A stretch of DNA of 64,000 nt from Caulobacter sp. FWC2 (lineage in GTDB: Bacteria; Pseudomonadota; Alphaproteobacteria; Caulobacterales; Caulobacteraceae): assembly GCF_002742625.1 (NCBI RefSeq), contig NZ_PEBF01000001.1:4836001-4900000 (forward strand), given 5' to 3'. The notes below the pieces were generated by a model. It did no database searches, was not told where the DNA came from, and saw nothing but the letters and a program-made list of their open reading frames with translations. Position numbers and translations under genes: made by a program. Below, one piece after another: positions 1-64,000 of the stretch. Every line of letters starts with the position of its first letter. Within the stretch, counting starts at the first letter, position 1.

Positions 1-1
1 C

Positions 2-646
2 GTGCTCGAAGCGCCCACCTACGGCTGTTTCAACCTGCACGCCAGCCTGCTGCCCCGCTGGCGCGGCGCCGCGCCCATCCAACGGGCGATCATGGCCGGC
101 GACACGGTCACCGGCGTCCAGGTCATGCGGATGAGCGAGGGCCTGGACGAGGGTCCGATCCTGATGTCCGAGCAGGTGCGGATCGACAAGCTTGAGACCG
201 CCGGCACGCTGCACGACAAGCTGGCCGCCGTCGGCGCCCGCCTGTTGCTGGTGGCCCTGGCGGCCGTCGAGCGCGGCGGCGCCCGCGAGACGCCGCAGGT
301 GGAAGAGGGCCTCACCTACGCCAGGAAGATCAAATCGGCCGAGGCCCGCATCGACTGGACCCGCCCCGCCGCCGAAGTTGACGCCCATATCCGCGGCCTC
401 TCGCCCTTCCCGGGCGCCTGGTTCGAGGCGCCGTCGGACAAGGGGTCGGTGCGCGTGAAAGCCTTGCTGTCACGCCAGGAAGACCAGGACGGCGCCCCGG
501 GCATGGTTCTGGACGACAGCCTTCTCATCGCCTGCGGTGAAGGCTCCGTGCGCCTGCTCAGGGCCCAGCGCGAAGGCAAGGGTGTCCAGGACGCCGAGAC
601 CTTCACGCGCGGCTTCCCGATCTCGGCCGGAACCGTGCTGGCCTGA
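2..646 (+). CDS. fmt: Methionyl-tRNA formyltransferase, C-terminal part
   Basis: Transfers a formyl group from 10-formyl-tetrahydrofolate to initiator Met-tRNA in the cytoplasm. The window opens inside the gene: the first visible codon is an internal GTG and roughly the first third of the protein is missing. The catalytic stretch [12 protein letters not shown] is visible at about visible residues 11-22, holding the Asn and His of the active site, and the catalytic Asp lies in EGLDEGP near residue 49. The rest is the C-terminal tRNA-binding domain. The TGA stop overlaps the ATG of truA by one base, so the two genes are translationally coupled. The family call is secure; only the start is unknown. 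Confidence 0.96.
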
Positions 647-1389
647 TGCCCCGCTACCGCCTCCTCGTCGAGTATGACGGCCGGCCCTATAACGGCTTCC
701 AGGCCCAGGCCGTGCTGCCGTCGGTGCAGGGCGCGATCGAGGCGGCGGTGAAGGCGTTCAGCGGCCAGGACGTGCGCATCGCCGCCGCCGGCCGCACCGA
801 CACCGGCGTCCACGCCACCGGCCAGGTGGTGCATGTCGACCTCGACAAGGACTGGCCGGCCCAGACTGTGCTCAACGCCCTAAACGCCCACCTGACCCGC
901 GAAGCGGTGTCGATCCTGTCGGCGGAGATCGCCGAGGGCGACTGGCACGCCCGCTTCTCGGCCAATGAGCGCCGCTACCTCTACCGGATCCTCAACCGCC
1001 GCGCCCCGCCGGCCCTGGACAAGGGCAAGGTCTGGCACGTGAAGAAGGATCTCGACGCCGAGGCCATGCACGCCGCCGCGCAAGCGCTGATCGGCCTGCA
1101 CGACTTCACGACCTTCCGCGACATGCACTGCCAAGCCAAGAGCCCGGTGAAGACCCTCGACGTCGCCCGCGTGCGCCAGGTCGGCGAAGAGATCCATCTG
1201 GACTTCGAGGCGCGCAGCTTCCTGCACCGGCAGGTGCGGTCGATGACCGGAACCCTGGTCGAGGTCGGCGCCGGGCGCTGGACGCCGAACGACGTCAAGG
1301 CCGCGCTGGAGGCCAAGGACCGCCGCGAATGTGGGCCGGTGGCTCCGGCCGATGGGCTGTATCTGGTGGGCGTGGGGTACGGCGAATAG
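646..1389 (+). CDS. truA: tRNA pseudouridine(38-40) synthase TruA
   Basis: Isomerises uridines 38-40 in the anticodon arm of tRNAs. At 247 residues it is of normal family length. The signature GRTDTGVHA sits at residues 49-57, with catalytic Asp52, and the C-terminal half carries the conserved [18 protein letters not shown] block. The start is fixed by the one-base overlap with the fmt stop (TGATG). The fmt-truA pair is common in alphaproteobacteria and forms one transcription unit here. A palindromic repeat follows and separates it from the convergent glsA gene. Confidence 0.97.
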
Positions 1390-1511
1390 ATCCTCCCCCG
1401 CGACGCGGGGGAGGTGGCCCGGAGGGCCGGAGGGGGCCAACGCGGCCGATATCCAGCTCGCCCCCTCCGTCGGCTCCGCCGACACCTCCCCCGTTTCACG
1501 GTGGAGGATCT
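1388..1511. repeat. Palindromic GC-rich intergenic repeat between truA and glsA
   Basis: The whole 120-bp gap between two convergent genes is an imperfect palindrome. AGATCCTCC at its left end is matched by GGAGGATCT at its right, and an inner hairpin CCTCCCCC-GCGACGC-GGGGGAGG lies at about 1392-1414. It probably acts as a bidirectional terminator-like structure. Similar CCCCCTCCGTCGGCTCCGCCGAC elements are frequent between Caulobacter genes. Confidence 0.75.
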
Positions 1512-2430
1512 ACAGCACTGAGCAATTCGTGATCTGGCTGAACGCCTCCAGGGCCGCCGTGCCGACCACCGACGTGCCGAAGCGGTCCAGCTCCGGCGAC
1601 CACACCGCCACGGTCGCCTTGCCCGGGATTACCGCGACGATGCCGCCGCCCACCCCGCTCTTGGCCGGCAGGCCGACGCGATAGGCGAAGTTGCCGACGC
1701 TGTCATAGATGCCGCAGGTCAGCAGCAGGGAATTGAGCCGCCGGGTCAGCCGCTCGGGAAACACCGTCTCCTGGGCCACCGGCGAGAAGCCACCGGCCGC
1801 CAGGGGCAGGAAGGCCCGCGCCAGCTGGCGGCAGCTCATGGTCAGGGCGCACTGGCGGCAATAGGCGGCCACCACGCCCTCGGGCTCGTGGGTCAAGGTG
1901 CCCTTTCCGCGCATCAGGCTGGCGATGGCCCGGTTCTGCCAGGCGTTGGCCAGTTCGGACGCCGCCACCGTCGGATCGATCTCCAGCCGCTCGTCGCAAA
2001 GGAAGCCGGCGAAGTCGCGGACCAGGGCCGCCGGGTCGCGGGTGACGTCCATCAGCACGTCGGTGATCGCCAGGGCGCCCGCATTGATGAACGGGTTGCG
2101 CGGCACCCCGCCCTCGGCTTCCAGCAGGGAGAGGTGGTTGAACGGCGTGCCCGACGGCTCCTTGCCGACCCGGGTCCAGGTCTCGTCGCCCAGGCGGTTG
2201 AGCGCCAGGCCCAGGGCGAAGACCTTGGTGATGCTCTGGACCGAGAAACCCTCGTCGGCGTCGCCGATCACGTGCTCGCCGCCGTCGACCGTGCGCACGG
2301 CCATGCCGAACTTGCTGCCCGGCACATTGGCCAGTTCCGGGATGTAGTCGGCCGGCCGGCCCTTGCCGAAGTGAGGCTTCACCAGCACCGCCACCTCGGC
2401 CAGCACATCGGGGATCGAGAGCGCCTTCAT
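1510..2430 (-). CDS. glsA: Glutaminase A
   Basis: Hydrolyses L-glutamine to glutamate and ammonia; serine-dependent beta-lactamase-like fold. At 306 residues it matches the bacterial glutaminase family. The catalytic SxxK is SITK at residues 66-69 (Ser66, Lys69), and the conserved NPFINAGA block follows. It begins 15 bases after the stop of dapE, so the two are probably co-transcribed (dapE first). The ATG start places the protein directly at the conserved N-terminal helix. The C-terminus runs into the palindromic repeat downstream of truA. Confidence 0.95.
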   Translation of the reverse strand: MKALSIPDVLAEVAVLVKPHFGKGRPADYIPELANVPGSKFGMAVRTVDGGEHVIGDADEGFSVQSITKVFALGLALNRLGDETWTRVGKEPSGTPFNHLSLLEAEGGVPRNPFINAGALAITDVLMDVTRDPAALVRDFAGFLCDERLEIDPTVAASELANAWQNRAIASLMRGKGTLTHEPEGVVAAYCRQCALTMSCRQLARAFLPLAAGGFSPVAQETVFPERLTRRLNSLLLTCGIYDSVGNFAYRVGLPAKSGVGGGIVAVIPGKATVAVWSPELDRFGTSVVGTAALEAFSQITNCSVL

Positions 2431-2445
2431 GTCGACGCGCCGGCT

Positions 2446-3606
2446 CTAGGCGAAGGCCGCGAAATAGCGGTTGATCAGCGCCTCGTAGGCGCCCGCCAGC
2501 TGGCGGATCTCCTCGACCGGGACCCGCTCGTCGACCTGGTGCATGGTCGAGCCGACCAGGCCGAACTCGACCACCGGGCACAGGGCGCGGATGAAGCGGG
2601 CGTCGCTGGTGCCGCCGGTGGTCGACAGTTCCGGCACGCGGCCCGTGGCGTCGCCGACGGCGGCCACGATCACGTCGGTGAAGGCGCCCGGCTCGGTCAG
2701 GAAGGCCTCGCCGCTGATCTTGCACAGCGCCTCGACGCGGCCGGAGAAGCCCTCGGCCGCCTCGCGGCACTCGGCCTCGATCCAGGCGGCCAGGTCCTTG
2801 CCCTTGTGGGCGGGATTGAAGCGGATGTTGACGCGCGCCTTGGCGCTGGCGGGAATGACATTGGTCGCGGTGTTGCCGACGTCGACCGTGGTCACCTCCA
2901 GGTTCGACGGCTGAAAACCGGTATAGCCCTCGTCCAGCACCCGGCTCTGCAGGCGAGAGAGGATGTCGACCAGCACCGGGATCGGGTTGGCGGCGCGATG
3001 CGGATAGGCCACGTGGCCTTGCTTGCCGTCCACGGCGATCCAGGCATTAATGCTGCCGCGCCGGCCGATCTTGACCATGTCGCCGAGCAGGTTGGCCGAG
3101 GTCGGCTCGCCGACGATGCAGTGGTCGATGATCTCGCCCTCGGCGGCCAGGGCCTCGACGACCTTGACGGTGCCGTCCTCGGCCACGCCCTCCTCGTCGC
3201 CGGTGATCAGGAAGCTGATCGAGCCCGGATGCTCGGGAACCTTGCCCACGGCGGCGACGAAGGCGGCGATGGCCGACTTCATGTCGACCGCGCCCCGGCC
3301 AAAGAGCACCCCGTCCTTGATCTCGGCTTCGAACGGCCCGGCGGTCCAGGCGGCGTCATCGCCCACGGGCACCACGTCGGTGTGGCCGGCGAAGCAGAGG
3401 TTCGGCCGCGCCGTCCCGCGCCGGGCGTAGAGGTTCTCGATCTCGCCGAACGTCATGCGCCGGCAGGTGAAGCCGAGCGCCTCAAGCTGGCGCTGCAGCG
3501 TGTCCATCGCGCCCGCGTCGGCCGGGGTCACCGACGGGCGGCGGATCAGGGCTTGAGCCAGTTCGACGGGGTCGATGCTGACGGAAACGGGCGCGGGGCT
3601 GGTCAT
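2446..3606 (-). CDS. dapE: Succinyl-diaminopimelate desuccinylase
   Basis: Removes succinate from N-succinyl-LL-2,6-diaminopimelate in the lysine and meso-DAP pathway that feeds peptidoglycan synthesis. It is a dizinc M20-family enzyme. The ATG at 3606 gives 386 residues, the usual length; a longer reading frame extends upstream but its extra 36 residues have no family counterpart. Metal and catalytic motifs are visible: FAGHTDVVP (His75), GRGAVDMKS (Asp108) and TGDEEG with the general-base Glu. It is divergent from the cupin gene with only about 65 bp between starts, and glsA follows in the same direction. Confidence 0.95.
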
Positions 3607-3670
3607 GATCCGGGGTTTAGGCTTCCCTCCGGCGGGACGCAAACCCGGCAAGCTTCTTCCAAGGTCCCCG

Positions 3671-4150
3671 ATGCCAAAGATCGATATCGCCTCGGCCCCG
3701 ACCCGCGTCGGCACGGCCTATCCCGCGCCGTTCAACGCGCCCTGCCTGCAACGCCATCGCACCAAGCTGGGCGACGCGGTGGGGCTCGATCAGTTCGGGG
3801 TGAACCTGCTGCGCCTGCCGCCCGGCGTCTGGTCCAGCCAGCGCCACTGGCACACCGCTGAGGACGAGTTCACCTGGGTGGTCGAGGGCGAGGTCGTCCT
3901 CGTGGAGAACGACGGCGAGACGGTGCTGAGAGCCGGCGACTGCGCGGGCTTCAAGGCCGGGGTGGCGAACGGCCACTGCTTCCAGAACCGCTCGGATCGC
4001 GATGTGCTGCTGCTGGAGGTGGGGTCGCGGCGACCGGATCAGGACGGATGTGACTATCCGGATATCGACCTGGTTCTGCGGGATGGGGAGACGGTTTACC
4101 GGCATCGGGACGGGACGCCGTATGAGACGGAGACCGGGCGGAAGCGGTAG
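3671..4150 (+). CDS. Cupin-domain protein
   Basis: A 159-residue small beta-barrel protein. Cupin motif 1 is visible in [20 protein letters not shown] (about residues 60-79: His, His and Glu ligands followed by the glycine turn) and motif 2 in [21 protein letters not shown]-terminal tail rich in charged residues ends in [13 protein letters not shown]. Such single-domain cupins bind a metal and often act on sugars or small organic acids, but the sequence does not reveal the substrate. The ATG at 3671 was chosen over an upstream in-frame start because it follows the divergent dapE promoter region and gives a normal N-terminus. Confidence 0.85.
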
Positions 4151-4181
4151 GGGGGGCAAGGTCGGCTGGGGTGTGCGGATG

Positions 4182-4487
4182 CTAGTAGATGGTGCGGCGA
4201 CCCAAGCTCCGAGCATCAGCCTCTCGAACACGGTAGCACTCGGCGCATATTATCTTGATGCCGCCGGGGACATCGACCCCATCGTCCGTCCACTCTCCAC
4301 CGTGTGACATGAGGTATTCGTGACAGCCGTCACACCAAGCATCCCGAAGTTCGGCTTAATTCTCCGGCGCTCCGGATACGAAGCCAACCGACTGGCCACG
4401 GCGTACGGCGACGATATAGCCACAAACAAATGTGATGTGCTGGGTGCCGTGGTCGGCGCAGACGCAAGTATCGTCGTCGTTAATCAT
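4182..4487 (-). pseudogene. Zinc-ribbon-like small protein interrupted by an in-frame TAA
   Basis: Reading the minus strand from the ATG at 4487, a 102-codon frame runs to TAG at 4182 with a single TAA at 4356-4358 in its middle. The first half has a CVCADHG element and FVCGYIVAVRRGQSVGFVS. The second half, in the same frame, gives AWCDGCHEYLMSHGGEW and then IKIICAECYRVREADAR. Paired CxC, CxxC and CxxC motifs, the GGEW block and the CY near the end are typical of a small family of roughly 90-100-residue proteobacterial proteins. Since both halves stay in frame, the simplest reading is a sense-to-stop mutation (for example CAA to TAA). The function of intact members is unknown to me. Confidence 0.55.
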
Positions 4488-4582
4488 GCCGCGACAATAC
4501 CTGTATCTCGCAACTAACGACTAGGGGCGAAACCCGACCGCCGGTCGGGTGAGATCCTTAAATCTCTTGGAGGCTGCAGCGT

Positions 4583-4673
4583 GCAGGGCTGATCAGATCA
4601 GTCAAGGATCGCCTCCGGCGACCGCGTCGCGGCGACGCGGAGCGTCGTCCTTGAGTGACCTGATCAGCCCTGC
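4583..4673. repeat. Large imperfect hairpin repeat
   Basis: GCAGGGCTGATCAG (4583-4596) is repeated perfectly inverted at 4660-4673, and TCAAGGA/TCCTTGA pair inside it, giving a long stem-loop with a GC-rich centre. It lies in a gene-free stretch between the decayed zinc-ribbon gene and def. It looks like an extragenic palindromic element rather than a gene. Confidence 0.7.
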
Positions 4674-4744
4674 GATCGTCTCGCCGTGAGATGGAAGGAG
4701 AGCTCCTTCTCGGGGAGAAGGATTTCTCACTTCACCTACACACC

Positions 4745-4859
4745 CCGTCATCCCGCGCTTCATGCGCGGGACCCATGGTTCAGCTTTCACGTGAGAGCCC
4801 ATCCTGCTCCGCACTTGCGGCGGACGGATGGGTCCCGCGCATGAAGCGCGGGATGACGG
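4745..4859. repeat. 32-bp perfect inverted repeat (REP-like pair)
   Basis: A 32-bp arm at 4745-4776 recurs exactly inverted at 4828-4859. Each arm is itself a hairpin (CCCGCGC-TTCAT-GCGCGGG), so four palindromic half-elements are nested. This is the organisation of a REP doublet. Between and around the arms I see no coding potential. Confidence 0.8.
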
Positions 4860-4895
4860 CCGACTTTGATTTCTGGAGACTAAGCCAGCCGCCCC

Positions 4896-5417
4896 TTAAG
4901 CCGCCCGGCGCGCCTTCTTCACCTTGGTGATCGCGCGGTCGCGGCGCAGGCGTGAGAGGTGGTCGATGAACAGGACGCCTTCCAGGTGGTCCATCTCGTG
5001 CTGGATGCAGACGGCAAACAGGCCCTCGGCCTCCTCGACGACAGTCTCGCCCTGGTAGTTCATGTAGCGGATGGTGACCTTGGACGGGCGCTCCACCTCG
5101 TCAAAATATTCCGGCACCGACAGGCAGCCTTCCTCGTAGCCGAGGGTGTCTTCCGAGGTCGACAGGATCTCGGGATTGACGAAGTAGCGCGGGGCCGGCT
5201 CCTCGCCCTCGCGGGCCAGGTCCATGGTGATCACCCGCACGGGCTCGCCCACCTGCACGGCGGCCAGGCCGATGCCCGGGGCGTCGTACATGGTCTCCAG
5301 CATGTCATCCATCAGCGCGCGCAGCTCGTCGGTGACGGTCTCCACCGGGGTGGAGATCTTCTTCAGCGTCGCCAGGTCGGCGGCGTTATCGACGGTGAGG
5401 ATGCGACGGATAGCCAT
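4896..5417 (-). CDS. def: Peptide deformylase
   Basis: Removes the N-terminal formyl group from new proteins. At 173 residues it shows all three family motifs: [10 protein letters not shown] (residues 48-57), EGCLS (96-100, metal ligand Cys98) and HEMDH (140-144, ligands His140 and His144, catalytic Glu141). It starts 8 bases after the stop of rmuC on the same strand and so probably shares its transcript. It acts on the product of the fmt pathway encoded 4 kb away on the other strand. Confidence 0.97.
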
Positions 5418-5425
5418 GATGCCAC

Positions 5426-6697
5426 TCAGGTAGTGGGGGCATTTCCGAGCGTCAAGGTGGGAGATTGCCCCACTTCAAGCTTGGTAATGGGACGGACGGC
5501 CGTTTCGATGGCCTCCAGTTCGTCCATCGGCTTGCCATGGTCGACCTTCAGCTTCTCGAACTCGCGGGCCTTGGGCAGAACGCGGCTCTCCAGCGACCCG
5601 ACGAAGGCGTTGTACTTGTCGACCGCCGCCGAAAGCGACCGGCCGACGCCAGCCACGTGGCCGCCCATGTCGGCGATGCGCTTGTAGAGTTCGCGCCCCA
5701 GAGCGGCGACCTCGACGGCGTTCTTGGCCTGCTCCTCCACCCGCCAGCCATAGGCCACGGCCTTGCACAGGGCGAACAGGGTCGAGGGCGTGACGATGAT
5801 CACGCGCTTGTCCATCGCCTCGGTCATCAGCTCGGGCGCGCGCTCCAGGGCGGCGGTCAGGATGCCGTCGCCGGGCACGAACATGGTCACGAAGTCGGGC
5901 GAAATCTCCAGCGCGTCCCAATAGGCCTTGGCCGACAGTTGTTGCACATGGGTGCGCAGGCTGGCGGCGTGGCGGACATAGGCCGCCTCCCGTGCGATCT
6001 CGTCGCTGGCGTCCTGGGCTTCCAGATAGGCGGTCAGCGAGCACTTGGCGTCGATTACGAAGGCGGCGTTCTTCGGCATCCGCACCACGACGTCGGGGCG
6101 CAGGCGGCCGGAGTCGAGCTGGACCTGCTCGGTGAAGTCCACCCCGTGCTTGAGGCCGGCCATCTCCAGGACGTTGCGCAGCATCTGCTCGCCCCAGCGC
6201 CCCTGGACCCCGGCCCCGCGGCGCAGGGCGGCCGACAGCTTGCGGGCCTCGGTCTGGGTGGCGGTCGAGGCTTCCAGCAGTTGGGCGATCTGGGCCTTGA
6301 GGCCGCCGGTCTCTTCGGCGCGGGCCTTCTCGACGGCGGTCACCTGAGCCTCGAACTTGGCCAGGGTCTCGGCCACCGGCTTCAGCTGGGCCTCCAGGCG
6401 GGCCTGGGTGAGGTTGTCGCGGCTCTTGGCGTTCTCGTCGGCGCGTCTGATCAGCTGCTCGGCGATGGCGTTGGCGCTCTGGGCGGCCTGGGCCTTGATC
6501 AGCTCGATCTGGGTGGCGGTCTGGTCTTCGAGGAGGCGTCCACGCTCCTCGGCCTGGACGACCTTCTCGTTCAGCATCCAGGCCTGGGCCTCGGCCTTGG
6601 CGGCACGGCGCTGGGCGGCGAACGCCCAAAGGGCGCAGGCTATCGTCGCCAGGGCGAAGACGATGGTCAGGATCAGAAACGGATCGGAAAAGTTCAT
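5426..6697 (-). CDS. rmuC: DNA recombination protein RmuC
   Basis: At 423 residues it has the RmuC layout: one N-terminal membrane segment ([20 protein letters not shown], residues 8-27), a long coiled coil to about residue 170, then the nuclease-like RmuC domain with the conserved [12 protein letters not shown] block and [17 protein letters not shown]. RmuC limits DNA inversions at short inverted repeats, and a recent view makes it a nuclease protecting structured DNA; the exact reaction is not settled. It precedes def by 8 bases. The ATG is followed directly by the membrane anchor, which supports the start. Confidence 0.93.
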
Positions 6698-6767
6698 GCT
6701 CCGTTCTTAGCGGGGTTCAGCGCCGAACGGAAGGCGGCCGGGCGCTTCGCCCGGCCGTTTCGCGAGA

Positions 6768-6920
6768 TCAGTCGTCGCCGTCGGCGAGGTCGGCGATCAG
6801 GCCGTTGATCGGCTCGCCGGCGAAACCGGTGACGTTGTGGCCCTTGTCGACGACGCCGACCTTGGCGACGTGCGGGGCTTCGGTTTCGGCTTCGGGAGCC
6901 TTGTCTTCGGGCGTGCTCAT
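6768..6920 (-). CDS. 50-residue acidic small protein of unknown function
   Basis: A complete 50-codon gene starting ATG at 6920 and ending TGA at 6768. It has strongly biased G/C third positions, so it looks genuinely coding. The protein has an acidic disordered start (MSTPEDKAPEAETEAP), then a short conserved-looking core (VGVVDKGHNVTGFAGEPING), and ends in an acidic tail. It lies alone between rmuC and recR on the same strand. I do not recognise a characterised family; similar small proteins appear to occur in Caulobacter genomes, but that needs a search. Confidence 0.6.
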   Translation of the reverse strand: MSTPEDKAPEAETEAPHVAKVGVVDKGHNVTGFAGEPINGLIADLADGDD

Positions 6921-7033
6921 GTAATCAGTCCCTCCACGGACGCGTCGGCGGCTCGCCGAACGCGGCGGGGCGGAGATTGGCGCGGGACGGCCAAGCTGTC
7001 AGCCGGATTCCGGCGCGATCCCCAGGATTCCGC

Positions 7034-7636
7034 TCAGGCGGGTCGTCTGGCGCGCAAGGCTTGGGCGATCGTGCCGTCGTCGAGCCAGTCGAGGTCGCCG
7101 CCGACCGGCACGCCGCGCGCCAGCATGGTCACCGGCACGTTGGTCCGGGCCAGGCGGTCGGCGATGTAGTGGGCGGTCGTCTGGCCATCGACCGTGGCCG
7201 GCAGGGCCAGGATCACCTCGGCCACCTCTCCGTCCGCGACCCGGGCCGCCAGTTCGCCGATCCGCAGCGCTTCCGGCCCTACCCCGTCCAGGGCCGACAG
7301 CAGGCCGCCCAGCACGTGGTAGCGCCCCTTGAACGAGCCGCCGCGCTCCATGGCCCAGACCGAACCGACCTCCTCGACCACGCACAGCAGGCGCACGTCC
7401 CGCGTCCCGTCTGAGCAGATGGCGCAGGGATCGGTGACGTCCAGCGAACCGCAGACGCCGCAGGTGCGGACCTTGGCCTGGGCCTCGGCCATGGCCAGGG
7501 CCAGCGGCGCCAGCAGGGTGTCGCGCTTCTTCAGCAGAGCCAGGGCCGCCCGCCGGCCCGAACGCGGTCCCAGGCCCGGCAGCTTGGACAGCAGGGCGAT
7601 CAGGCGCTCGATCTCGGGTCCGGCGGAGGCGGCCAT
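7034..7636 (-). CDS. recR: Recombination mediator protein RecR
   Basis: Works with RecO and RecF to load RecA onto SSB-coated gaps. At 200 residues it has normal length. It has the N-terminal helix-hairpin-helix ([20 protein letters not shown]), the zinc finger with four cysteines in [16 protein letters not shown], and the Toprim domain beginning [15 protein letters not shown]. It is the last gene of the dnaX-ybaB-recR group, a synteny conserved across many bacteria. A palindromic repeat of about 70 bp separates it from ybaB, so its mRNA may be processed or partly terminated there. Confidence 0.97.
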
Positions 7637-7670
7637 CAGGTCCTTTGCGGAGGCGGTGCATAACCCACGC

Positions 7671-7739
7671 CCTTCGACAGGCTCAGGGTGAGGGTGATTG
7701 TCGGTTCAGTAGATATCCTCATCCTGAGCTTGTCGAAGG
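7671..7739. repeat. Inverted repeat between ybaB and recR
   Basis: A 22-bp arm at 7671-7692 (CCTTCGACAGGCTCAGGGTGAG) is mirrored with few mismatches at 7718-7739, leaving a 25-bp loop. The CTTCGACAGGCTCAG core is a very common extragenic palindrome in GC-rich alphaproteobacteria and sphingomonads. Confidence 0.75.
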
Positions 7740-7762
7740 ACGTGGATATCGGTTCCGCCAGC

Positions 7763-8092
7763 CTAGAACTTCATGCCCGGCATGCCGCCCATCAGGCCCG
7801 CCATCGGGCCGGCGGCGTCCTGCATCATCTGGGCCTGCTTGGCGTCGAGCTTCTTCTTGGCGTCGGCGTGGGCGGCGACGATCAGGTCCTCGATCACTTC
7901 GCCTTCGCCCGGCGCGATCAGGCTTTCGTCGATCCGCACCTTGGCCAGTTCGCCCGTGCCCTTCAGCACGACCGTGACCATGCCGCCGCCCGAGGCGCCC
8001 TCGACGGTGCTCTCGGCCAGACGCGCCTGGGCGTCCGCCAGTTTCTGCTGCATGGCCTGGGCCTGCTTCATCAGGCCGCCGAGGTCTTTCAT
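7763..8092 (-). CDS. ybaB: YbaB/EbfC family nucleoid-associated protein
   Basis: A small dimeric DNA-binding protein of 109 residues. The N-terminal helix MKDLGGLMKQAQAMQQKLAD and the block ESTVEGASGGGMVTVVLKGTGEL are the hallmarks of the family. The C-terminus is methionine- and glycine-rich (GLMGGMPGMKF). The start at 8092 is chosen because a GGAG-type ribosome site lies about 9 bases upstream and the longer frame reads through a repeat. It sits between dnaX and recR, its usual place, and is thought to support nucleoid organisation or repair. Confidence 0.95.
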   Translation of the reverse strand: MKDLGGLMKQAQAMQQKLADAQARLAESTVEGASGGGMVTVVLKGTGELAKVRIDESLIAPGEGEVIEDLIVAAHADAKKKLDAKQAQMMQDAAGPMAGLMGGMPGMKF

Positions 8093-8117
8093 CGCGTCGT
8101 CTCCAGTCTGTTCACGT

Positions 8118-8238
8118 TCCCCTCCCCTCGATGGGGAGGGGGCAGGGGGTGGGGTGATACGGCGGTAGATGCAGCGCATGGCCGCCACCTCAGCAGTCAC
8201 CCCCATCCCTACCCTTCCCCCATCAAGGGGGAAGGGAA
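8118..8238. repeat. Palindromic repeat between dnaX and ybaB
   Basis: CCCCTCCCC-TCGAT-GGGGAGGGG at the left and CCCTTCCCCC-ATCAA-GGGGGAAGGG at the right form two GC-rich hairpins facing each other across about 70 bp. The same design appears in other gaps of this window (1.4, 12.7 and 17.3 kb). Confidence 0.7.
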
Positions 8239-8243
8239 ATGGT

Positions 8244-10100
8244 TCAGCCCTCTTCCTCGTCCGGCTCCAGGGGCGGGGCCTCCGGGGTGAGGAGCTTGCG
8301 GATCTCGACGATCTCGGCGCCCGGGAAGGCCGACAGGACCGAGGAGACGAAGGGATCCTTCTTGATCTCTTCCAGCGCCTCGCGGTCCTCGCGCTTCTGG
8401 CGCTCCATCAGGCTTTCGGCCCCGCCGCCGCCCTCAGCGGCGACCAGCCAGGGCTGGCCGGTGTGCTCCTTCAGGAAGCGGACCAGCCGGCCCGCGAGAT
8501 TGCCGGGCGCGCCGGGAGCGGCCTCGAAGGTCAGGGCGCCGGGGCGGAAGCTGATCGGGCGGACATATTGCTCGACGTCCAGCCGCAGGCCGATGTCGCG
8601 ACGGGCGGCGATCAAGGCCATGACGTCTTCGAACGAGGCCAGCACCGGCATGGCCTGGGCGCCGGGCGCGGCCATGGTCATCGGCGCGTGGGCGGCCGAA
8701 GTCGCACCGCCAGCCAAGCCGCCGCCGATAGAGCCTCCGCCACCCGGACCGCCGCCACCGCCGACGGGCGTCCCGTCCCGCAGGGCCTTCAGGGCCTCTT
8801 CCGGACCGGGCAGGTCGGCGGCGTAGCACAGGCGGATCAGGGCCATCTCGGCCGCCGCCATGGCGTCGGGCGCGCGGCGTACTTCCTCGTGGGCCTTCAG
8901 CAGCATCTGCCAAAGACGCGACAGGGTTCCGGCCGAGGTGTGGGCCCCGATGGCGGCCAGGCGGGCGGCCTGCTCCTTGGGCATCGACAAGGCGTCGGGC
9001 CCCAGGGCCTTGGACACCGCCGAGCCGTGGCAGTGATCGAGGACATCGAGCATGACCACCGCCGGGTCGGCCCCGAAGCCCCACAAGGCGCGGAAGCCCT
9101 CCAGCGCGTCCTTGGTCTTGCCGGCCATGACGTTTTCAAAGAGAGCGATGGTCTGGCCGCGATCGGCCAGGCCCAGCATGTCGCGGACCACGGTGGCGGT
9201 GACCGTGGCCCCGCGATCGGTCTGGACGATGGCCTGGTCCAGCAGCGACAGGCCGTCACGCACCGAACCCTCGGCCGCGCGGGCGATCAGGGCCAGGGCG
9301 TCCATCTCGATCCGCGCGCCTTCCTTGGCCGAGATCTTGTCGAAGTGCTTGACCAGCACGTCCGGCTCGACCCGGCGGAGGTCGAAGCGCTGGGTGCGCG
9401 ACAGGATCGTCACCGGCACCTTGCGGATCTCGGTGGTGGCGAAGATGAACTTGGCGTGCGGCGGCGGCTCTTCCAGCGTCTTCAGCAGGGCGTTGAACGC
9501 CGCCGTCGACAGCATGTGCACTTCGTCGATGATGTAGACCTTGTAGCGCGCCTCGACCGGGGCGTAGCGCACCCCGTCCAAGAGCTCGCGCATCTCGTCG
9601 ACCTTGGTGCGCGAGGCGGCGTCGAGTTCCAGCACGTCCATGTGCCGGCCCTCGATGATCGAGCGGCAGTGATAGCCCTCGACGGTCAGGTCGACGGACG
9701 GGCCCTTGACGGTGTCGGTCTCGTAGTTGAGCGCCCGGGCCAGCAGGCGCGCGGTCGTGGTCTTGCCGACGCCGCGGACGCCGGTGAGCATGAAGGCGTG
9801 GGCGATGCGGCCGGTCGAGAAGGCGTTGGCCAGGGTGCGGACCATGGCCTCCTGGCCGATCAGGTCCTCGAAGGTGCGCGGACGGTATTTCCGCGCCAGA
9901 ACCGTATAGGCGTCGCCCTTCTCGCTCTCGGGCGGGGACTCGACCACGGGACGCGCCTGCGCGACCGGCGCAGGCGCGGCCGCCGGCGCATCGCCGAAGA
10001 TGTCGGCGGTGTTCTCGTCGCGCTCGGCCAAGTCTTCCTTGGGGGGAGCTTCGTCCCACGGCGGCGCGGAATCGGGCGAGAGATCGTCGAGGTCGGCCAT
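8244..10100 (-). CDS. dnaX: DNA polymerase III subunit tau/gamma
   Basis: AAA+ clamp-loader subunit of the replicative polymerase. At 618 residues from the ATG at 10100 it has an acidic N-terminal extension, then the ATPase core with Walker A GVRGVGKTT, DEVHML (Walker B), sensor 1 ATTEIRKVP and the SRTQRFDLRRV arginine finger. The zinc module is unusual: of the usual four cysteines only one (GYHC) remains. After domain III comes a glycine-rich tract (GGGGGPGGGGSIGGGLAGG), then the tau-specific C-terminal domains. Published Caulobacter work describes ClpXP trimming of tau to gamma-like forms; a glycine-rich stretch here fits that mechanism better than ribosomal frameshifting. An SRP RNA gene lies just upstream on the same strand. 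Confidence 0.97.
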   Translation of the reverse strand: MADLDDLSPDSAPPWDEAPPKEDLAERDENTADIFGDAPAAAPAPVAQARPVVESPPESEKGDAYTVLARKYRPRTFEDLIGQEAMVRTLANAFSTGRIAHAFMLTGVRGVGKTTTARLLARALNYETDTVKGPSVDLTVEGYHCRSIIEGRHMDVLELDAASRTKVDEMRELLDGVRYAPVEARYKVYIIDEVHMLSTAAFNALLKTLEEPPPHAKFIFATTEIRKVPVTILSRTQRFDLRRVEPDVLVKHFDKISAKEGARIEMDALALIARAAEGSVRDGLSLLDQAIVQTDRGATVTATVVRDMLGLADRGQTIALFENVMAGKTKDALEGFRALWGFGADPAVVMLDVLDHCHGSAVSKALGPDALSMPKEQAARLAAIGAHTSAGTLSRLWQMLLKAHEEVRRAPDAMAAAEMALIRLCYAADLPGPEEALKALRDGTPVGGGGGPGGGGSIGGGLAGGATSAAHAPMTMAAPGAQAMPVLASFEDVMALIAARRDIGLRLDVEQYVRPISFRPGALTFEAAPGAPGNLAGRLVRFLKEHTGQPWLVAAEGGGGAESLMERQKREDREALEEIKKDPFVSSVLSAFPGAEIVEIRKLLTPEAPPLEPDEEEG

Positions 10101-10192
10101 GGGCTGAGTGTAGTGGCGCGAAGGGCGCAGCAAAAGGCCCGGCCCGAGCGGACCGACCATCTGCTGACAGATTTCAGGAAAAGGGGAAGGGT

Positions 10193-10284
10193 GGAGACCG
10201 ACAGCGACCCAAAGCTGATCTCGTTGTGGCTGCTGCCTCTCGGCCCTGACCAGGTTGGCGAGGACTCCGTCCGCGCCGATCTCC
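10193..10284 (-). ncRNA. ffs: Bacterial small signal recognition particle RNA (4.5S type)
   Basis: On the minus strand the universal helix-8 core reads CCTGGTCAGGGCCGAGAGG followed by CAGCAGCC, with a GAGA tetraloop closed by CC/GG and the asymmetric-loop AGCAGCC. The ends pair perfectly: GGAGATCG at 10284-10277 with CGGTCTCC at 10200-10193 (one G-U). This gives a hairpin RNA of about 92 nt. A CCCTTCCCCTTTT tract follows the 3' end and may terminate it. It lies just upstream of dnaX, as in other alphaproteobacteria. Function: binds Ffh for co-translational membrane targeting. Confidence 0.92.
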
Positions 10285-10378
10285 GAGGCCTATATCGCGA
10301 CTCATCGCGGCGGATGCAAGGCGCATGACGCGAATGCGACGTCGTGACGAACAATCACGCTCGCGCTAGAGAGTCGAA

Positions 10379-11320
10379 ATGGCTCTGTCGATCATTACCA
10401 ACACCTTCGCCGGCAACCCCCTGAACCGCGACAGCGAGCGTCGCGGCGACGAGGCCTTCATCGCCGAAAAGCTGGCCGACCCCGAATCCCTGGCCGTGGC
10501 GCTGTGGAACGGCAAGCCGCTGGTCGAGGACGTCCTCGGCGAGGATGGCAAGCCCACCGGAGTGCAGATCGCCTATCTGCGCGCCGACATGGCCCAGGAC
10601 CTGGCCGGCGGGAACGAGAAGCTGCTCTATATGGGCCTGTGGAAGGACATCGCGGTTTTCGCCGTCGATATCGACACCGCCGCCGACCCGGCCGAGGGGC
10701 CGCTGCAGGGCCTGGGCCGATTCGAGGAACTGCGCGGCGCGGCCGCGACCCTGCCGCCCGCCGACGCCGGGATCCTGGCCACCGCCAAGTCGATGTTCGA
10801 ATGGCGCCGCCGCCATCGCTGGTGCAGCAACTGCGGCCAGAAGAGCGAGGTCGCCGACGGCGGCTGGAAGCGCGTCTGCCCGGCCTGCGAGGCCGAGCAC
10901 TTCCCGCGCACCGACCCGGTGGCGATCATGCTGGCGGTCTATGAGGGCAAATGCCTGCTGGGTCGCCAGGCGGCCTGGCCCAAGGGCATGTTCTCGGCCC
11001 TGGCCGGCTTCATCGAGCCCGGCGAGACCATGGAAGAGGCCTGCGCCCGCGAGCTGAAGGAAGAGGCGGGACTGACAGCGACGTCCGTCCGCTACCACTC
11101 CAGCCAGCCCTGGCCGTGGCCTGGCTCGCTGATGCTGGGCCTGATCGCCGAGGTCGACAGCGCCGACGCCGCCCCGGACCAGACCGAGCTGGAGGAGGTG
11201 CGCTGGTTCTCGAAGGAAGAGACGGCGCAACTTCTGAAGGGCGAACTGGAAGGTGTGTTCTGCCCGCCTTCCCTGGCCATCGCCCATCAGCTGATCAAGG
11301 CCTGGGCCGAAGAGGCCTGA
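10379..11320 (+). CDS. nudC: NAD(+)/NADH diphosphatase (RNA deNADding enzyme)
   Basis: Nudix hydrolase that cleaves NADH and removes NAD caps from RNA. At 313 residues the order is an N-terminal NudC domain, a zinc ribbon with WCSNCG and VCPACE (about residues 148-170), the Nudix box GFIEPGETMEEACARELKEEAG, and the diagnostic SQPWPWPGSLM motif downstream, which marks NudC rather than other Nudix enzymes. The ATG at 10379 gives the start MALSIITNTFAGN, typical of alphaproteobacterial members. The gene stands alone, about 95 bp from the divergent SRP RNA gene. Confidence 0.94.
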   Translation: MALSIITNTFAGNPLNRDSERRGDEAFIAEKLADPESLAVALWNGKPLVEDVLGEDGKPTGVQIAYLRADMAQDLAGGNEKLLYMGLWKDIAVFAVDIDTAADPAEGPLQGLGRFEELRGAAATLPPADAGILATAKSMFEWRRRHRWCSNCGQKSEVADGGWKRVCPACEAEHFPRTDPVAIMLAVYEGKCLLGRQAAWPKGMFSALAGFIEPGETMEEACARELKEEAGLTATSVRYHSSQPWPWPGSLMLGLIAEVDSADAAPDQTELEEVRWFSKEETAQLLKGELEGVFCPPSLAIAHQLIKAWAEEA

Positions 11321-11399
11321 ACGGCTCCGCCTAAAAAGACACTGGACTGCCCCAGCGGCGCCCTCGGTTCACTCCTGCCAACAACAGGAGGAAACACCG

Positions 11400-12638
11400 A
11401 TGGGCGAAGCCTGGATCATCGACGCCTGCCGCACGCCGCGCGGCATCGGCAAGGTCGGCAAGGGGGCGCTGGCCGACATCCATCCGCAGCAGTTGGCGGC
11501 CAGCGTGCTGAGCGCCCTGGCCAGCCGCAACAACCTCAACACGGCGGACGTCGACGACATCCTCTGGGGCACCTCCACCCAGCGCGGCAAGCAGGGCGGG
11601 GACCTGGGCCGGATGGCGGCGCTGGACGCGGGCTACGACGTCAAGGCCAGCGGCATGACCCTGGACCGCTTCTGCGGCTCGGGCATCACGGTCGCCAACC
11701 TGGCCGCCGCCTCGATCATGTCGGGCATGGAGGACCTGGTCATCGCCGGCGGGACGGAGATGATGTCCTACACCGCCGCCACGGCGACGCCTGGCGCGAT
11801 CCCGATGATGGACAATGGCAACCTGCGCCTGCGGGCTCGCCATCCCCAGTCCCATCAAGGCGTCTGCGCCGACGCCATCGCCACGCTGGAAGGCATCGAC
11901 CGCCAGGCCGTCGACGACCTGGCCCTGGTCAGCCAGCAGCGCGCCGACGCCGCCATCCGCGAAGGCCGGTTCAGCAAGAGCCTCGTGCCCGTGTTCAAGG
12001 AGGATGGAAGCCTGGCCCTGGACCGCGAGGAGTTTCCCCGTCCGCAGACCACCGCCGAGGGCCTCGCCGGCCTGAAGCCCGCGTTCGCCGCCATGGCCGA
12101 GTTCGCCCTGGATGAGGCCGGCACCACCTATGGCGGCCTGATCCGGCAGGTCTATCCGGACCTGGCGATCGAGCACATCCATCACGCCGGCAATTCGTCG
12201 GGCGTCGTGGACGGCGCGGCGGCGATCCTGATGGCCTCGCCCGACTATGCCCGCAAGCATGGCCTCAAGCCCCGCGCCCGCGTGCTGGCCATGGCCAATG
12301 TCGGCGACAGCCCGACCCTGATGCTGAACGCGCCGGTCCCAGCCGCGCGCAAGGCCCTGGCCAAGGCCGGACTGAGCGTCGACGACATCGATCTTTGGGA
12401 AATCAACGAGGCCTTCGCGGTGGTCGCCGAGAAGTTCATCCGCGACCTCAAGCTGGACCGCGACAAGGTCAATGTGAACGGCGGCGCCATGGCGCTGGGC
12501 CACCCGATCGGCGCGACGGGCTCGATCCTGATCGGCACGATCCTGGACGAACTGGAGCGACGCGACCTGAAGCGCGGCCTGGTGACGATGTGCGCGGCGG
12601 GCGGCATGGCCCCGGCGATCATCGTGGAGCGGATGTAG
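11400..12638 (+). CDS. Thiolase family acetyl-CoA acyltransferase
   Basis: A 412-residue thiolase. The acyl-accepting Cys lies in LDRFCGSGITVANLA (about residues 92-106), the catalytic His in GGAMALGHPIGATGS, and the second Cys in CAAGGMAPAIIVERM at the C-terminus. These enzymes condense or cleave 3-ketoacyl-CoA. The sequence alone does not separate acetoacetyl-CoA synthesis from beta-oxidation, and no fadB-like partner is adjacent. A strong ribosome site (CAGGAGG) sits 8-10 bases upstream of the ATG. A palindromic repeat follows the stop. Confidence 0.92.
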   Translation: MGEAWIIDACRTPRGIGKVGKGALADIHPQQLAASVLSALASRNNLNTADVDDILWGTSTQRGKQGGDLGRMAALDAGYDVKASGMTLDRFCGSGITVANLAAASIMSGMEDLVIAGGTEMMSYTAATATPGAIPMMDNGNLRLRARHPQSHQGVCADAIATLEGIDRQAVDDLALVSQQRADAAIREGRFSKSLVPVFKEDGSLALDREEFPRPQTTAEGLAGLKPAFAAMAEFALDEAGTTYGGLIRQVYPDLAIEHIHHAGNSSGVVDGAAAILMASPDYARKHGLKPRARVLAMANVGDSPTLMLNAPVPAARKALAKAGLSVDDIDLWEINEAFAVVAEKFIRDLKLDRDKVNVNGGAMALGHPIGATGSILIGTILDELERRDLKRGLVTMCAAGGMAPAIIVERM

Positions 12639-12648
12639 GGCGGCGCTG

Positions 12649-12780
12649 ACCCCCTCCACCGGCTCCGCCGGTCCCCCTCCCCCAAGAGGGGGAGGAGAGC
12701 AGGCGCCCGGCGAGAGGGGGCAGGCTTCCTCTCCGCCCCGCTTGGGGGCGGACAGACCTGCGTAAGCAGGTCAGGTGGGG
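12649..12780. repeat. Pair of GC-rich palindromes between thiolase and amn
   Basis: The convergent gap holds CACCGGCTCCGCCGGT and CCCTCCCCCAAGAGGGGGAGG hairpins, followed by CCGCCCC-GCTT-GGGGGCGG and CCTGCGTAAGCAGG. These are the same style of element as at 1.4, 8.1 and 17.3 kb, and are likely to end both transcripts. Confidence 0.65.
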
Positions 12781-12793
12781 GCCTGTGCTGAGC

Positions 12794-14248
12794 TTACCGG
12801 AACGGCGGCTCGTCGAAGGCCCGCAGCTTGCGTGAGTGCAGGTTCGGGCCTTCGGCGTGCAGCAGCTTGCAAGTCAAAATCCCGATCTGCAGGTGCTGGC
12901 TGATCGCCCGCTCGTAGAAGGCGTTGGCCTGGCCCGGTAGCTTGATCTCGCCGTGCAGGGGCTTGTCCGACACGCACAGCAGCGTCCCGTAAGGCACCCG
13001 GAAGCGATAGCCCTGGGCCGAGATCGTCGCGCTCTCCATGTCGATGGCCACCGCCCGGCTCTGGTTGAAGCGCAGGGCCGAGAGGCTGTGGCGCAGTTCC
13101 CAGTTGCGATCGTCGGTGGTGACGACGGTGCCGGTGCGCAGGCGCTTCTTCAGCTGGTCGCCGCTGTCACCGCTGATCGCCTTGGCCGCGTCGTAGAGGG
13201 CGCGCTGCACCTCGGCGATCGAGGGCACCGGGATTTCCGGCGGCAGCACGGCGTCCAGAACGTGGTCGTCGCGCAGATAGGCGTGGGCCAGGACGTAGTC
13301 GCCGATGGTCTGGGTGTCGCGCAGGCCGCCGCAGTGGCCGATCATCAGCCAGGCTTGAGGACGAAGAACAGCCAGGTGATCGCAGATGGTCTTGGCGTTG
13401 GACGGGCCGACGCCGATGTTCAGCAGGGTCACGCCCGCGCCGCCCGGGGCCATCAGGTGGTAGGCCGGCATCTGGTGCTTGCGCCAGCTCGACTCCGCGA
13501 TCACCTGTTCTGGATTGTGCGTGTCGGCGGTGATGGTCACACCGCCCGAGCACGACAGGGCCGTGTAGGGGCTGTCAGGCTGCTGCAGCTGCTCGATGCC
13601 CCAGCGGACGAACTCGTCGACATAGCGGTGATAGTTGGTGAACAGGATGAACTGCTGCACGTCCTCGGCCGGGGCGCCGGTGTAGTGCTTCAGGCGGGCC
13701 AGCGAGAAGTCGGTGCGCAGGCCGTCGAACAGCGACAGCGGACGCGTTTCCTCCAGGGCCGGGTTCCAGACGCCGTCTGCGATCTCGTCGCCGATGAAGG
13801 CCAGGTCCGTGGTCGGGAAGAACCTGGCGATGTCCTCGCTGCGCACGTCGGCCTGGTTCAGGTCGATGGTGGCGTCCAGCACGTAGGGATAGGGGATCTC
13901 CTGGTTGGAGCGGTCGACCTCGATCTCGACGTCGAAGTCGTCCATCAGCAGGCTGAGCTGCTCGACCAGATAGTCCTTGAACTGGGCCGGCTTGGTCACG
14001 GTCGTCGAATAGACGCCGGGACGGCTGACGCGGGCGTAGGACCGGGCCAGCTTGGGCGGCAGGGCCTCCGGGTCGTAGGTCAGGCGCAGCTCGGGATAGG
14101 CGAACGTGCCGTCGAACCGCGTCTGCGGGTCCGGGCGGGTTCCATTTTCGAGATAGGCGCGCAGGGCGGTCCGCAGAGCGTCGACGGCGCGTTCGTATTC
14201 GTCATTCAGCCGTTCGACGACGGCCATTGCTTTTTCTTGGTTTGACAT
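12794..14248 (-). CDS. amn: AMP nucleosidase
   Basis: Hydrolyses AMP to adenine and ribose 5-phosphate, controlling adenylate pools. At 484 residues it has the two-domain layout of bacterial Amn: a family-specific N-terminal domain (to about residue 180) and a C-terminal nucleoside-phosphorylase-like domain with LLNIGVGPSNAKT, MIGHCGGLRD and the VAIDMESATISAQGYRFRVPYGTLLCVSDKPLHG region holding the substrate-binding Met-Glu and catalytic Asp. The ATG at 14248 lies near the edge of a 320-bp gap shared with the divergent symporter gene. Confidence 0.95.
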   Translation of the reverse strand: MSNQEKAMAVVERLNDEYERAVDALRTALRAYLENGTRPDPQTRFDGTFAYPELRLTYDPEALPPKLARSYARVSRPGVYSTTVTKPAQFKDYLVEQLSLLMDDFDVEIEVDRSNQEIPYPYVLDATIDLNQADVRSEDIARFFPTTDLAFIGDEIADGVWNPALEETRPLSLFDGLRTDFSLARLKHYTGAPAEDVQQFILFTNYHRYVDEFVRWGIEQLQQPDSPYTALSCSGGVTITADTHNPEQVIAESSWRKHQMPAYHLMAPGGAGVTLLNIGVGPSNAKTICDHLAVLRPQAWLMIGHCGGLRDTQTIGDYVLAHAYLRDDHVLDAVLPPEIPVPSIAEVQRALYDAAKAISGDSGDQLKKRLRTGTVVTTDDRNWELRHSLSALRFNQSRAVAIDMESATISAQGYRFRVPYGTLLCVSDKPLHGEIKLPGQANAFYERAISQHLQIGILTCKLLHAEGPNLHSRKLRAFDEPPFR

Positions 14249-14568
14249 GGGTCCTTATAGCGACGTTTTGCGACGTTGGCGAGACGCCGGCCCGGCGAAA
14301 TGGGAACGATTTATTACTTAGCAAAGGTGTGGGTGAGGGTGAGGAAGCAGAGCGCGCTTCCGTCTATGGGATGAGCCTGTTTATTCGGCGTGGCTCGCCC
14401 GAAGCCAGGCCGGACCACTTCAAGGGCATGGACGAACCCGCGCCGGTCGGCCACAAGGGCTGAAATGCTCAAGGAGGGGGCAGATGGCGGCGCGAGCGTT
14501 CTCGCACGTCGTTCCTTCCGAACACCAGAACAAGGCCGTCGACGTCGCGACTGACGCCAGGGGGATTC
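14249..14568. other. Divergent intergenic region between amn and the symporter gene
   Basis: This 320-bp stretch separates two divergent starts and should hold both promoters. Short open frames cross it on the plus strand but lack convincing starts or codon bias. No clear operator, riboswitch or repeat was seen. A GGGGGA ribosome-site-like run lies a few bases before the symporter ATG at 14569. Confidence 0.4.
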
Positions 14569-15825
14569 ATGAACAAGCGCTTCGCCTATCTGATTATCGC
14601 GTCCATGATCCTGGGGGTCACAGTCGGCTGGGCCTGTAATCAGTTCCTCGACCCGGCCCAGACCGAAGAAGCGGTCAAGTGGTTCAAGATGGGAACTGAC
14701 CTCTTCCTGCGGCTGATCAAGATGATCATCGCCCCGCTTGTGCTGACGACGCTCGTCGCGGGCATCGCCCACATGGAGGACGCCGCCGCCGTAGGCCGGA
14801 TCGGCGCCAAGACCATGGCCTGGTTCATCAGCGCCTCGGCCGTATCGCTGCTGCTGGGTCTGCTGATGGTGCACCTGCTGCACCCCGGCGCGGGCCTGAA
14901 CCTGACCGAAGTCGCCAGCACCGCCAACGCCCCTGCGGCCTCGACCGAAACCTTCACCCTGCAGGGCTTCCTGACCCATCTGGTGCCGGCCTCGATCTTC
15001 GAAGCCATGGCCAAGAACGAGATCCTGCAGATCGTCGTCTTCAGTCTGTTCGTCGGCACCGCCGTCGCCTCGCTGGACAACAAGGCCCCGCACATCCTGG
15101 AACTGGCCGAGCAAGGCGCCCAGGTGATGCTGAAGGTCACCGGCTTCGTCATGAAGCTGGCCCCTCTGGCCATCTTCTGCGCCCTGGCCTCGACCATCGC
15201 CACTCAGGGCCTGTCGATGCTGGCCGTCTACGGCAAGTTCGTGCTGGGCTTCTACGCCACCATGGGCACGCTGTGGCTGCTGCTGTTCGTCGCCGGCTTC
15301 CTGGTGCTGGGCAAGCGGGTGATCCCGCTGTTCGGCGTGATCCGCGAGCCGGCCCTGCTGGCCTTCTCGACCGCCTCGTCGGAAGCCGCCTATCCGCGCA
15401 TCCTCGACAGCCTGCCCAAGATCGGCGTGCGCCGTCGCATCGTCTCGTTCGTCCTGCCGCTGGGCTATTCGTTCAATCTCGACGGCTCGATGCTGTACTG
15501 CACCTTCGCCACCGTGTTCATCCTGCAGGCCCACGGCGTGCATCTGACGGTCCAGCAACAGATCTTCATGCTGCTGCTGCTGATGGTGACGTCCAAGGGC
15601 ATCGCCGGCGTGCCGCGCGCCTCGCTGGTCGTCATCATGGCCACCCTCACCTATTTCGGCCTGCCGGAAGCCTGGATCGCCCTGGTGCTCGGCGTCGACC
15701 ACCTGCTCGACATGGGCCGCTCGGCCACCAACGTCGTCGGCAACAGCGTCGCCGCCGCCGTGGTCGCCAAGTGGGAAGGCGAGCTGGACGAGATCCGGCC
15801 CGACGCGGAACCCGCGAAAGCCTGA
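14569..15825 (+). CDS. Dicarboxylate/amino acid:cation symporter (SDF/DAACS family)
   Basis: A 418-residue inner-membrane transporter. The family signatures are visible: the serine-rich hairpin STASSEAAYP, the helix block LGYSFNLDGSMLYCTFATVF, and SKGIAGVPRASLVVIMATL with the second re-entrant loop, then DHLLDMGRSATNVVGNS containing the Asp and Asn used in substrate and Na+/H+ binding. The N-terminus begins directly with a membrane segment. Likely substrates are glutamate/aspartate or C4-dicarboxylates; the sequence does not settle which. A clear intrinsic terminator follows. Confidence 0.93.
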   Translation: MNKRFAYLIIASMILGVTVGWACNQFLDPAQTEEAVKWFKMGTDLFLRLIKMIIAPLVLTTLVAGIAHMEDAAAVGRIGAKTMAWFISASAVSLLLGLLMVHLLHPGAGLNLTEVASTANAPAASTETFTLQGFLTHLVPASIFEAMAKNEILQIVVFSLFVGTAVASLDNKAPHILELAEQGAQVMLKVTGFVMKLAPLAIFCALASTIATQGLSMLAVYGKFVLGFYATMGTLWLLLFVAGFLVLGKRVIPLFGVIREPALLAFSTASSEAAYPRILDSLPKIGVRRRIVSFVLPLGYSFNLDGSMLYCTFATVFILQAHGVHLTVQQQIFMLLLLMVTSKGIAGVPRASLVVIMATLTYFGLPEAWIALVLGVDHLLDMGRSATNVVGNSVAAAVVAKWEGELDEIRPDAEPAKA

Positions 15826-15853
15826 GCCCCTTAGCCTGCAACGGCTAGCGAAC

Positions 15854-15886
15854 AGCCCGCCTCCCAACCAGGAGGCGGGCTTTTTC
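15854..15886 (+). terminator. Intrinsic terminator of the symporter gene
   Basis: An 11-bp perfect stem (AGCCCGCCTCC, loop CAACCA, GGAGGCGGGCT) is followed by TTTTT. It lies about 30 bp after the stop codon at 15825. Confidence 0.9.
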
Positions 15887-15974
15887 GTGTACAGTTTCAA
15901 ATGTACAGTAAAAACTTGACAAGCCCCTGGCGAGGTCCAATCTCTTGAGCCGAGGGGCTTTTGAGGACGACGTC

Positions 15975-16397
15975 ATGAGCAAGATCACCCACATCGCGCG
16001 CGCGGCGCTGATCGGGCTGGCTGTGGCCGGCATGGGCGCCTCGGCCGCTTCGGCGGCTCAGGGCGACGCGCCGACCAAGGCCGTCAAGCCCGCCCGCCAG
16101 TGCTTCTACCTGTCCGACTGGCGCGGCTGGACCGCCCCGGACAAGAACACCCTGTACATGAAGGTCCGCGGCCGCGACGTCTATCGCGTCGACCTGGCCT
16201 GGGGCTCCAACCAGCTGACCTGGCCCGGCACGCATCTGGTGTCGGTCGTGCGCGGCCCCGACAGCGTCTGCGGCCCGCTGGACCTGGACCTGCGTGTCGG
16301 CGACGGGATGGGCATGCCCATCCCGATCCGGGCCAAGACAATCACCAAGCTGACCCCCGACGAGATCAAGGCGATCCCGAAGAAGTATCAGCCGTAA
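15975..16397 (+). CDS. Secreted DUF6491-type protein
   Basis: A 140-residue exported protein of unknown function. The first ~27 residues form a clear Sec signal peptide (ARAALIGLAVAGMGASAASAA, cleaved after AxA). The mature part carries the pattern of the DUF6491 family: CFYLSDWRGWTAPD, DVYRVDLAWGSNQLTWPG, GPDSVCGPLDLDLRV and a C-terminal ITKLTPDEIKAIPKKYQP. Two cysteines could form a disulfide in the periplasm. The ATG at 15975 is preferred because it begins the signal peptide; the frame extends 10 codons further upstream without purpose. Confidence 0.75.
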   Translation: MSKITHIARAALIGLAVAGMGASAASAAQGDAPTKAVKPARQCFYLSDWRGWTAPDKNTLYMKVRGRDVYRVDLAWGSNQLTWPGTHLVSVVRGPDSVCGPLDLDLRVGDGMGMPIPIRAKTITKLTPDEIKAIPKKYQP

Positions 16398-16401
16398 AAG
16401 G

Positions 16402-17274
16402 CTAACCCGCCGCTGCGTTCAGCAGGGCCACGATCATGCTGTTGGCGGGCGTCGGGATACCGTGCGCCGCGCCCCGCCTGGCGATGACGCCGTTGCGGGC
16501 GTCCAGCTCCATCGGCCGACCTGACTGACGGTCGGCCAGCAGCGAGTTGACCATGTCCGGCGGACCCTGGCGGTAGCCGTCGACGACCTGGTCGCCCAGG
16601 TCGTCCGGCAGGATCGCGCCCTGGGCCCGGCCCACCGCCACGCACTCGGCCACCAGCGCCTTCATGACGCTGGCCGCGCCCTCATCGTGCGCCACGCCTG
16701 AGGGCTTCAGGGTCATGGCGTTGACCGCCCCGGCCGCGTTCAGGGCCAGCTTGCGCCAGGCCACCGAGACGAAGTCGTCGGTCGTCGCCACGTCGATCGG
16801 CGTGTGAGCGAACAGCGCCGCGAAGGCCTCGCCCGCCGCGCCTTCCTCCACCCGGATCCAGCCATAGCGCCGCTGGCGGAACACGCCTGGCGCCGGCCGC
16901 TCGGCCGGGAAGTCGACGATGACCGGCACGAGGTTCTCATCGGCCACCCGCCCGGCGAAAGCCTCGCGGTGCTCGACGCCGTTGCGGATCACCGCCACGC
17001 GGGTCTGGGGGCCGACCAGCGCCTTCAGCCACGGCGCGGCGGCCACGTCGTCATAGGCCTTGGTCGCCACCAGCACCCAGTCGACCGGCGCCAGGCCCTC
17101 AGGCGAGGTCGCGAAACGCGGCGTGGCGATCACCTCGCCGTCCGGGGTTTCCAGCACCAGCCGCTCAACCGGCGTCCGCACACAGACGGTCAAGTCGAGG
17201 TCGTCGCGCTGCCCCAGCCACGTCGCCAGAGTTCCGCCGATGGCGCCGGGGCCGATCAAGGCGATGGTGGTCAT
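16402..17274 (-). CDS. 2-dehydropantoate 2-reductase-like oxidoreductase
   Basis: A 290-residue NADP-binding enzyme of the ApbA/PanE family. The Rossmann motif GPGAIGGTLATWLG starts at residue 8, WVLVATKAYD follows near residue 70, and the C-terminal helical domain has the conserved AWRKLALNAAGAVNAMT and the SLLADRQSGRPMELDARNGVIARRGAAHGIPTPANS block. The last block contains the Ser/Glu residues used by ketopantoate reductases. It may make pantoate for coenzyme A, but the family contains many paralogues with other substrates. It converges on the DUF6491 gene with 4 bp between stops. Confidence 0.8.
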   Translation of the reverse strand: MTTIALIGPGAIGGTLATWLGQRDDLDLTVCVRTPVERLVLETPDGEVIATPRFATSPEGLAPVDWVLVATKAYDDVAAAPWLKALVGPQTRVAVIRNGVEHREAFAGRVADENLVPVIVDFPAERPAPGVFRQRRYGWIRVEEGAAGEAFAALFAHTPIDVATTDDFVSVAWRKLALNAAGAVNAMTLKPSGVAHDEGAASVMKALVAECVAVGRAQGAILPDDLGDQVVDGYRQGPPDMVNSLLADRQSGRPMELDARNGVIARRGAAHGIPTPANSMIVALLNAAAG

Positions 17275-17297
17275 GCTGGAAGCTCCTCAAAACAAAA

Positions 17298-17420
17298 CCC
17301 TCTCCCCTTGCGGGAGAGGGTGGCCCGCGAAGCGGGTCGGGTGAGGGGTCGCACGGACGCGCCGAGAACCCCCTCATCCGTCATCCTGCGGATGACACCT
17401 TCTCCCGCAAGGGGAGAAGG
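17298..17420. repeat. Palindromic repeat pair between nrdB and the reductase gene
   Basis: CCCTCTCCCCTTGCGGGAGAGGG (17298-17320) and CTTCTCCCGCAAGGGGAGAAGG (17399-17420) are two hairpins in opposite orientation about 80 bp apart, with GGCCCGCGAAGCGGGTC between them. It is part of the abundant extragenic repeat family of this genome. Confidence 0.75.
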
Positions 17421-17429
17421 GATCAGACC

Positions 17430-18470
17430 TTACTGCGCCGGGGTCAGGTCCGTGCGCTTCTTCATCATCTCGTCGAAGCTGGTCCAGACGCCGTCCGAAC
17501 CGTGCCACTGGCCCTTGGTGGCGGCCTTGGAGTACTCGGTCGCCCGGGCCTCGAAGAAGTTGGCGTGCTCGACGCCCGACAGCAGCGACTGCAGCCAGGG
17601 CAGCGGGTTTTCCCTCACGCCGTACACTTCCGGCAGCTGCAGCTGGCGCAGGCGCCAGTCGGCGATGAAGCGGATATAGGCCTTGATGTCCTCGGGCGTC
17701 ATGCCCTGGATGTCGCCGGCCTCGAAGGCCAGGTCGATGAAGTTGTCTTCCATGCCGACCACGGTCTTGCAGCAGTCGACGATGTCGTCGGCCACGCTCT
17801 TGGTCACCGCGCCGGTTTCCTTGTTGAAGGCGTGGTACAGCTTGATGATGCCGTCGCAGTGCAGGCTCTCGTCGCGGATCGACCACGAGACGATCTGGCC
17901 CATGCCCTTCATCTTGTTGAAGCGCGGGAAGTTCATCAGCATGGCGAACGAGGCGAACAGCTGCAGGCCCTCGGTGAAGCCGCCGAACATCGCCAGGGTG
18001 CGGCAGATGTCGGCATTGGTCTCGACGCCGAACGTCTGCATGTAGTCGTGCTTGGCCTTCATGGCCTCGTATTCCATGAACGCCGAGAACTCGGTCTCGG
18101 GCATGCCGATGGTCTCGAGCAGCAGGGCGTAGGCCGCGATATGGATCGTCTCCATGTTCGCGAACGAGGCCAGCATCATCTTCACTTCGGTCGGTTTGAA
18201 CACCCGGCCGTAGCGCTCCATGTAGTTGTCCTGCACCTCGACGTCCGACTGGGTGAAGAAGCGGAAGATCTGCGTCAGCAGGTTCCGTTCCTTGTCGTTC
18301 AGCTTGACGGCCCAGTCCTTGAGGTCCTCGCCCAGCGGCACCTCTTCGGGCATCCAGTGGACCTGCTGCTGGGTCTTCCAGAAGTCGTAGGCCCACGGAT
18401 AGCGGAACGGCTTGTAGCCGCCCGACGGGGTCATCAGGCCGGGCAGGATGAGCGACGACGGAGCAGACAT
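17430..18470 (-). CDS. nrdB: Ribonucleotide reductase class I, small (beta) subunit
   Basis: Houses the diiron-tyrosyl radical cofactor that starts ribonucleotide reduction. The ATG at 18470 gives 346 residues; the frame extends 24 codons upstream without family similarity. Metal-site residues are visible: acidic ligand in QSDVEVQD (near 76-78), METIH (Glu107 and His110), FTEGLQL, and RDESLHCDG with ExxH. The radical Tyr is Tyr114, seven residues after Glu107 as in E. coli NrdB (Glu115, Tyr122). Its partner nrdA lies about 12 kb away on the same strand. Two NrdR-like boxes precede it. Confidence 0.96.
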   Translation of the reverse strand: MSAPSSLILPGLMTPSGGYKPFRYPWAYDFWKTQQQVHWMPEEVPLGEDLKDWAVKLNDKERNLLTQIFRFFTQSDVEVQDNYMERYGRVFKPTEVKMMLASFANMETIHIAAYALLLETIGMPETEFSAFMEYEAMKAKHDYMQTFGVETNADICRTLAMFGGFTEGLQLFASFAMLMNFPRFNKMKGMGQIVSWSIRDESLHCDGIIKLYHAFNKETGAVTKSVADDIVDCCKTVVGMEDNFIDLAFEAGDIQGMTPEDIKAYIRFIADWRLRQLQLPEVYGVRENPLPWLQSLLSGVEHANFFEARATEYSKAATKGQWHGSDGVWTSFDEMMKKRTDLTPAQ

Positions 18471-18554
18471 GGCGGGCCTCGGGAGCGAGAATCGAGCGGA
18501 CGGGGTAGGCTTAAGGCTACGGCAGGCCGACGCCCGACGCACCCTGATAGTGAC

Positions 18555-18599
18555 CCACTACATTTAGTGTGACAATGGGTCACGCCCACAACATAGGGG
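18555..18599 (-). promoter_or_regulatory. Pair of NrdR-like boxes upstream of nrdB
   Basis: Read on the minus strand, 18570-18555 is ACACTAAATGTAGTGG, close to the NrdR consensus ACACWATATATWGTGT. A weaker copy (CCCCTATGTTGTGG) occupies 18599-18586. Their offset is 31 bp, three helical turns, which is the usual spacing of tandem NrdR boxes. They lie 85-130 bp upstream of nrdB. The outer box ends only 7 bp before the GTG start of the divergent GST gene. Confidence 0.75.
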
Positions 18600-18606
18600 A
18601 TGATTT

Positions 18607-19278
18607 GTGGAGAAACCGTTCACGATTTTCAGCGCCCTCGGCTCGGGCGGCGTCCCCGTCGAGGCGGCCATGACCTTGATCGGCTTGCCTTTTGAGGTGA
18701 TCGAGGCCCCGACCTGGGAGGGCGAGGCCGAGCAGGCCAAGGTCGCCGCCATCAATCCCCTTAAGCAGATTCCCGCCATGGTCACTCCGGACGGCGAGAC
18801 GATCACCGAGAGCGCCGCAATGCTGATCTGGCTGGCCGACCGCTATCCGGCGGCGCGGCTGGCGCCGGGGATCGACGACCCCGCGCGGGCCCAGTTCCTG
18901 CGCTGGATGACCTTCATCCCGGCCTCGATCTATTCGCTGTTCTGGGTGCGGGATGACCCGTCGCGCCTGGTGGGCGAAGACCCCGAAACCCAGGCCCGCG
19001 TGAAAGCCGCCACCGCCGAGCGCATCCTCGACTGCTGGCGAATGATGGAGAGCCAGCTGACGCCGGGTCGATATCTGCTGGGCGACGAGCTGAGCGTGCT
19101 GGACCTCTACGTCACGGTGGTCAGCCGCTGGGGCCCGCGCCGGGTGCGGTTCTACGAGGCCGCGCCGAGGATGAGCGAGGTGGTGAAGCGGGTGGACGCC
19201 GATCCGAGGCTGACGGGGTTCTGGGAGCGGCGGTTTCCATTCTTCGAAGGCTGGGAGCGACTGGGGCAGCAGGCGTGA
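18607..19278 (+). CDS. Glutathione S-transferase family protein
   Basis: A 223-residue GST-fold protein. The N-terminal thioredoxin-like domain (TIFSALGSGGVPVEAAMTLIGLPFEVIE) includes the cis-proline region QIPAMVTPDG and the glutathione-binding TESAAM motif; an all-helical C-terminal domain follows with LLGDELSVLDLYVTVVSRW. A GTG start at 18607 is chosen: an AGGGGA ribosome site lies 6-7 bases upstream and the N-terminus matches the family. The substrate is unknown. It is divergent from nrdB, and the shared 136-bp region holds the NrdR-like boxes. Confidence 0.88.
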   Translation: MEKPFTIFSALGSGGVPVEAAMTLIGLPFEVIEAPTWEGEAEQAKVAAINPLKQIPAMVTPDGETITESAAMLIWLADRYPAARLAPGIDDPARAQFLRWMTFIPASIYSLFWVRDDPSRLVGEDPETQARVKAATAERILDCWRMMESQLTPGRYLLGDELSVLDLYVTVVSRWGPRRVRFYEAAPRMSEVVKRVDADPRLTGFWERRFPFFEGWERLGQQA

Positions 19279-19350
19279 CGCGTCCATCGCGCGCTAAGCC
19301 TTCGAAAACCAACCCTGGGTTACGGTCGGCCGTCCACTCCGGAGGGTCGC

Positions 19351-19683
19351 ATGGAATTCCTGCTGACGATCATGGGCGTCATGACCCTTTGCATGCTGCG
19401 TCCGCACTACAACGAGTTCAAATCCGGCAAGTATCGGCCAAGCAAGAGCGTCTGGCTGGTGGTGATCCTGGTCGTGTTCAGCGGACTCAGCTGGGTCGGC
19501 GCCCTGGCCTGGGACCACAGCCTACCGCCCTATCTGTCGCAAGGCTTGCCGGGCGTGATCACCGGCTCGTGCGGCGCCCTGACCTTCGCGGCGCTGTTCG
19601 TCATCCCGGCCCTACTGTCCGCGCTGCTGGCCCAGACCCTGACCGGGACCTGGTGGATAATCCGCGGACGTCCCTCGGCCTGA
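19351..19683 (+). CDS. Small membrane protein, 110 residues, unknown function
   Basis: Three membrane segments are evident: residues 2-16 (short, EFLLTIMGVMTLCML), 34-52 (VWLVVILVVFSGLSWVGAL) and about 72-98 (CGALTFAALFVIPALLSALL), with a basic loop (NEFKSGKYRPSKS) between the first two. A GGAGGG ribosome site precedes the ATG. I recognise no family. It lies 10 bp upstream of an AraC-type regulator gene on the same strand and probably shares its transcript. Confidence 0.65.
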   Translation: MEFLLTIMGVMTLCMLRPHYNEFKSGKYRPSKSVWLVVILVVFSGLSWVGALAWDHSLPPYLSQGLPGVITGSCGALTFAALFVIPALLSALLAQTLTGTWWIIRGRPSA

Positions 19684-19693
19684 GCACCCGGTG

Positions 19694-20764
19694 ATGGAGC
19701 AGCTCGACGTCGTCGTCCGCGTCGCCGGCGCGACCCTGTTGCTGTTCCTGGCGGCCTTGCTGGCGCGGGAGCCGCGCACGCGGCGGCTGGCGGTCTATTT
19801 CGCGCCGATGGCCGTGTGCCTGGCGGGCTTCCTGGCCGGCAATACGCCGGACCCGGCGCTGCGCCTCGGCGGACCGTTGGGCCACATCGGCGCGCTGATC
19901 GCCGGCTATGCGGCCGCCTTCCTGTGGTGGTTCTGCCTGGCCAGTTTCGATCCGACCTTCCGGCCGCGCGGCGGGGTGCTGGCGGCGGGCCTGGCCTGGA
20001 TCGCGATCGCCAGCGCCGATCGCGGCCTGCTGGGTCCGGCGGTCGAGGGCAAGGGCCTGTCCTGGCTGCTGATCGCGCTGGGCCTGTCGATGATCGGCTA
20101 CCTGGCCTGGCGGCTGGTTCGCGACCGCGAGGGCGACCTGGTCGAGGAGAGCCGCCGCGCCCGGGTGCTGGTCGTCGTGCTGCTGGCCGGACAGCTGCTG
20201 GCCGACTTTCTGGTGGATCTGGTCATGGGCCTGGACTGGGGGCCGCCGGCCTTCACCATCGTCCAGAACGCCGTCTTCCTGGCCTTCAGCGCCTGGCTGG
20301 CCCTGCGCCTGCTGCCGGTCTCGCCGCCCCTCGCCGCGCCCGCGCCTGTGGTCTTGCCCGCTGCCCTGCCCGCCTCCGGGGACGAGGCGCGACTGGCCGA
20401 GCGCCTGCGGGTGTTGATCGAGGTCGAGCGGGTCCATCTTGAGCCCGACCTGACCTTCGCCGACTTCGCCCGCCGCATGGGCGCGCCGGAGAAGACAGTG
20501 CGGGCCTTCATCAACCACCGCCTGGGCCACGACCACTTTCGGGCCTTCCTCAATGTCCCCCGCGTCGCCGAGGCCCGCCGGCGCCTGGCCGATCCCGCCC
20601 ATGCCGGCGACAAGCTGATCACCATCGCCCTGGACAGTGGCTTTGCCTCCCTGGCCTCGTTCAACCGCGCCTTCCAGGCCGTCGAGGGCCGGCCGCCCAG
20701 CGCTTTCCGCGCATCTGGCCGGGTTCCGAGGAACGATCCGCCGCCTTCTGAGGAGCCGGCCTGA
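19694..20764 (+). CDS. AraC-family regulator with membrane N-terminal domain
   Basis: 356 residues. The N-terminal ~205 residues contain about six hydrophobic segments (for example VAGATLLLFLAALLA, MAVCLAGFLAG, WLLIALGLSMIGYLAW, LVVVLLAGQLLADFLVDLVMG); the C-terminal ~100 residues are an AraC-type HTH with LTFADFARRMGAPEKTVRAF and the signature ITIALDSGFASLASFNRAFQ. This layout suggests a membrane-embedded sensor coupled to DNA binding. The CPBP protease gene follows 43 bp downstream. A second protein of the same design lies at 57 kb. The regulated genes and the signal are unknown. Confidence 0.85.
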   Translation: MEQLDVVVRVAGATLLLFLAALLAREPRTRRLAVYFAPMAVCLAGFLAGNTPDPALRLGGPLGHIGALIAGYAAAFLWWFCLASFDPTFRPRGGVLAAGLAWIAIASADRGLLGPAVEGKGLSWLLIALGLSMIGYLAWRLVRDREGDLVEESRRARVLVVVLLAGQLLADFLVDLVMGLDWGPPAFTIVQNAVFLAFSAWLALRLLPVSPPLAAPAPVVLPAALPASGDEARLAERLRVLIEVERVHLEPDLTFADFARRMGAPEKTVRAFINHRLGHDHFRAFLNVPRVAEARRRLADPAHAGDKLITIALDSGFASLASFNRAFQAVEGRPPSAFRASGRVPRNDPPPSEEPA

Positions 20765-20807
20765 GCCGCCGCCGCTAGAGCCCTCTCATCATCTGCGGAG
20801 GGGTTTC

Positions 20808-21518
20808 ATGGACGGACTCATGGGGATCGGCCTGGTGCTGGCGCTGTTGCTGGGCGCGGGCGGCTTGATCGGGCTGCTGGGACGGCGCGAGCAGTTCTCG
20901 CCGCGCTGGTTGCTGGCGGCGGCCGGGCTGGTGCTGCTCAACGATGCGCTGCTGACCCGCTTCTATGGCCGCCTGCCCGACCTGATCCCCGGCCATTGGA
21001 ACTGGGAGGGCAAGCTCCTGGCCTTGCTGGACACGCTGGCCGTGGCCTCCCTGCCCGCCCTGGGGTGGACGCGCAGCGGCCTGACCCTGCGCCAGGCCGA
21101 CCTGAAGGCCCCACTGATCGTCGCCGGGCTATATGGCCTGCTGTTCGTCGGCCTGGCCCTGGCCTTTCCCAACGAGCCCAACACCGCCGAGACCCTGGCC
21201 TTCCAGCTGACCATGCCGGGCCTGGAGGAAGAGGCCTTCTATCGCGGCGTCCTGCTGCTGGTCCTGGGGCAGGCCTTCACCGGCCGAGTGCGCGTCCTGG
21301 GCGTCGACTGGGGCTGGGGCGCGCTGCTGTCCTGCGCCCTGTTCGGCCTGGCCCACGCGCTGGGGGTCTCGCACGGCAAGGTCGGTTTCGAGCCGCTGAT
21401 CTTCGCCCTGACCGCCGGTCCCTCGCTGATCGCGGTCTGGGTCCGCCTACGCACGGGGAGCATTTTATTGCCCGTTCTGATGCACAACTTTGGCAATGCG
21501 GCATCATTGTTCCTCTAA
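20808..21518 (+). CDS. CPBP-family intramembrane metalloprotease
   Basis: 236 residues with about eight membrane segments. The CPBP (Rce1-like) motifs are present in order: EEEAFYRG (about residue 143), FGLAHALG, and HNFGN near the C-terminus, supplying Glu and His residues of the active site. Bacterial members process or protect membrane peptides. It follows the membrane AraC gene, so the two may form a sensing-response pair. The ATG at 20808 is used because a CGGAGGGG ribosome site lies just upstream; the longer frame overlaps the regulator gene out of frame. Confidence 0.88.
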   Translation: MDGLMGIGLVLALLLGAGGLIGLLGRREQFSPRWLLAAAGLVLLNDALLTRFYGRLPDLIPGHWNWEGKLLALLDTLAVASLPALGWTRSGLTLRQADLKAPLIVAGLYGLLFVGLALAFPNEPNTAETLAFQLTMPGLEEEAFYRGVLLLVLGQAFTGRVRVLGVDWGWGALLSCALFGLAHALGVSHGKVGFEPLIFALTAGPSLIAVWVRLRTGSILLPVLMHNFGNAASLFL

Positions 21519-21531
21519 AGCGGCTTTACGT

Positions 21532-21560
21532 GGCGGCGCTTCCTCGCTAGAAGCGCCGCC
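21532..21560. terminator. GC-rich hairpin downstream of the CPBP gene
   Basis: A perfect 10-bp stem (GGCGGCGCTT / AAGCGCCGCC) with a 9-base loop lies 14 bp after the CPBP stop. No U-run follows, so it may be a weak terminator or RNA stabiliser rather than a classic intrinsic terminator. Confidence 0.55.
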
Positions 21561-21565
21561 GATGA

Positions 21566-22783
<1,218 letters not shown>

Positions 22784-22805
22784 GGCTCGCTGAGGGGCGG
22801 GCGGC

Positions 22806-22911
22806 TAGAGCATTTTCCGATCCAACTGGATCGGAGAAATGCTCTAGCGTTTTGTTTTGACGCATTTTCTAACGACGAACCGGTATCCACTTCGTCGGAA
22901 AATGCTCTAGA
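22806..22911. repeat. Extragenic palindromic repeat (GAGCATTTTCCGA family), copy A
   Basis: TAGAGCATTTTCCGATCC pairs with GGATCGGAGAAATGCTCTA to form one hairpin; a second follows: CGCATTTTCTAACGACGAA ... TTCGTCGGAAAATGCTC with ACCGGTATCC between. The second hairpin recurs at 28057-28104 almost unchanged. The right end supplies the TAG stop codon of the LysR gene. Confidence 0.85.
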
Positions 22912-23833
22912 CCGCTCGCCCCATCGGCCAGTCGACATCGACCTCCGCCGCCAGGAAGTCGATGAACGCCCGCACTCGGGCCGGCAGCGGACCGGCATGG
23001 CCGACATAGACGGCGCTGACCGTCTCCAGCTCGCCGGAATTGAAGTCGTCCAGCACCGGGACCAGCCGGCCCGCCCGGATATGGTCGACGATGTGGAAGA
23101 TGCCGAGCTTGGTGATCCCCTGCCCGGCCAGGGCCAGGTGCGTGGCGCTCTCGCCGTCTCCGACCATGGCCCGGCCGAGCGCCGGATAGCACACCCGCTC
23201 GCCCTCGATCTTAAACGGCCACTCGTCGCACTGGCGCGAGAAGTTGAAGGTGATCAGGTCGTGATCGGCCAGGTCGTCAGGATGCTGCGGCGTCCCGCGT
23301 CGCGCCAGATAGTCGGGCGAAGCGACCAGGACGGTGCGGCTGTCGCCCAGCTTCTTGGCGACAAGCTGCGAGGGCCGCATCGGCCCGACCCGGATCGCCA
23401 GCTCGGTCCGCTCGTCCAGGAGGTCGATGATCTGGTCGGTCAGGGTCACGTCGACCTGGACCTCGGGGTTCAAGGCCGTGAACTTCGGGACCAGGGGCAG
23501 CAGGTGATGCAGGCCGAACGGCACATTGGCGTTGATCCGCAGCCGGCCGCGCGGCACGGCGCAGGCGGCGACCGAGCGCTCGGCCTCGTCCAGGTCGGCC
23601 AGCACCCGCAGGGTTCGCTCGTGGAAGGTCAGGCCCTCGGCGGTCAGCTGCAGCTTGCGGGTCGACCGGTTGATCAGCCGCGAGCCGAGCCGCGCCTCCA
23701 GCCGCGCCACCAGCTTGCTGACCGCCGACGGGGTCATCGACATCGCCTTGGCGGCGGCCGTGAAGCCGCCTTCCTCGACGACGCGGGCGAAGACCTCCAT
23801 CTCCCCCGAGCGATTGATCTCCGAGCGCGCCAT
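22907..23833 (-). CDS. LysR-family transcriptional regulator
   Basis: 308 residues. The winged HTH is at the N-terminus (GGFTAAAKAMSMTPSAVSKLVARLEARLG, about residues 22-50), followed by the periplasmic-binding-like effector domain from residue 95 (RGRLRINANVPFGLHHLLPL). It is divergently transcribed from an MFS transporter gene with a 96-bp shared promoter region, the usual arrangement when a LysR protein controls its neighbour. Its final stop codon lies inside an extragenic repeat, so the last residues may have been shaped by repeat insertion. Confidence 0.92.
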   Translation of the reverse strand: MARSEINRSGEMEVFARVVEEGGFTAAAKAMSMTPSAVSKLVARLEARLGSRLINRSTRKLQLTAEGLTFHERTLRVLADLDEAERSVAACAVPRGRLRINANVPFGLHHLLPLVPKFTALNPEVQVDVTLTDQIIDLLDERTELAIRVGPMRPSQLVAKKLGDSRTVLVASPDYLARRGTPQHPDDLADHDLITFNFSRQCDEWPFKIEGERVCYPALGRAMVGDGESATHLALAGQGITKLGIFHIVDHIRAGRLVPVLDDFNSGELETVSAVYVGHAGPLPARVRAFIDFLAAEVDVDWPMGRAV

Positions 23834-23929
23834 TGTGCCCTCATTTCACAAGTAAAGTTCCTTCATCCAATCTAATTCATCGAACATGCCGGCGCTATCT
23901 GGGGGTCCGAACCCAATACGAGAGCCGTC

Positions 23930-25096
23930 ATGCCCCTCGCCCTCTATGCCCTGACCGTCGGCGCCTTCGGCATCGGCGTCACCGAATTCATCATCATGGG
24001 CCTGCTGATGCAGGTCTCCGCCGATCTCGGCGTCTCGATCCCCACCGCCGGCCTGCTGATGACCGGCTACGCCCTGGGCGTCTTCGTCGGCGCGCCGATC
24101 CTGACCATCGCCACCCGCCGCCTGCCGAAGAAGACCACCCTGCTGGTGCTGATGGCGATCTTCACCCTGGGCAACATCCTGGCCGCCATCGCCCCTACCT
24201 ACGGCATCCTGATGGGCGCGCGGCTCGTGACCGCCCTGGCGCACGGCACGTTCTTTGGCGTCGGATCGCTGGTCGCCGTCTCGCTGGTGGCGCCCGAGCG
24301 CAAGGCCTCGGCGATCTCGATCATGTTCACCGGCCTGACCCTGGCCACCCTGCTGGGCGTGCCGTTCGGCGCGTGGCTGGGCCTGGCCTTCGGCTGGCGG
24401 ATGGCCTTCTGGGCCGTGGCCGGCGTCGGCGCCCTGGCCTTCGTCGTCCTCGCCGCCTTGGTCCCGAGCGCAAAAGAGACGGCCGAACCCGCGCCGCTGC
24501 GCGAGGAGTTCGCCGTGCTGGCCCGCCGGCAGGTGCAGCTGGGCCTGGCCATGACCGTGCTGGGCTTTGGCGGCGTGTTCGCGGTCTTCACCTATATCCA
24601 GCCGATCCTGACAGAGCTGGCCGGCTTCTCGCAGGCCGCCGTCTCGCCGATCCTGCTGGTGTTCGGCGCGGGCCTGGTGGCCGGCAACCTGGCGGGCGGC
24701 CGCTGGGCCGACAAGAGCCTGAACGCGGCCCTGGCTGGCACGCTGGTCCTGCTGACGCTCGTGATGGGCGCCTCGGCCTTCGCCTTCCATAGCCAGGTCG
24801 GTGCTGTGATCGCCGCCTTCCTGCTGGGCGCGGCCGCCTTCGCCACCGTCTCGCCGCTGCAGATGCGGGTGCTGAGCCAGGCCGGCGGCGCGGGCCAGGG
24901 CCTGGCCTCCAGCCTGAACATCGCCGCCTTCAACCTGGGCAACGCCTTCGGCGCCTGGCTGGGCGGGGCGGTGATCGACCACGGCCCGGGCCTGTCGGCC
25001 GTGCCCCTGGTCGCCGCCGTGGTGCCGTTGTCGGCGCTGGCCCTGGCCGCCTTCAGCCTGCGCCTGGAGCGACGGACGGGTCCGGTCCTGGCCTGA
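23930..25096 (+). CDS. MFS transporter, DHA1 (AraJ/YdhP-like) drug or sugar exporter
   Basis: 388 residues with twelve predicted membrane segments. The N-terminus ALYALTVGAFGIGVTEFIIMGLL is characteristic of the AraJ/SotB branch. The motif-A loop is ATRRLPKKTTLL between segments 2 and 3, and the motif-C-like GLTLATLLGVPFGAWLG lies in segment 5. The likely role is proton-driven export of a small molecule; the substrate is not visible in sequence. It is divergent from the LysR gene, which probably regulates it. Confidence 0.9.
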   Translation: MPLALYALTVGAFGIGVTEFIIMGLLMQVSADLGVSIPTAGLLMTGYALGVFVGAPILTIATRRLPKKTTLLVLMAIFTLGNILAAIAPTYGILMGARLVTALAHGTFFGVGSLVAVSLVAPERKASAISIMFTGLTLATLLGVPFGAWLGLAFGWRMAFWAVAGVGALAFVVLAALVPSAKETAEPAPLREEFAVLARRQVQLGLAMTVLGFGGVFAVFTYIQPILTELAGFSQAAVSPILLVFGAGLVAGNLAGGRWADKSLNAALAGTLVLLTLVMGASAFAFHSQVGAVIAAFLLGAAAFATVSPLQMRVLSQAGGAGQGLASSLNIAAFNLGNAFGAWLGGAVIDHGPGLSAVPLVAAVVPLSALALAAFSLRLERRTGPVLA

Positions 25097-25133
25097 ATAG
25101 GCAGGGGCCGGGCTTGCTGCTAAGCACCGGCCC

Positions 25134-25904
25134 ATGCTGACCGATCCGTTCTTCTACGCGGTGGCGATTCCCGCCGTGATCCTGCTGGGCCTGGCCAAGG
25201 GCGGGTTCGCCGGGATCGGCGTGGTGGCCGTACCGCTGATGGCCCTGGCTGTCTCGCCGGTCGTGGCCGCCTCGATCACCCTGCCCATCCTGCTGGTCCA
25301 GGACGTGGTCAGCGTCTGGGCCTTCCGGAAGAGCTGGGACAAGGGCCTGCTGATCCTGATGCTGCCGGCCGCGGCGTTGGGGATCTTCCTGGGCTGGGCC
25401 CTGGCCGCCTTCGTCAAGGAGGCCGCCGTCGAGCTGGCCGTGGGCCTGATCTCGGTCGCCTTCGCCCTGCAGCGCCTGTGGGCCGAGCGCGCCGTCAAGG
25501 CCGCCGCCCAGGTCGAGGCGGCTCCAGACCGGCCCTGGCTGGGCGCGATCTGCGGCGCGGCGGCCGGCTTCACCAGCCAGATCGCCCACGCCGGCGGCCC
25601 GCCCTTCCAGATCTACGTCCTGCCCCGCCGCCTGCCGCGCGACGCCTTCATCGGCACCAGCGCCATCTTCTTCGCGGTCGTCAACTGGATGAAGGTGCCG
25701 GCCTACATCGCCCTGGGCCAGTTCACGCCCAAGGTGCTGGCCACCGCCGGCGTACTGCTGCCCCTGGCCATCGCCTCGACCTGGGGCGGGGTCTGGGTGG
25801 TGCGCAAGGTGCCCGCCGAGGGCTTCTACAAGGTCATCTACGTCCTGCTGGTCGCGGTCGGCGGCAAGCTGGTGTTCGACGGGGCCAGAGGTCTTTTCTT
25901 CTAA
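25134..25904 (+). CDS. TauE/SafE-family sulfite/organosulfur exporter
   Basis: 256 residues with about eight membrane segments in two repeats. The family start PAVILLGLAKGGFAGIGVVAVPLMAL is repeated in weaker form at GAICGAAAGFTSQIAHAGGPP in the second half, the usual internal duplication. Members export sulfite, sulfoacetate or similar anions. It follows the MFS gene by 37 bp on the same strand and may belong to the same LysR-controlled unit. Confidence 0.9.
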   Translation: MLTDPFFYAVAIPAVILLGLAKGGFAGIGVVAVPLMALAVSPVVAASITLPILLVQDVVSVWAFRKSWDKGLLILMLPAAALGIFLGWALAAFVKEAAVELAVGLISVAFALQRLWAERAVKAAAQVEAAPDRPWLGAICGAAAGFTSQIAHAGGPPFQIYVLPRRLPRDAFIGTSAIFFAVVNWMKVPAYIALGQFTPKVLATAGVLLPLAIASTWGGVWVVRKVPAEGFYKVIYVLLVAVGGKLVFDGARGLFF

Positions 25905-26031
25905 GGCCCGGCGTCGCTGATTTTCCCGCGATCGTGTCGCCCACGCCCTTTCGCGGCCACGAAGATCGACGCTTATATGTCACGGAACGATCCTACCGTT
26001 CGGACGTACTGAATTTCGCATTGGGCGGGAC

Positions 26032-26715
26032 ATGACGACCACCACGACCGACATCATCGCTGCCGAGGTCGCGACGCATTATCCGACCCCGGCCGCCAAG
26101 TGCGCCGACCTGATCGTGCACCTGGCGGGCCTGGCCTGCGCCCTGCTGGGCGGCGGCATCCTGTTGGGCCTGGCCTTCGGCGCGGGCAACCTGAAGCAGG
26201 TCGCCGCGGTCAGCGTCTACACCGTGGGCCTGATCCTGATGCTGTCGCTGTCGACCGCCTACAACTTCGCCAAGGCCCGCTGGCGGCCGCTGCTGCGCCG
26301 CTTCGACCACGCCGGCATCTTCGTGATGATCGCCGCTTCGTACACGCCCTTCACCACCCAGAACCTGCACGGCTGGTGGGCCATCGGCATGACCACGGCG
26401 GTGTGGACCGTCGCCGGCGCCGGCGTGCTGGCCAAGCTGTTCCTGCCGGGCCTGGACAAGCGCTTCTGGGTCGGCCTCTACCTCGCCCTCGGCTGGCTCG
26501 TTTTGGTCGCCATCAAGCCGATGATCGAAGGCCTGTCCTGGGTGGCCCTGCTGCTGCTGGCCATCGGCGGCCTGGTCTATTCCACCGGCACCATCTTCTA
26601 CCTGATGCGCCGCCTGAAGTTCCGCCGCGCCATCTGGCACGGCCACGTCATCGGCGGCGCGGGCCTGCACTACGCGGCCGTCCTGGTGGGCGTGGTGCTG
26701 GCCGGCGCGCGCTAG
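26032..26715 (+). CDS. trhA: Hemolysin III / PAQR-family membrane protein TrhA
   Basis: 227 residues with seven membrane segments. It carries the PAQR metal site: the early Ser/Asp region STAYNFAKARWRPLLRRFDHAG and the C-terminal HGHVIGGAGLHYAAVLVG with two conserved histidines. Although first named hemolysin III, bacterial members affect membrane-lipid balance rather than acting as toxins. A patatin-like phospholipase gene starts 9 bp downstream, making a lipid-related gene pair. Confidence 0.9.
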   Translation: MTTTTTDIIAAEVATHYPTPAAKCADLIVHLAGLACALLGGGILLGLAFGAGNLKQVAAVSVYTVGLILMLSLSTAYNFAKARWRPLLRRFDHAGIFVMIAASYTPFTTQNLHGWWAIGMTTAVWTVAGAGVLAKLFLPGLDKRFWVGLYLALGWLVLVAIKPMIEGLSWVALLLLAIGGLVYSTGTIFYLMRRLKFRRAIWHGHVIGGAGLHYAAVLVGVVLAGAR

Positions 26716-26724
26716 AGGACAGCC

Positions 26725-27987
26725 TTGGACAAGGACCCGAACGGCAAGATCAGCCTGCAAGGCTTCTTCAAGGACAGGAAGGCCACCGATCCGCTGCGCG
26801 GCAAGCGCCTGCCCGCCCCGACGTCCGAGCGCCATGTCGAGGCCCTGGGCTTTCCGGGCGTGCGGCTCTCGGTCGACCAGGCCGACGACGCCCTCAAGAG
26901 CGCCGCCGACCGCCTGGCCCCGCTGCGCTCGCTGATCGGCCGCGACGAGTTCAACATCCTGGCCCTGTCCGGCGGCGCGTCCGGCGGCGCCTATGGCGCG
27001 GGGGTGCTGACCGGCCTGACCAAGGCGGGCCGCCGCCCCGACTTCGCCATCGTCACCGGCGTCAGCACCGGGGCGCTGATCGCGCCCCTGGCCTTCCTGG
27101 GCTCGGACTGGGACGAGCGCCTGACCGACGCCTATGTCGGCGGCCACGCGGCCGAGCTGCTCAGCTTCCGCCGCCTGGGGACCGCCCTGGGTCCCAGCAT
27201 CTTCAAGGGCGAGAGCCTGGACGCCCTGGTCGAGGCCTTCGTCGACCAGGAGATGGTCGACGCCGTCGCGCTGGAACACCTGAAGGGCCGTCGCCTGCTG
27301 ATCGCCACCACCAACCTCGACAGCCAGCGGGCCGTGGTCTGGGACATGGGCGAGATCGCCAACCACGGCGGCGACGAAGCGCTGAAGCTGTTCCGCACCC
27401 TTCTGGTGGCCTCGTCCTCGGTGCCGGGGATCTTCCCGCCCAAGCTGATCGACGTCGAGGTCGACGGCCGCCATCACCAGGAGATGCACGTCGACGGCGG
27501 GGTGGCCGCGCCACTCTTCCTGATGCCCGACGCCCTGCTGCACTGGCGCAACCTTGGCCCCCGCTTCCGCCGCGGCCGGGTGCACGTGATCGTCAACACC
27601 GTGCTGGATCCCTCGACCCAGTCGACCCCGCCGGGCGTGGCCTCGATCATGGCTCGCAGCTTCGACACCATGCTGCGGTTCTCGTACCGCCAGGCGCTGA
27701 GTCTGGCCGCCGGCTTCTGCTCTCGCCACAACCTGCCGCTCTCGGTGGCGTCGATCCCCAACAGCTTCGAGGGGACCAACCTGCTGAAGTTCGAGACCGA
27801 CCTGATGCGCCGCATCTACGACGCTGGCCATCAGCAGGCGCTGGACGGCACGGTCTGGACCAGCGCGGTGGAAGAGCAGAGCCTGTGGCGCGGCCTCTTC
27901 AAGAGACAGTCGAATGCGGCGGGCGCCGGGGTGATCATCCGCGACGAACCCGGCCCTGTCGGCATAGAGGCTCCGCTGGAGCCTTAG
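26725..27987 (+). CDS. Patatin-like phospholipase
   Basis: 420 residues. The oxyanion loop is LSGGASGGAYGAG (81-93), the nucleophile elbow GVSTG is at 112-116 with Ser114, and the catalytic Asp lies in HVDGGVAAP (near residue 257), giving the patatin Ser-Asp dyad. Such enzymes hydrolyse acyl chains from phospholipids. The start is taken as TTG at 26725 with an AGAGGA site 6-9 bases upstream; no ATG exists before the catalytic domain. It is likely co-transcribed with trhA. Confidence 0.88.
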   Translation: MDKDPNGKISLQGFFKDRKATDPLRGKRLPAPTSERHVEALGFPGVRLSVDQADDALKSAADRLAPLRSLIGRDEFNILALSGGASGGAYGAGVLTGLTKAGRRPDFAIVTGVSTGALIAPLAFLGSDWDERLTDAYVGGHAAELLSFRRLGTALGPSIFKGESLDALVEAFVDQEMVDAVALEHLKGRRLLIATTNLDSQRAVVWDMGEIANHGGDEALKLFRTLLVASSSVPGIFPPKLIDVEVDGRHHQEMHVDGGVAAPLFLMPDALLHWRNLGPRFRRGRVHVIVNTVLDPSTQSTPPGVASIMARSFDTMLRFSYRQALSLAAGFCSRHNLPLSVASIPNSFEGTNLLKFETDLMRRIYDAGHQQALDGTVWTSAVEEQSLWRGLFKRQSNAAGAGVIIRDEPGPVGIEAPLEP

Positions 27988-28056
27988 CCGCCCCGACCGC
28001 CGAACATCGTTCAGCCACGGTTCATACGGCCAAGCTCTAAGCTCCCTGACACTTTA

Positions 28057-28104
28057 CGCATTTTCTGACGACGAACCGGTACCCACTTCGTCGGAAAATG
28101 CTCC
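28057..28104. repeat. Extragenic palindromic repeat, copy B
   Basis: CGCATTTTCTGACGACGAA, ACCGGTACCC, then TTCGTCGGAAAATGCTC: the same hairpin as the right half of copy A at 22860-22909, with only a few changes. It ends 14 bp upstream of the lipoprotein gene start, so it forms most of that gene's 5' leader. Confidence 0.85.
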
Positions 28105-28118
28105 AGGGGAGCTTTCCA

Positions 28119-28769
28119 ATGCCGAGCCTATCGATGCGAAGCCTTGTCGTCGGAGCTGTCGTCGCCGGCGCGCTGACCACGGTCGGCTGCGCCACCCTCA
28201 GCAAGGAGCAATGCCTGAGCGGGAACTGGGGCGCGGTCGGCTATGACGACGGGATGGACGGCCGGCCGATGAGCCGCCTAGACGACCACGCCAAGGCTTG
28301 CGCCAAGGTCGGGGTGACGCCGGACCCCGTTCCCTATTTCGCGGCGCGCGCCGACGGGCTGAAGCGCTACTGCACCGAACCGAACGGCTTCCGGGTCGGC
28401 CGCGAGGGCAAGCGCTATGCCGGGGTATGCCCGCCGCCGGTCGAGGCTGAATTCCTGGGGGGCTACGCGGACGGCGAGCGGGTCCACGCGGCGACGCAAC
28501 GGCTGGAGTCGGCGCGGTCGGATCTCAGCTCGGCCGACGCGCGGGCTGACAAGCGCGCCCGCCAGGCCGACGGGGTCGAGGACGAGTTGCGCAATCCCAA
28601 GCTCACCGACGCGCAGATTCGCGAGCTGCGGGACCGCCTGAACCGACTGCGTCGCGAACGTCGCGAGGCCATCGAGGACGGCCGCCGCGCCGACGCGGCG
28701 ATCCGCGACGCGGAACGCGAGGTCGACGACCTCAGAGCGCTGTTCTCGCCCCGCTATGGCGGCTGGTGA
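28119..28769 (+). CDS. DUF2799 lipoprotein
   Basis: 216 residues. A lipoprotein signal peptide ends in the lipobox LTTVGC (about residue 22), so the mature protein should be lipid-anchored in the envelope. The DUF2799 pattern follows: CLSGNWGAVGYDDGMDG, DDHAKACAKVG, and FRVGREGKRYAGVCPP. The last ~85 residues form a highly charged coiled coil (heptad Leu/Arg, for example IRELRDRLNRLRRERREA). Function is unknown. The ATG at 28119 has a GGGGAGC ribosome site; a repeat lies directly upstream. Confidence 0.82.
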   Translation: MPSLSMRSLVVGAVVAGALTTVGCATLSKEQCLSGNWGAVGYDDGMDGRPMSRLDDHAKACAKVGVTPDPVPYFAARADGLKRYCTEPNGFRVGREGKRYAGVCPPPVEAEFLGGYADGERVHAATQRLESARSDLSSADARADKRARQADGVEDELRNPKLTDAQIRELRDRLNRLRRERREAIEDGRRADAAIRDAEREVDDLRALFSPRYGGW

Positions 28770-28775
28770 CGACCT

Positions 28776-29117
28776 CTAAGCCTTCTTCAGGTGCCGGGCG
28801 CGCAGCTTTTCGAGGTTCGGCGGATCGGCGCGGAAGTCCGAGGCCAGGCCCAGGCGGGCGTTGCAGGAGGGGCAGCGGACCGAGTCTTCGTCGGCCAGTT
28901 CGGCCGGCGGATCGAAGCGCGTGCCGCAGGGCTTGCACTTCCAGTCGCCGGTCGGCGGCGGGGCTGGCGGCGGAGGCGGGGCGGCGGCCTGGGGCGTGAA
29001 CACGGTGGCGCGGGCCGACGGCTTGACCATGCGCTCGAGCGGCGGCGGCCCGCCAGGGGCGGCGACCGCGCTCTTGAGGCTCAGGGTCTTGCGGCGCGGG
29101 GGCTCGCTATCGCTCAT
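28776..29117 (-). CDS. Small zinc-ribbon protein with proline-rich linker
   Basis: 113 residues. The N-terminal part is basic (PRRKTLSLKS), then a proline/alanine linker (QAAAPPPPPAPPP), then a zinc ribbon formed by CKPC and CPSC separated by about 20 residues, and a basic C-terminal helix (LEKLRARHLKKA). It probably binds zinc and perhaps nucleic acid or protein, but I know no characterised homologue. It converges on the DUF2799 gene with a 6-bp gap. Confidence 0.7.
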   Translation of the reverse strand: MSDSEPPRRKTLSLKSAVAAPGGPPPLERMVKPSARATVFTPQAAAPPPPPAPPPTGDWKCKPCGTRFDPPAELADEDSVRCPSCNARLGLASDFRADPPNLEKLRARHLKKA

Positions 29118-29223
29118 GATCTCGCTTGGCGGCTGGTGGAAGAGACGGCGCTAGCTGCATGAAAGCGGCCCGGAACACAAGCCTAATAGGCCTTTGGTCC
29201 GCTCGCTAGCAGCTTGAGCGCGC

Positions 29224-30213
29224 CTACCACTGGGGCTTGAGACTGAACGACAGGGCTACCACGTCGTCCTTCTGGGTGGCGAGACCCATGATGCCTTCCC
29301 GGGCCTTGATCGCGCGGTGGATATAGCCAAGCGACGCCTGCATCGGGCCGCGGCGCCAGGCGACGCCGGCCTGGCTGTCGCCGATCAGCTTGCTGGTGGT
29401 GTCCTGGGTCAGGCCCGCGCGGCTCCAGTCACCGTTCTGGCCGCGCAGCATGTTCAGGCCCACGGCCCGGCCGCTGGCGGCGGCGAAGATGTACCAGCGC
29501 CCACGATCGCCGAAGCTCGCGCCGTCCTGGACACCGAGCGCATTGGTCACCCGGTCGCCCATGTTCTTCTTCTTGCCCAGGCGCACGGTGGCGCCGGCCT
29601 CGGCCGAGCCGCCGGCGGCGCCATAGCCGAGCCCGGCGTGCGGGGTGATGTCGAGGGCGAACGTGCGGCCGTTCAGCGCCACGGCCGAGGGCCAGCCGCG
29701 CGTCACGGTCACGTCAACCTCGCGCAGGGCATAGGCGTCGTCGTTGTCTGGGCGGGCCAGGGTCAATGGGGCGTAGGCGGCGGTCGGGGCCGTCCCGGCC
29801 ATCGAGACGCGCACCGAGTCGATCGGGCCGCCGGCCTGGGACTGGTGGCTGAAGGCGTTGGAGCGCCAGGTCACGGGACCCGCGCCGGCATAGAAGCGAT
29901 CGGCGTCGAGGATGCGGGCGTCGCCGGCCAGGGCGGCGGCAGGCGACAGCGCGAAACCGCCCCCGACCTCACCCTCGGGCTCGTCGAGATCGCGGACCGC
30001 GAAACCCGTAGCGCTCGCGGGATCCAGCGGACGCAGGCTTTCGGGCTTTACCTGGAAGGATATGGGCTTTGCGGGCTCGGGCGTGGCTGCGTCAGCCTTG
30101 GTGGCCTTGCCGGCCTTCACAGCCGCGCAGGCGACGCCGGCATGGCCAGCCGCCATGGCCGCGATCACGGCCATCAGGCAGAAAACGGTACGCTCCCCAG
30201 CGACCCGCATCAC
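29224..30213 (-). CDS. LpxR/DUF2219-like outer-membrane beta-barrel protein
   Basis: 329 residues. A signal peptide covers about residues 1-30 (VFCLMAVIAAMAAGHAGVACA). The mature part alternates polar and hydrophobic residues like a beta barrel and ends in SFSLKPQW with a terminal aromatic residue, as outer-membrane proteins do. The C-terminal third (RGRWYIFAAASGRAVGLNML, then IGDSQAGVAWRRG) resembles lipid A 3'-O-deacylase LpxR. The catalytic residues cannot be confirmed by eye, so enzymatic activity is uncertain. It stands alone downstream of nrdA. Confidence 0.5.
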   Translation of the reverse strand: MMRVAGERTVFCLMAVIAAMAAGHAGVACAAVKAGKATKADAATPEPAKPISFQVKPESLRPLDPASATGFAVRDLDEPEGEVGGGFALSPAAALAGDARILDADRFYAGAGPVTWRSNAFSHQSQAGGPIDSVRVSMAGTAPTAAYAPLTLARPDNDDAYALREVDVTVTRGWPSAVALNGRTFALDITPHAGLGYGAAGGSAEAGATVRLGKKKNMGDRVTNALGVQDGASFGDRGRWYIFAAASGRAVGLNMLRGQNGDWSRAGLTQDTTSKLIGDSQAGVAWRRGPMQASLGYIHRAIKAREGIMGLATQKDDVVALSFSLKPQW

Positions 30214-30328
30214 GGATTCCCCATCCTATCGGACACCCAGCCTACGCCCGTTTCGCCGCGTGTCCATCGCGGCGAAAACGCACAGGCTCTGAACCCTTCG
30301 TGACAGACTTGGGTTCCCGGAACGTGAA

Positions 30329-30356
30329 ACGGCGGCGCGATATCTCGCGCCGCCGT
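30329..30356 (-). terminator. Hairpin downstream of nrdA
   Basis: A perfect 12-bp stem, ACGGCGGCGCGA / TCGCGCCGCCGT with a TATC loop, lies about 45 bp after the nrdA stop. On the minus strand it is followed by TTTC, a weak U-tract. Confidence 0.65.
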
Positions 30357-30400
30357 CATGTTCACAGGTTCTGGTCGCCGGACTTACCGACGGGCCAAGC

Positions 30401-32296
30401 CTACTGACAGGCGAGGCACTCGTCGTAGTCGGTCTTTTCCGGGACGTCGAAGCCGCCCGCGCCCGGGACCGCCGCGACCTTGTCCTCGGCGCCGGCATAG
30501 GCCGCGCGTTGCACCGACTTGGAGCGCAGGTAGTACAGCGACTTCACGCCGCGCTCCCAGGCCTGCCAGTGCAGCATGTGCAGGTCCCACTTGTCGACAT
30601 CGCCCGGCAGGAAGATGTTGACCGACTGGCTCTGGCAGATTTCCGGCGTGCGGTCGGCGGCCAGCTCGACCACCCAGCGCTGATCCAGCTCGAAGGCAGT
30701 CTTGTAGACGTCCTTCTCGTCCTGGCTCAGGAAGTCCAGGTGCTGGACCGAGCCTTCCTGTTCCAGGATAGAGCCCCACACCGCGTCGGTGTTGTGGCCC
30801 TTTTCCTCGAGCAGCTTCTCCAGATAGGGGTTCTTCACCGCGAACGAGCCCGACAGGGTCTTGTGGGTGTAGATATTGGCCGGGATCGGCTCGATGCCGG
30901 CGGAGGTGCCGCCGCAGATGATCGAGATCGAGGCGGTCGGGGCGATGGCCAGCTTGTGCGAGAAGCGTTCCTTGGAGCCCCGATCGGCGGCGTCAGGGCA
31001 CGGACCCTTTTCCTCGCCCAGCGCCAGGCTGGCCTTGTCGGCCTCGCGACGCAGGTGCTTGAACATCCGCATGTTCCAGCTCTTGGCCAGGGCGCTCTCG
31101 AACGGAACGTTCTGGCTTTGCAGGAAGCTGTGGAAGCCCATCAGGCCCAGGCCCACCGAGCGCTCGCGCATGGCGGCGTAGGCGGCGGTCGAGGCCGCGT
31201 CCGGGGCGCGGTCGATGAAGTCCTGCAGCACGTTGTCGAGGAAGCGCATGACGTCCTCGATGAACGTCGGGTGGTCGCGCCACTCCAGATAGGTCTCGGC
31301 ATTGACCGACGACAGGCAGCAGACGGCGGTGCGCTCCTGGCCCAGGTGGTCGGTGCCGGTGTGCAGCATGATCTCGCTGCACAGGTTCGACTGGCGCACC
31401 TTCAGGCCCAGCTCGCGCTGGAACGACGGCATGGCCTTGTTCACGGTGTCGGAGAAGATCAGGTAGGGCTCGCCGGTCTGCAGACGCAGCTCCAGGACCT
31501 TTTGCCAGAGGGCGCGGGCGTCGACCTCGCGCAGCACTTCGTTGGTCTTGGGCGAGCGCAGGCCGAACTTAGTCCCGTCGCGCACCGCGTGCATGAAATC
31601 GTCGGTGATGGACAGGCCGTGGTGCAGGTTCAGGGACTTGCGGTTGAAGTCGCCCGACGGCTTGCGGATCTCGAGGAACTCCTCGATCTCCGGGTGGTGG
31701 ATGTCGAGATAGACGGCGGCCGAGCCGCGACGCAGGCTGCCCTGCGAAATCGCCAGGGTCAGCGAGTCCATCACGCGGATGAAGGGGATGATGCCCGAGG
31801 TCTGGCCCTGGCCCTTGACCTTCTCGCCGATGGAGCGGACGCCGCCCCAGTAGGTGCCGATGCCGCCGCCGTTGGCCGCCAGCCAGACGTTCTCGTTCCA
31901 GACGCTCAGGATGCCGTCCAGGCTGTCGTTGACGGCGTTGAGGAAGCAGCTGATCGGCAGGCCGCGATCCGCGCCGCCGTTCGACAGCACCGGCGTGGCC
32001 GGCATGAACCACAGGCGGCTCATATAGTCGTAGACGCGCTGGGCGTGCTCGGCGTCGTCGGCGAAGGCCGTCGACACGCGGGCGAACATGTCCTGATAGG
32101 ACTCGCCCGGCAGCAGGTAGCGGTCTTCCAGGGTGGTCTTGCCGAAATCGGTCAGCAGGGCGTCACGCGAGCGATCGACCTGCACCTTCTGCACTAGCGC
32201 CAGCTGCGGGCGCTTGGCGGGCTTGATGGCCGCCAGTCGGGCCTCGTTTCGGACGCTCGTCTTCGCCGCTTCACTGCCGTTCATGACCAAATCCAT
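30401..32296 (-). CDS. nrdA: Ribonucleotide reductase class I, large (alpha) subunit
   Basis: Reduces ribonucleoside diphosphates. Catalytic features are visible: LPISCFLN (first redox Cys), QSNLCSEI (the Asn-Cys-Glu radical site), AVCCLSSVN (second redox Cys), the radical-transfer pair Tyr-Tyr in GVKSLYYLRS, and a C-terminal CLAC shuttle. At 631 residues it is shorter than E. coli NrdA because the N-terminal ATP-cone is absent: a disordered ~50-residue start leads straight into LEDRYLLPGESYQDMF. Overall allosteric control by dATP may therefore be lost. ATG at 32284 is an alternative start. NrdR-like boxes lie upstream. Confidence 0.95.
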   Translation of the reverse strand: MDLVMNGSEAAKTSVRNEARLAAIKPAKRPQLALVQKVQVDRSRDALLTDFGKTTLEDRYLLPGESYQDMFARVSTAFADDAEHAQRVYDYMSRLWFMPATPVLSNGGADRGLPISCFLNAVNDSLDGILSVWNENVWLAANGGGIGTYWGGVRSIGEKVKGQGQTSGIIPFIRVMDSLTLAISQGSLRRGSAAVYLDIHHPEIEEFLEIRKPSGDFNRKSLNLHHGLSITDDFMHAVRDGTKFGLRSPKTNEVLREVDARALWQKVLELRLQTGEPYLIFSDTVNKAMPSFQRELGLKVRQSNLCSEIMLHTGTDHLGQERTAVCCLSSVNAETYLEWRDHPTFIEDVMRFLDNVLQDFIDRAPDAASTAAYAAMRERSVGLGLMGFHSFLQSQNVPFESALAKSWNMRMFKHLRREADKASLALGEEKGPCPDAADRGSKERFSHKLAIAPTASISIICGGTSAGIEPIPANIYTHKTLSGSFAVKNPYLEKLLEEKGHNTDAVWGSILEQEGSVQHLDFLSQDEKDVYKTAFELDQRWVVELAADRTPEICQSQSVNIFLPGDVDKWDLHMLHWQAWERGVKSLYYLRSKSVQRAAYAGAEDKVAAVPGAGGFDVPEKTDYDECLACQ

Positions 32297-32339
32297 TGCT
32301 CAATCAGCGTGGTCCGGAGAAGGGAATGCCCCGGCTCAG

Positions 32340-32386
32340 CCGCTATATCTTGTGGCTGAGGAGCCCCCTCAACCCACATATGGGGC
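32340..32386 (-). promoter_or_regulatory. Pair of NrdR-like boxes upstream of nrdA
   Basis: CCGCTATATCTTGTGG at 32340-32355 matches the NrdR consensus very well (CTATATCTTGTG core). A weaker partner AACCCACATATGGGGC is at 32371-32386. Their offset is exactly 31 bp, the same as at nrdB. They begin about 45 bp upstream of the nrdA start. Confidence 0.8.
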
Positions 32387-32733
32387 CACAGTGGTGAATG
32401 ACTCGTCAACGGCCCGAGCTCGAGTTTTTCGTTAACAACCTGTGAACGGGCGCAAGTTGCGTAGGCGGGACAAGGGGTTGCCTAGCCGAACTTTTTTCAC
32501 CCGCGACAGGACGCCGCAAGACGCTCCAGGACATCCGCCCCCGGACAACAGCGTTCATTAACAGGAGGGCCACAAGGGATAGTGGCCCGCGGTGGAGGGC
32601 GCTCGCGCGCTCGCCTCTCGCGCGACCACCGCGAAAGCCCCGGAAACCGGGCCTTCGGGTCAGATATGGGGTCGGCCGCCCCGCCGCCAAGCGGCGCCAG
32701 ACGGCTCAAATGAAGCAGGCCAGGCGCCGACAT
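32387..32733. other. Gene-free region upstream of nrdA with a strong hairpin
   Basis: About 350 bp between the nrdA control region and the ompA terminator. It contains a stem of CGCGGTGG (32588-32595) with CCACCGCG (32626-32633) and an inner TCGCGCG/CGCGCGA pairing. Upstream of it is a lone palindrome CCACAAGGGATAGTGG at 32570-32585. Open frames here lack starts or conserved features. A structured RNA is possible but I cannot name one. Confidence 0.4.
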
Positions 32734-32764
32734 AGAGAAAGGGCCCGGCGTCGCCGCCGGGCCC
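32734..32764 (-). terminator. Intrinsic terminator of ompA
   Basis: On the minus strand a perfect 10-bp stem (GGGCCCGGCG, loop GCGA, CGCCGGGCCC) is followed by TTTCTCT. It lies about 25 bp after the ompA stop codon. Confidence 0.85.
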
Positions 32765-32789
32765 TCCCAAGTCTTCAGTCGATTCGATC

Positions 32790-34013
32790 TTAGAAGTTGA
32801 TCGAGATCGTGGAACGGCGGTTCAGCGGTTCCTTCACACCGTCGCCGGTGGCGACGGCCGGAGCGCTTTCGCCCTTCCAGTCGACGCCGAGCACGGCGGC
32901 CGGGACACCTTGCGAGACCAGGGCGTCAGCGACGGCCTTGGCGCGGCGTTCCGAGAGCTTGGCGTTGTACTTCGGCGAACCCGACGTGTCGGTGTGGCCG
33001 ACGACGACGATCTTGGTCGCGTGACCATCGTTCGAGTACTTCGCGGCTTCCGAAACCACCGACTGCGCTTCCGTCGTCAGGACCGATTGGTCGAACGGGA
33101 AGTACACGATGAACTCGCGGGCCTCATACTGCGGCGGCGGCGGAGGCGGCGGCGGCGGGGGAGGCGGGGGAGGCGGCGGCGGGGGAGGCGGCGGGGGCGG
33201 CGGGGGCGGCGGCGGCGGGGGCGGCGACGCGAACGAGTAGCGCAGACCCACGGTCAGCGACTGGTCCTTGTACTGGCCCTTGAAGGCGCCCGGCTGGATG
33301 AAGTTCGAACCCGTCGACGACCAGTTGTGCTGAGCGCCGGTGATGTAGCGGTAGGTGACGTCGATCTTCAGCTTGTCAGTCGCCTTGATCGAGGCGCCGG
33401 CCAGACCTTGGTAGGCGAACGCGACATCGTCGTCGTCAACCGTCAGGTTCTGGATCGCCGGGTTGGTCAGGCCGCTGGCAGGCGGGAAAGCCGCAACGGT
33501 CGGGACGTTGCTGAACTGGCCCAGGGCCTTGACGTCCAGACGGTTGATGCCGACGCCGACGCCGACGAAGGGGTTCAGCCAGGCGTCCGGAGCAAAGTCA
33601 TAAATGACGTTCGCCATCAGGGTCCAGGCGTCGATCGAGCCGCTCGGCGAGCCGCAGGTCGGGGCAGCCGGGGTGCGCGACACGCCGGGGGTGCAGAGGC
33701 CGATCGGCGAACGCACGGCCGGGCCGCGGACGCTCACCAGATCGCCGGGGCGATAGCCGCCTTCGACTTCAGCGCGAACGTGCGGGTTGAATTGGTAGCC
33801 AAGGCGGACGAAGCCGGTCCAGTCCTTCTCGGACTTCCACGACCAGTGAGCGAATTCGCCATCCGGCAGCGTCTGGCTCGACTGCGAGCCGAGCGCTTGC
33901 GGCCAGTGGTAGCCGAGGTCGACCGCGCCGTACCAGCCGGTCTCTTGGGCCGAAACGCCCGACGCGGCGAACACCGCGACCAGAGCAGCTCCTGCCAGGA
34001 GGTTGAGTTTCAT
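32790..34013 (-). CDS. OmpA-family outer-membrane protein with polyproline linker
   Basis: 407 residues. Signal peptide 1-22 (ending SGVSA), an eight-stranded OmpA-type barrel to about residue 260, a linker of 31 consecutive prolines, then the peptidoglycan-binding OmpA domain with FPFDQSVLT, VVGHTDTSGSPKYNAKLSERRA and a C-terminal NRRSTISINF. The Asp and Arg that hold the diaminopimelate residue are in GHTDTSGS and LSERRAKAV. It tethers the outer membrane to the wall. The proline run (33132-33224, all CCN codons) demands EF-P for translation and is probably variable in length between strains. It carries its own terminator. Confidence 0.93.
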   Translation of the reverse strand: MKLNLLAGAALVAVFAASGVSAQETGWYGAVDLGYHWPQALGSQSSQTLPDGEFAHWSWKSEKDWTGFVRLGYQFNPHVRAEVEGGYRPGDLVSVRGPAVRSPIGLCTPGVSRTPAAPTCGSPSGSIDAWTLMANVIYDFAPDAWLNPFVGVGVGINRLDVKALGQFSNVPTVAAFPPASGLTNPAIQNLTVDDDDVAFAYQGLAGASIKATDKLKIDVTYRYITGAQHNWSSTGSNFIQPGAFKGQYKDQSLTVGLRYSFASPPPPPPPPPPPPPPPPPPPPPPPPPPPPPPPQYEAREFIVYFPFDQSVLTTEAQSVVSEAAKYSNDGHATKIVVVGHTDTSGSPKYNAKLSERRAKAVADALVSQGVPAAVLGVDWKGESAPAVATGDGVKEPLNRRSTISINF

Positions 34014-34350
34014 CGTTGAAGAGCCCTCTATTGCCCTGCCCAGGCCGGATACCGACCGAGCACTGTTATACCAAGGCGAACGCCACGGGAAAGTGTCAGC
34101 AAAGACACACTCGTCAGGTTTCGCCCTCCTGCCCTTTGCTCAGGAAAGCCAAACAAGACCGCCCCTCAGAAATCTACTTCCGAGCGTGCCCACCGACATC
34201 CACTGCAGATAAGCGTCAGCTTCGTTGGGTTCGCACGTGAACAGGTCGCGCGCAAGGGCTTCAAGGCGGGAAACAGTCAAGCATTCGCGAAGCGTCGCCC
34301 AAAAACCGCACATTTTAACCTCTTGCGTCAGGTCATCGACCAACTTGACC
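34014..34350. other. Upstream region of ompA
   Basis: 337 bp between the ompA start and the stop of the ABC permease, both on the minus strand. It is somewhat less GC-rich than its surroundings and should contain the ompA promoter and leader. A 67-codon minus-strand frame (34140-34343) is present but has weak codon bias and no recognisable features. No repeat or operator was found. Confidence 0.4.
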
Positions 34351-35514
34351 CTAGTCCAGAGTGGTTCGGTACCGCGCCATGGCCAGACCGGCGATCACCA
34401 CGACAAACAATCCGAGCGCGGAGAGACTTGGCCATAGCTGCGCTGCGTCCAGTCCCTTGAGCAAGGCGCCGCGCACCACCCTGAGAAAGTGTGTCACCGG
34501 TATCACGCTGCCCAGGGCCTGGGCCCAGGCCGGCATGCCCCGGAAGGGAAACATGAAGCCCGACAGCAGGATCGAGGGCATGATGTAGAAGAACGACATC
34601 TGCATCGCCTGCAGCTGGGTCCGGGCCACCGTCGAGATCAGGAAGCCCAGCGCCAGCGACCCGACGATGAACAGCAGCACCCCCAGAGCGAGCGCGAGCC
34701 AGCCGCCCGCCATCGGCACGGCGAATAGCGCCTTGGCCAGGACCAGGATCACCACCGTCTGGATCACGCCCACGGCGACATAGGGCGTCAGCTTGCCGAT
34801 CATCACCTCGACCGGCCGGGCCGGCGTGGCCAGCAGGCTCTCCATGGTGCCACGCTCATATTCCCGCGTGACGCCCAGGGCGGTCATCATGACCAGGGTC
34901 ATCGACAGGATCACGCCCAGCAGGCCCGGCACGATGTTGTAGGCGGTGATGGCTTCAGGATTGTAGCGGCGGTGGATCACCACCTCGAACGGATCGCCGC
35001 CCAGGCCTCCCTGGCTTTTCGAGGCCACGGCGCCCACGAGATCCCGCGACAGCGCCGTGCGCGGCAGGCTGGCCAGGGCCGCGATCGCGCCGCCGGTGGC
35101 CACAGGATCGGAGGCGTCGGCCTCGACCAGGATCTGGGCGTCGTCGCCGCGCACCACGCGCCGGGTGAAGCCGGCGGGAATCGTCAGGGCGAACTGCACC
35201 TGCCCGCTCGCCACGGCCGCGTCCAGTTCCTGGGGAGACGTCGCGGTGCGGACGATCTCGAAATAGCCGCTATTGACCAGGGCCGACAGGGTCGAGCGCG
35301 CCATCGGCCCCTGGTCCTGCACCAGCACCGCCGTCGGCAGGTTTCGCGGGTCGTTGTTGATGGCGTAGCCGAACAGCAGCAGCTGCACGATCGGCATGAC
35401 CAGGATCATGGCGTAGGTCAGCCGGTCGCGGGTGAGCTGGATGAACTCCTTGATCAAGACCGCCAGGATGCGGGCGCCGGAAAGACCCCTCCCCCCGCCG
35501 CCTCGGGCGCTCAT
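34351..35514 (-). CDS. ABC-2 type transporter permease (YbhR/YhhJ-like)
   Basis: 387 residues. One N-terminal membrane segment (YAMILVMPIVQLLLFGYAI, about residues 32-50), a large extracytoplasmic domain to about residue 190, then five membrane segments with the ABC-2 signature REYERGTMESLLATPARPVEVMIGKLTPY. The start at 35514 forms an ATGA overlap with the stop of the ATPase gene. It is the last gene of the tetR-hlyD-ATPase-permease operon, which resembles ybhGFSR but has a single permease that probably homodimerises. The exported compound is unknown; hydrophobic drugs are a common choice for this family. Confidence 0.92.
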   Translation of the reverse strand: MSARGGGGRGLSGARILAVLIKEFIQLTRDRLTYAMILVMPIVQLLLFGYAINNDPRNLPTAVLVQDQGPMARSTLSALVNSGYFEIVRTATSPQELDAAVASGQVQFALTIPAGFTRRVVRGDDAQILVEADASDPVATGGAIAALASLPRTALSRDLVGAVASKSQGGLGGDPFEVVIHRRYNPEAITAYNIVPGLLGVILSMTLVMMTALGVTREYERGTMESLLATPARPVEVMIGKLTPYVAVGVIQTVVILVLAKALFAVPMAGGWLALALGVLLFIVGSLALGFLISTVARTQLQAMQMSFFYIMPSILLSGFMFPFRGMPAWAQALGSVIPVTHFLRVVRGALLKGLDAAQLWPSLSALGLFVVVIAGLAMARYRTTLD

Positions 35515-36446
35515 TGGAAATTGTCCGACGACTGGTCCATCAGCCGGATGAATACGTCCTCCAGGGTCGGCTGGACCTCGGTCCATTCCAGCGGCGGCTT
35601 GCGATAGGGCGCGATGGCCGCCTCCAGCGCCGCGCGGTCGGTCCCGCTGACGTGCAGCGCCGCCCCGAACGGCGCGGCCATCAGCACGCCGGGGGCCTTG
35701 GCCAGGTCCTGGGCCAGGCGATCAGCCCCCAGGCCATCGCCGGTCTGTCCTTCCGCCCGGAAGGTGACGAGGCCGCTCCCTGCGATCACCTCATCGGCGG
35801 TCCCCCGGGCCATCAGCTTGCCGTAGGCGATATAGGCGATGTCGTGGCAGCGCTCGGCCTCGTCCATGTAGTGGGTCGAGACCATCACGGTCAGACCCTC
35901 GGCCGACAGGGCGTGGATCTCGTCCCAGAATTCGCGCCGCGCCTTGGGATCGACCCCGGCGGTCGGCTCGTCCAGCAGCAGCAGCCTGGGTCCGTGCAGG
36001 ATGGCGGCGGCCAGGGCCAGGCGCTGCTTCCAGCCGCCGGAAAGACTGCCGGCCAGCTGCTTCTTGCGCGCGGTCAGGCCCAGGCGGTCCAGGCTGTCCT
36101 TCACCCGCTGGCGTCGGCCGTCCAGCTCGTGGACCCGCGCCACGAAGTCGAGGTTCTCCTCGATCGACAGGTCCTCATAGAGCGAGAACTTCTGGGTCAT
36201 GTAGCCGGTCTGCCGTTTCACGGCCTCGGCGTCCTGCCGGAAGTCCAGGCCCAGCACCTCGCCCTCGCCGCTGTCGGGGGTCAGCAGGCCGCACAGCATC
36301 CGCAGGGTGGTGGTCTTGCCCGAGCCGTTGGGACCGAGGAAGCCGGTGATCTTGCCGCGCCCGACCTGGATCGCCAGGTCCTGGACCACGTGGCGCGGAC
36401 CGAACGACTTGTTCAGCCCCCGGACATCGACGGCCAGGTCGGTCAT
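35511..36446 (-). CDS. ABC transporter ATP-binding protein (YbhF-like)
   Basis: 311 residues. Walker A GPNGSGKTT (about residues 37-45), Q-loop YMTQKFSLYEDL, signature LSGGWKQRLALAAA, Walker B LLLLDEPTAGVD and the switch His in STHYMDEAER are all intact, so ATP hydrolysis should be normal. A C-terminal accessory domain of about 80 residues follows. Only one nucleotide-binding domain is present, whereas E. coli YbhF has two. Its stop overlaps the permease start, and its own start overlaps the HlyD gene's stop, so translation is coupled throughout. Confidence 0.94.
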   Translation of the reverse strand: MTDLAVDVRGLNKSFGPRHVVQDLAIQVGRGKITGFLGPNGSGKTTTLRMLCGLLTPDSGEGEVLGLDFRQDAEAVKRQTGYMTQKFSLYEDLSIEENLDFVARVHELDGRRQRVKDSLDRLGLTARKKQLAGSLSGGWKQRLALAAAILHGPRLLLLDEPTAGVDPKARREFWDEIHALSAEGLTVMVSTHYMDEAERCHDIAYIAYGKLMARGTADEVIAGSGLVTFRAEGQTGDGLGADRLAQDLAKAPGVLMAAPFGAALHVSGTDRAALEAAIAPYRKPPLEWTEVQPTLEDVFIRLMDQSSDNFQ

Positions 36447-37456
36447 GGGCCGCCCACCTTGGACATGTCCTCCAGCGGGACGATGTCCACCGGCTGTCCG
36501 GGCGCCAAGGCCGGACCGGTCTCCGGCCGCGCCTCGACCAGGAACACCAGCCGCTGGCGGGCCTCGCGGCTGTAGATCACCGGCGGGGTGAACTCCGACC
36601 GGGGGCTGACATAGTTGATCCGCGCCGCGCGCTCGGCGCCGCAGCCGTCGCAAGAGAAGCGGATGGCCGCGCCGACCCGATACCGCGCCACCTCGGCCTC
36701 GGGGACGAAGAACCGCAGCCGAACGCGGTCATCGGACAGCAAGGCCACCACGGGCTGGTTGGCGGCGGCCCATTCGCCGGGCTGGTAGAAGACGTCCTGC
36801 ACTCGCGCCGCGACCGGAGCCTTGGGGCTGATCTGGTCCAGCCGCGACTGGGCGGCGACCAGAGCCTCCTGGGCCGAGGCGACGGAGGCTCGCGCGGCGT
36901 TCACCGCGTCCGGCCGCGCGCCCAGCGTCCCGACATCCTTGCGCCGCGCCACGGCGGCGGCGGTGGCGCGGGCGGCGTCCAGCGCGGCCTTGACCTGATC
37001 CAGCCGGGCCGGGGCGTAGATGCCCTTGGCCACCAGCGGCGCGATGCGGCCATAGTCGGCCTCCGCCTGGCGGACCTGAGCCTCGGCCGCGGCGCGCTCG
37101 GCGTCATAGACGGCCAGTTCCTGCGGGCGCTGGCCCTTCTCGGCGTCGCTCAGCTGGGCCTGCGCGACCGCCACCTGGGCGGCGGCCTGGTCGCGGGCGG
37201 CGGTCAGCTGGGCGGCGTCCAGGGCGAAGAGCGGCTGGCCCGCCTTGACCCGGTCGCCGCGCTGGACGGCCACGGCGCTGACCAGGCCCGCGTTCGCGGC
37301 GCCGACATACAGCGTCTCGCCCTCGACATAGCCCGACAGCCCGTGCGGCCGATGGGCGTCCGGACCCAGCAGCCGCCAGCCGAGGAACCCGGCCAGGCCG
37401 ATGCCCGCCACCACGGCGACGATGCGGCCAAAGGGCGGATGGCTTGCGGGCGTCAT
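36443..37456 (-). CDS. HlyD-family periplasmic adaptor protein (YbhG-like)
   Basis: 337 residues. An N-terminal membrane anchor (IVAVVAGIGLAGFLGWRLLG, residues 12-31), a split lipoyl domain (YVGAANAGLVSAVAVQRGDRVKAGQPLFALD and its second half near residue 215), a long alpha-helical hairpin rich in Ala and Gln between them, and a beta-barrel domain after it. It joins the ABC permease to an outer-membrane channel that must be encoded elsewhere. Two cysteines in SCDGCGAE are unusual for the family. The start overlaps the tetR stop by four bases. Confidence 0.92.
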   Translation of the reverse strand: MTPASHPPFGRIVAVVAGIGLAGFLGWRLLGPDAHRPHGLSGYVEGETLYVGAANAGLVSAVAVQRGDRVKAGQPLFALDAAQLTAARDQAAAQVAVAQAQLSDAEKGQRPQELAVYDAERAAAEAQVRQAEADYGRIAPLVAKGIYAPARLDQVKAALDAARATAAAVARRKDVGTLGARPDAVNAARASVASAQEALVAAQSRLDQISPKAPVAARVQDVFYQPGEWAAANQPVVALLSDDRVRLRFFVPEAEVARYRVGAAIRFSCDGCGAERAARINYVSPRSEFTPPVIYSREARQRLVFLVEARPETGPALAPGQPVDIVPLEDMSKVGGP

Positions 37457-38094
37457 GGCAGCATGACGACCTGGGGCGCCAGACCGGCCAGGATCGTTTC
37501 GCGGTGCTGCGTTATCAGGCCGTGCACATCGAGCGGCGGCGCGCCGATCGGCGCGAAGGTCTCCTGCCAGATCATGCCCATCAGGATCGGCCCCATAATG
37601 CTGAAGGCCTGCAGGTGCGGGTCGCCGATCCGGACCTCCCCTCTCGCCTGAGCTCTCGCCAAGGCCTTGGTCAAGGCCGTCAGGGCGCGACTGACGACCT
37701 CGTCGTGCCAGACGCGCGCCAATTCCGGGAAGTTGCGGGACTCGCCGATGACGAGCTTGGCCACCGCGCCGATCCGCGAGGCCTGGATCATCAGGGCCAG
37801 GCGGACGAACAGCATGCGGAGCAGATCGGGGAACGGCATGGCCGCGTTGTCGAGGGTGAACTCGACCGCATCGAGATTGGGCACGACCGCCTCGCGGACC
37901 ACAGCGCGGAAGATATCCTCCTTGGTCTCGAAATAGAGATAGAGCGCGCCCTTCGAGATCCCGGCCCGGGCGGCGATCTCATCCAGCTTGGCCGCGGCGA
38001 AGCCCTTTTCCGCGAACACCTCGAACGCCGCCTGGACGATCTCGCCCGGCCGCGCCTCGGCGCGTCGACGCCACCTGGGATTTCCGGCCTGCAT
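37453..38094 (-). CDS. TetR/AcrR-family repressor of the efflux operon
   Basis: 213 residues. The N-terminal HTH is IVQAAFEVFAEKGFAAAKLDEIAARAGISKGALYLYFETKEDIF in segments typical of TetR proteins (about residues 19-62); the remaining helical domain should bind the ligand. It is the first gene of the efflux operon, overlapping hlyD by ATGA, so it is probably both autoregulator and local repressor. A perfect palindrome sits 7 bp upstream of its start. Confidence 0.92.
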   Translation of the reverse strand: MQAGNPRWRRRAEARPGEIVQAAFEVFAEKGFAAAKLDEIAARAGISKGALYLYFETKEDIFRAVVREAVVPNLDAVEFTLDNAAMPFPDLLRMLFVRLALMIQASRIGAVAKLVIGESRNFPELARVWHDEVVSRALTALTKALARAQARGEVRIGDPHLQAFSIMGPILMGMIWQETFAPIGAPPLDVHGLITQHRETILAGLAPQVVMLP

Positions 38095-38100
38095 GGTCGC

Positions 38101-38134
38101 TCGCCTCTAATGACCCAGAAGTCATTAGAGGCGA
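38101..38134. promoter_or_regulatory. Perfect 14-bp inverted repeat, probable TetR operator
   Basis: TCGCCTCTAATGAC, spacer CCAGAA, then GTCATTAGAGGCGA. It lies between the methyltransferase stop and the tetR start, close enough to the start codon that bound repressor would block the promoter or initiation. Perfect symmetry over 28 positions in a 34-bp site is strong evidence of a dimer-binding operator. Confidence 0.8.
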
Positions 38135-38147
38135 AACGGCGGGAAAC

Positions 38148-38981
38148 TCAAGCCTTGGCCGTCACCAGCCAACAGGCCGAGTTCATCGCGGCGACGCCGT
38201 CCTGCACATATGAGGCCAGCGCCCGCGTGACCGCGTCACGAACCGCTTCGCGCACGGCCTCATCCTGCCCGGCCAGGATCGGGTTCAGCGGACCGACGCG
38301 CAGGCTCATGGTCAGCAGTTCGTCGGCGCTGACCGGGGTCGGGTCGTCCAGCGGATCAATGACCACATCGCGCCAGCCGCTCTCGGCCAGGATGGCGCGC
38401 ACCCGGTCGGGATCGGCGAAGCCGAAGCGGCCTGGCGCGTCCTTCTGGAACCTGGGGATCTCCGGCAGGAACGGCGCGGCGGCCTCCAGCGGAACCGTGG
38501 CGATGGCGTTATCCTCCGGCCCGCGCCAGCAGGCGAAGGCCAGGCGGCCGCCGGGCTTCAGGGCCGAGCGCAGATTGGCGAAGGCCACGACGGGATCGGG
38601 AAAGAACATCACCCCGAACCGCGAGACGACGGCGTCGAACTCGGCCGTGAAGGCGTGGGTCTGGGCGTCGGCGTGAAGGAAGTCCACGCCCTCCAGCCCG
38701 TCCGCGCCCGCCCGATGGCGGGCCAGCTCGACCAGGGCCGGCGAGATGTCGACGCCGACCGCCCGTCCCGTCGGCCCCACGCGCCACGCCGCCTCGAAGG
38801 TCGTCGCGCCCGAACCGCAGCCGACGTCCAGCACCGCCTCGCCATTGCGAAGGTCGGCGGCCTCGACCACCGCCCGGGCGATCGGCTGGTAGATCCGGTC
38901 CAGCAGCCCCTGCTGCTCGACCCAGACCTTGCCCGCCCGGTCCCAATAGGCCGCCATGTCGCGTTCGGGGGTGGTGCTCAT
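38148..38981 (-). CDS. Class I SAM-dependent methyltransferase
   Basis: 277 residues from the ATG at 38981. The SAM-binding motif I is VLDVGCGSGATTFEAAW (about residues 46-62), motif II GVDISPALVELAR, then DFLHADAQTHAF and the post-motif SRFGVMFFPDPVVAFANL. Closest in style to UbiE/Methyltransf_11 proteins acting on small molecules, but the acceptor is not evident. It is divergent from a MerR-family gene, with a MerR-type promoter and operator between them, so it is probably induced by that regulator. Confidence 0.88.
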   Translation of the reverse strand: MSTTPERDMAAYWDRAGKVWVEQQGLLDRIYQPIARAVVEAADLRNGEAVLDVGCGSGATTFEAAWRVGPTGRAVGVDISPALVELARHRAGADGLEGVDFLHADAQTHAFTAEFDAVVSRFGVMFFPDPVVAFANLRSALKPGGRLAFACWRGPEDNAIATVPLEAAAPFLPEIPRFQKDAPGRFGFADPDRVRAILAESGWRDVVIDPLDDPTPVSADELLTMSLRVGPLNPILAGQDEAVREAVRDAVTRALASYVQDGVAAMNSACWLVTAKA

Positions 38982-39019
38982 GATCGTCTCCGTCGTTGCC
39001 AGCATCGGCCTTGCCGCGC

Positions 39020-39050
39020 ATCCTGCAAGCTCAAGCGCACTTGAGGTCAA
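39020..39050 (-). promoter_or_regulatory. MerR-type promoter with 19-bp spacer and SoxR-box-like operator
   Basis: On the minus strand a -35 TTGACC (39050-39045) and a -10 CAGGAT (39025-39020) are separated by 19 bp, the over-long spacing that MerR proteins untwist. The dyad CTCAAG-TGCG-CTTGAG (39045-39030) fills the spacer and is nearly the SoxR box CCTCAAGTTAACTTGAGG. It reads toward the methyltransferase gene. Confidence 0.7.
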
Positions 39051-39053
39051 GCC

Positions 39054-39476
39054 GTGTTCGACATCGATATTTCCGAACTGGCCAGGGCAACCGGCGTGCG
39101 CGCCTCGACCCTGCGGTTCTACGAGGAAAAGGGGCTGATCGCCTCGACCGGGCGGCGGGGCCTCAAGCGCCTGTTTTCGGCGACCGTGACGGAGCGCCTG
39201 TCGCTGATCGCTCTGGGCCGCGCCTCGGGCTTCTCACTGGACGAGATCGCCGCGATGCTGGGCGGCCCAAATCCCAAGGTCCAAGACATCGACCGCACAC
39301 GCCTGCGGGGCAAGGCCGCCGAGCTGGACCGCCGGATCGACCAGCTGACCCGCATGCGCGACGGTCTAACCCACGCGGCCGACTGCAAGGTCCCACAGCT
39401 GATGGACTGCCCGCACTTCCTGCGGATCGTGAAGGTCGCCGGAGCGCGGCGGCGGTATCGGGCCGAGGCGGTCTGA
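39054..39476 (+). CDS. MerR-family transcriptional regulator
   Basis: 140 residues. Winged HTH at the N-terminus (ISELARATGVRASTLRFYEEKGLI, residues 5-28), followed by a dimerisation helix and a short C-terminal segment with two cysteines eight residues apart (ADCKVPQLMDCPHFL). These could bind a metal or sense redox or electrophiles, but the four-cysteine iron-sulfur motif of SoxR is absent. The GTG start at 39054 is forced by the divergent promoter region. The partner methyltransferase gene lies 72 bp away in the opposite direction. Confidence 0.88.
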   Translation: MFDIDISELARATGVRASTLRFYEEKGLIASTGRRGLKRLFSATVTERLSLIALGRASGFSLDEIAAMLGGPNPKVQDIDRTRLRGKAAELDRRIDQLTRMRDGLTHAADCKVPQLMDCPHFLRIVKVAGARRRYRAEAV

Positions 39477-39517
39477 GCAACAGCACGGCTGGCCAGCGCG
39501 CCGTGAGGATGCCCGCC

Positions 39518-41317
39518 CTACCGCAGCGTGGCGTCGCGCAGACGGCGGCGACGTCCGCCCAGGGCGTCGGGACGGTTCAGCTTCTTGCGGTACTCGTCGC
39601 GGCGCTCGTGGATCGAGGCGATGACCAGGCCCATCGGCACGCCGATATCGACCAGCACGGCTTCGGACAGCTGCAGCGAGGCCTCGATGGTTTCCGGCAC
39701 GGCGTCGGTTGCGCCCAGCTCGTAGAGCCGCGCGGCGTGGCGGGCGTCGCGGGCGCGCACCACGATCGGCACGTCCGGCCGGGCCCCGCGCGCGGCGGCG
39801 ACCACCGCTTCGGCCACCTCGAAGGCGTCCATGGTCACCACCACCGCCTTGGCCGTGGCCAGGCCGCAGCGTTCCAGAAGCTCAAGCCGCGAGGCGTCGC
39901 CATAATAGATGCGGTCGCCGTTGCGCCGTCCCTGCTCGACCAGGCGCGCGTCGCGCTCGACGGCGATCCACGGCAGGTCATGGCGGCCCAGCATGTCGCC
40001 GACCAGCTTGCCGACCCGGCCATAGCCGATGACGAGCACTTGGCCGGCCGGCTCGGGACCGACACGGTCCGGCTCGCGCGGCGTCGAGGGCGGGGTCTCG
40101 CTGATCGGCAGCGGCGCGCTCTTGCGGCCCAGATAGCCGCCCAAGGCCGCCAGCGACGGGATCAGGAACATGGTGAGGGTGGCGGAGACCAGCACCGCCT
40201 GGCCCAGCGGCCGCGACACCACCTCGGCGTCGATGGCCTTGTCCAGCAGCACGAAGGCGAACTCGCCGCCGGCCGCCAGGATCAGGCCGGCCTCGATCGC
40301 CGCGCGCCGGTTCAGGCCCATGGCCAGGCCGGCGACGAACACCACCGCCGTCTTGAGCAGCATCAGGCCGACCGCCGTGGCGAGGATCGCCACGGGCTGA
40401 GCGGCCAGCAGGGAGAGATCCAGGCGGATGCCCAGCGAGACGAAGAACAGGCTCAGCAGCAGGCCCTTGAACGGCTCGATCTTGACCTCGACCTCATGGC
40501 GATACTCGGTCTCGGCCAGCAGGATGCCGGCGACGAAGGCGCCCAGCGCCATCGACAGGCCCGAGAGCGCGCTGACCAGGCCCGCGCCGATGATCACCAG
40601 CAGGCAGGCGGCCATGAACATCTCTTCGCTCTTGGCCTTGGCGACGGACTTGAGCATCGGCCGCAGGGCCAGGCGCCCGACCAGCACGATGGCGCCCAGG
40701 CCCAGGGCCGCCGGCGCCAGGGCCAGCAGGTCCTTGACCTGGAACGATCCATGGCCGCGGCCCAGGATGGCCAGGGTGATCAGGATCGGCGCGACGGCCA
40801 GGTCCTGGAACAGCAGCACCGAGAAGGTGGCGCGGCCGGCTTCGGAATGCAGGCGGCGGCGCTCGGCCAGCACCGGCACGGCGATAGCGGTCGAGGACAG
40901 GGTCAGGGCCGCGCCCAGGGTCAGGGCCGCCACCGGGTTCTGGCCCAGCAGCATGGCGCCCGCGCCCAGGCCCAGCGAGCAGCCGATCACCTGGATGGCG
41001 CCCAGGCCGAACACCCATCGGCGCATCAGCCGCAGGCGCTCCCAGGAGAGCTCCAACCCGATCATGAACAGCAGGAAGACGACCCCGAACTCGGCCAGCT
41101 GGGCGATTTCGGCGGGGTTGTCGACGGTGACGTAGTCCAGCCACGGGGCGTAGGGGATGAACCGGCCCAGGCCGAACGGCCCCAGGATGACCCCGGCCAG
41201 CAGATAGCCCAGGATCGGATTGATCTTCAGGCGCTTGAAGATCGGCGCGACGATGCCGGCGGTCGCCAGGAACAGGACCAGGTCCTTGTAGCTCTCTGGG
41301 GAAACCTCGTGCGCCAC
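39518..41317 (-). CDS. CPA2 monovalent cation:proton antiporter with TrkA-N domain (KefB/KefC type)
   Basis: 599 residues: about twelve membrane segments to residue 390, then a soluble NAD-binding TrkA-N (RCK) domain beginning VLVIGYGRVGKLVGDML, and a short basic C-terminal tail. The core has NPILGYLLAGVILGPFGLG and the QDLAVAPI segment typical of CPA2 antiporters. Kef-type proteins release potassium in response to electrophile-glutathione adducts; whether this one is glutathione-gated is unknown. A small XRE regulator gene lies 17 bp upstream on the same strand and a second antiporter gene diverges beyond it. Confidence 0.9.
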   Translation of the reverse strand: MAHEVSPESYKDLVLFLATAGIVAPIFKRLKINPILGYLLAGVILGPFGLGRFIPYAPWLDYVTVDNPAEIAQLAEFGVVFLLFMIGLELSWERLRLMRRWVFGLGAIQVIGCSLGLGAGAMLLGQNPVAALTLGAALTLSSTAIAVPVLAERRRLHSEAGRATFSVLLFQDLAVAPILITLAILGRGHGSFQVKDLLALAPAALGLGAIVLVGRLALRPMLKSVAKAKSEEMFMAACLLVIIGAGLVSALSGLSMALGAFVAGILLAETEYRHEVEVKIEPFKGLLLSLFFVSLGIRLDLSLLAAQPVAILATAVGLMLLKTAVVFVAGLAMGLNRRAAIEAGLILAAGGEFAFVLLDKAIDAEVVSRPLGQAVLVSATLTMFLIPSLAALGGYLGRKSAPLPISETPPSTPREPDRVGPEPAGQVLVIGYGRVGKLVGDMLGRHDLPWIAVERDARLVEQGRRNGDRIYYGDASRLELLERCGLATAKAVVVTMDAFEVAEAVVAAARGARPDVPIVVRARDARHAARLYELGATDAVPETIEASLQLSEAVLVDIGVPMGLVIASIHERRDEYRKKLNRPDALGGRRRRLRDATLR

Positions 41318-41334
41318 GCGCCCTCCTGCGTTGT

Positions 41335-41598
41335 TTAAGTCGGTCTCGTGAAGCGCACGCCCGGCCCCGCCGCAGCCCCGTCGGTCGCATCCGCCGAGAT
41401 CAGGGACACACCGCCCGCTTCGATCGCGTCGATCAGGAGGCGCTCGGTGCTATGGTGCAAGGCGTGGCGTTCGGTCTCGAAGTCTTTGACCGTGCTGCGG
41501 GAAACGCCTGCCCGATCAGCGAGTTCACCTTGGGACCAATTGATCAGTCCGCGAGCGGCCCGGCATTGCGCCGGGAGGAGAATTTTTGCGTGTGGCAT
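41335..41598 (-). CDS. Small XRE-type helix-turn-helix regulator
   Basis: 87 residues from the ATG at 41598 (96 from an alternative ATG at 41625; neither has a good ribosome site). The HTH reads QCRAARGLINWSQGELADRAGVSRSTVKDFETERH in pieces, starting near residue 10, and the tail contains IEAGGVSLI, a pattern seen in many short alphaproteobacterial XRE proteins. It sits between two CPA2 antiporter genes: same strand as, and 17 bp before, the first; 71 bp from the start of the divergent second. It may regulate both. Confidence 0.72.
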   Translation of the reverse strand: MPHAKILLPAQCRAARGLINWSQGELADRAGVSRSTVKDFETERHALHHSTERLLIDAIEAGGVSLISADATDGAAAGPGVRFTRPT

Positions 41599-41669
41599 CT
41601 GGCGCACCTGGGTTTCGGCACCCATATTGGTTGAGTACGCCCGAAAAAGTGGATCGTCAAGGAGAGCCT

Positions 41670-43337
41670 TTGCACCATACGTCGCTGATCGCCACCATCG
41701 TCGCGGGCCTGGGCCTGGCCTTCATCTTCGGCGCTATCGCCAATCGCCTGAAGCTGCCCGTGCTGGTCGGCTATCTGCTGGCCGGCGTGGTGGTCGGGCC
41801 GTTCACGCCAGGCTACGTCGCCGACCAGGAGCTTGCGCCGCAGCTGGCCGAGATCGGCGTGATCCTGCTGATGTTCGGCGTCGGTCTGCACTTCTCGCTG
41901 AAGGATCTGATGGCGGTGAAGAACATCGCCATCCCCGGCGCGGTCGTGCAGATCGCGGGGGCGACGGCGATGGGCCTGGGCCTGGCGGTCGCCCTGGGCT
42001 GGAGCGTCGGCGCGGGGATCGTGTTCGGCCTGGCCCTGTCGGTCGCCTCGACCGTCGTGCTGCTGCGCGCGCTTCAGGAGCGACGGCTGATCGAGACGGG
42101 ACGCGGCAAGATCGCGGTCGGCTGGCTGATCGTCGAGGACCTGGCCATGGTGCTGGCGCTGGTGCTGCTGCCCGCCCTGTCCGGCGTCCTGGGCGGCGAG
42201 GCGCCCGCCAACCAGGCGGGTGGCGGCGTCCTGGGCGCCTTCGCCATCACCATCGGCAAGGTCGTGGCCTTCGTGGCCCTGATGCTGATCGTTGGTCGCC
42301 GCGTGATCCCGTGGATCCTGCACCGCATCGTCCACACCGGCTCGCGCGAGCTGTTCCGCCTGGGCGTGCTGGCCATCGCCCTTGGCGTCGCCTTCGGCTC
42401 GGCCGCGCTGTTCGGCGTGTCGTTTGCCCTGGGGGCCTTCTTCGCCGGCATGATCATGGCCGAGAGCGAGCTTTCCCAGCAGGCCGCCAACGAGACCCTG
42501 CCGTTGCGCGACGCCTTCGCGGTGCTGTTCTTCGTCTCGATCGGCATGCTGTTCAACTATCAGGTCCTGCTGGAGCAGCCGCTGGCGGTGCTGGCCACCG
42601 TGGCGATCATCGTCATCGGCAAGTCGATCTTCGCCCTGGGCATCGTCCTGGCCTTCCGCCGCCCGATGAGCACCGCCCTGACCATCTCGGCCAGCCTGGC
42701 CCAGATCGGCGAGTTCTCGTTCATCCTGGCGGGCCTGGGCGTTTCGCTGAAGCTGCTGCCGCCCGAGGGGCGCGACCTGATCCTGGCCGGGGCCATCCTG
42801 TCGATCCTGCTCAACCCGCTGCTGTTCGCCCTGCTGGACCGCGTACTGCCCAAGATGATCGCCAAGGAGCGCAAGGCGGCCGGCGAACCGCCGATCCTGG
42901 CCGCCGCCAAGCCGCACGCCTTGCTGGTCGGCTACGGCCGCGTCGGCAAGCTGGTGGCCGAGGGCCTGAAGGCCAAGACCCCGCTGGTCGTCATCGAGGA
43001 CGACCCAGAGCGCGCCGAGGAGCTGCGCAAGGCCGGCTACGAGACGATCGGCGGCAATGCGGTCAAGCCCGAGGTCCTGCTGAAGGCCGGCCTCGACAAG
43101 GCCACCCACCTGTTCGTCGCCGTGCCCAGCCCGTTCGAGGCCGGCCGCATCATCGAGCAGGCCCGCGCCGCCAACCCCCGCTGCGAGATCGTCGCCCGGG
43201 CCTATACCGACGCCGACGTGACGCTTCTCAAGCAGATGGGCGCCACCCACGCCCTGATCGGCGAGGAAGAGATCGCCCGCGGCATGCTCCTGCGCGCGCC
43301 GAAGAAGAAGCCGGCGGCGCAGGCGGGAGGGCACTAG
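41670..43337 (+). CDS. ybaL: YbaL-type CPA2 cation:proton antiporter
   Basis: 555 residues. The sequence follows E. coli YbaL closely throughout (LAELGVILLMFGVGLHFSLKDLMAVK-like block in two parts, LAQIGEFSFILAGLG, LAGAILSILLNPLLFALLD), then a TrkA-N domain starting HALLVGYGRVGKLVAEG. Twelve or thirteen membrane segments precede it. The start is a TTG at 41670: an AGGAG site sits six bases upstream and the resulting MHHTSLIATIVAGLGLAF matches the YbaL N-terminus. A longer frame back to 41586 has no ATG and overlaps the divergent regulator gene. Likely K+/H+ exchange; the signal is unknown. Confidence 0.93.
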   Translation: MHHTSLIATIVAGLGLAFIFGAIANRLKLPVLVGYLLAGVVVGPFTPGYVADQELAPQLAEIGVILLMFGVGLHFSLKDLMAVKNIAIPGAVVQIAGATAMGLGLAVALGWSVGAGIVFGLALSVASTVVLLRALQERRLIETGRGKIAVGWLIVEDLAMVLALVLLPALSGVLGGEAPANQAGGGVLGAFAITIGKVVAFVALMLIVGRRVIPWILHRIVHTGSRELFRLGVLAIALGVAFGSAALFGVSFALGAFFAGMIMAESELSQQAANETLPLRDAFAVLFFVSIGMLFNYQVLLEQPLAVLATVAIIVIGKSIFALGIVLAFRRPMSTALTISASLAQIGEFSFILAGLGVSLKLLPPEGRDLILAGAILSILLNPLLFALLDRVLPKMIAKERKAAGEPPILAAAKPHALLVGYGRVGKLVAEGLKAKTPLVVIEDDPERAEELRKAGYETIGGNAVKPEVLLKAGLDKATHLFVAVPSPFEAGRIIEQARAANPRCEIVARAYTDADVTLLKQMGATHALIGEEEIARGMLLRAPKKKPAAQAGGH

Positions 43338-43421
43338 TCCCCCTTAAGTAGCGGCGGACGATGATGGCGCGGCGCGGTCGCGTTGACCGCGTGGCGGCCA
43401 GCTTCTAGGTCTGCGCGCATC

Positions 43422-43826
43422 ATGACCACCCGCCTGGGACAGTTCCGAGTCTTGCTCGCCGCGCTCGCGGCGATGCTGGCCGTGTTCGTCCAGGCGCTGA
43501 CGCCCGCCGCGGCCATGGCGCACGACCTGCGCGAAAGCGGCTCGGCCATCGTCATCTGCTCGGCCGAGGGGTCCAAGGTCGTCATCCTCGAGGAGGACGG
43601 CTCGGTCCGCACGGCCCCGGCCAAGGACTTCATGGGGCTGAAGTGCTCCAACTGCGTCGCCCCGACCCTGGCGGTGACGATCGATGCGCCTGTTCCGGCC
43701 ATCGCCCCCGTCCAATATGCCGAGTTCGTGGAGACCCCCGTCCAGCGCGTGCTGGGCGTGCGCGGCCACGCCCGCGCCCCGCCGCGTCCGCCCAGCCAGG
43801 GCCCGCCCGCCAACCTGAACGCCTGA
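43422..43826 (+). CDS. DUF2946-type small exported protein
   Basis: 134 residues. A signal peptide or membrane anchor at residues 8-35 (VLLAALAAMLAVFVQALTPAAAMA), a CxxC pair in LKCSNC (near residue 85), and a C-terminal arginine/proline tail APPRPPSQGPPA that is characteristic of DUF2946 proteins. Members are repeatedly found beside copper genes, and here the next three genes are a TonB receptor, YcnI and PCu(A)C. It probably takes part in metal handling in the envelope; the biochemical role is unknown. Confidence 0.72.
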   Translation: MTTRLGQFRVLLAALAAMLAVFVQALTPAAAMAHDLRESGSAIVICSAEGSKVVILEEDGSVRTAPAKDFMGLKCSNCVAPTLAVTIDAPVPAIAPVQYAEFVETPVQRVLGVRGHARAPPRPPSQGPPANLNA

Positions 43827-43894
43827 CCTTTTTGCCGCCGCGCCGCGCTTGAAGACGCCGCGCGCCTCGTCACGCCTTCAGGATACCCATTGTC

Positions 43895-45940
43895 ATGTCG
43901 ACCTTCCGCCGCGCCCTGCTGGGCGCCGCAGCCCTCAGCTGCCTGACCTCGGCCGCACTCGCCGCCAACGATCAGACCGACGTCTCCTCGGTCATCGTCA
44001 CCGCCCGCCCCAATCCCGAAGATCCCCAGGTCGTCGCCGACGCCCGCAAGCGCCTGTCGGAGACCCCCGGCGCGGTGTCGGTGATCTCCCAGGAAAGCTA
44101 CATCAACCGCCAGACCCTGGCGCTGGACGACATGCTGCGCGACGCCCCCGGGGTGTACGCCCAGCGTAAGTGGGGCGGCGACATCCGCATCTCGATCCGA
44201 GGCTCAGGCATCGGCAACGCCAACCACAACCGCGGCCTGCTGCTGGCCCAGGACGGCGTGCCGCTGAACGAGGCCGACGGCTATGGCGACAGCCAGGTCG
44301 CCGACCCGCTGAACACCCGCTACGCCGAGGTCTATCGCGGCGGCAACGCCCTGCGCTTCGGCGGGGCGCTGCTGGGCGGGGCGATCAACATGGTCACCCC
44401 GACCGGCAAGGACGCCGGCTTCGCCAACCAGGTCCGCATCGACGGCGGGTCCTACGGCCTGCTGCGCGAGCACGTCGCCTTGGCCCGCCAGTCCGGCGAC
44501 TGGGATGTCTATGCCGCCGCCACCAACCAGACCGGCCAGGGCTGGCGCTCGCAGAGCCAGCAGAACATCCAGTTCGGTTCGCTGAATATCGGCCGCTCGT
44601 TCGGCCAGGACCGCGAGGTCCGCTTCATCGTCAACGGCTCGAACATCAACCAGGAGATCCCCGGCTCCCTGACCCTGGCCCAGTTCCAGGCCGATCCCCA
44701 CCAGTCGGCGGCGGGCAACCTGGCCGGCGACCAGGGCCGCAACCAGCGCGGCGTGCGCGGTTCGCTGCAGACGACCTGGCGGCTCTCAGACCAATTGGTG
44801 TTCGAAGGCGCGGTCTATGGCGTCTGGAAGGATCTCGACCACCCGATCTTCCAGGTCATCGACCAGGAAAGCCGCAACTACGGCGCCTTCGGCCGCTTCG
44901 ACTGGGACGGCGAGCTCGGCGGCAAGCGCGCCGACGCCTTCTTCGGCGCCTGGTACCGCCAGGGCGACCCGGACTCGCACTTCTACATCAACAACCGAGG
45001 CGCCCACGGGGCGCTGCAGTCGATCTCGTACCAGAACGCCAAGGCCATGGACCTGTTCGGCGAGGGCCGGCTGTTCGTCACCGACCGCCTGGCCTTCGTC
45101 GGCGGCGCGACCTGGGGCCAGGCCGAGCGCGACTACGCCAGCGTCGCGGTTCCGGGCGTGAAGAGCACCTTCAACCTGGACGCCTCCAAGACCTACACCT
45201 GGATCTCCCCGCGCGTCGGCCTGCTGTGGCAGGACGAGACCGGCGACCAGCTGTTCGCCAACCTGACCCGCTCGGTCGAGCCGCCGAACTTCAGCGCGAT
45301 GAGCCCGACCAATACCGGCTTCGCGCCGGTGAAGGCCCAGAAAGCCTGGACCGGCGAGGTCGGCGCGCGCGGCCATCGCGGCCCGTTCACCTACGACCTG
45401 ACGCTCTATCGCGCCGAGCTGAAGGACGAGATGCTGCAATATGCGGTGACCTCGTCGATCCCGGCCTCGACCTTCAACGCCGACAGGACCGTGCACCAGG
45501 GGATCGAAGCGGCGCTGGACTGGGCCGTGGCCCCGCATTGGCGCATCCGCCAAACCTGGACCCTGTCGGATTTCCGCTTCAAGGACGACGTCCAGTTCGG
45601 CGACAACCGCCTGCCGATCGTGCCCAAGACCTTCTACCGTTCGGAGGTCCGCTACGACGACCCGCGCGGCTGGTTCGTGGCCCCGTCGCTGGAGTGGTCG
45701 GCGACCGACCAGTGGATCGACTACAAGAACACCCAGAAGGCGCCGGGCTATGCGATCCTGAACCTCAACGCCGGCTGGAAGGTCACGCCCGCCGTGTCGC
45801 TGTTCGTCGATGCGCGGAACCTGACCGACAAGGCCTATGTCTCCAACACCCAGGCGGCCGTCGCCTGGACCGCAGCCACCGCCACCCTCTGGCCTGGCGA
45901 CGGCCGGTCGGTGTTCGGCGGCGTCACGGTGAACTTCTGA
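43895..45940 (+). CDS. TonB-dependent outer-membrane receptor, probably for copper
   Basis: 681 residues. Signal peptide 1-23 (ending AALAA), a plug domain with DVSSVIVTA, ALDDMLRDAPGVYAQ, SIRGSG and GGNALRFGGALLGGAINMVTPTG, and a 22-strand barrel ending in the typical C-terminal TVNF with terminal Phe. The substrate is inferred only from context: the gene lies in a run with DUF2946, YcnI/DUF1775 and PCu(A)C copper-chaperone genes. It could also import another metal complex. YcnI follows after a GGAG site, 11 bp after the stop. Confidence 0.85.
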   Translation: MSTFRRALLGAAALSCLTSAALAANDQTDVSSVIVTARPNPEDPQVVADARKRLSETPGAVSVISQESYINRQTLALDDMLRDAPGVYAQRKWGGDIRISIRGSGIGNANHNRGLLLAQDGVPLNEADGYGDSQVADPLNTRYAEVYRGGNALRFGGALLGGAINMVTPTGKDAGFANQVRIDGGSYGLLREHVALARQSGDWDVYAAATNQTGQGWRSQSQQNIQFGSLNIGRSFGQDREVRFIVNGSNINQEIPGSLTLAQFQADPHQSAAGNLAGDQGRNQRGVRGSLQTTWRLSDQLVFEGAVYGVWKDLDHPIFQVIDQESRNYGAFGRFDWDGELGGKRADAFFGAWYRQGDPDSHFYINNRGAHGALQSISYQNAKAMDLFGEGRLFVTDRLAFVGGATWGQAERDYASVAVPGVKSTFNLDASKTYTWISPRVGLLWQDETGDQLFANLTRSVEPPNFSAMSPTNTGFAPVKAQKAWTGEVGARGHRGPFTYDLTLYRAELKDEMLQYAVTSSIPASTFNADRTVHQGIEAALDWAVAPHWRIRQTWTLSDFRFKDDVQFGDNRLPIVPKTFYRSEVRYDDPRGWFVAPSLEWSATDQWIDYKNTQKAPGYAILNLNAGWKVTPAVSLFVDARNLTDKAYVSNTQAAVAWTAATATLWPGDGRSVFGGVTVNF

Positions 45941-45951
45941 GGAGAATGCCG

Positions 45952-46473
45952 ATGAAGACCCCCCTGATTGCTCTTCTCGCGCTCGTGGCGACCTCTTCGC
46001 TGGCGACGGGAGCGGCGGCCCACGTGGTCGCCGCGCCCGACGCGGCCAAGGCCGGCTCCTACGCCGCCATCGCCTTCCGCGTCGGCCATGCCTGCGCGGC
46101 CGGCGACACCACCCTGAAGGTCCGCATCGAGATCCCCGACGGCGTGGCCTCGGCCCGGCCGCAGGTCAAGCCGGGCTGGACCTACACGCTCGAGCGCGGC
46201 CCCGACCCGAAGGCCGCGCCCACGGCGATCACCTTCGAGGGCCGCCTGCCCAACGAGGCCTTCGACGACTTCGCGGTGCTGATGAAGCTCCCCGTTTCCG
46301 GCGACCGCCTGGTCTTTCCGGTCATCCAGACCTGCGAGAAGGGCGAGAGCCAGTGGACGGAAGTGGCCGATCCCGCCCGACCCGACGAGAAGCTCAGCCG
46401 GCCCGCCCCGGTCGTCACCCTGATCCCTGCCCCCAATCCGACTGGCGCGGCGCCCGCCGCCCACCAACACTGA
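45952..46473 (+). CDS. YcnI/DUF1775-type copper-binding envelope protein
   Basis: 173 residues. After a signal peptide (LIALLALVATSSLATGAAA) the mature protein begins with His-Val-Val, consistent with the N-terminal copper brace His of YcnI proteins. The core carries FRVGHACAAGDTTLKV, VKPGWTY and the Trp near ESQWTEV that contribute to the copper site. The C-terminal region is Pro/Ala-rich and ends HQH. ATG at 45952 is favoured over the ATG at 45946 by the spacing of the GGAG site. It is flanked by the TonB receptor and PCu(A)C genes, a known copper-acquisition pairing. Confidence 0.85.
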   Translation: MKTPLIALLALVATSSLATGAAAHVVAAPDAAKAGSYAAIAFRVGHACAAGDTTLKVRIEIPDGVASARPQVKPGWTYTLERGPDPKAAPTAITFEGRLPNEAFDDFAVLMKLPVSGDRLVFPVIQTCEKGESQWTEVADPARPDEKLSRPAPVVTLIPAPNPTGAAPAAHQH

Positions 46474-46486
46474 CAAGGAGCGCCTC

Positions 46487-46981
46487 ATGTCGCGTCCGTT
46501 CGCTATCGCCCTGGCCGCCATCCTGGCCGCCGCCGTCGCCGCCCCGCTGGCGCAAGCCGGCGACTACAAGCTCGGCGCCCTGACCATCCGCCAGCCCTGG
46601 AGCCGCCCGGCCCAGGCCGGCATGAACGGGGTGGGCTTCATGACCATCGCCAACGCCGGCAAGACCCCGGTGACCCTGCAGCGCGTCGAGACCACGGCCG
46701 CCGGCTCGGTCGAGATCCACCAGTCGGCCATGGTCAATGGCGTCATGACCATGCGCGAGCAGGACAAGGGCGTGGTGATCCCAGCCGGGGGCCAGGTCGC
46801 CTTCGCCCCCGGCGGCTACCACCTGATGATCCTGTCGCTGAAGGCGGCCCAGGGCGTGGGGCAAAAAGTTCCGGTGACCCTGGTCTTCGACAACGGCCGC
46901 AAGGCTCAGGTCGACCTGACCGTGCAACTGACCCCGCCGGCCGGCGGGCAGGCGTCTACCGCGCCCGAGCACCGTCACTGA
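46487..46981 (+). CDS. Periplasmic copper chaperone PCu(A)C
   Basis: 164 residues. Signal peptide to about residue 25 (ending LAQAG), then the PCu(A)C domain. The Met/His copper motif is visible: MNGVGFMTIAN, EIHQSAMVNGVMTM with its His and Met residues, and GGYHLMIL with HxM. It delivers Cu(I) to cytochrome oxidase CuA or CuB centres in several bacteria. The C-terminus adds a short EHRH tail that may bind copper as well. It is the last gene of the cassette, 13 bp after YcnI. Confidence 0.92.
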   Translation: MSRPFAIALAAILAAAVAAPLAQAGDYKLGALTIRQPWSRPAQAGMNGVGFMTIANAGKTPVTLQRVETTAAGSVEIHQSAMVNGVMTMREQDKGVVIPAGGQVAFAPGGYHLMILSLKAAQGVGQKVPVTLVFDNGRKAQVDLTVQLTPPAGGQASTAPEHRH

Positions 46982-47051
46982 AGAGTCAAAAAATGGGCTA
47001 CATGAACTTTTTTTAAGGGAGCAAATTTTCCGCGTCCGTGCAGATTGCCGC

Positions 47052-47162
47052 CAGAGCCTGTCCGGTTCCGATGAAAATCGGAAACGGATAAACAGGCTCT
47101 GCCTCAAACTCTTGGAGCGTGGCGGCCGCCGAAACCGCTCACACTTTCGGCTGCCACGCTCC
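47052..47162. repeat. Two tandem hairpins upstream of the M13 peptidase gene
   Basis: CAGAGCCTGT/ACAGGCTCTG (47052-47061, 47092-47101) encloses CCGGTTCCGAT/ATCGGAAACGG. Next, GGAGCGTGGCGGCCGCCGAAA (47114-47134) is mirrored with small differences by TTTCGGCTGCCACGCTCC (47145-47162), ending 28 bp before the M13 start. They separate the copper operon from the peptidase gene. Confidence 0.75.
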
Positions 47163-47189
47163 AGCTCACACCAACGGATGCGACTTTCC

Positions 47190-49310
47190 ATGAAACGAGT
47201 TTGGTTCGGCGCTGCAGCGATCGCGGCGTTGTCTCTGTCGGCCTTCGGGGCGCAAGCCCACGAAGAGCACCCCTGCGTCAACGACGCCTGCACGGTGCAA
47301 TCGCTGCTGCCGGCTCTGGCCGAGGGCGTCGCCTCGGGCGACGTCACCTCGCTGGAGTCGCCGCGCTACGGGACCTGGGGTTTCGACCTCTCGGGCATGG
47401 ACACCTCGGTGAAGCCGGGCGACGACTTCTACAAGTTCGCCAACGGCGCCTGGGACGCCAAGACGGTGATCCCGTCGGACCGCACCCGCTACGGTAACTT
47501 CGACAAGCTGGCGGAACTGTCGGAAGCCCGCACCAAGGCCCTGATCGAAGCCGCCGCCGCCGACAAGGCCGCCACCGGCGACAAGGCCAAGATCGGCGCC
47601 GCCTACCGCGCGTTCATGGACGAGGCGACGATCGAGAAGCTCGACGCCGCCCCGATCAAGCCGTGGCTGGCCGGCGTGCAGAAGGTCAAGACCAAGGACG
47701 AGTTCACCGCCCTGATGGGCAAGAGCTCGACCACGCCCTATTCGGCCCTGATCGGCCTGGGCATCTCGACCGACGCAAAGAGCCCGAACGCCTACGCCGT
47801 CTACGCCTCGACCGGCGGCCTGTCCCTGCCCGACCGCGACTACTATCTGGACGCCAAGTTCGCCGACAAGAAGACGGCCTACCTGGCCTATGTCGAGAAG
47901 ATGCTGACCCTGGGCGGCTGGGAAAAGCCGGCCGAGAACGCCAAGGCCGTGGTCGACTTCGAGACCAAGCTGGCCGAGGCCTCGTGGAGCCGCGTCGAGC
48001 GCCGCAACCGCGACAAGACCTACAACCCGGCCACCCTGGCCGAGCTGCAGGCCCAGACGCCCGGCTACGACTGGAACCGCTACCTGGTCGGCACCGAACT
48101 GCCGAAGGTCGACCGCATCATCGTGACGACCAACACCTCGTTCCCGAAATACGCCAAGATCTATGCCGACACCCCGATCGAGACCCTCAAGGCCTGGCAG
48201 GCGTTCAAGGTGATCGACGGCGCGGCCCCGATGCTGTCCAAGCGCTTCGTCGACGCCAGCTTCGAGTTCCGCAACAAGACCCTGTCGGGTCAGCCCGAGC
48301 AGCGCCCGCGCTGGAAGCGCGGCGTCGCCCAGGTCAACGGCCTGCTGGGCGAAGCGGTCGGCAAGGAATATGTCGCCGCCTACTTCCCGCCGGCCTCTAA
48401 GGCCAAGATGGTCGCCCTGGTCGGCGACATCCGCACCGTCCTGAAGACGCGCATCGACGCGTCGGACTGGATGGGCGCCGAGACCAAAGCCAAGGCCCAG
48501 GACAAGCTGGCCAAGTTCACCGTCAAGATCGGCTATCCCGACAAGTGGCGTGACTATTCCAAGCTGGAGATCAAGGAAGGCGACGCCTACGGCAATTCCA
48601 TGCGCGAAGCCGCCTGGGACTACCGCCACGACGTCGAGCGCCTGAACCAGCCGGTCGACAAGTCCGAGTGGGGCATGACCCCGCAGACGGTCAACGCTTA
48701 CTACAACTCGGTCAACAACGAGATCGTGTTCCCGGCCGCCATCCTGCAGGCGCCGTTCTTCCATCCGGACGCGGATCCGGCCGTCAACTATGGCGGCATC
48801 GGCGGCGTGATCGGCCACGAGATCGGCCACGGCTTCGACGACCAGGGCCGCAAGTCCGACGGCGACGGCGTGCTGCGCGACTGGTGGACGGCGGAAGACG
48901 CCGCCAAGTTCGACGTGCAGAAGAACAAGCTGGGCGCCCAGTACTCGGCGTTCGAGCCCTTCCCGGGCATGCACGTCAACGGCGACCTGACCATGGGCGA
49001 GAACATCGGCGACCTGTCGGGCCTGGGCTTCGGCCTCGACGCCTACCACGTGTCGCTGCAGGGCAAGCCCTCGCCGGTGCTGGACGGCTTCACCGGCGAC
49101 CAGCGCGTCTATCTGGGCTGGGCCCAGGTGTGGCGTCAGAAGTCGCGCGACGACGCGCTGAAGCAACAGATCGCCAGCGACCCGCACTCGCCCGCCGTCT
49201 ACCGCGTCAACGGCACGGTCCGGAACCAGCCGGGCTGGTACTCGGCCTTCGACGTCAAGCCGGGCGACAAGCTGTATGTCGCCCCCGCTGACCGCGTGAA
49301 GATCTGGTAG
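47190..49310 (+). CDS. M13-family zinc metallopeptidase (neprilysin/PepO-like)
   Basis: 706 residues. A signal peptide covers residues 1-21 (MKRVWFGAAAIAALSLSAFG, then AQA), followed by a histidine-containing start HEEHPC. The M13 N-terminal domain begins at DTSVKPGDDFYKFANGAWD. The zinc site is HEIGH (His543, Glu544, His547) with the third ligand in GENIGDLSG (Glu604), and the substrate-binding NAYYNSVNNEIVFPAAILQ block lies upstream. The C-terminus VAPADRVKIW ends as in PepO, which normally finishes with CxVW. It likely degrades oligopeptides in the periplasm. A terminator follows. Confidence 0.94.
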   Translation: MKRVWFGAAAIAALSLSAFGAQAHEEHPCVNDACTVQSLLPALAEGVASGDVTSLESPRYGTWGFDLSGMDTSVKPGDDFYKFANGAWDAKTVIPSDRTRYGNFDKLAELSEARTKALIEAAAADKAATGDKAKIGAAYRAFMDEATIEKLDAAPIKPWLAGVQKVKTKDEFTALMGKSSTTPYSALIGLGISTDAKSPNAYAVYASTGGLSLPDRDYYLDAKFADKKTAYLAYVEKMLTLGGWEKPAENAKAVVDFETKLAEASWSRVERRNRDKTYNPATLAELQAQTPGYDWNRYLVGTELPKVDRIIVTTNTSFPKYAKIYADTPIETLKAWQAFKVIDGAAPMLSKRFVDASFEFRNKTLSGQPEQRPRWKRGVAQVNGLLGEAVGKEYVAAYFPPASKAKMVALVGDIRTVLKTRIDASDWMGAETKAKAQDKLAKFTVKIGYPDKWRDYSKLEIKEGDAYGNSMREAAWDYRHDVERLNQPVDKSEWGMTPQTVNAYYNSVNNEIVFPAAILQAPFFHPDADPAVNYGGIGGVIGHEIGHGFDDQGRKSDGDGVLRDWWTAEDAAKFDVQKNKLGAQYSAFEPFPGMHVNGDLTMGENIGDLSGLGFGLDAYHVSLQGKPSPVLDGFTGDQRVYLGWAQVWRQKSRDDALKQQIASDPHSPAVYRVNGTVRNQPGWYSAFDVKPGDKLYVAPADRVKIW

Positions 49311-49334
49311 GTCTTGTGACCTATCGCTAACGGG

Positions 49335-49363
49335 AAGGGCCGGTGGAAACACCGGCCCTTTTT
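49335..49363 (+). terminator. Intrinsic terminator of the M13 peptidase gene
   Basis: An 11-bp perfect stem (AAGGGCCGGTG, loop GAAA, CACCGGCCCTT) with a stable GNRA-type loop is followed by a T-run. It lies 25 bp after the stop codon. Confidence 0.9.
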
Positions 49364-49472
49364 CGTGGCGGCGGCGTCAGTCGGTCGCACCTCGGAAACG
49401 TCGCGGGCAACCCTCGATTAACCATCGTGGCGCTTACTCGAACCTTCCGGCAACCTTGAGCGATCCGCTTTC

Positions 49473-50615
49473 GTGCATTCGTCCGCTCTCCTCTCAACCG
49501 TTGAGGCTTCGGCCCCGTCACCGCAGGACGCGCCCGTCCCGGTGGCGCGGCCATTCATGCCGTCGGCCGAGGCGATCCTGCCCTATCTGCAGCGGATAGA
49601 CGCCAAGCGCTGGTACTCCAATTTCGGCCCCATGCTGATCGAGCTGGAGGCCCGCCTGGCGGCGAGGTTCGCGCGGCCCACCCTGGCCTGCACCGCCGCC
49701 AACGGCACCCAGGCCCTGACCCTGGCCCTGCTGGCGCTGAACGCCAAGCCGGGCGGCCTGTGCGTCATGCCGGCCTGGACCTTCGTCGCCACCGCCCACG
49801 CCGCGATCCAGGCGGGGCTGGTCCCGTGGTTCGTCGACGTCGATCCCGTCACAGGCGTGCTGGACGCCGACCATGTCCGCGCGCGCCTGGCCCACGCGCC
49901 CGGCCCCGTCTCGGCGGTGATCCCGGTGGCCGCCTTCGGCCAGCCGCTGGATCCCGCGCCGTGGGCCAGGTTGCATGAGGACACCGGCCTGCCGGTGGTC
50001 ATCGACGCGGCCGCCTCGTTCGACAGCGTCAGCGCCGCCCCGGTCCCGACCATGGTCAGCCTGCACGCCACCAAGTCGCTGGGCGTCGGCGAAGGCGGCT
50101 TCATCGCCTCGGAGGATCCGGCCTTCATCGACCGCTTCCGGGCCCTGACCAGCTTCGGCTTCATGGGCGACCGCGAGGCCCGGTTCGCGGCCAACAACGC
50201 CAAGCTCAGCGAATATACCTGCGCCATCGGCCTGACCGCCCTGGACCAGTGGCCGTCGACCCGCACGGCCTACATCATCACCGCCCAGCGCCTACGCGTG
50301 TCGCTGCTGCATACGCCCGCCGTCCGCTTCCAGCCCGGCTGGGGCCTGGACTGGACCTCCAGCACCTGCGTCGTCGCCCTGCCCGAGGGGGCGACCGGCG
50401 CCGTCGAGGCCAGCCTGAAGGCCCAAGGCGTCGACAGCCGCCGCTGGTGGGGCCTGGGCTGCCACCGCGCCCCGGCCTTCGCCCACTGTCCGGCCGATTT
50501 CCTGCCGGTCACCGAGCGCCTCGCCGCCTCGACCCTGGGCCTGCCCTATTTCGCCGACATGGACGTCGACCAGGTCAACCGCGTCGCCCTGGCGCTGGCC
50601 CAAGCCCTCGGCTGA
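49473..50615 (+). CDS. DegT/DnrJ/EryC1/StrS-family sugar aminotransferase
   Basis: 380 residues. PLP enzyme that aminates a nucleotide-linked keto-sugar. The PLP lysine is Lys201 in SLHATKSLGVGEGGF, the cofactor Asp is in VVIDAAASFDS, and AANGTQALTLALLAL binds the phosphate. A GTG start at 49473 is used, with only a weak ribosome site; about 25 residues precede the conserved fold. The gene stands 115 bp before a compact operon for acyl synthesis and transfer, and probably makes the amino group that is later acylated. No sugar dehydratase or epimerase is in the window, so the keto-sugar must come from elsewhere. Confidence 0.88.
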   Translation: MHSSALLSTVEASAPSPQDAPVPVARPFMPSAEAILPYLQRIDAKRWYSNFGPMLIELEARLAARFARPTLACTAANGTQALTLALLALNAKPGGLCVMPAWTFVATAHAAIQAGLVPWFVDVDPVTGVLDADHVRARLAHAPGPVSAVIPVAAFGQPLDPAPWARLHEDTGLPVVIDAAASFDSVSAAPVPTMVSLHATKSLGVGEGGFIASEDPAFIDRFRALTSFGFMGDREARFAANNAKLSEYTCAIGLTALDQWPSTRTAYIITAQRLRVSLLHTPAVRFQPGWGLDWTSSTCVVALPEGATGAVEASLKAQGVDSRRWWGLGCHRAPAFAHCPADFLPVTERLAASTLGLPYFADMDVDQVNRVALALAQALG

Positions 50616-50730
50616 GCCTCGAAACATCCTCGCTGCGACGCCGCGCCGCATCAGCGGGAGCTTATGGTTAACCGGTCTTTAGAACTTGAAACCCTAGTCT
50701 CAGCCGTCGGTTGAGGAGCGTCAGCGTCAG

Positions 50731-51741
50731 GTGGGCACCAGCGGAAAAATCGTCGCGATCGCCAGCCACCTGCCCGAGCAGGTGCTGAGCAACGACGACC
50801 TGGCCGCCCTTTATCCCAGCTGGCCGGCCGACAAGATCCTCGACAAGACCGGCGTCCAGACCCGCCGCATCGCCGCCCCCGGCGAGACCGCGGTCGACCT
50901 GGCGGAGGCCGCCGCCAAGGCGCTGTTCGCCCAGGGCCGGGTATCGCCGAGCGACATCGACTACCTGCTGTTCTGCACCCAGGCGCCGGATCACATCCTG
51001 CCGACCTCGGCCTGCATCCTGCAGCAGCGGCTGGGCCTGCGCACCGACATCGGCGCGCTGGACTTCAACCTGGGCTGCTCGGGCTTCGTCTACGGCCTGT
51101 CCATGGCCCAGGCCCTGATCGCCAGCGGCCAGGCGCGGCGCGTGCTGCTGCTGACCGCCGACACCTATTCCAAGCTGATCCACCCGATGGATCGCGGCGT
51201 GCGCAGCCTGTTCGGCGACGGCGCGGCCGCCACCCTGATCGAGGCCGTCGAGACCGATGCGCCGGCCCTGGGCCCCTTCGTGTTCGGCACGGACGGATCG
51301 GGGGCCGAGAACCTGATCGTCCCGGCCGGAGGCTTCCGCCAGCCGCGCACGGCGGAGACGGCCGTGGTCACCGAGGACGCCTCGGGCAACCTGCGCTCGG
51401 CCGACCATCTCTACATGAACGGCGCGGCGATCATGACCTTCACCCTGGGCGCGGTCCCGGCGGCGATCGACAAGCTGCTGGCCCGCGCCGGCGCTGCGCT
51501 GGACGACTACGACGCGGTGGTGCTGCACCAGGCCAGCGCCTTCATCCTGGACCGCCTGCGCCGCAAGCTGGCCGTGCCCGAGGACCGCTTCGTGGTGGCC
51601 CTGCGCGACTGGGGCAACACCGTCTCGTCCACCATTCCCATGGCGCTGGAGCCGCTGGTCAGGGACGGGCGTGCGCGCCGCGTCCTGCTGGTCGGCTTCG
51701 GCGTCGGCTATTCCTGGGCCGCCGCCCAGGCCCTTCTCTAG
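50731..51741 (+). CDS. 3-oxoacyl-ACP synthase III (FabH-like), first copy
   Basis: 336 residues. The KAS III triad is intact: Cys116 in FNLGCSGFVYG, His266 in VLHQASAF and Asn296 in WGNTVSSTIP, so it should catalyse decarboxylative condensation of malonyl-ACP with a short acyl-CoA or related primer. A GTG start follows a GAGGAG site. ACP begins 10 bp downstream. It is only moderately similar to the second copy in the same operon, so the two probably differ in primer or step. Confidence 0.9.
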   Translation: MGTSGKIVAIASHLPEQVLSNDDLAALYPSWPADKILDKTGVQTRRIAAPGETAVDLAEAAAKALFAQGRVSPSDIDYLLFCTQAPDHILPTSACILQQRLGLRTDIGALDFNLGCSGFVYGLSMAQALIASGQARRVLLLTADTYSKLIHPMDRGVRSLFGDGAAATLIEAVETDAPALGPFVFGTDGSGAENLIVPAGGFRQPRTAETAVVTEDASGNLRSADHLYMNGAAIMTFTLGAVPAAIDKLLARAGAALDDYDAVVLHQASAFILDRLRRKLAVPEDRFVVALRDWGNTVSSTIPMALEPLVRDGRARRVLLVGFGVGYSWAAAQALL

Positions 51742-51751
51742 GAGCACAGCA

Positions 51752-51976
51752 ATGCAGACCCTGTACGCCGGCCTGGCCGAGATCTTCGAGATCGACACCG
51801 CCGAAGTGACCGCCGACACCGTCCTGGCCAACCACAACTGGGACTCGCTGGCCATCGTCTCGACCATCGCCCTGGTCGACGAGATCTGCGGCGAGCTGCT
51901 GGACGGCGCGGCCCTGGCCGAGTGCGTCACGGTCAGCGACATCGCCGCCCTGATCCCGCAGGCCAAGGCGGCCTGA
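51752..51976 (+). CDS. Acyl carrier protein
   Basis: 74 residues. The phosphopantetheine attachment serine is Ser32 in NWDSLAIVS; helix II carries the acidic residues expected to contact partner enzymes (LVDEICGELLDG). It is too divergent from the housekeeping ACP (normally DSLDTVE) to be the fatty-acid one, and it sits between two KAS III genes, so it is a dedicated carrier. Intergenic gaps of 10 and 2 bp show tight co-expression. The GGAGCACAGC ribosome region precedes the ATG. Confidence 0.92.
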   Translation: MQTLYAGLAEIFEIDTAEVTADTVLANHNWDSLAIVSTIALVDEICGELLDGAALAECVTVSDIAALIPQAKAA

Positions 51977-51978
51977 TC

Positions 51979-53067
51979 ATGACGACCACGGCGCCTGCCT
52001 CGCCTGCCAGCGACTCTGAAAAGGGGGGCCGCCGTCGGGGCGGCTACGCCCTGTCCGGCGTCGCCCTGCGCGGCGTGGTCTGCGCCGTGCCCGGTCCGCC
52101 GATCCCCAATTCGGTGATCGCCCAGACCCTGGGCGACCAGGCCGTCGCCGACGTCGTCAAGATGGTCGGGGTCGAGACCCGTCACTGGGCCGCGCCGACC
52201 CAAACCAGCGCCGACCTCTGCGCCGCCGCCGCCGAGCGGCTGCTGGAACGGCTGGGCTGGGCGCCCGACAGCATCGACGCGCTGATCTTCGTCACCCAAA
52301 CACCCGATCATCCGCTGCCCGCCAGCGCCTGCCTGCTGCACGGCCGCCTGAAGCTGGCCAACGACTGCCAGGCCTTCGACGTCAATCTGGGCTGCTCGGG
52401 CTATGTCTACGGCCTGTGGCTGGCGTCCAGCCTGATCCAGAGCGGCTGCCAGCGCGTGCTGCTGCTGGCCGGCGAGACCAGCAGCCGCCTGGTCGATCCC
52501 AGCGATCGCGGCACGGCCGTGCTGTTCGGCGACGCCGGCTCGGCCTCGGCGCTGGAGCACGACCCCGCCGCGTCGGCCATGAACTTCCGCATGGGCACGG
52601 ACGGCGCCGGCGCGGGCGCGCTGATGGTGCCGCAGGGCGGCTTCCGCCCCGTCGATCCCGACCGCGCCTTCACCCTGGACCCGACCCGCCTGCACATGGA
52701 CGGGGGCGAGGTGTTCACCTTCACCCTGCGCGAAGTGCCCAAGCTGGTGGCCGCCACCCTGGCCGACGCGGGCATCACCGGTGACAAGGTCGACGCCTAC
52801 CTGCTGCACCAGGCCAACCGCTTCATGCTGCGCCATATCGGCAAGAAGATCGGCGCCACGGACACCGACCGTCTGCCGATCAATATCGACCGCTATGGCA
52901 ACACCAGTTCAGCGACCATACCCCTGCTGCTGGCCGACGACATGGCCCGGCGCCTGACCACGGGCTCGGCCCAGCTGATGCTGGTCGGCTTCGGCGTCGG
53001 CCTGTCGTGGGGCGCGGTGCTGGCCGAGTTCGGCCCCCTGGCCTGCGCCGAAGTGATCGCCGCATGA
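51979..53067 (+). CDS. 3-oxoacyl-ACP synthase III (FabH-like), second copy
   Basis: 362 residues, with a ~20-residue Ser/Gly/Arg-rich N-terminal extension. The triad is intact: Cys139 in VNLGCSGYVYG, His277 in LLHQAN and Asn308 in YGNTSSATIP. It begins two bases after the ACP stop and its own stop overlaps the SDR start by ATGA. Two complete KAS III enzymes in one operon suggest either two successive condensations or two different primers. A heterodimer is another possibility, but both keep the catalytic residues. Confidence 0.9.
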   Translation: MTTTAPASPASDSEKGGRRRGGYALSGVALRGVVCAVPGPPIPNSVIAQTLGDQAVADVVKMVGVETRHWAAPTQTSADLCAAAAERLLERLGWAPDSIDALIFVTQTPDHPLPASACLLHGRLKLANDCQAFDVNLGCSGYVYGLWLASSLIQSGCQRVLLLAGETSSRLVDPSDRGTAVLFGDAGSASALEHDPAASAMNFRMGTDGAGAGALMVPQGGFRPVDPDRAFTLDPTRLHMDGGEVFTFTLREVPKLVAATLADAGITGDKVDAYLLHQANRFMLRHIGKKIGATDTDRLPINIDRYGNTSSATIPLLLADDMARRLTTGSAQLMLVGFGVGLSWGAVLAEFGPLACAEVIAA

Positions 53068-53825
53068 CCTTTTCGCCAGACGCCCTAAAGGACCGGACCA
53101 TCCTGGTCACCGGCGCCTCCTCAGGGCTGGGCCGCGCCACCGCAGCCCTGATCGCCCAATGCGGCGGCCGGGTGATCGCCACCGGCCGCGACGAGGCCCG
53201 CCTGACCGCCACGATCGAGAGCCTGGCCGGCGAGGGCCACACCGCCTTCGCCGCCGAGCTGAACGACGCCGACGCAGTCGCTGATCGGATCAGCGCCATC
53301 GCCACCGAGGCCGGCGGCCTGGACGGCGTCTTCCATTCGGCGGGCAGCGAGCTGATCCTGCCGGCCCGCCTGACCAAGGCCAAGCAGATCGACGGCGTGT
53401 TCGGGGCGGCGGTGCATGGCGCCCTGGGCCTGGGCCGCGCGGCCGGCAAGGCCAATGTGATGAAGGCCGGCGCGTCGATCGTGCTGATGTCCTCGGCCTC
53501 GGCCCAGCGCGGTCGCGCCGGCATGATGGCCTATTCCGCCGCCAAGGCCGCGATCGAGGGCCTGACCCGGTCGCTGGCCTGCGAGCTGGCCCCCAAGGAC
53601 ATCCGCGTCAACGCCATCGCCGCCGGCGGGGTCGAGACCGAGATGCACGCCCGCCTGGCGCGCGGCCTCTCCGACGCCGGCATGAGCGCCTATGAGGCCC
53701 AGCACCCGCTGGGCTTTGGCCAACCGGACGATGTGGCTTCGGCCGCCGTGTTCCTGCTGTCGCCCGCCGCCCGCTGGGTGACCGGCGCGGTGTGGGCCGT
53801 CGACGGCGGCTACCTGGCCAGCTGA
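53064..53825 (+). CDS. SDR-family oxidoreductase, probable 3-oxoacyl-ACP reductase
   Basis: 253 residues. Nucleotide motif TGASSGLG (residues 16-23), the Arg-bearing ATGRDEARL that suggests NADPH, catalytic Ser in LMSSASAQRG and the YxxxK pair in AYSAAKAA. The C-terminal WVTGAVWAVDGGYLAS is typical of FabG-like proteins. In this operon it would reduce the 3-ketoacyl-ACP made by the KAS III enzymes to the 3-hydroxyacyl form. A role on a keto-sugar cannot be excluded from sequence. Confidence 0.85.
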   Translation: MTFSPDALKDRTILVTGASSGLGRATAALIAQCGGRVIATGRDEARLTATIESLAGEGHTAFAAELNDADAVADRISAIATEAGGLDGVFHSAGSELILPARLTKAKQIDGVFGAAVHGALGLGRAAGKANVMKAGASIVLMSSASAQRGRAGMMAYSAAKAAIEGLTRSLACELAPKDIRVNAIAAGGVETEMHARLARGLSDAGMSAYEAQHPLGFGQPDDVASAAVFLLSPAARWVTGAVWAVDGGYLAS

Positions 53826-53838
53826 GGGATTTGGCGCG

Positions 53839-54459
53839 ATGACGGACTATGTGCTGGTCGGCGGCGGGGCCTTCGCCCGCGAGATTCACGACTGGTTCGC
53901 TCCGGGCCTCTCCGGCGGCGACCGCTTCGTCGGCTATCTGGACGACGGCGACCAGCCGATGGCCGCCTTCGGCCGCGACCTGCCACAGCTGGGCGACACC
54001 ACGGCCTACGCCCTCGCACCCAACCAGCGCCTGGTGATGGCCGTCGGCGATCCGGCCGGCAAGGTCGCCCTGGCCGGACGGCTGGGCGGCCCGCAAGCCT
54101 TCGCCACCCTGATCCACCCCCGCGCCTGGGTCTCGGCCTCGGCCGGGCTGGGCCACGGCGCCGTGGTCGGTCCGTTCACGGACGTCTCGGCCGACAGCAA
54201 GGCCGGCGACCTGCTGACCCTCAACGCCTATTCCAGCCTGGGCCACGACGTCGCCGTCGGCGACTTCGTCACCCTCAGCGGCTATGTCGACCTGACCGGC
54301 GGGGTGACGGTCGGCGACCGCAGCTTCTTCGGCTCGGGCGCGCGGGTGCTCCCAAGGCTGACCATCGGCGCCGGCTGCATGGTCGGGGCCGGCGCGGTCG
54401 TGGTGCGCGGCTGCGAGGACGGGGTGACGCTTTACGCGGCGCCGGCGAGGCGGCTTTGA
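53839..54459 (+). CDS. NeuD/PglD-family sugar N-acyltransferase
   Basis: 206 residues. An N-terminal Rossmann-like domain (YVLVGGGAFAREIHDW) is followed by a left-handed beta-helix of hexapeptide repeats (GAVVGPFTDVSADSKAGD and onward). The catalytic His of PglD corresponds to His136 in SLGHDV. Such enzymes transfer an acetyl or acyl group to the amino group of a UDP- or dTDP-amino sugar. Given the ACP upstream, the donor here may be an acyl-ACP rather than acetyl-CoA. Its stop overlaps the Rieske start. Confidence 0.88.
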   Translation: MTDYVLVGGGAFAREIHDWFAPGLSGGDRFVGYLDDGDQPMAAFGRDLPQLGDTTAYALAPNQRLVMAVGDPAGKVALAGRLGGPQAFATLIHPRAWVSASAGLGHGAVVGPFTDVSADSKAGDLLTLNAYSSLGHDVAVGDFVTLSGYVDLTGGVTVGDRSFFGSGARVLPRLTIGAGCMVGAGAVVVRGCEDGVTLYAAPARRL

Positions 54460-55481
54460 GTCCCCTCGACCAGACCCTGCTGACCACCTGGTGGCACCTG
54501 GTCGCCCACCGGAGCGAGCTGGCCGAGTCGGGCGCCTTCCTGCGGCTGGACTGGGCCCTGGGCGACCTCGTTCTGCACAATGACGAAGGCCAGATCATCG
54601 CCTTCGACAATGTCTGCCCGCATCGCGGCGCGCGGTTCTTCGTCGAGGACCATGGCGTCGGCCGGGCCGTCTGCCCCTATCACGGCTGGAGCTATCGCGG
54701 CGGCCAGGTCCGCGTGCCCCTGGCCAAGACCTTCCCGCCCGGCGCCCTGGACAAGGTCGGCCTGCGCCGCTTCCAGACCGCCTGGTGCGGCGACTTCCTC
54801 TTTGTCGGGATCGAGCCCGCGCAGGACCTGCCAACCCAGCTGGCCGGCGCCTTCGCCCCGCTGGCCGAGGTCTCGACCCGGATCGCCGGCCGCCGCGACT
54901 TCAACGCCTTCGAATTCCAGTCCGACTGGCGCGTGGCGGTCGAGAACGCCCTGGAGAGCGACCACGTCAATCCGGTCCATCCGCGCACCCTGGCGCCGCT
55001 GGGCCTGCAGGATGACGCGATCGTCTTCGACGGCCCCAACACCACCTATGCCGCCCACATCACCGACAGCCGCACCCTGCGCGGGCTGAAGACGATGGGC
55101 CGGTTCTTCGAGGCCGAGGGCGCCTATCGGGGCTACTGGACGATCTACGTCTTCCCATTCGCCATGGTCTCCTCGACCTTCGGCTATTCCTATTCGCTGC
55201 AGACCTTCCTGCCATCGGCCACGCCGCACCGCGCCCACTTCTGCAGCCGGCAGCTGGCCGGCAAGGTGAAGCCCGGCTACGAGGCCGCCGTCGCGGCGTT
55301 CCTCGACTCCAGCGCCCGGGTCAACCGCCAGATCTTCGACGAGGATCATGCGATCTGCGCCCGCGTCAGCCCGCACTACGACCTGACCTCCGCCGACCGG
55401 GTGTTCTCGCCCGGTGAAGCCCGCGTCGCCCGCCTGCACGCGATCCTGACGGCGATGACCAACCAAGAGGACCTGCCCTGA
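54456..55481 (+). CDS. Rieske [2Fe-2S] non-heme iron oxygenase, alpha-subunit type
   Basis: 341 residues. Rieske ligands are visible: CPHRG (Cys54, His56) and CPYHGW (Cys73, His76). The mononuclear iron site matches NALESDHVNPVH, with two histidines and an upstream acidic residue that can bridge to the Rieske centre. Such enzymes hydroxylate, demethylate or desaturate a substrate using electrons from a reductase encoded elsewhere. The start is a TTG forming a TTGA overlap with the acyltransferase stop, and its own stop overlaps the glycosyltransferase start (TGATG). The likely target is the acyl chain or the sugar made by this operon. Confidence 0.88.
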   Translation: MSPLDQTLLTTWWHLVAHRSELAESGAFLRLDWALGDLVLHNDEGQIIAFDNVCPHRGARFFVEDHGVGRAVCPYHGWSYRGGQVRVPLAKTFPPGALDKVGLRRFQTAWCGDFLFVGIEPAQDLPTQLAGAFAPLAEVSTRIAGRRDFNAFEFQSDWRVAVENALESDHVNPVHPRTLAPLGLQDDAIVFDGPNTTYAAHITDSRTLRGLKTMGRFFEAEGAYRGYWTIYVFPFAMVSSTFGYSYSLQTFLPSATPHRAHFCSRQLAGKVKPGYEAAVAAFLDSSARVNRQIFDEDHAICARVSPHYDLTSADRVFSPGEARVARLHAILTAMTNQEDLP

Positions 55482-56929
55482 TGGCCCTGTTCGATTTCCT
55501 TCAGGAAGGCGCTCAAGAGCGGTACCTGCCGTCGATCAAGATCATCGCCGATCGCTGGGACATCATGCTGGGCGAGAACGCTCTGGATGGCGTCGACGAC
55601 TACACCTTCGTCGAGGAGGTGATCAGCCTGCTGGAAAGCGGCCGCTACACGCCCGACATCATCCTGCAGGTGATCTCCGACCTGGGCTCGATCGCCTGGT
55701 GGCGCGGCCCGCACCTGGGCGACGCCCACGCCGGACGCGTCGCGGCCCTGGCGCGCCGCCTGCACCTGAGCAGCGCCGACGCCCTGACCCTGCCGCCGCG
55801 CGACATTCCCCTGGGCGCCGTGCGAGAGGCGCATGTGGTCTTCGCCGGCGACCTGATGGGCCCCTTCCACTCGCCCTCGCGCGGCGCGATCGACTATGTC
55901 GCCGCCCTGGCCATGGACCCGACCATCACCCGGATCGACCTGCACCACGGCGGCGAGACCCTCTCGGCCAACATGCAGGCCTATATTGACGAGCGCCTGG
56001 GCCACATCCCCCACGAGCGCGGCGTGCGGCTGATCTCCACGGTCGAGAACCCCGACTATCTGGTCGACGCAATCCGCAAGGGACCGAGCACCTATCACTT
56101 CTGGTGCGAGCCGATCATGGCCCCGCAGATCACCATCGCCAGCCGCCTGGGCCCGACGGTGATGTTCACCTGCGGCGACGAGCCCCCGCCGCAGTACGCC
56201 GACGTCTTCTGGTACTTTCACGAGCCCCAGCACATGGCGCCGATCTGGAAACGCCGGGGCGCGCCGGCCAGCTATATCCGCAACTACGTCCAGAGCCTGT
56301 CGGGCCCGTTCTATGACGAGGGTCCGCCCGCCCCGCGCGCCCGTTCCGAGGTCGGCTTGCCGCAGGACGCCTTCGTCATCGCCACGGTCGGCAACCGCCT
56401 GGCGGTCGACCTGGACGAGACCTTCGTCACCGGGATCGAGAAGATCCTGCGCGACCGGCCCAACGTCATCTGGCTGGTGGTGGGCGGCCTGCCCGACAAC
56501 CTGCTGAACGCCTGCGAGACGATCCTCGGCGACCAGTTCCACTACATCTACCAGGACCAGGAACTGGCCCGGCTGATGACCACGGTCGACGTGTTCGCCA
56601 ACCCGTTCCGCCAGGGCGGCGGCAACAGCGCCATGATCGCCCTGACGGCCGGCGCGGTGCTGCTGACCACCAATGACGGCGACGTCGCCTCCATGGCCCC
56701 GCACGACCATCGCGCCAAGGATCCCGAGGACTATTTCGCCCGCCTGGCGACGCTGATCGACACGCCCGGGGCCCTGGACGACTGGCGGGGCCCGCAGCAG
56801 GAACGCCGCCGGCTGATGAACGACCAGACCCACTTCCTCAGCGCGCTGAAGGCCATGGTCGACCTGGCCCACCAGCGCTTCGAAGCCCGCCAGGGCCGCA
56901 CCCTGACCTCGGTGGTCAACGAGGGGTGA
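55481..56929 (+). CDS. GT-B glycosyltransferase, group 1-like
   Basis: 482 residues. The C-terminal nucleotide-sugar domain shows VIATVGNRLAVDLDETFVTGIEKIL in pieces, VIWLVVGGLPDN, and the donor-binding VFANPFRQGGGNSAMIALTAGAVLLTTNDGD, with Glu/Asn positions typical of GT-B folds. The N-terminal ~110 residues (ALFDFLQEGAQERYLPSIKI) form a helical region I do not recognise. HHGGETLSANM begins the acceptor domain. No membrane segment is present. As last gene of the operon it probably transfers the finished acylated amino sugar to a glycan or protein. Confidence 0.85.
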   Translation: MALFDFLQEGAQERYLPSIKIIADRWDIMLGENALDGVDDYTFVEEVISLLESGRYTPDIILQVISDLGSIAWWRGPHLGDAHAGRVAALARRLHLSSADALTLPPRDIPLGAVREAHVVFAGDLMGPFHSPSRGAIDYVAALAMDPTITRIDLHHGGETLSANMQAYIDERLGHIPHERGVRLISTVENPDYLVDAIRKGPSTYHFWCEPIMAPQITIASRLGPTVMFTCGDEPPPQYADVFWYFHEPQHMAPIWKRRGAPASYIRNYVQSLSGPFYDEGPPAPRARSEVGLPQDAFVIATVGNRLAVDLDETFVTGIEKILRDRPNVIWLVVGGLPDNLLNACETILGDQFHYIYQDQELARLMTTVDVFANPFRQGGGNSAMIALTAGAVLLTTNDGDVASMAPHDHRAKDPEDYFARLATLIDTPGALDDWRGPQQERRRLMNDQTHFLSALKAMVDLAHQRFEARQGRTLTSVVNEG

Positions 56930-56976
56930 GGGGCGATCGCCTTCCGCTGAGCCGTCGGACCGCTTAGCGTCGGCGC

Positions 56977-58137
56977 ATGGCGGATTGGGGACTCCTTTTC
57001 GGATGGCGGACGGCGCTGCTCGGCGTCGCGATCCTGCAATGCGTGCTGCTGGCCGGCGCCCTGGCGCGGAGCGGGCCCAACCGGGCGGCCAACCGCTTCC
57101 TCGCGGTCGCCCTGGTGGTCGTCGCCGGGATGCTGACGCCCTATGCGATCGGTTTCGCCGGCGCCTATGACCGTTTCCGCTGGCTGACCTTCGCCCCGTT
57201 CGCCATTCCCCTGGCGTTCGGGCCGCTGCTGTACGGCTACGCCCACGCGCTGGCGGACGGGACGGCGCCGCGTCGGATGCGGCTGCACCTGCTGCCCGCC
57301 CTCGCCCAGTTCGCCTATCTGGCCTTGTGTTTCCTGATCCCCGGGGACGCCAAGTGGGCGTGGTACACGGGCGGGCACCGCGCCATCGTCTCGCCCGTGC
57401 TGGACGTGATGGGCCTGGTGAGCCTGGCGGCCTATGCCTACGCCATCGGCGGGCTCTTGCGGCGTCAGCGCAAGCGGCTGGCCGACCACCGCAGCGACGA
57501 CGAGCGCTTCTCGGCCCACTGGCTGGGTCGGGTCCTGACGGTGATCCTGGCGGGCCTGGGCCTGAAGGCCGGCTTCTGGCTGTGGTCGCTGATCGCGGGC
57601 GGGATCGACTTCTTCCAGGAGACCGGCCTGTACCTGGCCCTGGCCGGGGTCGGCGTCTATCTGGGCGTAGCCGGCTGGCGACAGGCCGCGCTTCCCGTGC
57701 CCTTGGCCGCCTCGGACCCGATCAGCGCAGAACAGGAGCCCTCGCGCTCCCCCGACTGGCCGTCCATCGCCGCCGAGATCGCCGACCGCACCCGCGACGC
57801 CGGCTGGTGGCGCGAGCCGGACCTGTCGCTGGCGCGCCTGTCCCGGCTTCTGGGCACCAACAACGGCCGCCTGTCACGGGCCATCAATCTGGGCCTGGGC
57901 GTGAACTTCTCCAACTTCGTCAACGGGCTGCGGGCCGAGGGCGTGGCGCGGGCGCTGGAGGCCGGTTCCGACGACGACCTGCTGAGCCTGGCGCTGGACA
58001 TGGGTTTCGCCTCCAAGGCCAGCTTCAACCGCGCCTTCAAGGCCCGGTTCGGCGTCTCGCCCTCGCGGTACCGGCGGCAGGTCTCAGATCCTGCCTTTCT
58101 GCCGGCCGACGCGGAAATGAGGCGCGCCGCGCCGTGA
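56977..58137 (+). CDS. AraC-family regulator with seven-helix membrane domain
   Basis: 386 residues. Residues 1-235 hold about seven membrane segments (GVAILQCVLLAGALA, FLAVALVVVAGMLTPYAIGF, FAPFAIPLAFGPLLYGYAHAL, LLPALAQFAYLALCFLI and more). The C-terminal ~110 residues are an AraC HTH with LARLSRLLGTNNGRLSRAINL and LSLALDMGFASKASFNRAFKARFGVSP. The design matches the protein at 19.7-20.8 kb, although the HTH sequences differ. A secreted S41-type protease gene follows 40 bp downstream. Confidence 0.87.
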   Translation: MADWGLLFGWRTALLGVAILQCVLLAGALARSGPNRAANRFLAVALVVVAGMLTPYAIGFAGAYDRFRWLTFAPFAIPLAFGPLLYGYAHALADGTAPRRMRLHLLPALAQFAYLALCFLIPGDAKWAWYTGGHRAIVSPVLDVMGLVSLAAYAYAIGGLLRRQRKRLADHRSDDERFSAHWLGRVLTVILAGLGLKAGFWLWSLIAGGIDFFQETGLYLALAGVGVYLGVAGWRQAALPVPLAASDPISAEQEPSRSPDWPSIAAEIADRTRDAGWWREPDLSLARLSRLLGTNNGRLSRAINLGLGVNFSNFVNGLRAEGVARALEAGSDDDLLSLALDMGFASKASFNRAFKARFGVSPSRYRRQVSDPAFLPADAEMRRAAP

Positions 58138-58177
58138 GCCGAGGCATGGGCTGGGCTCCGTTCGTGAGGATCCCTCC

Positions 58178-59644
58178 ATGCCCTTGAATCGTCGTCGCCT
58201 GTTGCAGCTTTCGGGCGGCCTGGCCCTTGGCGCCGCCCTGCCCGCCTGGGCCGACACCGTCACCGACGACTGGAGCGGCGACGTCGCGATCCTGCGCCAG
58301 GCCTGGGAGACGATGCATCCCGGCGTCTATCGCTACAGCACCCCGCAGGAGATCTCGGCCCGGCTGGACGGCCTGGCTCGCGCCTGGGCCGCGCCGGGGA
58401 CGTTCCGCGACCGCTTCCTGGCCCTGACGCGCGTCACCGCCTCGCTGAAGTGCGGCCACACCTATCCCAGCCCCTACAACAGCAGCGACGCGACCGTGGC
58501 GCGGATCTATCCGGACCGGTCGCTGGTCCCGTTCCTGTTCCGCTGGATCGATGGCCGGATGGTGGTGATCCGCGACGACAGCGGCGCGGCCCTGTTCCCG
58601 CGCGGCGCGGTGATCACCGCCATCGACGGCGTCGCGACCCAGGACCTGCTGGAGCGCCTGATCCCCCTGGCCCGCGCCGACGGCTCCAACCGGGCCAAGC
58701 GCGTCAGCCTGATGGAGGCGCGCGGCGAGGATCGCTTCGAGACCTTCGACATCCACCTGCCGCTGGTGCTGCCGCTGAAGGACGCCGCCGCCTTCACCCT
58801 GGCCGACGGCCGCGTCGTTCGCGCGCCCCTGCTGACCCTCGCCGATCGCCGCGCCGGCTTCTCCCCCACGGTCGAGGTCGCCAAAAACGCCAATCCCTGG
58901 ACCCTGAGCAAGGGCGATGACGGCGTGCATCGCCTGACCATGCCCGGCTGGGCGCTCTATGAGTCCGACTTCGACTGGCGGACCTGGCTGGGCGGGGTGA
59001 TGGACGATCTGACCGGCGATGGCGCGCGCGGCCTGGTCGTCGACCTGCGCGGCAACGAGGGCGGCATCGACTGCGGCAATGTCATCATCAGCCGTCTGAT
59101 CGATCGCGACCTGCCGCTGTCGCGCGACCAGCGCTGGACCCGCTATCGCACCGCGCCCGAGGCCTTGCGGCCGCACCTGAAGACCTGGGATCGCAGCTTC
59201 CTGGACTGGGGCGAGGCGGCCGTCGCCTCCCCGGAGCGGCCCGGCTACTATCGACTGACGCGCGCCGGCGACAACGGCAAGTCCGGCCTGATCCAGCCGG
59301 CCGGGCGTCGGTTCAAGGGGCGGGTGGCGGTGCTGTGCGACGCCTCCAACAGCTCGGCCACCTTCGGCTTCGACCAGACCTGCAAGGACAACGGCCTGGC
59401 GACGCTGGTCGGCCAGACCACCGGCGGCAACCGGCGCGGCATCAATGGCGGGGCCTTCTTCTTCCTGCAGCTGCCGGCGTCGAAGCTGGAAGTCGACCTC
59501 CCCTTGATCGCCAGCTTTCCCGCGACGCCCCAGCCGGACGCGGCCATCGAGCCCGACATCGCCGTGGCCACGACGGCCAAGGATATCGCCACGGGTCGGG
59601 ACCCACAGATGCTGGCGGCGACGGCGCTTATCCTCGGACGATGA
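58178..59644 (+). CDS. S41-family (tail-specific-like) exported peptidase
   Basis: 488 residues. A Tat-type signal peptide (NRRRLLQLSGGLALGAALPAWA) directs folded export. The S41 core follows with GLVVDLRGNEGG near residue 283 and the nucleophile Ser in DASNSSATFGFDQ. The helical N-terminal segment (WSGDVAILRQAWETMHPGVYRYST) is shared with several S41 members. A PDZ-like stretch (GAVITAIDGVATQDLLERL) lies near residue 148. The catalytic Lys could not be placed by eye, so activity is likely but not proven. It is probably under the preceding AraC protein. Confidence 0.85.
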   Translation: MPLNRRRLLQLSGGLALGAALPAWADTVTDDWSGDVAILRQAWETMHPGVYRYSTPQEISARLDGLARAWAAPGTFRDRFLALTRVTASLKCGHTYPSPYNSSDATVARIYPDRSLVPFLFRWIDGRMVVIRDDSGAALFPRGAVITAIDGVATQDLLERLIPLARADGSNRAKRVSLMEARGEDRFETFDIHLPLVLPLKDAAAFTLADGRVVRAPLLTLADRRAGFSPTVEVAKNANPWTLSKGDDGVHRLTMPGWALYESDFDWRTWLGGVMDDLTGDGARGLVVDLRGNEGGIDCGNVIISRLIDRDLPLSRDQRWTRYRTAPEALRPHLKTWDRSFLDWGEAAVASPERPGYYRLTRAGDNGKSGLIQPAGRRFKGRVAVLCDASNSSATFGFDQTCKDNGLATLVGQTTGGNRRGINGGAFFFLQLPASKLEVDLPLIASFPATPQPDAAIEPDIAVATTAKDIATGRDPQMLAATALILGR

Positions 59645-59675
59645 TCCGCAGCCGGCTCTTTGGGCCGGCGACCGC

Positions 59676-60353
59676 TCAGGCCGCCGCGCGCGCCAGTCCG
59701 GACAGCCGCTCGTCGTCATGCGCGTCGGGCCAGGTGGTCCGACGGGCGCGGCCCCGCGACAGGAACAGCAGCGGAAGCTTCAGGGCCAGCAACTCGCCGT
59801 GCACGAACCCGTCGACCGCGCGCTCGTACCCGTTCGCCTGCCGCCGGCCATGGTCGGCCAGCCAACCGTCATAGGGCGCCCAGTGGCTGGGCTCGTCCTG
59901 TTCGATCACGCGGAAGATCTTGGTCAGGGTCGCGTCCTGCCGAACCCAGGGATTGCGCAGCAGGACCTCGACCTGCCGGTGGCCCCGCTTCTCGGTCAGG
60001 GAGATGATCCGGCAGAGGCGTTCGAACAGGTCTTCGCGGCCGATCAGCGCGGGGTCCAGGGCGTCGATCGGCGAGCCGAACATGATCTCGACGAAGCGGT
60101 CGATGTGGCCGCAGGCGCGATCGACATCCAGCGGCATGACGCCCCGCCGTTCGAACCAGCGCCGAAACATCATGTAGTGTTTGCGCTCGTCGGCGCGGTG
60201 CTTCTCGATCAGGTCGATCAGCCTGTGATCGTCCGGCCAGCTCGACCGCACCGCCCACAGCATGCGGTCGATCGCCGTGTAGCCCCGGTGCTCGTTGTAG
60301 ATGTAGATCGAGCAGAGGAGATCGAGATAGCGATCCCTGAACGCGCCAGCCAT
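59676..60353 (-). CDS. Ferritin-like domain protein
   Basis: 225 residues from ATG 60353 (239 from an alternative ATG at 60395). It is mostly helical and contains the carboxylate/His pairs of a diiron four-helix bundle: NEHRGYTAIDRM, RADERKHYMMF (ExxH) and VIEQDEPSHWAPYDGW (Glu, and ExxH-like). The last 40 residues are hydrophobic then basic (LLALKLPLLFLSRGRARR). The reaction is unknown; related Caulobacterales proteins are annotated only as ferritin-like. It is divergent from the MerC-like gene across a 180-bp region with a Zur-like palindrome. Confidence 0.65.
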   Translation of the reverse strand: MAGAFRDRYLDLLCSIYIYNEHRGYTAIDRMLWAVRSSWPDDHRLIDLIEKHRADERKHYMMFRRWFERRGVMPLDVDRACGHIDRFVEIMFGSPIDALDPALIGREDLFERLCRIISLTEKRGHRQVEVLLRNPWVRQDATLTKIFRVIEQDEPSHWAPYDGWLADHGRRQANGYERAVDGFVHGELLALKLPLLFLSRGRARRTTWPDAHDDERLSGLARAAA

Positions 60354-60477
60354 GGGCTCAAACCTTGATCGACCGGTTCGGGTTGGCGCCGCCACCGCCG
60401 TGAACCTTGACCAGAACGGTCGGCCGGCGCGCCTGTTCCCAGGGCTCGAAAAGGGTGACGCGGCGGGTCGCCCTCTT

Positions 60478-60494
60478 GTGTTATATTATATCAC
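60478..60494. promoter_or_regulatory. AT-rich palindrome resembling a Zur box
   Basis: GTGTTATATTATATCAC contains TGTTATATTATATCA, which matches the E. coli Zur core TGTTATANTATAACA at all but one fixed position. It stands out as AT-rich in a GC-rich region and lies 40 bp upstream of the MerC-like gene. Confidence 0.6.
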
Positions 60495-60533
60495 CCCTAG
60501 ATATGAGCCGACCCAGCCCCAGGAGCCGCCTTC

Positions 60534-60929
60534 ATGCCCCCCACCCTCGCCAAGGCCCTGGACGCCTCCGCCGTCGGCCTGTCGGCCCTGTGCCTGGTCC
60601 ACTGCCTGGCCTTGCCGGCCTTGGCCCTGCTGCTGCCGGTGCTGGGCCTGTGGGCGCAGGCCGAGTGGGTGCACGTGGTCTTCGTGTTGATCGCCGCGCC
60701 GGTGGCCGTGCTGTCGTTCGTCGACCCGTCGACCCGCCGGCCGCGCTCCCGGCCCCTGGCGACGTTAGCGGTCCTGGGTCTTGGCCTGATGATCGCCGGC
60801 GCCCTGGAGTTTCCGTCCGCCGCCGACGAGCGCGTCCTGACCGTGCTGGGCGGCCTGCTGCTGGCCGGCGCCCACCTGACCAACTGGCGCCGCCGCCATC
60901 ACGACGCCCACTGCGCGGCGTGTGAATGA
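60534..60929 (+). CDS. MerC-domain small membrane protein
   Basis: 131 residues with four membrane segments. The family motif is the cysteine pair in LCLVHCLALPALALLLP (residues 20-36), and a second group, HHDAHCAACE, ends the protein. MerC proteins move mercuric ions, but chromosomal relatives without a mer operon often lie behind zinc- or iron-responsive sites, and no merR, merA or merT gene is present here. With the Zur-like box upstream, a role in zinc or other metal uptake is more likely than mercury resistance. Confidence 0.75.
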   Translation: MPPTLAKALDASAVGLSALCLVHCLALPALALLLPVLGLWAQAEWVHVVFVLIAAPVAVLSFVDPSTRRPRSRPLATLAVLGLGLMIAGALEFPSAADERVLTVLGGLLLAGAHLTNWRRRHHDAHCAACE

Positions 60930-60982
60930 GGCTGCGAAGCCGGCGGTGAGCGGCGTCCGGATCTCCCGGTCAGTCAGCTTAA

Positions 60983-61462
60983 CGGATCGCCCTGATCGGC
61001 TACGGCTTTGGCCTGCCCGTCCGGGTGTTCAACCTGGCCTGGATGGCGCGAACGGGCTTTGAGCTCGATCCCCATCGGCTGGTCCCCGCCGTGTCCGCTC
61101 TACGGTCGTTTCTCTATGAGCCCGCGCGGCTTGGCGTGACCATGGGTCACCTCGCCGTCGCCACGCTGCTGTTCAGATACGGCGTCTTGGGTGAGGCGAA
61201 GATCCTTCGCGCCCTGGGAAGGATGTCGCTGACGACCTACAGCCTGCAATCCATCCTGACGTCGCTGCTGTTCTATGGTTTTGGACTTGTCGGATCGATC
61301 AGCTTCTCGGGACTGATGCTGACCTCCGCAGCGATCTGGGCGGTCACCGGAGCCATGGCCGTGCTCTGGCTCCGCAAATTTCCGATCGGTCCCGCCGAAT
61401 GGCTGATCCGCGCCGCTGCCTACGGTCGATGGAGATCAAGGCTTCCCGGTGCAGGGGCCTGA
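60983..61462 (+). pseudogene. DUF418 (YeiB-like) membrane protein, C-terminal remnant
   Basis: From 60983 an open frame reads RIALIGYGFGLPVRVFNLAWM and continues through three to four membrane segments to GRMSLTTYSLQSILTSLLFYGFG, which is the diagnostic C-terminal block of DUF418 proteins. A TAA stands directly before the frame at 60980-60982, and the N-terminal half of the family (normally about 390 residues) is missing. A GTG at 61025 could start a short product, but it would lack half of the membrane bundle. It looks like the stump of a deleted gene, next to the integrase scar. Confidence 0.7.
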
Positions 61463-61498
61463 TCGGCGAGCGGAGGTGGCCCTCGCTCCGATGGCGCC

Positions 61499-61680
61499 AG
61501 GAAGCAGACCTTCGTAGCGACTATTTGGCTGACCAACTTCCCGCGTGAGGTCGCCGAGGCGGCGCTGGTCCACACTGTGGGACCGACGTGGAGCAGGCCT
61601 ACCGGCGGGGCGACGCCTTGTTGAAGCGACGGAAGCTCATGGAGGCGTGGGAAACCTTCTGCGAGCGCCCAGCAACCGCT
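61499..61680 (+). pseudogene. Tyrosine-type phage integrase, frameshifted C-terminal fragment
   Basis: One frame reads LTNFPREVAEAALVHTVG (ending 61582), the conserved region around the active-site His of tyrosine recombinases. The next frame, from 61588, reads VEQAYRRGDALLKRRKLMEA then WETFCERPA, which normally follows directly after HTVG and a linker residue. The frame changes between 61583 and 61587. Upstream catalytic Arg and His-x-x-Arg regions are absent. So only the last ~60 residues of an integrase survive, broken by a frameshift. Confidence 0.75.
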
Positions 61681-61690
61681 ATACTGAGAT

Positions 61691-62506
61691 TTATTGTTGC
61701 CCAACCGTTTCGTTTGCTTTCTTCATGGCCCTTATACCTGTAGAGACGTACTTTATCTGCAGCGCGCATTGAACAGGACGCTCTAGATATTTCACATCTT
61801 CCCACTTGAAGAGCCTGACGGACCTATAGGCCGGGTTGTACATTAGAACGCCCCTCTCCACTGCGGCGATGTACTTTCCGCAATACCTGTGTGGTCCGTA
61901 TGTTAGGAGGGTGTTGCTATTCGAGAATGCAACAGCAGCGCCGGCAGCCGAGCCCACTGCGAATGAAGCAACGATAAGCGTCATCCCCCACATAACGGAC
62001 AAGTTTATAAAATGAGGAATTCGGCCAACTACGCTCAAGTTAAAGCACTGGATACCAAATATAACCAGCACCCCGGCACCATAGGTCCGCAGAACGTAGC
62101 CTAAAGCGTTGCCTATAAAATTGTTCGCATCGAAGTATAGAAGAACCCCGAAACAGGCGAACAAAAGACCCACAATTACGATTAAAAACCTAACTCGGTT
62201 AGGCTCCTTCTCGATAGCTCTCGCTAGCATTCCGATCGGCGCATCTAGAAAATTCTTATCCGTTGCGATGGTATGGGTCTGGAGAATGTAGGTCAGCGGA
62301 AACGTGATCAAAAACAACGGTAGTATGGGCCAAGCGCGGGTGATCACGTCTTTGACTGAGAACATCGAAATCCACTCGCCGCCGACTACGCTCAGAAAAC
62401 CTTCAGTGAAGATCATGGCTGCCGTCAGTGTGGCGGCAGTAGCGAGCGGAAGCGCGCCTAGAAACATTTCGAATAAAGGCTTTCCGGTCATTTCTCGCGA
62501 CGTCAT
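61691..62506 (-). CDS. AT-rich membrane protein of unknown function
   Basis: 271 residues with about five membrane segments (ALPLATAATLTAAMIF, WPILPLFLITFPLTYIL, FLIVIVGLLFACFGVLLYF, VLVIFGIQCFNLSVVG, LIVASFAVGSAAGAAVAF) followed by a ~75-residue cytoplasmic-looking tail containing GPHRYCGKYIAAVERGVLMY. The codons are far less GC-rich than in neighbouring genes, with A/T third positions common, indicating recent arrival. A GGGAGGG ribosome site precedes the ATG. It lies against the integrase fragment. I do not recognise the family. Confidence 0.7.
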   Translation of the reverse strand: MTSREMTGKPLFEMFLGALPLATAATLTAAMIFTEGFLSVVGGEWISMFSVKDVITRAWPILPLFLITFPLTYILQTHTIATDKNFLDAPIGMLARAIEKEPNRVRFLIVIVGLLFACFGVLLYFDANNFIGNALGYVLRTYGAGVLVIFGIQCFNLSVVGRIPHFINLSVMWGMTLIVASFAVGSAAGAAVAFSNSNTLLTYGPHRYCGKYIAAVERGVLMYNPAYRSVRLFKWEDVKYLERPVQCALQIKYVSTGIRAMKKANETVGQQ

Positions 62507-62630
62507 GCCACCCTCCCCGAGCCCTTATGCTGCACGATAGTTGAACAGTGTGGTCACGATCAATTGCCGCTAGAGGGTGCCATCCATCCCACTAAATTAT
62601 CTTGACCGCGCTTGAAGCCAACTTCCGACT

Positions 62631-62674
62631 AGGGTCGGCGCCTACCGTCGGCGTCGTGCCGACGCGCCGACCCT
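62631..62674. repeat. Perfect hairpin upstream of the second GST gene
   Basis: AGGGTCGGCGC (62631-62641) is mirrored at 62664-62674, and GTCGGC/GCCGAC forms an inner stem. It lies 77 bp before the GST start, within a 244-bp gap that is otherwise featureless. It could end transcription from either side. Confidence 0.65.
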
Positions 62675-62750
62675 CAGTCGCCACACAAAGCTTGAGCCCC
62701 ACGGTCGGATAAGGTTCGACCCTCATCCACCCCCCGGAAAGGACCCGCGC

Positions 62751-63377
62751 ATGATCACCGTTTGGGGCGGACAGACTTCGCGATCGATGCGGGTCGTGTG
62801 GGTGCTGGAGGAGATGGACCTGCCCTATCGCGTGCGGCAGGTGGACATGCTGGCGCCCGAGCAGGACCCCGAATTCCTGGCGATCAACCCCGCCAACTAC
62901 ATCCCGGCGATCCAGGACGGCGAGGTCGTCATGGTCGAGTCGATCGCGATCATGGAGTACCTGATGGCTCGCTATGGGCCGACGCCGCTGGCGCCCGCGC
63001 CTCGGGATGCCGCCTTCCCCGCCTATCAGCAATTTCTGCACCTGGGCGAAGCCGGCCTCGCGACCCTGATGATGCCCGTCGTGGTCAGCCGCTTCATCGC
63101 GCCCGAGGCCGAGCGCGAGAACTGGGGCGCGACCTGGTGCCTGCGGTCGTTCCAGAAGCGGCTGCAGCTGGTCAGCCAAAGGCTTGCACACTCGCCCTAC
63201 CTGGCCGGCGAGGCCTTCACGGCCGCCGACATCTCGGTGACCTACGCCCTGAACCTGGGCCAAAGGACCTGCGGGATCACCCTGGGCGAGGTCGAACAGG
63301 CCTATCTGGCCCGCACCACGGGTCGCGACGCCTATAAGAGGGCCGTGGAGCGTTCGCACGAAGGGGTGAACACCTGA
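62751..63377 (+). CDS. Glutathione S-transferase family protein
   Basis: 208 residues. The thioredoxin-like N-terminal domain begins MITVWGGQTSRSMRVVWVLEEM, with the activating Ser likely in TSRS, the cis-Pro loop NYIPAIQDGEVVMVES containing the glutathione-binding Glu-Ser, and a helical C-terminal domain with YLAGEAFTAADISVTYAL (N-capping box). A GGAAAGGA site precedes the ATG. The substrate is unknown. Only distantly similar to the GST at 18.6 kb. Confidence 0.9.
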   Translation: MITVWGGQTSRSMRVVWVLEEMDLPYRVRQVDMLAPEQDPEFLAINPANYIPAIQDGEVVMVESIAIMEYLMARYGPTPLAPAPRDAAFPAYQQFLHLGEAGLATLMMPVVVSRFIAPEAERENWGATWCLRSFQKRLQLVSQRLAHSPYLAGEAFTAADISVTYALNLGQRTCGITLGEVEQAYLARTTGRDAYKRAVERSHEGVNT

Positions 63378-63474
63378 CGCCCGCCTCCTAGGTCGAGACA
63401 CGCGTGATCGGCGTTCTGCGGGAACGTCCGGCCATCCGGGGCGTCGGAGCATTGTGTGACGATTTCAGGCTAGA

Positions 63475-63505
63475 AAGTCTTTTTGACTCTTCCGTCAAAA
63501 GACTT
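63475..63505. repeat. TTTTGAC palindrome, copy 1
   Basis: AAGTCTTTTTGAC and GTCAAAAGACTT face each other across TCTTCC: a near-perfect dyad of 12-13 bp arms. It lies about 100 bp after the GST stop. Confidence 0.65.
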
Positions 63506-63783
63506 CACCAGGGCCCAGATACACCAAACCCGCCGCGGGGGATAATCGCGACGGGCTGGCTATTTCTCGATCATTCGATCTAGGCGGGCGTTTCCTCCCC
63601 GAAACGCCGAAGAACGGGAGCTCTCTGTTGGGCTCGTTTCGTCCTTGCATCCTGTAGAAACGTCAAATTCATGACGGTGTCAACGCGGCAAATCCCTTTT
63701 TCGCAAAGGTTCCGCCGAATTTTTGACGCGAGTGGCGTTGTTTGGACCCGAAAGTCGATTTTACCTCGTGAATCGATGTTTTA

Positions 63784-63803
63784 TTTTGACTATCTCGTCA
63801 AAA
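63784..63803. repeat. TTTTGAC palindrome, copy 2
   Basis: TTTTGAC-TATCTC-GTCAAAA has the same arms and the same 6-bp spacer length as copy 1. It sits two bases beyond the hisG stop codon, and on the hisG strand it is followed by TAAAA. Confidence 0.65.
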
Positions 63804-63804
63804 C

Positions 63805-64000
63805 TTAACGAACGAGCGCGGCCGTGAAGCGGTCCAGCACGGCCGAGCGCGACTCGAACACATAGTCCGGACGCGACACGGTGACGGGCTCGACCCCGGC
63901 GGCGGCCAGGGCGGCGGCGGCGTCGAACAGGTCGCCGGTCGCCAGCAGGGCGCCGTTGGCCCGGCGCGAACCGCCCTTGGCGACGAAGGCCGCCACCGCC
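63805..64000 (-). CDS. hisG: ATP phosphoribosyltransferase, C-terminal end
   Basis: Catalyses the first step of histidine synthesis. Only the last 65 codons are visible and the gene continues beyond the window. The segment VAAFVAKGGSRRANGALLAT and then VEPVTVSRPDYVFESRS closely resembles, from memory, the C-terminus of Caulobacter crescentus HisG, a long-form enzyme with a regulatory domain. Methionine-like starts inside this piece are internal codons, not the true start. The TAA stop lies next to the second TTTTGAC palindrome. Confidence 0.85.
   Translation of the reverse strand, partial: AVAAFVAKGGSRRANGALLATGDLFDAAAALAAAGVEPVTVSRPDYVFESRSAVLDRFTAALVR

What the first reader, a model, noticed from the sequence alone, without database searches (positions are those of the whole stretch)
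49473..56929. Candidate biosynthetic system for an acyl-modified amino sugar
Seen directly: an intact PLP sugar aminotransferase, then seven genes with gaps of 2-13 bp or overlapping start/stop codons: KAS III, ACP, KAS III, SDR, NeuD/PglD acyltransferase, Rieske oxygenase, GT-B glycosyltransferase. Known: islands combining an aminotransferase, acyltransferase, KAS III, ketoacyl reductase and glycosyltransferase make 3-hydroxybutyryl-amino sugars, for example the viosamine derivative on Pseudomonas syringae flagellin (recalled, not searched). Inference: this operon makes a beta-hydroxyacyl chain on its own ACP, attaches it to an amino sugar, oxidises it, and transfers it to a surface glycan or protein. 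The Rieske gene and the doubled KAS III would set it apart from the known type.
Basis: partly seen in the sequence, partly recalled or inferred. Interest (0 to 1): 0.85.

Follow-up and report, generated by a model that had tools for sequence, protein, structure and literature searches.

The report
Acylated amino-sugar operon with Rieske oxygenase
A compact eight-gene set in a Caulobacter relative looks built to make a sugar carrying a short, extra-oxidised fatty chain, and its six-gene core recurs in the same order in unrelated bacteria, in some of them beside flagellum genes.

Summary
Eight intact ORFs lie in the stated order; the seven after the aminotransferase are 2-13 bp apart or overlap. 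The core KAS III-1, ACP, KAS III-2, SDR, NeuD/VioB acyltransferase, Rieske has exactly this order in 25 of 38 related loci, from Caulobacter to Burkholderiales and an acidobacterial assembly, with conserved catalytic residues. The general reading (an N-acylated amino sugar) is well supported. The doubled KAS III is not new: Flavobacterium psychrophilum wfpC-G has two KAS, an ACP, a reductase and a PglD acyltransferase, in an O-polysaccharide with a 3,5-dihydroxyhexanoyl amide (PMC6519341). What I found in no description is the Rieske oxygenase, which recurs beside such cassettes also when the search did not use it (6 of 14 loci; 4 of 4 with ACP+KAS+SDR+acyltransferase). Best explanation: two KAS III make a 3,5-dihydroxyhexanoyl chain, the acyltransferase puts it on a 4-amino-4,6-dideoxyhexose, the Rieske enzyme adds one oxygen, and a glycosyltransferase of a Caulobacterales family transfers it. 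Predicted residue: C12H21NO7, 291.13 Da. The acceptor in this strain is unknown. No chemistry was measured.

The parts
49473..50615 (+). DegT-family PLP sugar 4-aminotransferase (AT)
   Evidence: PF01041 186 bits; best NCBIfam TIGR04427 DesI 166 bits, below its cut-off 650; best PDB hit 2po3 '4-dehydrase'; same AT family near the same GT family in 10 of 13 further Caulobacteraceae loci
50731..51741 (+). KAS III-1 (KS1)
   Evidence: PF08545/PF08541; Cys/His/Asn kept in 32 of 32 aligned rows; own group, support 97/93; PDB 3gwa matches its profile at 541 bits
51752..51976 (+). Acyl carrier protein, Ser in WDSLA
   Evidence: PF00550 26.1 bits; a DS motif at this place in 35 of 36 loci with an ACP hit, L053 being the exception
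51979..53067 (+). KAS III-2 (KS2), a different lineage from KS1
   Evidence: Cys/His/Asn kept in 38 of 38 aligned rows; own group, support 87/90; PDB 4efi matches its profile at 536 bits
53064..53825 (+). SDR ketoacyl reductase
   Evidence: PF13561 171 bits; Ser/Tyr/Lys kept in 39 of 39 aligned rows
53839..54459 (+). NeuD/PglD/VioB-type N-acyltransferase
   Evidence: TIGR03570 153.9 bits; PDB hits perosamine N-acetyltransferase 4ea7 and VioB 7txp; presumed catalytic His 136 kept in 37 of 37 rows, His 93 in 36 of 37
54456..55481 (+). Rieske non-haem iron oxygenase alpha subunit
   Evidence: PF00355, PF00848; 2 Cys + 2 His cluster ligands and 2 His + Asp of the iron site kept in 38 of 38 aligned rows; best solved chain carnitine monooxygenase 6y8j, 92 bits
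55481..56929 (+). Putative GT-B glycosyltransferase; named homologs are Caulobacter, Phenylobacterium and Brevundimonas
   Evidence: 75 homologs at E<=0.001 among the 8000 scored candidates, few with a named organism; Glyco_trans_1_4 below cut-off, matched at E<=1 by 23 of 46 members, best 2e-6; 15 of 249 genomes of the family, own included

Best explanation
The block makes and transfers a 4-amino-4,6-dideoxyhexose whose 4-amino group carries a C6 polyhydroxyacyl chain. Steps: (1) AT aminates a 4-keto-6-deoxy nucleotide sugar (dTDP- or GDP-linked). (2) One KAS III joins acetyl-CoA and malonyl-ACP; the SDR reduces the product to 3-hydroxybutyryl-ACP. (3) The other KAS III extends it once more and the SDR reduces again, giving 3,5-dihydroxyhexanoyl-ACP. 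(4) The NeuD/VioB-like enzyme moves the chain to the 4-amino group. (5) The Rieske oxygenase, with electrons from housekeeping partners, hydroxylates the aliphatic chain before or after transfer. (6) The GT transfers the finished sugar to a surface acceptor. Shown here: genes, order, conservation, intact catalytic residues, two KAS lineages, AT and GT together without the cassette in other genomes. Inferred: every substrate and product. Predicted residue C12H21NO7, 291.13 Da; without step 5, 275.14 Da.
For: Same order in 25 of 38 loci; catalytic residues conserved; KS1 and KS2 separate lineages. Published logic: one KAS with a C4 acyl (P. syringae), two KAS + ACP + reductase + PglD with 3,5-dihydroxyhexanoyl (F. 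psychrophilum). Rieske gene near 6 of 14 loci found with KS2 alone. The Rieske gene is kept with the acyl genes in loci whose AT, dehydratase and GT types differ; its best-scoring known relatives are aliphatic-substrate enzymes, glycine betaine and carnitine monooxygenases (69.5 and 92 bits). Own genome has an RmlB match over its cut-off. A Burkholderia glumae record has flagellin-fliD-fliT-TPR protein-vioA-KAS III-ACP-(KS2-like stretch, no listed gene)-SDR-acetyltransferase-Rieske. A 291.1 Da flagellin glycan is reported for B. pseudomallei (review), equal to the predicted residue, though not specific.
Against: No chemistry is measured. KS1 is missing near the Rieske gene in 3 Acetobacter loci (and in 2 loci at contig edges) and the acyltransferase in L043 and L045, so two condensations are not universal. 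Distance correlations do not set the Rieske apart: 0.56-0.63 with acyl genes and 0.54 with AT, against 0.60-0.85 among acyl genes. Its scores to known families are far below their cut-offs (69.5 of 670) and ring dioxygenases follow closely (79.5 bits). 291.1 Da also fits other compositions (Neu5Ac residue 291.10, recalled), and the review reads its fragments as acetyl, formic acid and possibly acetamidino. Whether B. pseudomallei carries the cassette was not tested. The F. psychrophilum gene functions are its authors' predictions.
Confidence: 0.5

Rival explanations
1. The Rieske enzyme oxidises the sugar ring or its C6 methyl, not the acyl chain; the chain stays 3,5-dihydroxyhexanoyl (or 3-hydroxybutyryl).
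For: The Rieske protein also correlates with AT divergence (0.54); its gene follows the acyltransferase gene in the 25 loci of the main order, so the acyl-sugar is a possible substrate.
Against: It occurs both with a VioA-type context and with PglF-type dehydratase contexts, where the sugars should differ but the acyl genes are shared.
Confidence: 0.2
2. Only a C4 chain is made: one KAS III is a transacylase or has another role, and the product is a hydroxylated 3-hydroxybutyryl (for example dihydroxybutyryl) amide; residue about 247.1 Da (computed by hand).
For: KS1 is absent from three Acetobacter loci that keep ACP, KS2, SDR, acyltransferase and Rieske; the P. syringae system makes a C4 chain.
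Against: Both KAS have the Cys-His-Asn triad in every aligned row and are kept as distinct lineages; F. psychrophilum, with two KAS, has a C6 chain.
Confidence: 0.2
3. The cassette makes a small secreted or membrane metabolite (an acyl-amino-sugar natural product) rather than a surface glycan.
For: In this strain the block is not beside flagellins, and its flanks are an M13 peptidase, an AraC regulator and an S41 peptidase.
Against: No exporter or resistance gene among the eight; related loci lie near flagellin, FliD, GT41-type or sugar-phosphate transferases in 21 of 38 cases.
Confidence: 0.1

Closest known systems
Flavobacterium psychrophilum O-polysaccharide R1 genes wfpC-wfpG (PMC6519341, passages read)
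   Same: Two KAS (wfpC, wfpE), ACP (wfpD), ketoacyl reductase (wfpF), PglD-type acyltransferase (wfpG). If the letters follow the map, which I infer, the order is the window's KS1-ACP-KS2-SDR-NEU. Product is an amide on an aminated 6-deoxy sugar.
   Different: No oxygenase in the passages read (the locus also has ORFs of unknown function); sugar is UDP-Qui2NAc4N made by PglE/PglF; product is polymerised O-antigen.
Pseudomonas syringae viosamine island vioA-vioM-vioT-vioS-vioB-vioR-acp, with P. aeruginosa PAK homologs (PMC3927599, parts 1-2 of 5 read)
   Same: 4-aminotransferase, ACP, KAS III, reductase, VioB-type acyltransferase, glycosyltransferase; vioA, vioB, vioT and vioR mutants lose the acylated sugar.
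   Different: One KAS III, a methyltransferase, a 1173-aa transferase, no Rieske among its seven genes; C4 acyl chain. Most of the 14 PAK genes were not described in what I read.
Burkholderia glumae BGR1 record NZ_DQ996271.1 (annotation)
   Same: vioA-KAS III-ACP-(KS2-like stretch)-SDR-acetyltransferase-Rieske in the window's order.
   Different: Lies in a flagellar gene cluster with a TPR protein instead of the window's GT; the KS2-like stretch has no listed gene; I saw no published function.
Rieske-type N-acyl hydroxylases CMAH and NamH (recalled, from no call)
   Same: Precedent for a Rieske-type enzyme oxidising an N-acyl group of a nucleotide sugar.
   Different: They act on acetyl groups; no sequence comparison was made here.

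Membership tests
Viosamine-island type acylated amino-sugar systems | DegT-type 4-aminotransferase | tested here: met
Viosamine-island type acylated amino-sugar systems | ACP + KAS III + ketoacyl reductase + VioB-type acyltransferase in one cluster | tested here: met
Viosamine-island type acylated amino-sugar systems | Methyltransferase VioM and large transferase VioT | tested here: not met
   none among the eight genes; the GT has 482 aa and belongs to another family
Viosamine-island type acylated amino-sugar systems | Acylated sugar on flagellin | not testable with these tools
   needs mass spectrometry
F. psychrophilum R1 (wfpC-G) dihydroxyhexanoyl cassette | Two KAS, ACP, reductase, PglD-type acyltransferase | tested here: met
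   against passages of PMC6519341
F. psychrophilum R1 (wfpC-G) dihydroxyhexanoyl cassette | Sequence orthology of the five genes | not tested
   the wfp sequences were not fetched in any call
F. psychrophilum R1 (wfpC-G) dihydroxyhexanoyl cassette | 3,5-dihydroxyhexanoyl amide product | not testable with these tools
   needs chemistry
Rieske non-haem iron oxygenase alpha subunits | 2 Cys + 2 His cluster ligands; 2 His + Asp iron site | tested here: met
   38 of 38 aligned rows; that these positions are the ligands rests on family knowledge
Rieske non-haem iron oxygenase alpha subunits | Dedicated ferredoxin/reductase gene in the cluster | tested here: not met
   none among the eight genes; not required of every member
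GT41/FlmG-type flagellin glycosyltransferases | GT41 domain with TPR | tested here: not met
   window GT has no such match, although 14 of 38 related loci hold a GT41-type gene

The most novel reading that the evidence does not exclude
A widespread, undescribed class of acyl-amino-sugar pathways in which a Rieske oxygenase hydroxylates a short ketide chain on a nucleotide sugar or ACP, giving a trihydroxyhexanoyl-amino sugar (residue 291.13 Da). It plugs into different sugar and transferase modules for flagella, O-polysaccharide or other acceptors, and would account for the unassigned 291 Da flagellin glycan reported in Burkholderia.
Probability: 0.3. Interest if true: 0.75.

Novelty: new variant of a known kind. 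Interest (0 to 1): 0.6.

Why it matters
If right, short ketide chains on bacterial surface sugars are not only built and reduced but also oxidised by a Rieske enzyme, a step absent from the descriptions of related systems that I could read. It gives an exact mass (291.13, or 275.14 without the oxygenase) to look for in surface glycans of many genera, suggests a pathway for two solved KAS III structures whose molecule names give none (3gwa, 4efi), and separates an exchangeable acyl module from an aminotransferase-glycosyltransferase pair in Caulobacteraceae.

Tried and rejected
Doubled KAS III as the novelty: rejected, because F. psychrophilum has it. One KAS III as a decayed subunit: rejected, as both keep Cys-His-Asn in every aligned row; a first motif count gave false misses because its pattern was too strict. 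Flagellin as the certain target here: not accepted, since NeuB is present and the 7 flagellin hits lie far from the block. Window GT as a GT41/FlmG relative: not supported. Co-divergence as proof that the Rieske acts on the acyl chain: inconclusive. Rieske tree with generic Rieske proteins: long branches meet, so I claim no single origin.

Site comparison: in Caulobacter sp. 602-1 (G033) the block matches at 89.7% over window 49369-56934. The sequence before it also matches (45875-49367), but about 10.2 kb separate the two in 602-1; after it, 602-1 goes on with window 60520-60941, so the AraC-S41 pair is missing. The two breaks therefore mark other insertions or losses and do not show by themselves that the eight genes move as one. 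In G047, G050, G020 and G004 the M13 gene is present and no homology to the block was seen beside it in the stretch fetched (4 of 4; in G004 only 1.8 kb was seen on that side, and G004 has the core elsewhere). No clean empty site was shown. Promoter/terminator scan: none found.

Literature: 10 of 10 searches used, open-licence full texts only. One search (Rieske with ACP, glycosyltransferase, aminotransferase, KAS III; 4 of 5 terms) listed 10 papers and (Rieske + flagellin + glycosylation) 10; no title concerns such a cluster. I read passages of one (PMC12322963): unrelated.
Full report
What is there. Eight intact ORFs run on the + strand from 49473 to 56929. After the aminotransferase and a 115-bp gap, seven genes follow with gaps of 10, 2 and 13 bp and overlaps of 4, 4 and 1 bp. 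Pfam and NCBIfam give DegT aminotransferase, KAS III, ACP, KAS III, SDR, NeuD-type hexapeptide transferase and Rieske oxygenase. The last gene matches Glyco_trans_1_4 only below its cut-off; 23 of 46 members of its family show that match at E<=1, so glycosyltransferase is likely but not secure. The window lies at G000:C1:4836001-4900000; its nearest named relative is Caulobacter sp. 602-1.

Conservation. A close Rieske homolog (E below 1e-100) occurs in 3 of 61 genomes of the genus, own included, and in 0 of 40 from the rest of the order. A scan of named genome contigs with a Rieske alignment kept 80 loci. I carried the best 38 (L026-L063) forward and dropped the other 42, whose matches cover part of the query at 25-48% identity. 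In these 38, chosen because they hold the Rieske, KS2 is found in 37, SDR 37, ACP 36, acyltransferase 36, KS1 33, an AT homolog 27 and the window's GT 2. By stop-codon position, 25 of 38 have exactly KS1-ACP-KS2-SDR-NEU-Rieske on one strand (counts of 23 and 22 were disturbed by over-long ORF starts). Exceptions: three Acetobacter loci lack KS1; L043 and L045 lack the acyltransferase; L043 and L049 are cut by contig ends; three Pseudomonas loci, L027, L031, L048 and L059 have other orders. The 38 span Alphaproteobacteria, Burkholderiales and kin, Pseudomonas, one Acidobacteriota and one Campylobacterota assembly.

Are the enzymes intact? In alignments that include the window and leave out short pieces, the KAS triad is kept in 32 of 32 KS1 and 38 of 38 KS2 rows, Ser/Tyr/Lys in 39 of 39 SDR, His 136 in 37 of 37 acyltransferases (His 93 in 36 of 37), and cluster and iron ligands in 38 of 38 Rieske proteins. 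KS1 and KS2 form two groups (support 97/93 and 87/90), so they are not a recent duplication. Solved structures exist for both types: 3gwa matches the KS1 profile at 541 bits and 4efi the KS2 profile at 536 bits, and they match Paraburkholderia KS1 and KS2 at 591 and 712 bits. That they come from Burkholderia species is recalled.

Is the Rieske gene a real partner? I searched again with KS2 only. In 398 Pseudomonadota genomes 9 matched at 1e-80, own included; in 369 genomes of the class of G390 7 matched at 1e-90, one already seen. That leaves 14 loci. A Rieske gene lies in the fetched stretch in 6 of 14 (L139, L140, L143, L144, L146, L148). All 4 with ACP, KAS, SDR and acyltransferase have it (L140, L144, L146, L148); 2 of 4 with ACP, KAS and SDR but no acyltransferase hit; 0 of the other 6 (L141, L142, L149, L151, L152, L153), which lack a clear SDR beside ACP and KAS. 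Several are cut by contig ends (L141, L145, L148, L150), and these Rieske proteins score lower (101-225 bits) than the window's close kin, so some may be other Rieske subfamilies. In plasmid records the KS2 search found 22 records; in the three Azospirillum stretches I opened no gene is named Rieske. KAS genes of this lineage without a Rieske thus exist.

Context. Neighbour clustering over the 38 loci, with representatives identified by Pfam, gives a GT41/TPR glycosyltransferase cluster in 14 loci, flagellin in 4 and FliD in 3 (together 16 of 38), and a sugar-phosphate transferase in 5 of 38, the same five with a PglF-type dehydratase cluster. Seventeen loci have no such marker. In Burkholderia glumae BGR1 the annotated order is flagellin, fliD, fliT, TPR protein, vioA, KAS III, ACP, a KS2-like stretch without a listed gene, SDR, acetyltransferase, Rieske. 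In the window's strain the block is away from the flagellins; NeuB is present, and in C. crescentus flagellins carry pseudaminic acid put on by FlmG (PMC7591256, passages). So I leave the acceptor open for this strain.

Modularity. The window's GT family is found in 15 of 249 genomes of the family. In one locus from each of the 13 genomes other than the window's and 602-1, the window's AT family lies near the GT in 10, while the acyl cassette is present in 1, L185 (AT identities 46-61%). Two of these loci carry another hexapeptide transferase instead (L183 by Pfam; L186 similar by its N-terminus). AT and GT thus look like one unit and the six-gene acyl cassette like a second one that can be added. 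Comparison with strain 602-1 fits but does not prove transfer of the eight genes as one; see Tried and rejected.

How it most likely works. In P. syringae one KAS III, an ACP, a reductase and VioB go with a 3-hydroxybutyryl amide on viosamine; the demethylated sugar is lost as 231 Da in MS (PMC3927599), and the calculated residue is 231.11. In F. psychrophilum two KAS, ACP, reductase and a PglD homolog go with a 3,5-dihydroxyhexanoyl amide (PMC6519341). The window has the second set plus a Rieske enzyme. Two condensations, two reductions and one hydroxylation on a 4-amino-4,6-dideoxyhexose give C12H21NO7, 291.13 Da; the mass is the same for Qui4N and perosamine. The best-scoring known relatives of this Rieske group are glycine betaine and carnitine monooxygenases, with aliphatic substrates, though at low scores and with ring dioxygenases close behind. 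It occurs with both VioA-type and PglF-type sugar genes, which argues for the acyl chain as its substrate. Distance correlations do not decide this: Rieske with acyl genes 0.56-0.63, with AT 0.54; AT with acyl genes 0.25-0.51.

A possible external match. A review gives 291.1 Da for the B. pseudomallei flagellin glycan, 2 x 291 at one site, and says the O-antigen cluster is involved (PMC3958885, passages). This equals the prediction. It is weak evidence: other sugars share the nominal mass, the review reads the fragments differently, the primary paper was not held, and I did not test whether that species has the cassette.

Verdict. A real, conserved pathway; a new variant of a known kind. The Rieske step is the part that I found described nowhere, within what I could search and read (most of the PAK island and the F. 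psychrophilum ORFs of unknown function were not seen). Interest 0.6.

Noticed in passing
window 63514-63648, - strand: CrfA, a Caulobacter sRNA (Rfam 155 bits), beside a GST gene; the stretch 63481-64000 is also found near the block in strain 602-1 and downstream of the M13 gene in G050.
   Followed up: no
window 56977-59641: AraC-type regulator plus S41-peptidase-like gene: the pair is 83-84% identical in G047 and G020, with no acyl cassette in the 15-16 kb fetched there; absent after the block in strain 602-1.
   Followed up: partly
L174 3494-13703: About 10.2 kb between the M13 peptidase and the block in Caulobacter sp. 602-1, including a 2049-aa repeat-rich ORF.
   Followed up: no
   Followed up: no
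L176, L177 (Azospirillum plasmids): KS2-like KAS III, SDR, AMP-binding ligase and ACP between a pseudaminic acid synthase and a flagellin gene: acylated nonulosonic acid on flagellin?
   Followed up: no
L175 17430-18560 (B. glumae record): KS2-like stretch without a listed gene, matched in two pieces; possibly broken in this record.
   Followed up: no
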